From contig RDYP01000026.1 in NCBI GenBank assembly GCA_004293445.1, positions 1 to 37,498 of the forward strand: 37,498 nt of DNA. Reading direction: 5' to 3'. Of the stretch, positions 1-37,498 are shown piece by piece. This DNA is from Verrucomicrobiota bacterium (lineage in GTDB: Bacteria > Verrucomicrobiota > Verrucomicrobiia > Verrucomicrobiales > Akkermansiaceae). The notes under the pieces were generated by a model. The model had not been told where the DNA came from and searched no databases. It worked only from the letters and a program-made list of their open reading frames with translations. Both the position numbers and the translations under genes were made by a program. The number at the start of each line of letters is the position of its first letter. Within the stretch, counting starts at the first letter, position 1.

Positions 1-93
1 AAACCCCGGCCGCGGCATGACGATCACGAACGCGGAATCGATCGGAAAAGACTTCTCCCAGGGGTTGGAAAACCGGGGTTCTTCAACAGGCTG
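1..93 (+). mobile_element. Right-end fragment of an IS1182-like insertion sequence
   Basis: These bases are identical to 37400-37492, the right end of the complete insertion sequence at the other edge of the window. They contain the last codons and stop of the transposase (ATGA-containing stretch near base 17-20) and the right terminal inverted repeat, which ends at base 93. The palindrome CTAG follows at 94-97. Only the end of the element is inside the window, so whether this copy is intact cannot be seen. It may be a second genomic copy, or the same copy seen twice because an assembler cut at a repeat. Confidence 0.9.
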
Positions 94-99
94 CTAGGC
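1..99. repeat. Terminal direct repeat, left copy
   Basis: The first 99 bases match 37400-37498 base for base. The match stops at the window end, two bases after CTAG. A 99-base terminal overlap is what a de Bruijn assembler working at k=99 leaves when a contig begins and ends on the same repeat node. It would also fit a circular contig, but the gene content argues against a small circle. Confidence 0.95.
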
Positions 100-789
100 A
101 TCCGCCAAACTCAAACGCGCCGACGGGAAACAACGCACGAAGTCAGCATCGGGCGGCGCCACGATCTCCATCGCCCCGCCGTTCCACGGATGCTCCAAAC
201 GCAGCGACTTCGCCTGCAGCAGCATCCTCGTTCCCGTCCCCAAAGCCGCCCCCAACTCATCGCTCCGCTCCCGCCCGGCGTATCGATAGTCGCCCACGAT
301 CGGAAATCCCGCCTGCTGCAAATGTCGGCGAATCTGATGAAAACGGCCCGTGAAGGGCTCCGCGCGCAGCAGCGATAACGTCAAATCGGCCATTCCCGGA
401 AAGCCACAGGCCAGCTCCACCCGTCGAAATTCCGTCCGCGCCGCCAATTCCGGCTCCTCAGGACTCTTCCGCAGCGGCATTTCACAGCACCACTCCTCTT
501 CGGTCGCTCCACAGACCACCGCAAGGTAGCGCTTCGCGACCCGACGCTGCTCAAATGCCTGCTGCACCCGCGTCGAGGTCGCCCGGTCCAGCGCGAATAA
601 AAGCACGCCCGAGGTCGGCCGATCCAAGCGATGAATCGGATACACCGGTCGGCCCAACTCATCCCTCAAGCGCTTCATCGCAATCCACTCCGGACCCTCC
701 GGTTCCCGCCCCGGATGCACGATCATTCCCGCCGGCTTGTCGATCGCCACGAGAAACTCGTCCTGAAAAAGGTAGCGGAGAGGCGTCAT
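94..789 (-). CDS. truC: RluA-family pseudouridine synthase, TruC-like
   Basis: This predicted cytoplasmic enzyme isomerises uridine to pseudouridine in RNA. The TruC subgroup modifies U65 of tRNA. The 231-residue product opens with a QDEFLVAIDKPAG segment and carries the motif HRLDRPTSG with catalytic Asp56. Later it has FTGRFHQIRRHL and GDYRYAG, both usual for the family. HRLDRPTSG and the lack of an S4 domain fit TruC better than RluC or RluD. The reading frame stays open upstream to 915, but that extension does not resemble the family, so I start at the Met just before the conserved PLRYLFQDE. The stop codon TAG lies inside the CTAG that borders the IS end, so the gene ends exactly at the insertion boundary and appears intact. 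The choice of TruC over another RluA-type enzyme is moderate. Confidence 0.85.
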   Translation of the reverse strand: MTPLRYLFQDEFLVAIDKPAGMIVHPGREPEGPEWIAMKRLRDELGRPVYPIHRLDRPTSGVLLFALDRATSTRVQQAFEQRRVAKRYLAVVCGATEEEWCCEMPLRKSPEEPELAARTEFRRVELACGFPGMADLTLSLLRAEPFTGRFHQIRRHLQQAGFPIVGDYRYAGRERSDELGAALGTGTRMLLQAKSLRLEHPWNGGAMEIVAPPDADFVRCFPSARLSLADA

Positions 790-1017
790 GGCACAGCGTT
801 GCGCACCAGTCTCATGCCCCGGGTATGACACCCCCGTCAATCCCGCAGGGCCACCACCCACGCGCTTCACATCACGCCGCTTCATCCTGCCACCCCAACG
901 CCAAAAGCCCCGCACCTCAGCGCCGCATCCGGCACGGAACCTGATTCACCTCGCCCCATGCCACCGCCAGTGTCCCGACCATTGCCAAGCAGCAGCAATC
1001 CGGGCATACCGAATCCC

Positions 1018-3552
1018 ATGTCGGCGTCCATCGCTCCCCAAAGCCCCCTGCCCGCCACCTATCAACGCGGGACCTGGGATGAAATGGTCGCGGCCGACGG
1101 CCAAGTGAACCCCTCTTGGGCCCACATCGCCGCATGGCTTGACAAGCTTTCCCCCGAACAAGCCGGCGCTACCGGTGCCGAAATCCGCCGCCTACTCCGC
1201 GAAAACGGCGTCACCTACAGCGTCCACGGCGCACCCGATGGCGAACACCGCGCTTGGCAGCTCGATGCCGTGCCCTGGGTCGTCTCCGAACAGGATTGGA
1301 AAAACGTCGAAAATGGGCTGATTCAACGCGCCGAGCTGCTCGATTTCGTCCTCACCGATCTCCACGGCGAACAAACCCTCATCCGCGACGGCTGGCTCCC
1401 CCCGGAACTCATTCACGCCCACCACGGCTACCTCCGGCCCTGCCACGGCATGAAGCTGGCCTCAAAACGCCAACTCATCCTCTACGCCGCCGACCTCGCA
1501 CGCGGTCCCGACGGGAGGATGTGGATCGTCAACGACCGGACCCAAGCCCCCTCCGGCAGCGGCTACGTCGTCGAGAACCGCGGCGTCATGACACGCGCCA
1601 TGCCACGACTGTTCCACCGCACCGGCATCCGCCGCATCGCCGGCTTCTTCCGAACCCTTCGCCAAACCCTGGAATCCTTCCCCGCCCACGCCGGCGCACG
1701 CGAACCCCGCGTGGTCATCCTCACCCCCGGTCCACAGAACGAAACCTATTTCGAACACGCCTTCCTCGCTTCCTACCTCGGCTACTCGCTCGTCCAAGGC
1801 GACGATCTCACCGTGCGCGATGGCCGCGTCTGGCTCCGCTCGCTTGGCGGACTGGAGCCCGTCGACGTCATCGTCCGCCGCGTCGACGCCTGGTTCTGCG
1901 ATCCTCTCGAACTCAAGGAAGACTCCCAACTCGGCGTACCCGGCCTGCTTGAAGCCATGCGCGCCGGCCACGTCGCCGTCGTCAACCACCCCGGCAGCGG
2001 CGTCTTGGAAAACCCCGGCCTCATGGCCTTCCTACCCGGTATCTGCCGCCACTTCCGCAGCGAAGAACTCATCCTACCGGCTGCAGCCACGTGGTGGTGC
2101 GGCGAGAAAAAAGCCCGCGACACCGTCCTCGCCCGCCTCGATAAAATGGTCGTTAAAGCCATCCACCGAGCCCCCACCTTCGATACCATCTTCGGCTCCA
2201 CCCTGGACCGTAGCGAACTGAAAAAACTCCGCGACCGCATCCTCGCCGCGCCGGAATGCTTCGTCGGCCAAGAACAAGTCGGCTTTTCCACCCAACCCTG
2301 CCTCAACGGCAGCAACATCGAAGCCCGCCGAGGCGTGCTCCGCGGCTTCGCCACCTCCACCCCCGACGGCCGCTACATGGTCATGCCCGGCGGCCTCACC
2401 CGCATCGCTGCCTCCCCCGACGCCCTCATCGTATCCAGCCAGCTCGGCGGGATCTCCAAGGACACTTGGGTCCAAGGAAACGACGCCGAACCCTTCGTCA
2501 GCCTCTGGTCCGAAAATGACGACATCGCCGCCGAAGCGGACTCGCGGAACGTCCCCAGCCGATCCGGCGAAAACCTCTTCTGGACCGGCCGCTACGCAGA
2601 ACGCGCCGAAGGCACCGCCCGCCTGCTGCGACGCGCCGTCATGAGCTTCGTCGAAGCGATTGGCGACGACGAGAACCAACTCCGCCGCCACCGCGAGATC
2701 CTGATGGGCGGACTTCTCGCCACGACCAATGCCGCTCCCGTCCACCCCGGCGAAGATTTCGCCGCCGTCAGCGATGAAGAGGAAGTGATCTCACTCCTCA
2801 CCAACGCCCATCGCATCGGCTCCCTCGCCGGCAATCTCCGCTCCTTCCGCAACGCCGCCTACACCGTGCGCGATCTCTGGTCGCCCGACTCCTGGCGCGT
2901 GATCGAAGCCGTCATCCGCGAATGGGTCGAAGACACGCCCTCAGTCCAAGCCGACCTCGACGGCTACACCGACCCGCTCAACCGACTCATCATCCACTTC
3001 ACCGCCCTCCTCGGACTGAACCTCGAAAGCATGACCCGCGATGCGGGATGGCGATTGCTCGACTCCGGCCGCCGCATCGAACGCGCCCAATTCCTCCTCG
3101 GGATCATCCGCAGTTTTCTCGTCGAAGCACGCCCCGCCGCCGAGGAACAGCTGGTCATGGAAACGGTCCTCGCCGCCTCAGACAGCCTAGTCACCTATCG
3201 CAAACGCTACCGCACGCATCCCCGCATCGAACTCGTGCTCGAACTGCTCCTGATGGAACCGAACAACGCCCGCTCCCTTCTCTACCAAGTCCAGCGACTC
3301 GGCGGCAATATCGACCACCTGCCACGACAACAGGACGGCGCGCGCCTGACGAAAGAACAGCGCATTCTCATCGAAACCAGCAGCCAACTCCGCCTCGCCG
3401 ACATCACCATCCTCGCAGCCACTAGCGGAGGCCGACGAAGGAAACTCGAGGCCTTCGTCGACCACATGAGCAGCTCCTTGGGCAACCTCTCCAACGCCCT
3501 GACCCTCACCTACTTCCGCCACGCCGACCGCCCGCATTTCCTTCACGGCTGA
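1018..3552 (+). CDS. Circularly permuted ATP-grasp / alpha-E fusion protein
   Basis: The N-terminal part (about residues 1-500 of 844) matches the DUF404/DUF407 proteins, a circularly permuted type-2 ATP-grasp fold. Landmarks are NGVTYSVHG, the NDRTQAPSGSGY loop near 172-183, the RRVDAWFCDP region near 290, NHPGSGVLENP, and DGRYMVMPGGLTRIA near 450. After a short linker the alpha-E (DUF403) helical domain begins near 516 with ENLFWTGRYAERAEGTARLL and runs to the C-terminus. The two domains are often separate neighbouring genes; here they are one polypeptide. ATP-grasp enzymes join a carboxylate to an amine using ATP, and this family is predicted to make peptide-like bonds. The substrate is unknown. 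A transglutaminase-fold gene follows after 37 bp and is probably co-transcribed. An in-frame ATG at 958 would add 20 low-complexity residues. I prefer 1018, but no clear ribosome site decides it. Confidence 0.88.
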   Translation: MSASIAPQSPLPATYQRGTWDEMVAADGQVNPSWAHIAAWLDKLSPEQAGATGAEIRRLLRENGVTYSVHGAPDGEHRAWQLDAVPWVVSEQDWKNVENGLIQRAELLDFVLTDLHGEQTLIRDGWLPPELIHAHHGYLRPCHGMKLASKRQLILYAADLARGPDGRMWIVNDRTQAPSGSGYVVENRGVMTRAMPRLFHRTGIRRIAGFFRTLRQTLESFPAHAGAREPRVVILTPGPQNETYFEHAFLASYLGYSLVQGDDLTVRDGRVWLRSLGGLEPVDVIVRRVDAWFCDPLELKEDSQLGVPGLLEAMRAGHVAVVNHPGSGVLENPGLMAFLPGICRHFRSEELILPAAATWWCGEKKARDTVLARLDKMVVKAIHRAPTFDTIFGSTLDRSELKKLRDRILAAPECFVGQEQVGFSTQPCLNGSNIEARRGVLRGFATSTPDGRYMVMPGGLTRIAASPDALIVSSQLGGISKDTWVQGNDAEPFVSLWSENDDIAAEADSRNVPSRSGENLFWTGRYAERAEGTARLLRRAVMSFVEAIGDDENQLRRHREILMGGLLATTNAAPVHPGEDFAAVSDEEEVISLLTNAHRIGSLAGNLRSFRNAAYTVRDLWSPDSWRVIEAVIREWVEDTPSVQADLDGYTDPLNRLIIHFTALLGLNLESMTRDAGWRLLDSGRRIERAQFLLGIIRSFLVEARPAAEEQLVMETVLAASDSLVTYRKRYRTHPRIELVLELLLMEPNNARSLLYQVQRLGGNIDHLPRQQDGARLTKEQRILIETSSQLRLADITILAATSGGRRRKLEAFVDHMSSSLGNLSNALTLTYFRHADRPHFLHG

Positions 3553-3589
3553 CCTCCGCGAGGCGATCCCACCCACCCCTTCCCACCCC

Positions 3590-4462
3590 ATGCGCTACCG
3601 CATCCGCCACCGGACAACCTACCGCTACGATGTCCCGGCCAATCTTTGCCACAACGAGGCTCGGCTCCGACCACTCGATCTCCCCGGCCAACGCTGCTTG
3701 AAATGGAAACTCAGCATCGACCCTGAACCCGAGTTCCACCGTACCCGCCGCGATTCCTTCGGAAACTTCATCGATTACTTCTCGATCCAACGCCCCCACC
3801 CCCAACTCGACATCACCGCCGAAAGCGAAGTCGAAGTCCTCTCCGCCGGCCAACTCCCCCTGGAAACCGGCGGGCCTTGGGACCGCCTGCGCGAAACCCT
3901 GCTCGCCTCGAAAGACCCCGCCTCCCTCGAAGCCCGCGCCTTCGCCCTCTCCTCCCCCCTCATCCCCGTCCTGCCGGAACTGGCCGATTTCGCCAGGCCC
4001 GACTTCCCACCCGATCGCTGCATCCTCGAAGCCGTCGCCGCCCTCAATGCGCGGATCTTCCGCGACTTCAAGTTCGACCCCGACTTCACGACCGTGGCCA
4101 CGCCCGTCGCCGAAGTCCTCCTAAACCGCCGCGGCGTTTGCCAGGACTTCGCCCAATTGATGATCGCCGCTCTCCGCTCGCTCGGCCTGCCCGCTCGCTA
4201 CGTCTCGGGCTACCTCGAAACCCTTCCCCCACCCGGAAAGCCCAAACTCGTCGGCGCGGATGCATCCCACGCCTGGGTCTCCATCTTCGTCCCTGGACAA
4301 GGCTGGCTGGACTTCGATCCCACCAACAACGTCCGCCCCGGAGAACGACACATCACCGTCGCCACCGGTCGGGATTACCGCGACGTTTCCCCCCTCCGCG
4401 GAGTGACAGTCGGCGGTGCCAGCCACTCGCTGAAGGTCTCGGTCGATGTCTCCCCGCTCTGA
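3590..4462 (+). CDS. Transglutaminase-like cysteine peptidase partner of the ATP-grasp/alpha-E protein
   Basis: The 290-residue product begins MRYRIRHRTTYRYD, typical of the bacterial transglutaminase N-terminal beta domain, followed by a transglutaminase core. The catalytic triad is visible: Cys184 in RRGVCQDFAQ, His227 in ASHAWVS and Asp243 in LDFDPTNN. All three are intact. There is no signal peptide or membrane segment, so it is probably cytoplasmic. Proteins of this type are more often amide-hydrolysing peptidases than cross-linkers. They recur beside permuted ATP-grasp and alpha-E genes, where they are predicted to cut, transfer or trim the product of the ligase. It lies 37 bp downstream of that fusion gene on the same strand. 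Activity and substrate are inferred only. Confidence 0.9.
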   Translation: MRYRIRHRTTYRYDVPANLCHNEARLRPLDLPGQRCLKWKLSIDPEPEFHRTRRDSFGNFIDYFSIQRPHPQLDITAESEVEVLSAGQLPLETGGPWDRLRETLLASKDPASLEARAFALSSPLIPVLPELADFARPDFPPDRCILEAVAALNARIFRDFKFDPDFTTVATPVAEVLLNRRGVCQDFAQLMIAALRSLGLPARYVSGYLETLPPPGKPKLVGADASHAWVSIFVPGQGWLDFDPTNNVRPGERHITVATGRDYRDVSPLRGVTVGGASHSLKVSVDVSPL

Positions 4463-4555
4463 ATTTCCGTCAACCCGAAGACCCAAAAGCCGAAATTCAT
4501 TGTAAATAAAGGTTGATCGAATACCGGGGACAACTGATTACCAAGCCCCTACACC

Positions 4556-5521
4556 ATGTCCACCCCGCCCTCTGCTCCCTCCGCAAAGTTCTTTTCCCGA
4601 TCCCTCGTGATCGCCTCGCTACTTGCCGCCAGCTCCCCCGCTGCGACTTCCGTGTTCCTAGACAGCTCGGCAGCCGGCAACAATGCAGCGGTCGCCACTG
4701 CCTACGGCGACTCGATCTACCTGATCCAGCCCGGCATCAACGTGAACCCGGCCTTCAAGGTGGAAGATGGCAAGACCAACTGGTCCAAGGACAACATCAG
4801 CGGCTTCAGCAGCTCCACCGACATGGAGCCTCTGCCTATCCATCAAGTTCCCGTCATTTCCTACGGAGGACTCCACTACATCGCGCTCGGCGTCGACTTC
4901 AATGAGACGGGCTCCAGCTCCGACTTCGATGTCGTCAACCTCATGCTCTGGGTCGGCCCAGCCAGCGCCAGCACGCTCGCCGTCGCCATTCAGAACGATC
5001 CCAACATCGGAGCTCTGACGTGGGCAACCTCCGCCACCAACCAGATGAAGAACTCGTGGGAAAGCGGCATCCGCACCATGGAGAATAATCCGGCCAACTC
5101 CGCCCAGGGCATCGATCTCATCTACCAACAAAATGCCAACCCACAATTGAACGTCGCAGGCGATGCCATGCCGTACGGGTCCGACCCGAAACGCGTCTAT
5201 TCAAACGGGCTCTCATCCCTGGGTTCGAACGAGGCGGATATCGCGATCCTCGTCCCCTATTCCGTGCTCATCGGTAGAAATTCAAGCGAGGTCCTCTACG
5301 TTGGCCTGCAAACCGGCTCCATGACCGATGGCGGCAGCGACCGAGTCGGCTTCATCGATCCGACCACCCTCGTCAATGGCGGCTACCTGCAGCAGCAGGG
5401 CGTCCCCATCAGCACCACCTTCGTCCAGCCTGGTACCTCGATCACGGTTCCGGAACCCTCCAGCGCCGCCCTCGGCCTCGGTGCCCTCGCCCTCTGCCTG
5501 GTTCGCCGCCGCCGCGACTGA
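4556..5521 (+). CDS. PEP-CTERM sorting-domain secreted protein of unknown function
   Basis: This 321-residue product has an N-terminal signal peptide (hydrophobic stretch SLVIASLLAASSPAATS, residues about 16-33). The C-terminus is a classic PEP-CTERM tail: the VPEP box, a short hydrophobic helix (ALGLGALALCL), then the basic end VRRRRD. In this system the exosortase/archaeosortase EpsH-type machinery processes the tail during export. The middle is rich in Ser, Asn, Gly and Thr, with few charged residues and no recognised enzymatic domain, and looks like a beta-rich surface or matrix protein. It starts 93 bp after the transglutaminase gene, in a relatively AT-rich gap that probably holds its own promoter. 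A strong hairpin follows the stop. No exosortase gene is in this window. Confidence 0.85.
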   Translation: MSTPPSAPSAKFFSRSLVIASLLAASSPAATSVFLDSSAAGNNAAVATAYGDSIYLIQPGINVNPAFKVEDGKTNWSKDNISGFSSSTDMEPLPIHQVPVISYGGLHYIALGVDFNETGSSSDFDVVNLMLWVGPASASTLAVAIQNDPNIGALTWATSATNQMKNSWESGIRTMENNPANSAQGIDLIYQQNANPQLNVAGDAMPYGSDPKRVYSNGLSSLGSNEADIAILVPYSVLIGRNSSEVLYVGLQTGSMTDGGSDRVGFIDPTTLVNGGYLQQQGVPISTTFVQPGTSITVPEPSSAALGLGALALCLVRRRRD

Positions 5522-5560
5522 ACGCCGCCCGGCGATCAACCCTCGTTCCGTCCGGATACG

Positions 5561-5595
5561 AAAACGCCCCACCTCTTTCGAGGCGGGGCGTTTTT
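5561..5595. terminator. Bidirectional intrinsic terminator between the PEP-CTERM gene and gapA
   Basis: The hairpin stem is AAAACGCCCC-CCTC pairing with GAGG-GGGGCGTTTT around a TTTC loop, with one mismatched pair. A T-run follows on the plus strand and an A-run precedes it, so it can act in both directions. It sits between two convergent genes, 40 bp after one stop and 25 bp before the other. Confidence 0.85.
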
Positions 5596-5619
5596 GCAAA
5601 GAGCCTTTCAGGCCGGATC

Positions 5620-6849
<1,230 letters not shown>

Positions 6850-7425
6850 TTACAGCGCCTCGATCCCCAAACCTCGAAACTCGACCTTCATTTCAACCCC
6901 GGGATGAACCTGGAGCCCGACCGGACCGCTCTCAATCGCCGTCTCAGACCGATACTCGACCACCCGCTTTCCATTCAGCCACACGGCGTAATTCTGCCCT
7001 CGCGCCTCGATCCTCATGCGATTCCATTCGCCCCTCTTCAGCAACTCACTCACCCCGGCGGCCTCGACCGGGTAAGCCCCCCGGGAGGCAATGTAGGGCG
7101 ACCCACTCATGTCACGCCCCAAGGACCGCGAGGTGCCGATCTGTATCTGCTCGTTCTCCCGACGCAGAAAAATCCCCGAGTCAATGTCGCCAGAAAAACG
7201 AAATTCCAGTTCAACCCTGAAATCCGCATAAGACTTCGCCGTCCATAAAATCGAATTCCGCTTCGCGGCATCACTCCGCCCGGTCAGCACTCCATCGACA
7301 ACGCTCCAGCACGGCGCACCCGCGACCCTCCAGCCCTCCAAGTCGCGGCCATTGAACAGGGGTTCCAAACTCGCCGAGGCCAGCCATGGAAAAAGGACCA
7401 ACGCGCAAACAAGGAAAGGTTTCAT
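6850..7425 (-). CDS. Secreted DUF1080 (3-keto-disaccharide hydrolase-like) protein
   Basis: The 191-residue product has a signal peptide (MKPFLVCALVLFPWLASA) followed by a single DUF1080 domain, a concanavalin-like beta sandwich. Recognisable family features are LFNGRDLEGW at the mature N-terminus, the central DSGIFLR, and GEWNRMRIEARGQNYAVWLNG. DUF1080 proteins are abundant in Planctomycetota and Verrucomicrobiota. Some are 3-keto-glycoside hydrolases and many have no assigned role. Two tandem ATGs (7428 and 7425) are preceded by GGGGGAG at a fitting distance. I choose the second. It lies 41 bp downstream of cimA on the same strand, so the two may be co-transcribed, though a functional link is not obvious. 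Confidence 0.82.
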   Translation of the reverse strand: MKPFLVCALVLFPWLASASLEPLFNGRDLEGWRVAGAPCWSVVDGVLTGRSDAAKRNSILWTAKSYADFRVELEFRFSGDIDSGIFLRRENEQIQIGTSRSLGRDMSGSPYIASRGAYPVEAAGVSELLKRGEWNRMRIEARGQNYAVWLNGKRVVEYRSETAIESGPVGLQVHPGVEMKVEFRGLGIEAL

Positions 7426-7466
7426 CATCACCCTACGCTCCCCCGACAGTCGTTTTTCCGGGAATG

Positions 7467-9056
7467 TCACGCGAGCTTCGACCGCCGCCGCTGGAGGAAG
7501 AGGTCGATCCCATCCACCAGCGCGATCCACGATGCCTCGATGATGTTTTCCGAAACTCCGACCGTCCCCCAGTTCTCGCCGTCGGCAGTGGAAACAATCA
7601 AGACCCGGGTCTTCGCCGCGGTCGCGTCGTGACCGTCGATGATACGCACCTTGTAATCCACTAGCGAAACCCCAGCGATCTCGGGATAAAAAGGCAGCAA
7701 AGCCTGGCGCAAGGCCTTGTCCAAGGCGTTCACCACCCCCAAACCTTCGGCTACGGTATATTCCGCCACATCGCCAACGTAGAGCTTCACCGTCGCCTCG
7801 CAGACGGGATCATGACCGTCGCGATACTGACGGAAGCTGGTGTGAAATTCCTTAAGTTCGAAAGGCTTCTCATAGCGACCCAACTCGCGGCGGATCAACA
7901 GTTCCAACGAACCACCCGCAGCCTCGAAAGCATAGCCCTCGTTCTCAAGCTCCTTCACCTTGTGCAGCACCGCCTTCGCTTCGACCGACCCCTTATCCAG
8001 AGGAATCCCGAGTTGCTCGGCCTTGATCAGGATGTTCGACTGCCCGCTCAACTCGGAAACGAGGATGTTCTGCGAGTTGCCGACACTCTCCGGCACGATG
8101 TGCTCGTAACTGCGCGCCAATTTCTGAACGGCATTCACGTGCATCCCCCCCTTGTGCGCGAACGCCGTGCGACCGACAAACGCCGCCCGGGCGAAGTGAG
8201 GATTGTTAGAAACGTCGTCGACGAAATACGAAAGCTCCCGGAGTTTCGCCAGATCCGGGACCACTTCGCGTCCCATCTTCAGCTGCAAAATCGGAATCAC
8301 TGAAGTCAAATTGCAGTTCCCCGTGCGTTCGCCGTAGCCGTTCACCGTACCCTGGACCTGCACCGCGCCAGCATCGACGGCGGCAATCGCGTTCGCGACA
8401 GCCAGTTCGCAGTCGTTGTGAGTGTGGATACCGATCGGCGTTCCCGGGATACACGCACGCACCGCCGTGCAAATTTCAACGACCTCGGAAGGCAAAGTTC
8501 CCCCATTTGTATCGCAGAGCACTAGGCAATCCGCACCGCCATCCGCCGCCGCTTTCAACGAGGCCAAGGCATGCTCCGGAGAATCCTTGTAGCCATCGAA
8601 GAAATGTTCCGCGTCGTAAATCACCTCACGGCCATGCTTTTTCAGATAGGCCACCGTATCGCGAATCATCGCGCGGTTCTCCTCGGGACTTGTCCTCAGA
8701 ACCTCCGTGACATGAAGCTCCCAACTCTTTCCGAAAATCGTGACCACCGGAGTCTCGGCATCCAGCAACAAACGCACCTGCGAATCTTCCTCCACCGGGG
8801 TATCCGCCCGGCGGGTCGAACCGAAGGCAGCAAGCCGTGCATGACTCAAGCGCAGCTTCTTCGCCTCTTGGAAGAACTCGACATCCTTCGGATTCGAACC
8901 CGGCCACCCACCTTCAATGTAGTCGACCCCAAAAGCGTCGAGACGCTCCGCAATTCGCAGCTTGTCGAGCAACGAAAGCTGAAAGCCCTCCCCCTGCGTG
9001 CCATCGCGCAAGGTGGTATCGTAGAGCTGGACGGTCTTTTCGGAGGAAACGCTCAT
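7467..9056 (-). CDS. cimA: (R)-citramalate synthase
   Basis: This enzyme condenses pyruvate with acetyl-CoA to give (R)-citramalate, the first step of threonine-independent isoleucine synthesis. The 529-residue product has the HMGL-like TIM barrel with YDTTLRDGTQGEG at the N-terminus, metal-ligand motif GIHTHNDCELAVAN, and NGYGERTGNCNL. The C-terminal part from about residue 390 is a LeuA-type allosteric domain. Length and the FQLS sequence after RDGTQGEG match the CimA subgroup rather than 2-isopropylmalate synthase or homocitrate synthase, but these families are close and the substrate call rests on overall resemblance. The gene stands apart from other branched-chain amino acid genes here. 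The DUF1080 gene follows it. Confidence 0.88.
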   Translation of the reverse strand: MSVSSEKTVQLYDTTLRDGTQGEGFQLSLLDKLRIAERLDAFGVDYIEGGWPGSNPKDVEFFQEAKKLRLSHARLAAFGSTRRADTPVEEDSQVRLLLDAETPVVTIFGKSWELHVTEVLRTSPEENRAMIRDTVAYLKKHGREVIYDAEHFFDGYKDSPEHALASLKAAADGGADCLVLCDTNGGTLPSEVVEICTAVRACIPGTPIGIHTHNDCELAVANAIAAVDAGAVQVQGTVNGYGERTGNCNLTSVIPILQLKMGREVVPDLAKLRELSYFVDDVSNNPHFARAAFVGRTAFAHKGGMHVNAVQKLARSYEHIVPESVGNSQNILVSELSGQSNILIKAEQLGIPLDKGSVEAKAVLHKVKELENEGYAFEAAGGSLELLIRRELGRYEKPFELKEFHTSFRQYRDGHDPVCEATVKLYVGDVAEYTVAEGLGVVNALDKALRQALLPFYPEIAGVSLVDYKVRIIDGHDATAAKTRVLIVSTADGENWGTVGVSENIIEASWIALVDGIDLFLQRRRSKLA

Positions 9057-9141
9057 GGTGGCGGGGCGCGGACGCTAGAACGATCGGACGCCGCGGGCAA
9101 CCCGCAATCTCAGAAAAGCCCGGGCTTCGAACGAAAAGTGC

Positions 9142-9178
9142 AAAAAAAACTCCCGGGGGGAACGAATCCCGCCAGGAG
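9142..9178 (-). terminator. Intrinsic terminator of the small orphan gene
   Basis: On the minus strand a 12-pair stem (CTCCTGGCGGGA with TCCCCCCGGGAG; one wobble and one mismatch) closes a TTCGT loop and is followed by eight T residues. It lies just after the stop of the gene at 9200-9736, so it should stop that transcript before cimA. Confidence 0.85.
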
Positions 9179-9199
9179 CGATAAGAAAGAAACCACCGA

Positions 9200-9736
9200 T
9201 CAGGCGCGAATCCCGGCAAGTTCGAGGAACTTGTCCAACGACATCGCGATCTGTATCTGCGGCGATGTCTGGATGACGTGCAACGAGGACGCGTTCGACG
9301 GAATCGCACTGAAATTCAACTCCAGCTTGCGAACCGCATCCGGCAATTGGGTCTGAATTTCACCGGTCAGGAGGTCCTGAGTGATTTTCACAGGGAAACC
9401 CTTTCCGTGAAGTACCTTATAAAAGGCGCCCTCGTCGATCTTCGACGCCACGCTGACTACCGGACGAGGAGCCGCCTTGGGAACGCGGAGCGGCTTGACA
9501 CTCCGACCTTGGTCCGCCTCGCCACTGGCGGGGCAAGTGCCATAGGATGAGAGATATTTACCGGAAACCCACAATGGAGACTGACCCGCACGGCGATATC
9601 GCGGCGTGTCGGACAAGGTCCATTTGCACTTCGACTTTTCGAGGTCGGAGTAAATAGCAGCTTCCGTAGCTTCGAGGCCATTGGCTCTACGGAGATCGAG
9701 AAGTTGCGCGATAATATCGGACGGAATTTGTTGCAT
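9200..9736 (-). CDS. Conserved-looking hypothetical protein, 178 residues
   Basis: I do not recognise this protein. The N-terminal 50 residues look helical (MQQIPSDIIAQLLDLRRANG). The middle is a basic, proline-containing linker (KPLRVPKAAPRPVVS). The C-terminal third (about 105-178) has alternating hydrophobic residues, including DLLTGEIQTQLPDAVRKLEL, and ends in MSLDKFLELAGIRA. There is no signal peptide or membrane helix, and only two cysteines. Support for a real gene comes from an AT-rich upstream region and a strong terminator right after the stop. It is a single-gene unit between cimA and a divergent hydrolase gene. Confidence 0.65.
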   Translation of the reverse strand: MQQIPSDIIAQLLDLRRANGLEATEAAIYSDLEKSKCKWTLSDTPRYRRAGQSPLWVSGKYLSSYGTCPASGEADQGRSVKPLRVPKAAPRPVVSVASKIDEGAFYKVLHGKGFPVKITQDLLTGEIQTQLPDAVRKLELNFSAIPSNASSLHVIQTSPQIQIAMSLDKFLELAGIRA

Positions 9737-9780
9737 ATGACGCCCAGAGCTTGGGCCCCAATAACCGATTTCGCAAGAAC

Positions 9781-9900
9781 GATCTTACACAAGACCCATC
9801 AAAACCCGAAAAGCACCATTAAAAACGCCAAGATCAAAAAAATAAGATATTATCTAAACTCAGAAAACAAATAGCACCCACGATCATTAAAACTTAACTA
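9781..9900. promoter_or_regulatory. AT-rich intergenic island between divergent genes
   Basis: By direct count 39 of these 120 bases are G or C (about 33 percent), in a window that is otherwise strongly GC-rich. It sits in the 218-bp gap between the divergent orphan gene and the hydrolase gene, so it probably holds promoters for one or both. I could not assign a convincing -35/-10 pair with normal spacing. Confidence 0.4.
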
Positions 9901-9954
9901 TCGCCGCCAGACTTCGTGCTTTCAGGACCTTCCCCGGCCTGCTTGGCTCGTCGC

Positions 9955-10614
9955 ATGTTCAAACGCCTGCTCTGCTCAGCCCTCGCCAGCGCCTCGCTGG
10001 CCCACTCGGCGGAATCGCAGAAAATTCCCGCGCGCCGGGTTGTGCTGGTTCATGGTATTTTCCAAACCCAGTGGCGCTGCTTCGGATTCCTCCGCAAGGA
10101 CCTCCAACGCAAGGGAGTCGAGTGCTTGACTCCCTCGCTCAAACCCGCGGACGGGCGCGATGGCCTGCCCAAAATGGCCGAACAACTCAAACGCGAGATC
10201 GACGCCCGCTTCGGACCGCACGAACGACTCGTCCTGATCGGCTTCAGCATGGGCGGCCTGGTAAGCCGTTACTACCTTCAAGAACTCGGGGGATCCGAGC
10301 GATGCGATGGCTTCTTCACTATCTCCAGCCCCCATCACGGAACCGGAACCGCCCATCTCTTTTACGGCGAAGGTGCCCGTCAAATGAGGCCCGATAGCGA
10401 TTTCCTAAAACAGCTCGCCGAGACCGAGGAACGCCTCGGAGACATGCCCGTGGTGTCCTACCACACACCGGCTGACCTGATCATTCTCCCTCCCACCAGT
10501 TCCGTCTGGAAACGGGCCGAAAACCTCAGCATCCCCTGCCCCCTCCATCCGCTGATGACCTTCTCGCCCGAAGTCCGACGCGACATCCTCTCCCGCCTCG
10601 CCACTCCCCGCTGA
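9955..10614 (+). CDS. Secreted alpha/beta-hydrolase (lipase/esterase type)
   Basis: The 219-residue product starts MFKRLLCSALASASLAHSAES, a signal peptide, so it is exported. The hydrolase core has VVLVHGIFQ (oxyanion-hole HG) and the nucleophile elbow GFSMGGL with Ser98. ISSPHHGTGTAH follows, a sequence typical of PGAP1- and triacylglycerol-lipase-like proteins. Asp near PADLII and His in PLHPLM are candidates for the rest of the triad. The protein is short and lacks a large lid. The in-frame start at 9916 would put 13 residues before the signal peptide and is less likely. It stands alone, 94 bp before the MoxR cluster. The natural ester substrate cannot be told. Confidence 0.8.
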   Translation: MFKRLLCSALASASLAHSAESQKIPARRVVLVHGIFQTQWRCFGFLRKDLQRKGVECLTPSLKPADGRDGLPKMAEQLKREIDARFGPHERLVLIGFSMGGLVSRYYLQELGGSERCDGFFTISSPHHGTGTAHLFYGEGARQMRPDSDFLKQLAETEERLGDMPVVSYHTPADLIILPPTSSVWKRAENLSIPCPLHPLMTFSPEVRRDILSRLATPR

Positions 10615-10708
10615 GCAGCGAGGCCTTCACCTCGACGCGATTTTTCATCTCCCGTTCACAGGGATTTCAGATACAGCTCGCACGATACACCCCTGCCACC
10701 TCCTCCGC

Positions 10709-11716
10709 ATGGAATACGCATCCGAAACCGAAGTCAGCACCGCCGGCAAACATGTCCGCTCCCTCTCCGCCGCGCTCAATCAAGTGCTGTTCGGCCAAGA
10801 GGAACTTATCGACCTCGTCCTCACCGGAGTTCTAGCCCGTGGTCATATCCTGCTCGAAGGCCTGCCCGGCCTTGGCAAGACCGAGCTGGTCAAAGGCCTT
10901 TCCAAATTGCTCCGCCTCGACACCAAGCGCGTTCAGTTCACCCCCGACCTCCTCCCCGGCGACATCACCGGCAATCCCGTCCTTCAGGAGGTCGATGGCC
11001 GCCGCGCCTTCATTTTCCAACCAGGCCCCCTTTTCACCAACATCGTCCTTGCCGACGAAATCAACCGCGCCTCGCCGAAGACCCAGTCCGCCCTGCTCGA
11101 AGCCATGCAGGAACGCCGGGTGACGGTCCTCGGCGAAACCCACGAGCTGCCCAGACCCTTCTTCGTCCTCGCCACCCAGAACCCGATCGAGCTCGAAGGA
11201 ACCTACCCACTGCCCGAAGCCCAGCTCGACCGCTTCCTTTTCAAGCTCGAAGTCACCCGCAACCGCGTCGAAACCCTCGAGCGCATCGTTACCCAACGCG
11301 AGCTCGGCAGCGAACCGAAGGTCGATCCCATCATGGACGCGACCACGCTCGACGAAGTCCTGAACCTCGTCCGCCGCATCTACCTGCCCGATGTCGTGGC
11401 AAATTACATCGCCCGGCTTGTCGACGGCACCCACCCCGGACAGAGCAGCGCCGCCCGCGGCATCCGCTTCGGAGCCAGCCCCCGCGCCGCGCTCTCGCTC
11501 GCCTCCGCAGCCAAGGCACGAGCCCTCATGAACGAACGCACCCACGCTTCCTTCGAAGACGTTCGCTTCGTCGCCCCATCCGTCCTCCGCCACCGCATCG
11601 TCCTTGAATACAACGCCCGCGTGGAGGGCCTCACCCACAACGACCTCATCCGCTCCCTCCTCGAGGAAATCCCCTTCCAAGGCAATCCCACCCCGAAGAC
11701 CCTCAAGCCTGCCTGA
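10709..11716 (+). CDS. MoxR-family AAA+ ATPase
   Basis: MoxR ATPases act as chaperone-like machines that mature or activate partner complexes, usually with DUF58 and VWA proteins encoded nearby. The 335-residue product has Walker A GLPGLGKTE (about residues 52-60), Walker B VLADEINRASP (about 113), sensor-1 VLATQNPIE and the usual PLPEAQLDRFLF segment. The C-terminal helical lid domain follows. It is soluble and has no signal peptide. It is the first gene of an eight-gene plus-strand cluster that runs to about 22.1 kb and includes a DUF58 and two VWA proteins. That is the classical company of MoxR and supports a cell-envelope or stress role. Confidence 0.95.
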   Translation: MEYASETEVSTAGKHVRSLSAALNQVLFGQEELIDLVLTGVLARGHILLEGLPGLGKTELVKGLSKLLRLDTKRVQFTPDLLPGDITGNPVLQEVDGRRAFIFQPGPLFTNIVLADEINRASPKTQSALLEAMQERRVTVLGETHELPRPFFVLATQNPIELEGTYPLPEAQLDRFLFKLEVTRNRVETLERIVTQRELGSEPKVDPIMDATTLDEVLNLVRRIYLPDVVANYIARLVDGTHPGQSSAARGIRFGASPRAALSLASAAKARALMNERTHASFEDVRFVAPSVLRHRIVLEYNARVEGLTHNDLIRSLLEEIPFQGNPTPKTLKPA

Positions 11717-11761
11717 TCCGACCGCGTCACCCGTCGTCAATCATCCATCGACCCCTCTGCT

Positions 11762-13525
11762 ATGCGCCTCCTCCTCTTCCTTCTCGCCGCCTTCCCGCTT
11801 CTGGCGCAGGAAAACCTCTTTCTCCACGTCCCCGATCCGAAGTCCAAGGCCAAGGTCGAAGCCACCGCTCTTTTCAACCGCCCCGCACCCGGTGGCTTCC
11901 TGCCGGTCCTCGTCACGGTAACGAATCCTTCGGAAAATGACCGCGACTTCGAAATCTCCGCCACCTCCTCCGACAACGCTTACGGCAATTACGGCAGCGA
12001 ACTCACCTCGAGCTTCAACCTCACCGCTCCGGCAGGAAAAACCAGCCGCCATCAGATTCTGATCCCCTGCACCACCGGCCTCAGCAGCGGCAACTCACCG
12101 TCGGTCGCAATCCGCCTCGCCGGCTCTTTCGGCTTCGCCAACGGCCACCTCAGCGCCACTTGGGGCGATACCCAACCCGCCATTCTTCTCAGCGAACCTC
12201 TTTTCACACCGAACGCCTCCGCTCTCGACGCCGCCGCAAGCGCGGGCCACGCCGCACGCTTCGGCAGCACATCATTCGCGGCGAAATTCGATCCCCGCGA
12301 ACTACCCGAAGACTGGCGGGCTTACTCCGGCTTCGACTCCATCGTCCTCACCGACACCGACTGGGGCGTCGCCAGTCCCGGCGCGCGCAACGCCATCCTC
12401 CGCTGGAACCGCCTTGGCGGCAGCATCATCATCTACGCCACTTCCAGTAATTCCGACCTCGCCACCCTGGGCATCGCCTCCGGCGGCAAGGGTCATCGCT
12501 CCGCCGAGCGCAGCTTCGGCAGCGTCGCCATCCATCCCATCGCAACCGACCTGAAGCTCGATGCCGCCAAGGCCGTCGCGGAAATCGATGCCGCCGCGAA
12601 GCTCCCAACCCTCAATGCCTCGATCCGCGAAGACTTCTCCAACGGAAACTGGCCTCTCCAGACGGAATTCGGCAGCGCCCGCTACAACCACACGCTTTTC
12701 ATCCTCATTCTGATCGCCTTCGGCATCCTCGTCGGCCCCGTCAATCTCTTCGTCTTCGCGAAGTCCGGCCGCCGCCATCGACTCTTCATCACCACACCCA
12801 TCATCGCGCTTGGCACCAGCGTCCTTCTCATCGGTCTGATCATCGCCATCGATGGCTTCGGTGGCCGTGGTATGCGCACGGTGGTGATGGAAGTCCGGCC
12901 CGATGACAACGAGCACTCCGCCTATCTCCTCCAGGAACAAATTTCCCGCACCGGTGTCCTTTTCAGCGGCGGCTTCAGCCTCGACGAACCCGCCACCCTC
13001 GCCCCTCTTCCCATCGCATCCAGCCAGTGGGCCCGTCTCACCGCATCGAACTACGGCGGCGGCATGCGCTATGAGGTGAAGCCCGATGACGGAAAATTGC
13101 TCCTCGACGGCGACTGGTTCCAAAGCCGCTCCGAACAAGGCCACCTCGTCCGCGCCATCATCCCCACACGCGGCCGCATCGAGGCACACAACGAGGCTGG
13201 CCCACCGTCCATGCTATCCACTTTCGACTTTCCCATCGAAACCCTGTGGTTCTCGGACCATGCCGGCGGCATCTGGCGCGCTGATCAAATCGAGCCCGGC
13301 AAGACCTTCAAGTGCCAACCCGCCAGCACCTCCGATCTCGCCGATTTCGTCGCCAAAGCCTCCGCCTCCCTCAGCCATCGCAGCGGCAAAGCCTTCACTC
13401 CGCTCGCCTCCCGCCCCGGCCATTTCATCGCCGTGACCGATGCAGCACCCGGCATCGATACCTTCCGCGGCATCAAATGGCAGCGCACCCGAACCTATCT
13501 CACAGGGCCCATCGTTCGGCCATGA
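11762..13525 (+). CDS. Membrane protein of the MoxR cluster, unknown function
   Basis: The 587-residue product has a signal peptide (MRLLLFLLAAFPLLAQE), then about 290 residues predicted to lie outside the cytoplasm. Two close transmembrane helices follow near 312-340 (FILILIAFGILVGPVNLFVF) and 347-370 (TPIIALGTSVLLIGLIIAI). A further 220-residue domain comes after them. The short basic loop SGRRHR between the helices suggests that both large domains face the periplasm. The first part contains a beta-sandwich-like start (GGFLPVLVTVTNPSENDRDF). A Rossmann-like stretch with ILRWNRLGGSIIIYATSS recalls the GATase-like regions of Bat proteins. I do not recognise a named family. It lies 45 bp after moxR and is probably part of the same transcript. 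Confidence 0.8.
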   Translation: MRLLLFLLAAFPLLAQENLFLHVPDPKSKAKVEATALFNRPAPGGFLPVLVTVTNPSENDRDFEISATSSDNAYGNYGSELTSSFNLTAPAGKTSRHQILIPCTTGLSSGNSPSVAIRLAGSFGFANGHLSATWGDTQPAILLSEPLFTPNASALDAAASAGHAARFGSTSFAAKFDPRELPEDWRAYSGFDSIVLTDTDWGVASPGARNAILRWNRLGGSIIIYATSSNSDLATLGIASGGKGHRSAERSFGSVAIHPIATDLKLDAAKAVAEIDAAAKLPTLNASIREDFSNGNWPLQTEFGSARYNHTLFILILIAFGILVGPVNLFVFAKSGRRHRLFITTPIIALGTSVLLIGLIIAIDGFGGRGMRTVVMEVRPDDNEHSAYLLQEQISRTGVLFSGGFSLDEPATLAPLPIASSQWARLTASNYGGGMRYEVKPDDGKLLLDGDWFQSRSEQGHLVRAIIPTRGRIEAHNEAGPPSMLSTFDFPIETLWFSDHAGGIWRADQIEPGKTFKCQPASTSDLADFVAKASASLSHRSGKAFTPLASRPGHFIAVTDAAPGIDTFRGIKWQRTRTYLTGPIVRP

Positions 13526-13608
13526 AAGTGCCTGCACGCCACCCCGGGGAGAGAGTGCCGACTTCCGCAGGCAAGATCTTCCCGCCGCGATCCCACCGCC
13601 ATCACAAC

Positions 13609-13631
13609 GTCGGCTAAAGCCACCGCTCCGC
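13609..13631 (+). repeat. Short interspersed palindromic repeat, copy 1
   Basis: The sequence contains GGCTAAAGCC followed by ACCGCTCC. A close relative with GGCTGAAGCC and AGCGCTCC occurs at 17091-17114, also between genes of the same cluster. The core is an imperfect palindrome (GGCT...AGCC), like REP-type elements. It lies in the 132-bp gap before the ABC ATPase gene. Confidence 0.5.
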
Positions 13632-13657
13632 AAATCCCTTCATCGACGCCTTCCCGC

Positions 13658-14659
13658 ATGTCCACCGCCGCCATCAAAGTCACCAATCTCTACCGCTACT
13701 TCGGCCCCTTGAAGGCCGTCAACGGCATCAGCTTCGAGATCCCACACGGCTCGGTCTGCGGCTTCGTCGGTGCCAACGGCGCGGGCAAGACGACCACCAT
13801 GCGAATCCTCGCATCCCTCGACTACCCCACCATGGGCAGCGCGGAAATCTGCGGGATCAATGTCGTCCACCACCCCGAAGAAGTGCGCAAGCTCATCGGC
13901 TGGATGCCCGACCACTTCGGGAATTACGAACACATGACCGTGGTCGAATACCTCGACTTCTACGCACGGGCCTTCGGCTTCTCCGGCAAGGAGCGCCGCG
14001 ACCGCGTCCGCGAGGTCATGGAGTTCACCGACCTCGTAACCCTCGCCGACCGATTCTCAAACAAGCTCTCCAAAGGCATGACCCAGCGCCTTTGCCTCGG
14101 CCGCGCACTGCTGCACGATCCCCAAGTCCTCATCATGGACGAACCCGCCGCCGGTCTCGACCCCAAGGCCCGCGTCGAACTCAAACACCTCATCCGCGTC
14201 CTCGCCCAGGAAGGAAAGACCATCTTCATTTCCTCCCACATCCTCTCCGAGCTCGGCGAGATGTGCGACTCCCTGCTCTTCGTCAACGGCGGCCGCATCG
14301 TTCACCACGGCGACGCAGAAGCCCTGAAGCAAGGCACTGATTCGATGGGCGGAATGCTCTTCGACGTCCAGCTGCTTGGAGCTCCGCAAACCCTCTCCGA
14401 CTGGTGCGCCGTCCACCCACACGTCGAGTTCCTCGAATCACGTAAAACGGGTGGCCGAATCCGCATCGAATCCACCGATCTCGATCGCGCGGCAGAAGTG
14501 CTTTCACGAATGATCAAGGACGGCCTCCAAGTCGTCGAGTTCCACAAAGAGCAACGCAATCTTGAAGACGCTTTCATCGACATGCTCGGTCGTATCGACC
14601 GCGGTGAAGGCGCTCTTCCCACCGCTCCCGCCAGCACCTCAACGGAAATCGTACCCTGA
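13658..14659 (+). CDS. ABC transporter ATP-binding protein (ABC-2 exporter type)
   Basis: The 333-residue product is a single nucleotide-binding domain with Walker A GANGAGKTTT (about residues 38-47), a Q-loop region, the signature LSKGM, Walker B VLIMDEPAAGLDP and the switch His in SSHIL. A C-terminal extension of about 100 residues follows the core, as in ATPases of ABC-2 exporters such as the CcmA/GldA type. It energises the permease encoded one base downstream. The location inside a MoxR/Bat cluster recalls gliding- and envelope-linked GldA systems, but no substrate is indicated. An interspersed repeat sits in the 132 bp before the gene, and an internal promoter there is possible. Confidence 0.93.
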   Translation: MSTAAIKVTNLYRYFGPLKAVNGISFEIPHGSVCGFVGANGAGKTTTMRILASLDYPTMGSAEICGINVVHHPEEVRKLIGWMPDHFGNYEHMTVVEYLDFYARAFGFSGKERRDRVREVMEFTDLVTLADRFSNKLSKGMTQRLCLGRALLHDPQVLIMDEPAAGLDPKARVELKHLIRVLAQEGKTIFISSHILSELGEMCDSLLFVNGGRIVHHGDAEALKQGTDSMGGMLFDVQLLGAPQTLSDWCAVHPHVEFLESRKTGGRIRIESTDLDRAAEVLSRMIKDGLQVVEFHKEQRNLEDAFIDMLGRIDRGEGALPTAPASTSTEIVP

Positions 14660-14660
14660 C

Positions 14661-16148
14661 ATGAGCACTGCACCCACGAAACAGGCCGGCGGTCCCGACG
14701 AGTTCAGCGACCGCCTCTCACCGATGCTCGTCAAGGAGCTCCGCCAAGGTCTCCGCGCACGGACTTTCGTCATCCTCTTCCTCGCCCTTCAGGCCTTCCT
14801 CGGCGTGATCCTTCTGTCAGCCATCGGCGCAGCCGCCCCTGAGCGCGCAGGCCAGACGGTCAGCTCGGTGATCTTCTTCTTTTTCTCCATGTCCGTGCTG
14901 ATCGTCCAGCCACTGCGCGGCATCGGTTCGCTGCACAGCGAGATCAAGGGCAACACCATCGACCTGATGGTCCTGACCCGCCTCAGCGCTTGGCGAATCG
15001 TGCTCGGCAAGTGGATCGCCATCGTCAGCCAGTCCGCTCTCCTCCTCGCGGCCATCGCACCCTACCTGATCCTCCGCTACTTCTTCGGCCGGATGAACCT
15101 CTTCGCCGAGCTCCACCTGCTCGCGCTCATCTTCATCGGCTCCGCCGCATTCACCGCCCTCACGGTCGGACTCTCCGCCGTGCCCTCAATCTTCATCCGC
15201 GGCCTCGTGCCACTGGTCGGAGCCGTCTACCTCGCCGGCGGCATCTCCGCCGTTTGCTTCGGCAACGGGATCGACGAAGTGGTGAAGTTCTGCACCCTCC
15301 AAGAACCCAAGAGTGGCTGGGTCCTCCTCACCATCCTGATCTTTTTGGCTTACTTTGGCTGGTTCGCACTCGCGCTGGGCGCCTCCATGATCGCACCACA
15401 GGCCGAGAACCACAGCAGCGCCCGCCGCCTGATCACCCTCCTCGCCGCGATCGCACTCGGCGCGCTGAATCACTTCGCCGCCTTTGAACGCGAGTTCCTC
15501 GCCATCATGCTCGCCGTTCTCGTCACACCCGCCATGGTCATCGCCCTTACCGAACCATTCTACCTGCTGCCACCGATCTGTCGCGACTTCGTCCGCCGCG
15601 GTGCAATCGGCCGCCTCGCCGGGCGCTTCCTCTACCCCGGCTGGCCCAGCGGCGTGCTCTTCACCGGCCTCCTGATCGGCACCGCCTCGGTCGCAACCTT
15701 GCTGCCAAAACACTCGTTCACACCGGAGTTCGCGGAAGAAATGAAGATCGCCCTCAGCGGCAGTCTCGCCACTCTGCTGCTACCCGCCCTGATCCAACGA
15801 TTTTTACCGGACCGCTTCCGCCAAGGCTTCGGCATTTACCTACTCATCATGGCGATTCTCGGCGTGCTCGCCATCCTCGCCGGCCTCGTCGCCGCACAAA
15901 GCGAAGACGATTCCTTCCTCTGGGCCCTCTCGTGGATCCCGCCAGTCCAGTTGCCACTCATGGAATGGCTGCGCCGTTCAAGCTACCTCATCGGCAATTA
16001 CAGCAACCCGGAAATCTACTCGCTCCTCACACGCACGTCCCTCGGCATCACCGCCTTCTACTTCCTCGCCCTGCTCGTCGCCGCCCTGCGCCATTTCCCG
16101 AGCATCCGCGAAGTCGAAGCCGCCGCGAAATCCACCGACACCCCGTGA
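14661..16148 (+). CDS. ABC-2 type permease, about 12 membrane helices
   Basis: The 495-residue protein is almost entirely membrane-embedded, with about twelve hydrophobic helices. It begins with the cytoplasmic segment LSPMLVKELRQGLRART, typical of ABC-2 permeases and their coupling helix. An LMVLTRLSAWRIVLGKW stretch near 100 is also usual for the family. It is the partner of the ATPase just upstream: the ATPase stop TGA and this ATG are separated by one base. I choose the 14661 start because the longer open frame lies over the ATPase gene. The stop overlaps the GTG start of the DUF58 gene, which suggests translational coupling. Substrate unknown. Confidence 0.9.
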   Translation: MSTAPTKQAGGPDEFSDRLSPMLVKELRQGLRARTFVILFLALQAFLGVILLSAIGAAAPERAGQTVSSVIFFFFSMSVLIVQPLRGIGSLHSEIKGNTIDLMVLTRLSAWRIVLGKWIAIVSQSALLLAAIAPYLILRYFFGRMNLFAELHLLALIFIGSAAFTALTVGLSAVPSIFIRGLVPLVGAVYLAGGISAVCFGNGIDEVVKFCTLQEPKSGWVLLTILIFLAYFGWFALALGASMIAPQAENHSSARRLITLLAAIALGALNHFAAFEREFLAIMLAVLVTPAMVIALTEPFYLLPPICRDFVRRGAIGRLAGRFLYPGWPSGVLFTGLLIGTASVATLLPKHSFTPEFAEEMKIALSGSLATLLLPALIQRFLPDRFRQGFGIYLLIMAILGVLAILAGLVAAQSEDDSFLWALSWIPPVQLPLMEWLRRSSYLIGNYSNPEIYSLLTRTSLGITAFYFLALLVAALRHFPSIREVEAAAKSTDTP

Positions 16149-17026
16149 CCGCCGACGACCTCGCACACTGCCACGCCCGCGCGCTCGCCGCCGCCGGCCG
16201 CCTGCGTCTGCCGCTGCGCTCCCGCGTCTGGAAAGGCCAGGCCGGTGAGTTTCAGGGAGCCGGCACAGGGTCGTCGCTCGATTTCCAAGACCACCGAACC
16301 TACGTTCCCGGCGACGATCCCCGCCACATCAACTGGCAGGCCTACGCCCGGACCGGCCAGTACACAATGAAGCTCTACCGCGAGGAAGTGCGACCGGTCG
16401 TCGATGTCGTGCTCGACGCCTCGGAGTCGATGTTCTTCGAGCCCCTGAAAGCCACCCGCGTTGCCGATTTGTTCTACCTCACGGTCGAGTCCGCCCGCCA
16501 CAGCGGTGCCGCCACCAGCGTTCATCTCGTCCGCGGCGATGCCACACGCACCATCCCGCCGGAGCTCGTCGCCGCCCATCGCTGGCTCGACGAAGCACGC
16601 TCTCTTTCAGCACGCGATTCCGCCGCCCCGCCCGACTTCTCCCGCATCCCCTTCCGCGGCAATGCGATCCGAGTGTTGATCTCCGACCTCCTCTTCCCCG
16701 GCGACCCCGAACCTGCCCTCCGCTGCCTCGCCGCCCGCCAAGGCTGCCCCATCCTGCTGGCACCTTTCCTCCAAAGCGAAGCCGCTCCGGAGTGGACCGG
16801 CAACTACGAGTTCGTCGATGCCGAACGGAAGTCACGCCACCCGCATCGCATCGAGCCCTCGGTCCTCCGGCGCTACCGCGAAAGTTACATCCAACACTTC
16901 GCCCTCTGGAAGAATGCCTGCCGCCGCCACCAATCCCGCATGGCCCGCGTCCCCTGCGAGCCCGATTTCCAGACCTCCCTCTTCGCCGAAGCCGTCCCCA
17001 GCGGCGCGCTGGAAAGTTCCAAGTGA
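16145..17026 (+). CDS. DUF58 protein (MoxR partner)
   Basis: The 293-residue product has the DUF58 hallmark DHRTYVPGDDPRHINWQAYART (about residues 49-70; key residues P, G, D, R, W), followed by LDASESM, the weak MIDAS-like strand of the VWA-type fold. There is no membrane segment. DUF58 proteins are regular companions of MoxR and are thought to be its substrates or adaptors. The start is GTG, inside a GTGA overlap with the permease stop. An ATG-led longer frame (from 15932) covers the permease gene and encodes His/Arg/Pro-rich sequence, so it is rejected. The last codons (ESSK and stop) are formed by a short repeated motif that continues into the gap. Confidence 0.9.
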   Translation: MTADDLAHCHARALAAAGRLRLPLRSRVWKGQAGEFQGAGTGSSLDFQDHRTYVPGDDPRHINWQAYARTGQYTMKLYREEVRPVVDVVLDASESMFFEPLKATRVADLFYLTVESARHSGAATSVHLVRGDATRTIPPELVAAHRWLDEARSLSARDSAAPPDFSRIPFRGNAIRVLISDLLFPGDPEPALRCLAARQGCPILLAPFLQSEAAPEWTGNYEFVDAERKSRHPHRIEPSVLRRYRESYIQHFALWKNACRRHQSRMARVPCEPDFQTSLFAEAVPSGALESSK

Positions 17027-17037
17027 GAAGTTCCAAG
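17014..17037 (+). repeat. Tandem AAGTTCCAAG repeat at the DUF58 gene end
   Basis: AAGTTCCAAG occurs twice here, separated by TGAG. The first copy supplies the last sense codons and stop of the DUF58 gene. A related sequence in the opposite direction occurs at 19379-19399, before the last gene of the cluster. Confidence 0.5.
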
Positions 17038-17090
17038 GGCCAACAGCGACCATGATGCTACCAATAGAAGACCGCCCCCTCCGGCGGAAC

Positions 17091-17114
17091 GCAGGCTGAA
17101 GCCAGCGCTCCCGC
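17091..17114 (+). repeat. Short interspersed palindromic repeat, copy 2
   Basis: GGCTGAAGCC followed by AGCGCTCC closely resembles the element at 13609-13631. It lies in the 122-bp gap between the DUF58 and BatA-like genes. A second inverted pair (CCGCC...GGCGG) lies just upstream. It may be a REP-type element or a structured mRNA segment. Confidence 0.5.
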
Positions 17115-17148
17115 ATCGACGATCCACCATCCCTCATCCAACTCCCCC

Positions 17149-18969
17149 TTGCTCACCCTCACCAACCCCGCCGGCCTATGGGCGCTCCTCGGAATCCCCG
17201 CGGTGCTCGCCATCCATTTCCTCCAACGCCAGGCGGTCGTGCTGCCATCGTCGACGCTCTTTTTGTTAGAAAGAACCCAGCGCGAGTCCGCCAGCGGCAG
17301 ACGCTTCGACCGCCTGATGAATTCCGTTCCGCTGTGGATGCAACTCCTCGGCATCATGCTCCTCACTTGGCTGCTCGCTGAACCCCGCTACCAGAAAGCC
17401 CGGAGCACCCAGCGAGTCGCGGTAGTGCTCGATTCCTCCGCCTCGATGTCCGTCGTAAAGAACGCGCTCAAGCAAGAACTCGTCGCCTCACTACCCGACC
17501 TCCAAGGCCAAGCCACGGCGCTGGAACTCACCTTGCTCGACTCCGCACCCGGCAAATCCCGGCTCTACGCCGGCTCCTCGACGCAGGACTTCGCCGCGGC
17601 GCTCGATGCCTGGCAACCACGAGCCGGCCTGACCGATCCCGCCCCCAGCCTCCGCCTCGCCCGTTCACTCGTCGCCCGCGAAGGCCTCGTCATCCACGCC
17701 ACCGACACCCCGCTGGAAAACCCGCCCTTCGACGCACGCCTACTCTCCATCGGCGAACCGATCGACAACGTCGGCTTCACCGGGGTCACCATCGTCGAAA
17801 AAGAAGGCGGCACGGTCTGGCAAGCCCTTGTTCGAAACTACTCCGAACATCGTACTACAAGAAGCTGGCAGCTCGAATGGCCCGGCGGCGGCCGCAGCCA
17901 ACCAAAATCCTTCGAGCTCGGGCCCGGCGCGATCCTCACCCTCCAGGCCGCCTTCCCGGAAAACGCCACGCGCGCCCGCCTCGTGCTCTCGCCCGATCGC
18001 TTCAGCCTCGACGACTCGCTGCCGATGGTCGTCCCAAAACCCAAGACCCTCAAACTCTTCTCCGCCACCCGCGGAACACACGAAGAACTGGTCATCAAAC
18101 TCAGGCGCTCCCTCGCAGCGACAGAGACCACCAACGATGCCGCCGAAGCCGATCTCACGCTGCTTTCCTACGATCCCCTCGACCCCGTCGCCCCCTCCGG
18201 CAACTCGGTGCTCTTCGTCCATGATGAAACCCAAGGAGGCAGCTACCTGAAGGGCGGCATCGTCGCCGCAGCCCACCCGCTCATCGATGGCCTAAATTGG
18301 CAGTCCCTCCTCGTTCGCGAGACCATTCAACTCGAACGCCGACCCTCCGACACCGTCCTTCTTTGGCAAGGCAGCCGCCCCCTCATCCTGCTCCGCGAGA
18401 ACGAAGCCACCGCCACCTCACCCGCCGGCCGCATGCTCGGCTTCAATTTCGACCTCCGCTTGTCAAATGCCAGCACCCAGCCGGCTTTCATCGTGATGCT
18501 CCACCGTTTCGCAGAAGAACTCCGCACGGCAAAAATCGCAGCTTCGACCGAACTTCTGGAATGCAGCCAACCCATCGTTCTCGCGGCCCGCAACGGCAGC
18601 GACGCCGCCCCCTTGAAAATCGAAACTCTCGACCTCGACGGCAAAGTCCTCTCCACCAGCACCCGCCCCGCCGCAGCGCGAGTCGACCTCGAGGCACCCA
18701 TCGATCCCGGCTTCCTGCAAGTCCACCAAGGCGACGCCGTTCTGCTCGATGCCGCCCTGCATTTCGCCGATACCCGCGAGGCCGACTTCCGCGCCTGCGC
18801 CCCCGCCAATACCCTTGGCGAAGGCAGCGCCGCCGCGGTCGAGCGCCACACCGAAGAAGACCACTGGTGGCGCATCTGGCTTCTCCTCCTGCTCCTCGCT
18901 CTCCTCGTCTCCTGGCATTTCACTCGGGAAAGGGAATCACTCCGCAGCACACCCGACGTCACGCAATGA
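17149..18969 (+). CDS. BatA-like protein with VWA domain
   Basis: The 606-residue membrane protein starts LTNPAGLWALLGIPAVLAIHFLQ, the BatA/aerotolerance-regulator N-terminal domain with a first helix. A second helix follows near 63-80. A VWA-type domain comes next with the metal site DSSAS (Asp95). The middle part resembles the beta-rich and GATase-like parts of long BatA-like proteins, and a final helix (IWLLLLLLALLVSWHF) lies near the C-terminus. The bulk is expected in the periplasm. The start is TTG at 17149: it places LTLTNPAGLW at the N-terminus exactly as in the family, and no ATG in frame does so. The stop overlaps the next start as ATGA. Role inferred from family: envelope integrity or stress. 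Confidence 0.85.
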   Translation: MLTLTNPAGLWALLGIPAVLAIHFLQRQAVVLPSSTLFLLERTQRESASGRRFDRLMNSVPLWMQLLGIMLLTWLLAEPRYQKARSTQRVAVVLDSSASMSVVKNALKQELVASLPDLQGQATALELTLLDSAPGKSRLYAGSSTQDFAAALDAWQPRAGLTDPAPSLRLARSLVAREGLVIHATDTPLENPPFDARLLSIGEPIDNVGFTGVTIVEKEGGTVWQALVRNYSEHRTTRSWQLEWPGGGRSQPKSFELGPGAILTLQAAFPENATRARLVLSPDRFSLDDSLPMVVPKPKTLKLFSATRGTHEELVIKLRRSLAATETTNDAAEADLTLLSYDPLDPVAPSGNSVLFVHDETQGGSYLKGGIVAAAHPLIDGLNWQSLLVRETIQLERRPSDTVLLWQGSRPLILLRENEATATSPAGRMLGFNFDLRLSNASTQPAFIVMLHRFAEELRTAKIAASTELLECSQPIVLAARNGSDAAPLKIETLDLDGKVLSTSTRPAAARVDLEAPIDPGFLQVHQGDAVLLDAALHFADTREADFRACAPANTLGEGSAAAVERHTEEDHWWRIWLLLLLLALLVSWHFTRERESLRSTPDVTQ

Positions 18970-19355
18970 AATCTCCCCTCCACTCGCTGCTCGTCGCCCT
19001 GATCCCTTTCATCGGAGCCTCCTGCGCCTCGACCACAGCCTACCGCCGCGAGAACCAGCTCATCACCGTCCACCGCAAAGGCATCGGCACGATGCCAGAA
19101 AACTACTGGATCATCGGCAGCAGGCCCGACGCCATCAACGCAACCGAAGACCTCCGCATTCATGCCATGCGCCCGGACAAAACGAACTTTCCCCTCAAAT
19201 GCACGGGCTTCGTGGATACCCGCCACGAGGGCTGCATCGATATTCGACTCGCCCAACAACAAGGCAGCATGTGGCAAGCATTCCCCCTCAACGGCCGCCA
19301 CAAGCTCGTCGACACAACCAAGCCACGCCCCTTCTACCGCTGGCTCATCCCCTGA
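18966..19355 (+). CDS. Small probable lipoprotein of the MoxR/Bat cluster
   Basis: The 129-residue product begins MKSPLHSLLVALIPFIGASC, a signal sequence with a Cys at residue 20 that could be the lipid anchor, although the -3 residue (Gly) is not ideal for a lipobox. The mature part is charged and has no domain I recognise. It includes LITVHRKGIGTMPENYWIIG and ends PFYRWLIP. Its ATG overlaps the stop of the BatA-like gene (ATGA), so translation is probably coupled and the gene is a true member of the cluster. The longer open frame upstream is Arg/His-rich shadow sequence over the BatA-like gene. Confidence 0.75.
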   Translation: MKSPLHSLLVALIPFIGASCASTTAYRRENQLITVHRKGIGTMPENYWIIGSRPDAINATEDLRIHAMRPDKTNFPLKCTGFVDTRHEGCIDIRLAQQQGSMWQAFPLNGRHKLVDTTKPRPFYRWLIP

Positions 19356-19378
19356 GCCGCCGGCCCTTCTTTTTTCGC

Positions 19379-19399
19379 ACGTGGAACTTCGAACTTGGA
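19379..19399 (-). repeat. AAGTTC/GAAGTTCCA repeat before the last cluster gene
   Basis: Read on the minus strand this is TCCAAGTTCGAAGTTCCACGT, close to the AAGTTCCAAG tandem at 17014-17037 but in the opposite direction. The core TTCGAA is palindromic. It occupies the gap between the small lipoprotein gene and the large VWA gene. Confidence 0.45.
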
Positions 19400-19412
19400 T
19401 CTTTCTCCAACC

Positions 19413-22112
19413 ATGACCTTCGGCTCACCAGAATGGTTCCTCCTGCTCCCCGCCTGCCTCTTTGCCGGCTGGTTCTGGAAAAGCCTGCACCTCACCTCTC
19501 CCCTCCGACTTCTTCTCGTTCTTCTCTGCGCCTTCGCCCTCGCCGATCCCAAGATCAACGTCCAGGACGACGTCCTCGACCTCTGGGTGCTGCTTGACCG
19601 CTCGGACTCGACCGAAGACCTCGTCGACAAAGGACTACCCGAATGGCAGCGACTTCTGGAGCAGGCCAAACCAGGCCGCAACGACCGTCTTCACTTCTAC
19701 AACTACGCAGCGGAAATCGCAGAGCACGGGGGCGATGGCGACCGCTTCACGGGCTCCCGCAAGCTGACCCGCAGCAGCCTCGCCCTCTCCCATGTCGCCG
19801 CCCTTGCCAAGGATGACCGCCCGGCGCGCATACTTCTATTCACCGACGGCTTCGCGACCGAACCCCTCCATGAAGCCGCCAGCCAACTCAAAGCCCGCGG
19901 CATCCCGCTCGACTTCCGCCTGATCCGAGAAGAAACGCTCGACGACTTCCGCATCGCCCGCCTCGAACTCCCGGAGCGCGTCCAAGCCGGTGAACCTTTC
20001 CTGCTCGCTGCCACGGTCCGCGGTTCGAGCGACACCGAGGTCGCGCTGATCATCCGCCGCGGTGGACAGACCCTGACAGAAACAACCGTCAAACTCACCA
20101 ACGGCGTCGGCCGCGCCGAATTCACCGACCGCATCCCGCGGGCAGGATCTTTCCAGTACGAAGCCGAGGTCGTGATCGGAAAGACCACCACCGCCCAAGA
20201 CACCCACCCCGGGAATAACAAGGCCGCCCGCTGGATCGAAATCGCCGGCGGACCGCGCGTGCTACTCGTAACGAAATACCTCGATGACCCGGTCGCCAAG
20301 GTCCTCTCCTCACTCGACTTCAGCGTCGACATCGCCAACCCCGCCGAACTCCAGCCCGGCCGACTGACCGGTGCCCGCGCGGTGATCTTCAACAACGTCC
20401 CCTCCTTCGAAGTTCCCCAGGATTTCCTCGATGCCCTCGACTTCTTCGTTCGCGAACAAGCCGGCGGCTTCTTGATGGCCGGGGGCCAGCAATCCTTCGG
20501 CTCCGGCGGCTATTTCCAGTCGTCCATCGACCCGCTGCTACCGGTCTCGATGGAGCTGAAAAACGAACACCGAAAACTAGCCGTCGCGCTCGCCATCGTG
20601 CTCGATCGCTCAGGCTCGATGTCCGTCGGCGTGGCAGGCGGCATGACCAAGATGGACCTCGCCAATAACGGCGCCGCCGAGGCGATCGGCCTCCTCGGAC
20701 CGATGGACCGGATCTCCGTTCACGCCGTCGACAGTGCGCCGGAAACCGTCATCCCGCTCACCGAAATCAAAGGCGATCAAGCCGCACTCCAAGCCCGCGT
20801 CCGCCGGGTCCAGTCGCAGGGCGGCGGGATCTTTGTCTATGAAGGCCTCAAGGCAGCCTGGGACGAACTGAAGAAAACCAATGTCGGCACCCGCCACGTG
20901 ATCCTCTTTTCCGACGCCAACGACTCCGAGGAACCAGGCGACTACAAGCGGTTGTTGGAGACGATGAAGAAGGAAGGCTGCACCGTGTCGGTCATCGGCA
21001 TGGGAACCAAGGCCGACATCGATTCCAAACTACTGGAGGACATCGCCAAGCGCGGCGACGGACGGATCTTCTTCGCCGACCGCCCCGTCGACATCCCGAA
21101 GTTCTTCGCGCAGGAAACCGTAACCATTGCCCGCTCCGCCTTCATCGAGGAAGCCCTCGGAGCGCAAGCGACCGGTCGCTGGGCGGAGATCTCGCCCAAG
21201 CTGTTAGAATGGCTGCCGGAGATCGATGGCTACAATCTTTCCTACGCCCGCGAAGACGCCACCACCTCCCTCGTCAGCCGTGACGAATACGTCGCTCCGC
21301 TGGTCGCCCACGCACGCCGCGGTCTCGGCCGTAGTGCGGCGGTTTCCTTTCCACTCGGCGGCGAGTTCTCCCAGCGGATCCGGGACTGGAAAGGCTACGG
21401 CGATTTCGTCCAGACCTTGACCCGCTGGCTGATGGGCATGGACCTGCCGCCCGGCATCGGCCTGAAACATCGGCTGGACGGCACCCGCCTCAGCCTCGAC
21501 CTGCTGTACGACCCCGAGCTGTGGGCCGATAAGCTCGCAATCAATCCGCCCCGCCTTCGCCTCTTGGAAAACAGCAGCGGCGCAAGCCCCTACGAAGTCC
21601 CTTGGAAACGGATCGCACCCGGCCATTTCTCAGTCACCCGCGATCTCGACGAAGGCGCCGTCGTACGCGGCGCGATTCAAGTCGGTGAACACGCCCTCCC
21701 CTTCGGACCGATCACTGTCGGATCATCCGTGGAGTGGGCCTTCGAGCCCGAGCGCCTCTCCGAACTCCGCAGCGTTTCCGCCCAGACCAACGGCCGGGAA
21801 TTGACGAATCTCAACGATGCGTGGCTGCGGCCACCCAACCGTCAGGACGTCTCTCTCCGCTGGTGGATCGCCGCGGCCCTGTTAGGCCTCCTGCTCATCG
21901 AAGCACTGATGACCCGCACCGGCTGGAAGCTGCCCGTTTCTGGCCTACCCAAATTCAAGCCGCGGGAAAAAGTCGTGAAACCGACGAAGCCCAAGCCACC
22001 AAAGGTTGCGGCTGCGGCATCCATCAAGGCACTGGAAACGGAAGACCCGGCGGCCGATACAAAACCGAGCGAACGCAGCAGCCGCTACCAACGGGCCAAA
22101 GACCGGAGGTAG
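19413..22112 (+). CDS. Large membrane protein with two VWA-like domains and a GATase-like domain
   Basis: The 899-residue product has two N-terminal helices (about 5-20 and 28-45), then a first VWA-like domain with DRSDS (about residue 63). Beta-sandwich material follows, then a glutamine-amidotransferase-like domain (about 285-385; key stretch GGFLMAGGQQSFGSGGY). A second, canonical VWA domain has MIDAS DRSGSMS (Asp398) and later FSDANDSEEPGDY. A transmembrane helix near 825-840 and a Lys/Pro/Ala-rich cytoplasmic tail end the protein. The amidotransferase-like region lacks an obvious catalytic Cys and is probably structural. Such proteins are the largest members of Bat-like clusters in Planctomycetota and Verrucomicrobiota. 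The ATG at 19413 is preferred over a TTG six codons upstream. It ends 20 bp from convergent ppaC. Confidence 0.85.
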   Translation: MTFGSPEWFLLLPACLFAGWFWKSLHLTSPLRLLLVLLCAFALADPKINVQDDVLDLWVLLDRSDSTEDLVDKGLPEWQRLLEQAKPGRNDRLHFYNYAAEIAEHGGDGDRFTGSRKLTRSSLALSHVAALAKDDRPARILLFTDGFATEPLHEAASQLKARGIPLDFRLIREETLDDFRIARLELPERVQAGEPFLLAATVRGSSDTEVALIIRRGGQTLTETTVKLTNGVGRAEFTDRIPRAGSFQYEAEVVIGKTTTAQDTHPGNNKAARWIEIAGGPRVLLVTKYLDDPVAKVLSSLDFSVDIANPAELQPGRLTGARAVIFNNVPSFEVPQDFLDALDFFVREQAGGFLMAGGQQSFGSGGYFQSSIDPLLPVSMELKNEHRKLAVALAIVLDRSGSMSVGVAGGMTKMDLANNGAAEAIGLLGPMDRISVHAVDSAPETVIPLTEIKGDQAALQARVRRVQSQGGGIFVYEGLKAAWDELKKTNVGTRHVILFSDANDSEEPGDYKRLLETMKKEGCTVSVIGMGTKADIDSKLLEDIAKRGDGRIFFADRPVDIPKFFAQETVTIARSAFIEEALGAQATGRWAEISPKLLEWLPEIDGYNLSYAREDATTSLVSRDEYVAPLVAHARRGLGRSAAVSFPLGGEFSQRIRDWKGYGDFVQTLTRWLMGMDLPPGIGLKHRLDGTRLSLDLLYDPELWADKLAINPPRLRLLENSSGASPYEVPWKRIAPGHFSVTRDLDEGAVVRGAIQVGEHALPFGPITVGSSVEWAFEPERLSELRSVSAQTNGRELTNLNDAWLRPPNRQDVSLRWWIAAALLGLLLIEALMTRTGWKLPVSGLPKFKPREKVVKPTKPKPPKVAAAASIKALETEDPAADTKPSERSSRYQRAKDRR

Positions 22113-22132
22113 GTCGGAATGACAAACACCGC

Positions 22133-23824
22133 TCAGCGCGCCTTGCGCAGAGCCTCACACACCGCAGGGAAAATTTGCTTCTTACGGCTGACCACGCCAG
22201 GCGCGTCGTAAAGGCTCGCGTCGACCCGCGCGTAAGGAAGGTTCGCGACATAGGCCGGATCCCCAGCTGCGAGGACCAAACTGTGGTGCTCACCAATGTC
22301 GGTGATGACCAGCACCGCAAGCTCGTAGCCGTTGTCAGCGACCAAAGCCTTGAGCGCAGCCTCCAACTCCTCACGACGCGGGGCGAATCCTTCCAGCCCG
22401 AGTTCCTCGACTTGGGCAATCGCCACCCGCACACCATCGTCGCTGAATTCCTTGCGATCGGCATTCAAGACCGCATCCGCCGTGCCTGTCGCCAGCAGCG
22501 AACCGACCGCGAAGAACTCCGCCTTGAACTTCGCCGGATCGATCCCTGCCAAGCCGCTCAGCCATTCCAGCATCTCATGGTCCAGCTCTGCCGTGGTCGG
22601 CGATGTCAGGCATAAAGTGTCGGCGATAATCCCCGCGCAAAGACATAGTGCCGTGCCACGGTCGGGCTCCAGATAACGATGGCGGAACTTTCGAGCGACT
22701 AGGGTGGAAGTCGAACCCACAGGTTCGTTCAGGAAACGAATCGGTTCCCGCGATACCAGATCGCCAGCGAGCCGATGGTGATCGATCACTTCGACGATCT
22801 CCGACTCCTCAACTCCGGTGACGGCTTGGGCGAACTCATTATGATCCACCAAGGCCAAGCGGGTGCGGGGAGGATCGACCAGATCGGACTTCGACAACAC
22901 ACCGACCATTTCTTTGCTGATCGGATCGAGCACCGGGAAGAGATCCTGCTCCAACGGAGCAAGCGATTTGCGCAAGCGAGAGACTGGCTCGTCGCCAGAG
23001 ACTGCGGTGAAATTCCGATCCATCACGTGACGAACCGTTCGCGAGCAGCGGATCAGCGTGGCGCAGCTCGCCGTATCTTGCGAACAGCGCAGCACCACGA
23101 CCCCGCGCTTGCGGGCGAGTTCGCACAAGGCGGGCTCCACACCATTGCCACCCGTAACGATCAGCGCACGCGCGCCGTTCTCTATCGCATAATGCTGGAC
23201 CACCGGACGATCGCCACAGATCACCAAATATCGCCCGACATTCCCTTCTTTGGCCGCGGTTTTGAGACGACGCTCAACCGTTGCCTGCGAGGATGCACCG
23301 ACCAGCAGGATCAGTTCCTCTTCCTCGTCATCGCCTGGCATGTCAGCCCCGGAACGCTCCGCGTGCAAGGTATCGGCGATCTTCGACAGCGCGACGTTCA
23401 CCGTCCGCACCTGCAGGCCGGAGGCATCACCCGGAACCAGCAGACCGAGCAGATCGAGGTAACGCAACATGCCGTGAACCGCGCCGGCGGCATCGACCAC
23501 TGGCACGCAGCGCACACCGCTGGCGTGCATCCGACGATAAGAGTCGAGGAAAGTATCACAAGGGGCGACCTGCACGACCTCACGACGGCAGATCATGCCA
23601 GCGGAGGCACGGACGTCGGTAACCAGCGGCGGGGTCTCGATGCCCGCCTTCTCAAGCACCCACGCGGTGCGGGGAGGCACCTCGCCGCAACGGGCGGCGA
23701 TCGCTTGCGGTTCGCCAGTAGCACGCAGCAAGGCGGCGTTGCCGATGGCGGAGCAAATCGCGTCCGTGTCAGGATTCTTGTGACCGATCACATAGAAGGG
23801 CAGTTGGCGGCGGGGCGTTTCCAT
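22133..23824 (-). CDS. ppaC: Family II inorganic pyrophosphatase with CBS and DRTGG regulatory domains
   Basis: This Mn/Co-dependent cytoplasmic enzyme hydrolyses pyrophosphate and pulls biosynthetic reactions forward. The 563-residue product has the DHH catalytic domain split by a regulatory insert. N-terminal metal motif: GHKNPDTDAI (about 14-23). Then a CBS motif, a DRTGG-like domain (about 145-250) and a second CBS motif (about 255-310). The DHH part resumes with LVDHNE and EVIDHHR. The DHHA2 domain ends in the substrate-binding SRKKQ (about 546-550). This CBS-DRTGG-CBS order is that of nucleotide-regulated CBS-pyrophosphatases, so control by adenine nucleotides or diadenosine polyphosphates is likely. 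It lies 66 bp downstream of argS on the same strand. Confidence 0.93.
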   Translation of the reverse strand: METPRRQLPFYVIGHKNPDTDAICSAIGNAALLRATGEPQAIAARCGEVPPRTAWVLEKAGIETPPLVTDVRASAGMICRREVVQVAPCDTFLDSYRRMHASGVRCVPVVDAAGAVHGMLRYLDLLGLLVPGDASGLQVRTVNVALSKIADTLHAERSGADMPGDDEEEELILLVGASSQATVERRLKTAAKEGNVGRYLVICGDRPVVQHYAIENGARALIVTGGNGVEPALCELARKRGVVVLRCSQDTASCATLIRCSRTVRHVMDRNFTAVSGDEPVSRLRKSLAPLEQDLFPVLDPISKEMVGVLSKSDLVDPPRTRLALVDHNEFAQAVTGVEESEIVEVIDHHRLAGDLVSREPIRFLNEPVGSTSTLVARKFRHRYLEPDRGTALCLCAGIIADTLCLTSPTTAELDHEMLEWLSGLAGIDPAKFKAEFFAVGSLLATGTADAVLNADRKEFSDDGVRVAIAQVEELGLEGFAPRREELEAALKALVADNGYELAVLVITDIGEHHSLVLAAGDPAYVANLPYARVDASLYDAPGVVSRKKQIFPAVCEALRKAR

Positions 23825-23890
23825 GGCGGAGGAAAAAGGTTCGAGCGAACGGGTTGGGAGGGATGGCGAATTGCGACGCTGGGGGCCCGA

Positions 23891-25642
23891 TCACATTTTA
23901 TCCGGGCAGCGAATTCCAAGCAGGCCGAGGCCGTGAACCAGCACGCGGCTCGTGAGTTCGCACAGCAGCAGTCGGCTGTCGCGAACGGCCGGCTCGGCCT
24001 TGAGCACCGGACAGGCCTCGTTGAACGAGTGATACGCCCGCGCAAGTTCCAACAGATAGTTTGCGAGCAGGTTCGGACGATGGTCCTCCAGAATCATGGG
24101 AACCACCTCGCCGTAGCGAGCGAGGAAACGGGCGAGGTGAAGCTCGGCATCCTCGGTGAAAACCGGCACCACAGCGGAGAGATCGACCGCCTCCTCCAAT
24201 TTTCGGAAAATCGACCGACTCCGCACCACGCTGTACTGGAGGTAAGGTGCTGTATCACCCTGCAGCGCGAGCATCTTGTCGAGGTCGAAGACATAGTCCG
24301 AGAGACGATGATGGGCGAGCTCGGTGAACTTCACCGCGCTGATCCCGATCAGTTCCGCCAACGCGACACGCTCTTCCTCGCTATCGACCCGACTGCGCTC
24401 AGCCACCGCGGTCGCCGCGGCAGCCACCGCATCGTCAAGCACGTCCGCCAGTTGAGGGAGGTCTCCCGAACGCGTCTTGAGCGGCTTGCCATCGGTCCCG
24501 AGGATCGTCCCGAATGCGATGTGGCGCAGATCCATATCGCCGAGACCGATCCGCCCCGCCACAGCGAAGAGCTGCTGGAAATGCAAAGACTGACGGTGAT
24601 CGACGACATACCAAGCCGCGTCCGCCTTCCACTCGCGACGGCGGAATTCCAGTGTCGCGATGTCAGTGGTCGCATAATTGAACGCGCCATCGCTCTTGCG
24701 CACCATCATCGGGAAATCCGTCCACTCGCCATCCTTGCGAATCAAAAAAGGATCCTTTGCCGGATCAGGGATCGATCCATCGGAAAAGACGCAAATCGCA
24801 CCCTCGCTCTCACGGGCCAGTCCGTCGGCAACCAGACGATCGACCAAAGGAGCCAATTCCTCGTTGTAAGCACTCTCGCCCAGCCAGTGGTCGAAGCTGA
24901 CATCAAGCCGATCGTAGATTTTATCGAGACCCACCCGGGATAGCTCGATGCAACGCTTCCAGATCGCAGTGTTCTCCGCATCGCCCTGCTGGAGCTTGAC
25001 CAGTTCCATCCGACAGGCTTCGCGAATCGCCTCGTCCGATTTCGCGGAGTCGCTCGCGTGGCGATAGAGACGCAAAAGCTCCTGCAGCGGATTCTCAAGC
25101 AAGGCCTGTTCGTCGAGCGAACTTTTCCAAGCCCAAGTGATCATGCCGAACTGAGTACCCCAATCGCCAATATGATTGTCGGTGATGACGGTGAAGCCGA
25201 GGCAGCGGGCGATCCGTGCGAGCGAATCGCCGAGGATGGTGGAACGGATATGCCCGACGTGCATCGGCTTGGCGACGTTCGGCGCGGAGAAATCGAGGAC
25301 CACCGTGCGCCCCATACCGATCACTGGCACGCCAAGCCGTGGATCTGCGAACTGGGTCCGCGCTCGGACGGCCCAGGTGCCGGCGGCAATCTTGAAATTG
25401 ATGAAGCCCGGACCCGCGATGTCAGCCACCCCGAGGTCTCCCAGATCGAGGGCGGCGATCACCTGCTCCGCAAGCGCGCGGGGATTCGTCTTGCGCTGCT
25501 TGGCCAAGGCCATCGCGGCATTGCTTTGATAGTCACCAAAGCGCAAGTCGGCGGCCGCAACCACCGGAGCGACCACGGGCTCGCCAAGCACCACATGAAA
25601 AGCAGCCGCGAGTCGGGATTCGAGTTCCTGGATCAGAGTCAT
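23891..25642 (-). CDS. argS: Arginyl-tRNA synthetase
   Basis: Class I aminoacyl-tRNA synthetase that charges tRNA-Arg with arginine. The 583-residue product has an N-terminal Add-1 domain and a catalytic domain with the HIGH-type motif HVGH in SAPNVAKPMHVGHIRST (about 115-131). A KMSKS-like region reads GKPLKTRSGD. The C-terminal anticodon-binding DALR domain begins near YLQYSVVRSRSIFRKL. Length is normal. Many ArgS proteins have a degenerate KMSKS, as here. The gene lies between ptsN (91 bp upstream) and ppaC on the same strand. Confidence 0.97.
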   Translation of the reverse strand: MTLIQELESRLAAAFHVVLGEPVVAPVVAAADLRFGDYQSNAAMALAKQRKTNPRALAEQVIAALDLGDLGVADIAGPGFINFKIAAGTWAVRARTQFADPRLGVPVIGMGRTVVLDFSAPNVAKPMHVGHIRSTILGDSLARIARCLGFTVITDNHIGDWGTQFGMITWAWKSSLDEQALLENPLQELLRLYRHASDSAKSDEAIREACRMELVKLQQGDAENTAIWKRCIELSRVGLDKIYDRLDVSFDHWLGESAYNEELAPLVDRLVADGLARESEGAICVFSDGSIPDPAKDPFLIRKDGEWTDFPMMVRKSDGAFNYATTDIATLEFRRREWKADAAWYVVDHRQSLHFQQLFAVAGRIGLGDMDLRHIAFGTILGTDGKPLKTRSGDLPQLADVLDDAVAAAATAVAERSRVDSEEERVALAELIGISAVKFTELAHHRLSDYVFDLDKMLALQGDTAPYLQYSVVRSRSIFRKLEEAVDLSAVVPVFTEDAELHLARFLARYGEVVPMILEDHRPNLLANYLLELARAYHSFNEACPVLKAEPAVRDSRLLLCELTSRVLVHGLGLLGIRCPDKM

Positions 25643-25733
25643 GGGAAATTGGGAAATGGGCAGGCAGCGGATTCATCGCCATGATGACGCTACAGCCAAG
25701 CCCGAAGCGCGGGAATCGAAGCAAAGAACTCCC

Positions 25734-26219
25734 TCACACCAGAGGCGGAGTGGAAGGCTTCGATGCCTTTCCTGCGAAGATATCGAGGACTTCCTGATGG
25801 CACTCGGCCGCTCCCAGCCGCCGACGGATCTCGATATTGGTGAACATCTTGGCAATCGCCGCCAGTGTCTGAAGGTGCAGGTGATAGTCTCTCTTCGGCA
25901 CGAGAAACAGGATCACAAAGTGAACCGGCTTTTCATCCAGCGATTCAAAGTCGATCCCCACCCGCGAGCGCCCCAAAATGGTCACCACCCGGTCCAGCTT
26001 GTCCGAAAACGCGTGGGGAATCGCCACTCCATAGCCCACCCCGGTGCTCACCTGCTCCTCGCGGACCTTCAGGGCATCGAGAATCTCATCCCGCAAACCC
26101 GCCTCTAGTGACGAAACCGACACCAAATGATCGATCAACTCGACAATTGCCGGCCAGTGCTCCCCCGCCTTCATTTCGAGAAGGATTCGATCGGGACTGA
26201 GGAGATTCGCCAGCTTCAT
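25734..26219 (-). CDS. ptsN: PTS EIIA-type (PtsN/fructose family) phosphocarrier
   Basis: The 161-residue product is a single EIIA domain of the fructose/mannitol type. The phosphorylated histidine is His69 in GYGVAIPHAF, and downstream segments PVHFVILFLVP and HLQTLAAIAKMF are typical. No EIIB or EIIC domain is attached and none is encoded nearby, so it is probably a regulatory PtsN-like protein of the nitrogen-PTS rather than part of a sugar transporter. In other bacteria PtsN controls potassium uptake, envelope stress and nitrogen responses. The first gene of the minus-strand set ptsN-argS-ppaC, it diverges from the lipoprotein gene at 26377. Confidence 0.88.
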   Translation of the reverse strand: MKLANLLSPDRILLEMKAGEHWPAIVELIDHLVSVSSLEAGLRDEILDALKVREEQVSTGVGYGVAIPHAFSDKLDRVVTILGRSRVGIDFESLDEKPVHFVILFLVPKRDYHLHLQTLAAIAKMFTNIEIRRRLGAAECHQEVLDIFAGKASKPSTPPLV

Positions 26220-26376
26220 GCTTCCGTTGTAAGGTCTTGTGCCCGCGGGACTAGAGGCGACGGGTTACCGGGCGGCACGCGGCTTTGCAAGCCGATTCAA
26301 CCGCAGCACAGGGCCACGGCAGCGACCGGATTGGCACTTGCGGAGGCATCGGTGCCGAATCTAGTCTGTCCTCCTT
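26220..26376. promoter_or_regulatory. Intergenic region between divergent ptsN and lipoprotein genes
   Basis: This 157-bp gap must hold the promoters of both outward transcripts. It contains a perfect 6-bp inverted repeat, CGGCTT TGC AAGCCG, at 26280-26294. No T-run follows, so it is not an obvious terminator; it could be an operator or a REP-like relic. I found no clear promoter hexamers. Confidence 0.35.
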
Positions 26377-26868
26377 ATGCGCTTACTGACGCGCGGTTTG
26401 ACCATACTCGGGACCGGGCTCCTCTGCCACTGCGGCAGCATGGGGACCGGTAATATGGGTGGACCGACTCTCGAAGAACGCCAGATGGCGATCGCCTCCG
26501 AACCCGCGGGTTCCCACTTTTACGGGCGGCGCTACCACGTCGAAAAAACCCGCTTCTGGGGCTACCTGCGCCGCCCCCGCGAGGCATGGAACAAGTCCCG
26601 GCTCGTGATTTTCCGCGAAGACCAAAAGCGGGCTCCGGACCGTCTGCCAGAAAACGGTCCGCCCGGACAGCGCTATGGCTTCGACCAAAATTACGAATAT
26701 CGCATCGAAGGCTACTTCACCGGACGGGAAGCCTATGATCCCAACAGCAATCAATTCCTTCCCGAGTTCATGCTCACCGGCTACGAGGCGGTGAACCGGA
26801 AACCGGGATGGCTTTTCCGCCCCGACGACAACTACGATCCACATCGGATCACGCTCTATCCCCGCTAG
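26377..26868 (+). CDS. Putative lipoprotein, unknown function
   Basis: The 163-residue product has a hydrophobic start (RLLTRGLTILGTGLLCHCGS) with cysteines at 17 and 19, consistent with a lipoprotein signal. The mature part is rich in Arg, Tyr, Gly and Pro (GSHFYGRRYHVEKTRFWGYLRR), with FDQNYEYRIEGYFTG later. No known domain is apparent. Similar small Tyr/Arg-rich lipoproteins are common as uncharacterised envelope proteins in Verrucomicrobiota. It starts a plus-strand set with the membrane protein at 26881 (12 bp later) and ligA. Confidence 0.72.
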   Translation: MRLLTRGLTILGTGLLCHCGSMGTGNMGGPTLEERQMAIASEPAGSHFYGRRYHVEKTRFWGYLRRPREAWNKSRLVIFREDQKRAPDRLPENGPPGQRYGFDQNYEYRIEGYFTGREAYDPNSNQFLPEFMLTGYEAVNRKPGWLFRPDDNYDPHRITLYPR

Positions 26869-26880
26869 CCACCCCGTTGT

Positions 26881-30161
<3,281 letters not shown>

Positions 30162-30219
30162 TCTCCGGGAGCAGCCTTCCTGCCAGCACGGACAGCGTGG
30201 CAGCAAGCCCACGAGTTGA

Positions 30220-30603
30220 CTACCAAAGCATAGCCAGAGCGTTGGCCACGGCGTAGTGCTCGGCATGGCTCAGGCTGATCTTTACCTCGCGGATGCCATT
30301 CCGCTCTGCAAAGGCCTTGCCCGCACCACTCAGCAGCATCACCGGTTCTCCGGACGCTCCACGCGAGACTTCCATATCGAGCCATGCCAAGTCCTTACCA
30401 ATGCCCGTCCCAAAGGCCTTGGCCACCGCCTCCTTCGCCGCAAAACGCCCGGCATAGTGCAATTCGGGACGCTTCTGAGCGTCGCAATAAGCACGCTCCG
30501 CATCGGTGAAAATTTTCACCGCGAAGCGCTCGCCAAACTCCGACATCGAGGACGCGATTCGCGCGACCTCGACGACGTCGATTCCGATCCCAAAAATACT
30601 CAT
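30220..30603 (-). CDS. acpS: Holo-[acyl-carrier-protein] synthase
   Basis: It transfers 4'-phosphopantetheine from CoA to acyl carrier protein, making fatty acid synthesis possible. The 127-residue product has the N-terminal magnesium motif GIGIDVVEVARI, the second motif GRFAAKEAVAKAFGTGIG, and a C-terminal VKISLSHAEHYAVANAL, all typical of group I AcpS. Length is normal. Its ATG overlaps the pdxJ stop as ATGA, so translation is probably coupled. The pdxJ-acpS pair is a widely conserved arrangement, also seen in E. coli. Confidence 0.96.
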   Translation of the reverse strand: MSIFGIGIDVVEVARIASSMSEFGERFAVKIFTDAERAYCDAQKRPELHYAGRFAAKEAVAKAFGTGIGKDLAWLDMEVSRGASGEPVMLLSGAGKAFAERNGIREVKISLSHAEHYAVANALAMLW

Positions 30604-31349
30604 GCTCCGGGATAGGCTGCCATCAGGTCCTTCATCTCGCGCACCGCCGGACCGAAGCCGATCCGCATGGCACGGGCGACAATGCTGTGTCCGATGTTCA
30701 ACTCCGCGAGGTGCGGCACCGTGAACAACCGCAGAAGGTTCGAATAATTGATCCCATGCCCTGCATTCACCTGCAGGCCGACCGAATGTCCCGCCCGCGC
30801 CGCGCCGCTTAGGCGATCCACTTCAAGCTCCCAGCAACCATCCAAAGCATTCGCGAAACAACCCGTGTGCAGCTCGACCATCTCCGCGCCCGTGGCCGCT
30901 GCTGCCTCGATCTGATGCAGGTCGGGATCAATGAACAGCGAGACTCGAATGCCCCGCTCCCGCAAGGTCTCGACACAGCCCTGAACCTCGGCCAGACGAC
31001 CCGCCACGTCCAAACCGCCCTCCGTCGTCACCTCCTCGCGGGTTTCGGGCACCAGACAGACAAAGTCCGGCATCAAGGCCAGAGCTAGACGGGTCATCTC
31101 AGCCGTCACCCCCATCTCCAAATTCAAAGGCAAAGGACAATGCTCGCGAATCTCAAAGGCGTCCCGATCCTGCATGTGACGGCGGTCGCCGCGAACGTGA
31201 ATGGTGATCGAATCCCCGCCCCCATCGCGCGCATCCAGCGCCGCTTGCAAGGGCGACGGCTCCGCATTCGGCGAATCCGGCAACAGAGCGTAACGGGCCT
31301 GACGCAAGGTCGCCACGTGATCGATGTTCACACCCAAAAGCATGCCCAT
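30600..31349 (-). CDS. pdxJ: Pyridoxine 5'-phosphate synthase
   Basis: It condenses 1-deoxy-D-xylulose 5-phosphate with 3-amino-2-oxopropyl phosphate in the DXP-dependent route to vitamin B6. The 249-residue product starts MGMLLGVNIDHVATLRQAR, the family N-terminus. It also has SITIHVRGDRRHMQDRD, NLEMGVTAEM, a VCLVPETREEVTTEGGLD segment, and VNAGHGINYSN with catalytic His. Two close ATGs (31349 and 31343) are equally plausible. The longer open frame reaching 31526 crosses the rhaEW terminator and is not used. Its stop overlaps the acpS start. Confidence 0.95.
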   Translation of the reverse strand: MGMLLGVNIDHVATLRQARYALLPDSPNAEPSPLQAALDARDGGGDSITIHVRGDRRHMQDRDAFEIREHCPLPLNLEMGVTAEMTRLALALMPDFVCLVPETREEVTTEGGLDVAGRLAEVQGCVETLRERGIRVSLFIDPDLHQIEAAAATGAEMVELHTGCFANALDGCWELEVDRLSGAARAGHSVGLQVNAGHGINYSNLLRLFTVPHLAELNIGHSIVARAMRIGFGPAVREMKDLMAAYPGA

Positions 31350-31427
31350 GGGATAAACACGGTGGGCCGGGTCCGCACTTGAAAAATCAACCCTCGCCGA
31401 TTTCAGGCCTGCGATCCTCCAATCCAT

Positions 31428-31462
31428 AAAAAGAAAGGGCGGCCCCTTTGAAGGAGCCGCCC
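31428..31462 (-). terminator. Intrinsic terminator of rhaEW
   Basis: On the minus strand, GGGCGGC-CCTT pairs with AAGG-GCCGCCC around a two-base loop with one mismatched pair, and TTTCTTTTT follows. It lies 33 bp after the rhaEW stop, separating it from the pdxJ-acpS unit transcribed in the same direction. Confidence 0.85.
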
Positions 31463-31494
31463 GATCGTTGAACAAAGGCCAGTGGGAAACCCAA

Positions 31495-33690
31495 TCAGCG
31501 GAGGAAGGCCTCGTGCAGACCGCCATCGACGGTGATCACCTGGCCGGTCGTCTTGCTCAAACGGCCTGTTACCAGCAGGAAGTAAGCCTCCGCCTGATCC
31601 GCAGGCGTGATGGGTGCCTTGGTCAAAGTACGATCCGCATAGAACTGGGCAAGCTTGCCGACCAGCGACTCGGTCGCCTCGTCATCCGTGTAAGGGATGT
31701 TGTACTTCGCCAAGGAACCGATGACTCGGTCCCGCGGGAACATCGCCGATCCCTGAACCACAGTGGCCGGGGCGACGCCGTTGACGCGAACCAAAGGAGC
31801 CAGCTCGATTGCCAATTCGCGGACCAAGTGATTGGCCGCTGCCTTCGAGGTGTCGTAGGCGAGGCTGCCCTTCTTCGCCACCGCCGCATTGGCGCTGGTG
31901 GTCAGCACCAGGTTGCCGCGCAAACCCTGCTCGTTCCATGTCTTGGCCGCTTCATCCGCCACGAAGTAGGAACCGGTGACGTTGATGTTGAAGGTCAAGG
32001 CCCACTTGTCGTCCGGAATGTGTCCCGTGGTGTCGCTCGGCACAAAGATGCCGGCAGTCACGCAGATGTGGTCGAAGCCACCGTAGGCGAGAGCCACTTG
32101 ATCGAGCATCGCGCGAATGCTGGCACGATCGGTGATGTTCGCCGCGAAGCCGATCGCCTGACCGCAGTTGGAGACGCCGGTGCCGGCCACGCCAATCCCA
32201 ACGCCGTACTTGTCGGTGATCTCCTTGGCGGTTGCCTCGGCCGCATCCTTGTTGAGGTCGACGCAGACGATGTGCGCGCCGTCCTTCACCAGGCGGTGGG
32301 CGGTTTCCTTACCGATGCCGGAACCGGCACCGATCACGATGATCACCTGGCGCGCAAGTTCCTTCTCGGCGGGCATGCGCTGGAGCTTCGCTTCCTCAAG
32401 CAGCCAGTATTCGATGTCGAAGGCTTCCTGCTGTGGCAGCGAGATGTATTCGTCGATCGCCTCCGCACCGCGCATGACTTCCACCGCGCAGTTGTAGAAC
32501 TCGGCGGTCACGCGGGACTCCGACTTGTCCTTGCCCCAGGCGATCATGCCGAGGCCGGGGATGAGGACGACGGTCGGGTTCGGGTCGCGCATCGCCGGGC
32601 TGTTGGCATGCTTGCAGGCGGCGTAGTAGGCGGCGTAGTCCTTGCGGTACTGTTCCAGACCGGCGGCGAGCTTCGCCTTGAGCGCGGCGGCGTCTTCGGA
32701 TTGCGGGTTCCAGTCGACGTAGAGCGGCTTGATCTTAGTGCGCAGGAAGTGGTCGGGGCAGGAAGTGCCCAGCTCGGCGAGGCGCGGGGCATCGGCCGAA
32801 TTGACGAAGCGCAGGATCTTGGCGTCGTCTTGAACGGTGCCGATAAAGCGCTTTTGCTGCGAAACCTGACCTCTCAACCAAGGGAGAATCGCGGCAAGCG
32901 TGGCTTGGCGCTCCGCTTCCGGCAGCGTCTGATACTTCTGACCGCCGAATGCCGTCGCGTCACCACCCTTGGCGTCGTACTTGGCCTCGATATACGCTGC
33001 CGCCTTCTCGATGAACTCAAGCGTGCGGACGTAGCAGACCTTGTCGTCGTCGTCCCACGAGATGAAGCCGTGCTGCCCCATCATGATCGCTTTCACATCC
33101 GGCTGCGCTTTGGAAATTTCCTGCATCGCGAGACCGAGCTCGAAGCCCGGACGCATCCAAGGAACGTAGGCCATTTCACCGCCGAAAATCTCCTTGGTGA
33201 GTTGCTGGCAATTCTTGGAGGCAGCGATCGCAATGATCGCGTTCGGGTGCATGTGATCGACGTGCTTGCCCGGAAGGAAACTGTGCAGCGGGGTATCAAT
33301 CGACGAGGCGCGCGGATTGAGATTGAAAGTGGTGTGGAAATACATCGCCACCATCTCATCCTCAGCCTGCGACTTCAGACCCTTGTCGGCACGCGCGGCG
33401 TAAAGGCCCTGCATCGCGATCAGCTTGTCCTGATAGAGCGATGAGAAATTGTCGCGCTTGCTGGTGCGCAGGTCACCGCCGGAACCCTTCACCCACAGCA
33501 CTTCCACCGGCTGACCGGTGAGCGGGTCGGTCTCGACGATCTTCGAGGAGGTATTCCCGCCGCCGGTATTGGTCACCCGCTGGTCGTCGCCAAGGATATT
33601 CGAACGATAGACGAGGCGGGCAACAGGGTCGAGAGACGCAGCGTGAGCGTCGTCCCATGAGTAATTCACATGCTTGAAATCGGTAGCCAT
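31495..33690 (-). CDS. rhaEW: Bifunctional rhamnulose-1-phosphate aldolase / L-lactaldehyde dehydrogenase
   Basis: The aldolase half splits L-rhamnulose 1-phosphate into dihydroxyacetone phosphate and L-lactaldehyde. The dehydrogenase half is thought to oxidise lactaldehyde to lactate. The 731-residue product has a class II aldolase/adducin domain (about 1-420) with VTNTGGGNTSSK, KGSGGDL and metal site HVDHMHP. A C-terminal short-chain dehydrogenase domain (about 450-731) has GAGSGIG, the YDTSKAA catalytic Tyr/Lys, and ITVDGG at the end. This is the fusion known from B. subtilis RhaEW (YuxG) and several other bacteria. Start is the Met of MATDFKHVNYSWDD; further upstream is promoter sequence. 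It diverges from a DeoR-type regulator and lies near rhaB, which supports the substrate. Confidence 0.93.
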   Translation of the reverse strand: MATDFKHVNYSWDDAHAASLDPVARLVYRSNILGDDQRVTNTGGGNTSSKIVETDPLTGQPVEVLWVKGSGGDLRTSKRDNFSSLYQDKLIAMQGLYAARADKGLKSQAEDEMVAMYFHTTFNLNPRASSIDTPLHSFLPGKHVDHMHPNAIIAIAASKNCQQLTKEIFGGEMAYVPWMRPGFELGLAMQEISKAQPDVKAIMMGQHGFISWDDDDKVCYVRTLEFIEKAAAYIEAKYDAKGGDATAFGGQKYQTLPEAERQATLAAILPWLRGQVSQQKRFIGTVQDDAKILRFVNSADAPRLAELGTSCPDHFLRTKIKPLYVDWNPQSEDAAALKAKLAAGLEQYRKDYAAYYAACKHANSPAMRDPNPTVVLIPGLGMIAWGKDKSESRVTAEFYNCAVEVMRGAEAIDEYISLPQQEAFDIEYWLLEEAKLQRMPAEKELARQVIIVIGAGSGIGKETAHRLVKDGAHIVCVDLNKDAAEATAKEITDKYGVGIGVAGTGVSNCGQAIGFAANITDRASIRAMLDQVALAYGGFDHICVTAGIFVPSDTTGHIPDDKWALTFNINVTGSYFVADEAAKTWNEQGLRGNLVLTTSANAAVAKKGSLAYDTSKAAANHLVRELAIELAPLVRVNGVAPATVVQGSAMFPRDRVIGSLAKYNIPYTDDEATESLVGKLAQFYADRTLTKAPITPADQAEAYFLLVTGRLSKTTGQVITVDGGLHEAFLR

Positions 33691-33772
33691 GAGTCGTTGA
33701 TGTTTGGGATTGACGGGGCGCGGTGTGGCGAACAAAACCCACGAAAGCAAGCAATTTCCCACAGAATCCCAC
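33691..33772. promoter_or_regulatory. Divergent rhaEW / deoR-type promoter-operator region
   Basis: This 82-bp gap must carry both outward promoters and probably the regulator's operator. On the minus strand it holds TTTCGTGGGTTTTGTTCG, with TTTCG/TTTGTTCG direct repeats that recall DeoR-family operators, and GTGGGATTCTGTGGGAA. This is a resemblance, not a demonstrated site. Confidence 0.35.
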
Positions 33773-34537
33773 ATGCTCGCGGCCGAACGCCAACGCCAGA
33801 TCCTCGACCGGGTGCGCCACGATGGCACCGTCCGGACGGCGGACCTTGCACGGGATTTCGCGGTGACTGAAGAAACGATCCGCCGCGATCTCGATTACCT
33901 CGGTCGGCGCGGCCACCTGCGGCGGACCCATGGTGGGGCGATGGATGTGACGATGCCTCTCGGCGAACTCTCGCAGTCCGAACGCGAAGCCCGCCACCTT
34001 GAGGAGAAAGTGGCCATCGCCCGCGAGACCTCGCGGCTGCTGGCGCCCGGCGAGACCATCCTGCTCGACGCCTCCACCACCGCCCTCGAGCTGGCCGGAC
34101 AGCTGCCCGCCGGCATGCCGCTGCGCGTCGTCACCTATTCGCTGGCCGTGGTCGAACGGCTGGCCGCGAACGACGATGTCGAGTTGGTTCAGCTCGGCGG
34201 CCGTTACGAACCGCGCGGCCGCCGCTTCTCTGGCATGCTGACCGAGTCCGCGCTGCGCTTGCTGAAAATCGACCGCTTTTTCTTTTCCGGTGCCGGCCTC
34301 GACCCCGCCCAAGGCGTCGGCGAACCAAATCACGAGCAAGCCCGCCTCAAACGCCAAATGGTCGAGCACGCGGCTTGGAACTGCGCCCTCATCGATCACT
34401 CGAAGCTCGGCGTGAAGGCCGACCATTTCTTCGCCACCCCGGCCGATCTCGATGTCGTGATCACCGACCGCGACTCGAAATCTTACATCAAATCCCATCT
34501 CAAGAACCCTCCCTACGAGCTCCGCTTCGCCCGCTGA
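33773..34537 (+). CDS. DeoR-family transcriptional regulator of rhamnose genes
   Basis: The 254-residue product has an N-terminal winged helix (about 1-57: AAERQRQILDRV, TADLARDFAVTEETIRRDL, LRRTHGGAM), followed by a DeoRC sugar-phosphate sensor domain with ILLDASTTALELA and VVTYSLAVVERLA. DeoR proteins are usually repressors released by a phosphorylated sugar. Here the likely signal is rhamnulose 1-phosphate or a related product, inferred from its neighbours. It is divergent from rhaEW and 42 bp before rhaB. The start at 33773 (MLAAERQRQIL) is favoured over 33704, which would run through the divergent promoter. Confidence 0.92.
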   Translation: MLAAERQRQILDRVRHDGTVRTADLARDFAVTEETIRRDLDYLGRRGHLRRTHGGAMDVTMPLGELSQSEREARHLEEKVAIARETSRLLAPGETILLDASTTALELAGQLPAGMPLRVVTYSLAVVERLAANDDVELVQLGGRYEPRGRRFSGMLTESALRLLKIDRFFFSGAGLDPAQGVGEPNHEQARLKRQMVEHAAWNCALIDHSKLGVKADHFFATPADLDVVITDRDSKSYIKSHLKNPPYELRFAR

Positions 34538-34579
34538 ATTTCAGCGCTTCAGTTTTCAGCATCCCAACTTTTCCTTCCT

Positions 34580-36052
34580 ATGTCCGTCTTCCTCTCCATC
34601 GACCTCGGCGCCGGCAGCGGCCGCGTCATCGCCGGCATCACCGACCTCAAAACCCTCCGCCTCGAAGAAATCCACCGCTTCGATAACCCGGGCACCGACC
34701 TCCCCGGCGGATCCTTCTGGAACATCGTCGGACTTTACCGCGACATCGTCGAAGGCCTGCGCCGCGCCGTCGAAAAATACGGCAAGGACATCGTCGCCAT
34801 CGGCATCGACACCTGGGGCTGCGATTTCGGCCTGCTCGATAGCCACGGCCGCCTCCTCGGCATGCCGCACCAATACCGCGACTCACGCCACGAAGGCATG
34901 CCCGCCGTGATGCACTCCCGCCTCAGCGAGGCCGAAATCTACTCGCTCACCGGCATCACCACCGAGTTCTACAACAGCTCCCTCCACCTCCTCGCCGAAG
35001 AGCAAATCTCCTCCCCCGCCCTTGCCGCGGCCGACAAGCTCCTCTTCATTCCCGACCTCCTCGCCTACTGGCTCTGCGGCGTTCAAGCCGTCGAACGCAC
35101 CATCGCCTCCACCTCCCAACTGCTCGATTCCTCCACCGGTGACTGGGCCTGGGGCGTGATCGAAGCGCTCGGCCTACCCCAAAGCATCTTCGGAAAAGTC
35201 GTCGCCCCCGGCACCGTGCTCGGCCCCATCCGCAAGGAAGTCGCCCGCATTATCGGACTCGAAGGCATCCCGGTCGTCGCCAGCGCCTCGCACGACACCG
35301 CATCGGCTGTCGCGGGCATTCCCATGGAAGGCGAGGACCCACTCTGGCTGTCCTCAGGGACTTGGTCGATCATGGGACTGGAACGCCGCGAACCCATCCG
35401 CACTCCGGAAGCCTTCGCCGCCCGCTGCTGCAACGAACTCGGTGCCGACGGCACCGTCCGCTTCCTGAAAAACATCTCAGGGCTCTGGCTCATCCAAGAA
35501 TGCAAACGTCAATGGGCCCTCGAAGGGGAAAACCTCTCCTACGCGGAAATGGCAACTTTGGCCGAAAACGCGCCCGCCTTCACGGCTTTCATCGACCCCG
35601 ACGATCCGGTATTCGCCTCTCCCGGCGACATGCCTGAAAAAATCCGCGCCTTCTGCGAGCGCAGTGGTCAGCAAGTCCCGCAAGACAAAGGCAGTATCCT
35701 CCGAGTTGCATCCGAGTCCCTCGCCCTGAAATACCGCGTTGTCTTCGAACGCTTCTGCGATCTCTCCGGCAGACGTTTCACCCGTCTCCATGCCGGGGGC
35801 GGCGGCATCCAAAACGCCTTCCTCGCCCAAGCCACCGCCGATGCACTCGGCATCGAAGTCGTCGCCGGACCGGTCGAAGCGACCTCCTGCGGCAACCTCG
35901 TCGTCCAAATGATCGCCACCGGCCACGTGCCCGACCTGGCCGCCGGTCGCCGCCTGATCCGCGACTCCTTCGAGTTCCAGACCTACACCCCTCGGAATCC
36001 CGAGCAATGGCAACCCGCCTACCTGCGTTTCCAACAAGTCATCGCCGGCTAG
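34580..36052 (+). CDS. rhaB: Rhamnulokinase (FGGY family)
   Basis: It phosphorylates L-rhamnulose at O1 with ATP, making the substrate of the aldolase. The 490-residue product has the FGGY N-terminal strand-loop SIDLGAGSGRVIAG, AIGIDTWGCDFGLLD with the catalytic-region Asp, GMPHQYRDSRHEG, a SASHDTASAV stretch and a C-terminal ATPase-fold segment HAGGGGIQNAFLAQATADAL. The GAGSGR and DTWGCDF sequences point to rhamnulokinase rather than xylulokinase or glycerol kinase, and the rhaEW neighbour agrees. No rhamnose isomerase is in the window. The stop TAG is part of the CTAG directly bordering the IS, so the coding sequence is just spared. Confidence 0.93.
   Translation: MSVFLSIDLGAGSGRVIAGITDLKTLRLEEIHRFDNPGTDLPGGSFWNIVGLYRDIVEGLRRAVEKYGKDIVAIGIDTWGCDFGLLDSHGRLLGMPHQYRDSRHEGMPAVMHSRLSEAEIYSLTGITTEFYNSSLHLLAEEQISSPALAAADKLLFIPDLLAYWLCGVQAVERTIASTSQLLDSSTGDWAWGVIEALGLPQSIFGKVVAPGTVLGPIRKEVARIIGLEGIPVVASASHDTASAVAGIPMEGEDPLWLSSGTWSIMGLERREPIRTPEAFAARCCNELGADGTVRFLKNISGLWLIQECKRQWALEGENLSYAEMATLAENAPAFTAFIDPDDPVFASPGDMPEKIRAFCERSGQQVPQDKGSILRVASESLALKYRVVFERFCDLSGRRFTRLHAGGGGIQNAFLAQATADALGIEVVAGPVEATSCGNLVVQMIATGHVPDLAAGRRLIRDSFEFQTYTPRNPEQWQPAYLRFQQVIAG
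36049..36052. repeat. CTAG at the left IS border (putative target duplication)
   Basis: CTAG directly precedes the left inverted repeat and recurs at 37493-37496 directly after the right one. It fits a 4-bp target-site duplication of a palindromic target. Because CTAG is self-complementary it could also be part of the element ends. It contains the rhaB stop codon. Confidence 0.6.
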
Positions 36053-36071
36053 CAGCCTGTTGAAAAACCCT
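36053..36071 (+). repeat. Left terminal inverted repeat of the IS
   Basis: CAGCCTGTTGAAAAACCCT. It pairs with 37474-37492 with two mismatches (positions 13 and 19). Confidence 0.88.
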
Positions 36072-36099
36072 TCCTGATCTGCTTCGCTTCGCGGCGAGC

Positions 36100-37419
36100 A
36101 TGTTCGAGAGCCGCGACACCCGCAACGAGTCCCAGCCGCAATTCTGGGCCACTGCAAGCACCTTCTATCGCAAGCTCGACGCCACCCTGGAAAGCATCGG
36201 CTTCACCGTCGGCGTCCGTGAGATCTGCCGCCCGGCCTATGCCGACGCTGCCAAGGGCGGCCGGCCGGGAATCGACCCCGCCGTCTATTTCAAGATGCTC
36301 ATGATCGGGTTCTTCGAGAACCTCCCGAGCGAGCGTTCGATCGCCAGCCGCTGCGCCGACTCGCTCTCGCTGCGCGCCTTCCTCGGCTACGGACTTGAAG
36401 AAGAAACGCCCGACCACTCCAGTCTTTCGGTCATCCGCAGCCGGCTCGGCACGGAGATCTTCCAGGCGGCGCTCGAGCTCGTCCTGCGCGCGCTTCACGG
36501 CCATGGCCTACTCAAGGGCCGTCATCTCGGCATCGACTCCAGCGTGATCGAGGCCAATGCCTCGCTGCGCGAACTGGTTCACCGCAACACCGAGGAAAGC
36601 TACTGGGACTACGTCAAACGTCTCGCCGCCGAAGCCGGGATCGATCCCGACGACACCAAAGCCGTGCGCCGCTTCGACAAGAAGCGCGAGGGCCGAAAGA
36701 CCTCCAACGCCGAGTGGGTCAATCCGCACGATCCCGACGCGAAGGTCGGCATGACCAAGCACGGGGCCTGCGACATGATCTACAAGCCCGAGCACGTCAC
36801 CGACTTGGAAAGCGGTGCGATCGTCGCGGCGGTAGTGCGTCACGGCAACGAAGGCGATACCAAGGAACTCGCGGAGCGGGTGCTGGCTGCTGGCGCGACC
36901 CTCTCCCGTGCGTGCGGTGATCCCGAGCAGGCCAAGGTCCTGCGAAGCCTCACTGCGGATGAAGGATACTTCAGCGTCGAGGAGATCTGCTCCTTGCAGG
37001 CGGACAAGATCCGCACCGTGGTTGGCGATCCCCACGCGGCGATGCGCCGCAAGGACCGGCAGGACGGAGCGGTCAAAGAAGTGCTGATGAAGGCGCGGCG
37101 GGCCGTGAAGAGCGCCAGCGGCAAGGCGCTGCTCAGGAAGCGCGGGCAACACATTGAGCGCAGCTTTGCCCATGTCCTCGACCAAGGCGGACTGCGGCGT
37201 GCCACACTGCGCGGGACGCTCAACCTGACCAAACGACACCTCGCCGCCGTGCTGGTTTATGACCTGTCGCTGCTAATGCGTCATCTCACGGGCCACGGGA
37301 CACCGAAGCAGTGGCTGGCCATGGCAGGGAAGGCCCTTTTCGGGCACATCCGCCTGGTCGTGAGATCGACCATCGCCCTTTTGTTCGCACCAAGCCTCGA
37401 AACCCCGGCCGCGGCATGA
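36100..37419 (+). CDS. IS1182-like DDE transposase
   Basis: The 439-residue product begins with a DUF772-type region (GRPGIDPAVYFKMLMIGFF, about 48-66; then DHSSLSVIRSRL). The DDE catalytic core follows. The likely acidic triad is Asp146 in GIDSSVIEAN, Asp287 in ADEGYFS and Glu353 in ERSFAHV, and the last is followed by the RRATLRG stretch typical of this group. No frameshift or internal stop is present. The gene starts 47 bp inside the left end and stops 73 bp before the right end, the normal layout for a single-gene IS. Confidence 0.93.
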   Translation: MFESRDTRNESQPQFWATASTFYRKLDATLESIGFTVGVREICRPAYADAAKGGRPGIDPAVYFKMLMIGFFENLPSERSIASRCADSLSLRAFLGYGLEEETPDHSSLSVIRSRLGTEIFQAALELVLRALHGHGLLKGRHLGIDSSVIEANASLRELVHRNTEESYWDYVKRLAAEAGIDPDDTKAVRRFDKKREGRKTSNAEWVNPHDPDAKVGMTKHGACDMIYKPEHVTDLESGAIVAAVVRHGNEGDTKELAERVLAAGATLSRACGDPEQAKVLRSLTADEGYFSVEEICSLQADKIRTVVGDPHAAMRRKDRQDGAVKEVLMKARRAVKSASGKALLRKRGQHIERSFAHVLDQGGLRRATLRGTLNLTKRHLAAVLVYDLSLLMRHLTGHGTPKQWLAMAGKALFGHIRLVVRSTIALLFAPSLETPAAA

Positions 37420-37498
37420 CGATCACGAACGCGGAATCGATCGGAAAAGACTTCTCCCAGGGGTTGGAAAACCGGGGTTCTTCAACAGGCTGCTAGGC
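37400..37498. repeat. Terminal direct repeat, right copy
   Basis: Identical to bases 1-99. It covers the transposase stop, the right inverted repeat, CTAG and two more bases (GC). See the left copy for interpretation. Confidence 0.95.
37474..37492 (-). repeat. Right terminal inverted repeat of the IS
   Basis: On the minus strand this reads CAGCCTGTTGAAGAACCCC, matching the left repeat at 17 of 19 positions. CTAG follows at 37493-37496. Confidence 0.88.

Follow-up and report, generated by a model that had tools for sequence, protein, structure and literature searches.

A probable "dead" ATP-grasp/Alpha-E ligase copy beside a transglutaminase gene, with a separate intact-residue copy in nearly all genomes examined

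The gene pair and its Alpha-E and transglutaminase domains

The window, meaning the whole stretch of 37,498 nucleotides analysed here, carries two adjacent genes on its forward strand. The first (1018..3552, + strand) encodes a protein of 844 aa in which a circularly permuted ATP-grasp domain is fused to an Alpha-E domain. Its start codon is open to choice because an ATG at position 958 lies in the same frame in the ORF list and would give a product of 864 aa. Pfam identified CP_ATPgrasp_2 at residues 86–464 (E 1.2e-147; 1273..2409, + strand), CP_ATPgrasp_1 at residues 86–418 and Alpha-E at residues 513–833 (E 4.2e-66), which confirms the fusion described in the sequence-only reading. The match to PF14403 (circularly permuted ATP-grasp type 2) scores 492 bits against a cut-off of 32 and covers profile positions 1–374 of 374. 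The second gene (3590..4462, + strand) follows after 37 bp and encodes a transglutaminase-fold protein of 290 aa with Bact_transglu_N (6e-31) and Transglut_core (1.4e-21) domains identified by Pfam. Neither gene product was matched by NCBIfam or PADLOC. A sigma70 promoter scan of positions 700–4700 returned no promoters, and the number of predicted terminators equals that expected by chance.

The transglutaminase-fold protein has the Cys-His-Asp triad of bacterial transglutaminase-like proteins within its core domain (4139..4318, + strand), composed of Cys184 (4139–4141), His227 (4268–4270) and Asp243 (4316–4318). Comparison of the 105 transglutaminases encoded immediately 3' of fused genes agrees with the earlier claim that this triad is intact, as Cys and His are each present in 105/105 and Asp in 102/105. 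The Alpha-E domain (PF04168; 2554..3516, + strand) is helical and is assigned by its Pfam profile match and, from the alignment, a conserved ER motif. Residues S514, R525, R529, G684 and E688 are invariant in 39 aligned sequences, and Y526 and R689 are conserved at 90% or more. Foldseek returned no match for the Alpha-E model at E 0.001 or better. NasR was considered as a fold relative (Z 9.5, rmsd 6.5, 244 residues) and set aside; the match is given no weight because such scores are common among helical bundles. To our knowledge, no catalytic activity is known for Alpha-E.

These two domains might nonetheless be the working enzymes of the pair, with the ATP-grasp half just binding an acceptor and the reaction being transamidation or proteolysis without ATP. 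The retention of the invariant Alpha-E residues and of the triad fits this explanation, but the lack of a known Alpha-E activity and of a Foldseek match counts against it. Further support comes from Rv2569c of M. tuberculosis, which we take to be a transglutaminase-like protein encoded close to a fusion of this kind. Rv2569c is reported as a protease (PMC11081392), but the words transglutaminase, Rv2566 and Rv2567 do not occur in that paper. Overall, we consider an ATP-independent pair improbable.

Residue loss in the fused ATP-grasp domain

On its predicted model (pLDDT 87.4, pTM 0.86), the ATP-grasp half of the window protein retains a glutathione-synthetase-type fold, while its putative catalytic residues are degenerate. 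At the putative metal site, residues 172–176 (1531..1545, + strand) read N-D-R-T-Q, whereas separate ligases have E-D-N-x-R. In the segment of residues 380–389 (2155..2184, + strand) K380 is present, but PTFD stands where the separate ligases have the glycine-rich loop GGYG. Finally, V440 (2335..2337, + strand) occupies a position that is Asp in 45/45 separate ligases.

The same losses are found throughout the related fused proteins. The putative metal-site E-x-N pair (E/D163 and N165 in separate-ligase numbering) is present in 0/117 distinct fused proteins compared with 45/45 separate ligases, and the glycine loop GGxG in 2/117 compared with 45/45; both motifs aligned without gaps in a profile-profile comparison of the two groups. 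These counts follow the removal of 32 rows (truncated at the locus end, duplicate loci or identical tails) and the unfiltered count, truncated pieces and duplicates included, was 119 fused and 71 separate. Two supposed separate ligases (L029 and L033) were rejected as fragments of fused genes, and two proteins combining ATP-grasp with a short Alpha-E and intact motifs (L158 and L159) were set aside as a third group, distinct from the fused clade. The fused proteins form a single clade in the tree, apart from all separate ligases, with a support of 1.0.

The acidic/Asn metal ligands and the glycine-rich phosphate loop of a functional ATP-grasp enzyme, with roles assigned by alignment, are absent from the window protein. 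These roles are putative and are also based on the paper describing Cp1B, a protein related to the window ATP-grasp by fold (Z 21.9), in which Ala at R139, D141, E163 or N165 is reported to abolish or strongly reduce activity (PMC12568646). The attempt to link the separate-ligase profile to glutathione synthetases at the sequence level failed, with PDB entry 3n6x the sole credible match. The ATP-grasp half had initially been called a ligase, a label that the loss of the putative metal and phosphate residues in this protein and its clade argues against.

The substitution at the metal site is itself conserved, with N165 replaced by R in 90/117 fused proteins and R167 by Q in 89/117, giving a new motif, D-R-x-Q-x-P-S-G. 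A further seven residues (R104, D114, R188, D295, N323, G326 and D482) are present in 117/117, the K380 position is K in 77/117 and R in 13/117, D159 is D in 109/117, and the domain is under constraint (dN/dS 0.13; 0.23 for the Alpha-E domain of the fused protein). The new motif, the mostly retained K380 and D159 and the constraint would suit a ligase that has stayed active through remodelling of its site, with Arg174, Asp173 and other groups standing in for the Mg ligands and the loop, and that forms a second amide bond. This explanation is unlikely in our judgement: E, N, the glycine loop and D430 are all lost together, the loop position has no new consensus across the 117 proteins, and K380 is missing from some members (e.g. 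L050 and L147). The separate ligase is under tighter constraint (dN/dS 0.035) than the fused ATP-grasp domain. The fused domain may bind nucleotide in another way, since K380, D159, the fold and some loop glycines (27/117 at position 377) are kept.

The separate ligase set and its distribution

On contig C21 the genome also has three consecutive genes for a separate ATP-grasp with intact motifs (9845–11272 of locus L003), an Alpha-E protein and a transglutaminase, and contig C35 encodes a DUF2126 protein of 1152 aa. The components of a multi-gene set are present, but they are spread with the window pair over three contigs, and the compact two-gene form is not the self-contained system it had appeared to be. 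The fused gene, the separate set and DUF2126 are contiguous in six fetched loci (L034, L036, L038, L043, L044 and L045), and a separate copy lies near the fused gene in 30/117 fused loci, within flanks of limited length. The largest recurrent clusters of neighbouring genes resemble, by eye from their sequences, generic genes such as a response regulator and an ABC transporter ATPase.

A tally of fused and split forms across the phylum, proposed in the sequence-only reading, found the fused form in 51/240 genomes; it is also common across other phyla. All 51 fused genomes also have the separate ATP-grasp/Alpha-E set, 42/51 encode DUF2126, an amidoligase candidate, and eight genomes have the separate copy only. 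In a wider scan, mostly of other phyla, the separate copy is present in 37/38 genomes; none was found in G245, a MAG with the fused form. In a third sample of 149 genomes, all seven with a fused-length Alpha-E match have a separate copy (7/7); G366 and G409 match Alpha-E only weakly and PF14403 not at all. Among the control genomes, Synechococcus elongatus and Caulobacter vibrioides encode Alpha-E, and Synechococcus encodes DUF2126 too. In all three samples, fused and separate forms were told apart manually, using the bit score and the length of the open frame, and sequences were inspected for the fetched loci only; the separate copies of G270 and G257 are long open frames assigned by score. 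Co-occurrence is given as simple counts over 240 + 38 + 149 genomes, with shared ancestry left uncorrected. The window pair is likely to encode a ligase copy that is "dead" yet conserved. Its intact-residue counterpart is encoded separately in nearly all genomes examined, and this co-occurrence suggests that the two are partners.

Sigma54-type sites were identified upstream of 16/36 separate ATP-grasp genes, including the C21 operon of this genome, compared with a mean of 1.0 and a maximum of 3 in 100 dinucleotide shuffles. In C21 (locus L003) the site precedes the start of the separate ATP-grasp gene by 43 bp; it is one of eight pattern matches in that whole locus, a chance-like number (6.2 expected). 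RpoN is encoded in this genome. The site before the separate operon points to nitrogen control, which is probable for C21. Sigma54 control of the window pair was rejected, as the window has 14 pattern matches against a chance mean of 12.9. No sigma54-type site lies directly upstream of the pair, where the best candidate within 400 bp has three mismatches.

Proposed function and comparison with known systems

The ATP-grasp, Alpha-E and transglutaminase families are widespread, and PMC5666114 and PMC6376114 cite Iyer et al. 2009 for the prediction that they make up a peptide-synthesis system. The literature searched contains no defined reaction or product for this arrangement, in accordance with the initial remark that the substrate is not established. 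The earlier interpretation is thus partly supported: it is right on the families present, the fusion and the triad, whereas the ligase label and the autonomy of two genes do not stand.

On balance, we slightly favour a role for the window pair as the accessory half of a system that forms amide bonds and whose genes are dispersed, in which a pseudo-ligase accompanies the working separate ligase. The separate ATP-grasp of C21 would use ATP to activate a carboxylate, to which an amine is joined, and would probably be turned on via sigma54 during nitrogen limitation. The window protein, in which a conserved paralogous ATP-grasp domain that lacks the canonical Mg-ATP site is joined to an Alpha-E domain with conserved R/E residues, would most likely scaffold, regulate or present substrate to this ligase, and perhaps to DUF2126 too. 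The adjacent Cys-His-Asp transglutaminase could then exchange or hydrolyse the amide of the product. More tentatively, the whole widespread clade may partner an active paralogous ligase almost obligatorily, without catalysis of its own, in an unrecognised sigma54-switched multi-enzyme machine that also includes DUF2126 and several transglutaminases. Should the fused form prove to be a pseudo-ligase, testing it by itself with ATP and amino acids would fail and give a misleading answer. ATP-grasp ligases would then join the enzyme folds having conserved dead partners, as a ligase equivalent of pseudokinase-kinase pairs.

The nearest solved structure is Mfla_0391 (PDB 3n6x; Z 42.5 over 447 residues, 34% identity), annotated as a putative glutathionylspermidine synthase, which differs in having the separate-type E-D-N, GGYG and Asp and in lacking an Alpha-E domain. 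Eukaryotic-type glutathione synthetase (Z ~24) and E. coli glutathionylspermidine synthetase (Z ~21) share the fold at about 10% identity. Both synthetases have E-x-N metal ligands, for which the window protein offers no equivalent. Among mycobacterial proteins, we take Rv2566, Rv2567 and Rv2569c to be DUF2126, a fused ATP-grasp/Alpha-E and a transglutaminase-like protein, respectively.

Anbu operons contain ATP-grasp, Alpha-E, transglutaminase and Anbu itself (PMC5666114, PMC6376114), the first three being the families of the window pair and of the C21 set, where they stand in a row. A separate-type ATP-grasp from Yersinia bercovieri is reported to release phosphate from ATP, in favour of a working separate ligase; against a physical partnership, a pull-down of Yersinia Anbu-operon proteins with Anbu as bait is reported to show no specific interaction (PMC6376114). 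The shared families raise the alternative that the window pair assists Anbu-type protein turnover, where it would tag or handle the substrates of a proteasome-like particle, and five neighbour proteins of fused loci (L081, L084, L090, L104 and L105) do form one cluster, of which both members tested match PF00227. The cluster is a neighbour in at least 5/117 fused loci; the count is a minimum, given the unequal flanks and the restriction of clustering to ORFs within 8 kb. However, the PF00227 (Anbu) profile has no match in this genome, which is 97.4% complete, while 10/14 control genomes were positive. The window pair also differs from an Anbu operon in that its ATP-grasp is the fused paralogue, whose ATP site is degenerate. 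We regard an Anbu accessory as very improbable.

For the accessory pseudo-ligase that we favour, the I35_5080–5083 cluster of Burkholderia cenocepacia H111 provides another comparison. It encodes DUF404/407, DUF403, a transglutaminase-like protein and a large transglutaminase-like protein, and is reported to be NtrC- and sigma54-dependent (PMC5491218). Its ATP-grasp and Alpha-E are separate genes, unlike those of the window pair, which has no sigma54-type site of its own, but its sigma54 dependence is the same as that suggested for the C21 operon.

The gene pair and its degenerate ATP-grasp half

The first gene (1018–3552, forward strand) encodes an 844-aa protein, which an alternative ATG at 958 would lengthen by 20 aa. 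Profile matches place a CP_ATPgrasp_2 domain at residues 86–464 and an Alpha-E domain at residues 513–833. The second gene (3590–4462) begins 37 bp past the fused gene on the same strand and encodes a 290-aa transglutaminase-fold protein with a C184/H227/D243 triad. The ORFs, domain matches and triad confirm the sequence-only reading, which had described a permuted ATP-grasp fused to Alpha-E and an adjoining transglutaminase. The two genes look like an operon, and the pair is an ordinary representative of a fused family that is widespread. The 5' neighbour is a divergent pseudouridine synthase gene; a PEP-CTERM-motif protein gene lies 93 bp 3' of the pair on the same strand, and transcription may read through into it. 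Elsewhere in the window, a run at 10709–22109 encodes a MoxR ATPase (AAA_3), an ABC ATPase, DUF58, BatA and VWA proteins, and is presumably the familiar MoxR/DUF58/VWA-type operon; two ORFs within it (11762–13522 and 14562–16145) had no match in a Pfam search.

The predicted model of the ATP-grasp half (pLDDT 87.4, pTM 0.86) matches 3n6x over 447 residues (Z 42.5, rmsd 3.1), followed by homoglutathione synthetase (Z 24.4), human glutathione synthetase (Z 24.3), Cp1B (Z 21.9) and glutathionylspermidine synthetase (Z about 21). The domain and fold of the proposed ligase are supported, but putative ATP-site residues are lost. Residues were counted in 117 distinct fused and 45 separate proteins after 32 rows were dropped, using separate-ligase numbering. 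The E/D163 and N165 pair is found in 45/45 separate and 0/117 fused proteins, the GGxG loop in 45/45 and 2/117, and D430 in 45/45 and 1%; single glycines persist in some fused loops (19/117 at 376, 27/117 at 377). The window protein has N172 and R174 (its own numbering), PTFD replacing GGYG, and V440. Both motif regions face each other without gaps in a profile–profile alignment. Judging from the motif and from Cp1B, E163 and N165 would be metal or ATP ligands; R139, D141, E163 and N165 (Cp1B numbering) are needed in that enzyme, according to the available text of PMC12568646.

Among 126 positions at least 95% conserved in separate ligases, 35 are retained in at least 90% of fused proteins, 50 in half to 90% and 41 in under half; R104, D114, R188, D295, N323, G326 and D482 are retained in 117/117. 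The replacement motif is itself conserved (R in 90/117, Q in 89/117), and the fused proteins form one clade (support 1.0). A simple counting method applied to one genome pair, with the window genes set against those of the genus relative L047, gives dN/dS of 0.13 for the ATP-grasp half, 0.23 for Alpha-E and 0.13 for the transglutaminase, and 0.035 for the separate ligase that these two genomes carry elsewhere. The degenerate domain is under constraint, although less than the separate copy, and is not decaying. The Alpha-E half looks intact because S514, R525, R529, G684 and E688 never vary among the 27 fused and 12 separate Alpha-E sequences aligned. Modelled alone, it is all helical (pLDDT 90.8), and Foldseek gave no hit for it at E 0.001 or better.

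Occurrence alongside separate copies

The 3.35 Mb genome (49 contigs, 97.4% complete) carries a second CP-ATP-grasp on contig C21, where consecutive separate genes encode ATP-grasp (475 aa), Alpha-E (346 aa) and transglutaminase (308 aa). The product of a locus on contig C35 is 1152 aa long and combines Bact_transglu_N, Transglut_core and DUF2126, a putative amidoligase by its Pfam description. PF00227 (proteasome/Anbu/HslV) had no match in this genome; control genomes were positive in 10/14 cases. The fused gene is 81% identical to that of L047, 32% and 31% to same-family copies (L050, L051) and 45% to L055 of another class, and it groups with L039–L041 of another class (support 0.91). Compared with L047, the fused gene has a dS of 0.67, while the separate ligase has twice that value, 1.34. 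Within 1018–4462 the fused gene looks horizontally acquired relative to the genome's separate ligase; the pair may plausibly have been gained by horizontal transfer, which would explain why the genes are dispersed.

Alpha-E is present in 59/240 genomes of the phylum, which provides the fused/split tally suggested earlier: 51 have fused and separate copies, eight a separate copy only and none a fused copy only, with the two forms told apart manually by frame length and score. In one of the 51 (G054) the separate copy is listed only as an Alpha-E fragment, but a separate ATP-grasp was found. Of the fused genes in these genomes, 35 besides that of the window were fetched and seen to be fused. The fused pair is real but not self-contained, given the separate copy in 51/51 fused genomes and the C21 and C35 genes here. 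DUF2126 occurs in 43/240 genomes, namely 42/51 fused ones and G086, which has a separate copy only. Separate ATP-grasp, separate Alpha-E, DUF2126-type, fused and transglutaminase genes are clustered at six of the fetched loci (L034, L036, L038, L043, L044, L045); L034 and L038 have a shorter DUF2126 gene, next to an extra transglutaminase.

In a bacterial genome scan the best 80 loci span many phyla, and 79 have a fused-length ORF (L124 is truncated). Separate Alpha-E was found in 36/38 of their genomes searched whole; G240 has a separate ATP-grasp, and G245, a MAG, is the only one without a separate copy. In the phylum of Occultella, Alpha-E occurs in 25/149 genomes and a fused-length match in seven (G276, G308, G315, G351, G373, G390, G400), all with separate ATP-grasp or Alpha-E. 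Where the flank is long enough, the gene directly 3' of the fused gene is a transglutaminase in 103/114 loci and the one directly 5' is of DUF2126 type in 50/96; a separate ATP-grasp or Alpha-E lies within the same locus in 30/117; these and the co-occurrence figures are simple counts, uncorrected for shared ancestry.

In two genomes of the Occultella phylum (G376, G365) the only ATP-grasp is joined to a short Alpha-E (L158, L159), probably an independent fusion since the canonical E-N and GGYG motifs are kept and the proteins fall outside the fused clade. A 1098-aa fused protein (L054, 6863–10159), whose ATP-grasp domain begins only at residue 306, is possibly an early branch of that clade (support 0.37). 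The clusters are repeatedly accompanied by another short transglutaminase, about 270 aa long and with a weak N-terminal domain (L034 6563–7363, L036 5050–5859, L080 13510, L110 11450).

Promoter sites and proposed role

The sigma54-type pattern TGGCAC-N5-TTGCW (at most two mismatches, GG kept) was found within 200 bp 5' of the separate ATP-grasp gene in 16/36 stretches, which include relatives and are not independent. Controls gave a mean of 1.0 for dinucleotide shuffles (largest 3 of 100), 3 on the reverse strand and 0 at each of two intragenic positions. The C21 site (L003, 11300–11315) lies 43 bp 5' of the operon start, the genus relative L069 also has one, and the genome encodes RpoN. Fused genes have such a site in 5/116 cases (shuffles 3.2), and none was found in the stretch upstream of the window pair. 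A fused gene 3' of the separate genes on one strand could share their promoter; the window pair cannot. For related genes, the available texts describe higher expression of Pseudomonas putida PP_2688 on nitrate than on ammonium (PMC8050072) and NtrC dependence in Burkholderia cenocepacia (PMC5491218).

No defined reaction for the fused ATP-grasp/Alpha-E and transglutaminase arrangement was found in the open-licence papers searched, in line with the earlier view that its substrate is not established. In mycobacteria, Rv2569c is a transglutaminase-like protein encoded near an ATP-grasp/Alpha-E fusion. PMC11081392 reports it to be a 'YebA superfamily' serine protease, which fits oddly with a Cys-His-Asp fold.

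We infer from the observed residue loss and co-occurrence that the window protein is catalytically silent and partners the C21 ligase. In the proposed scheme the C21 ligase would form an amide bond, the window protein would act as its pseudo-ligase partner (an ATP-grasp domain without canonical Mg-ATP residues), and the transglutaminase would process the product. What may be new here is the pseudo-ligase reading; no paper on inactive ATP-grasp proteins was found in the open-licence papers searched. The scheme is drawn from the nitrogen-linked expression of related genes and from the separate-type ATP-grasp of Yersinia bercovieri, for which the available text reports phosphate release from ATP, unchanged by Anbu, glutamine or glutamate (PMC6376114).
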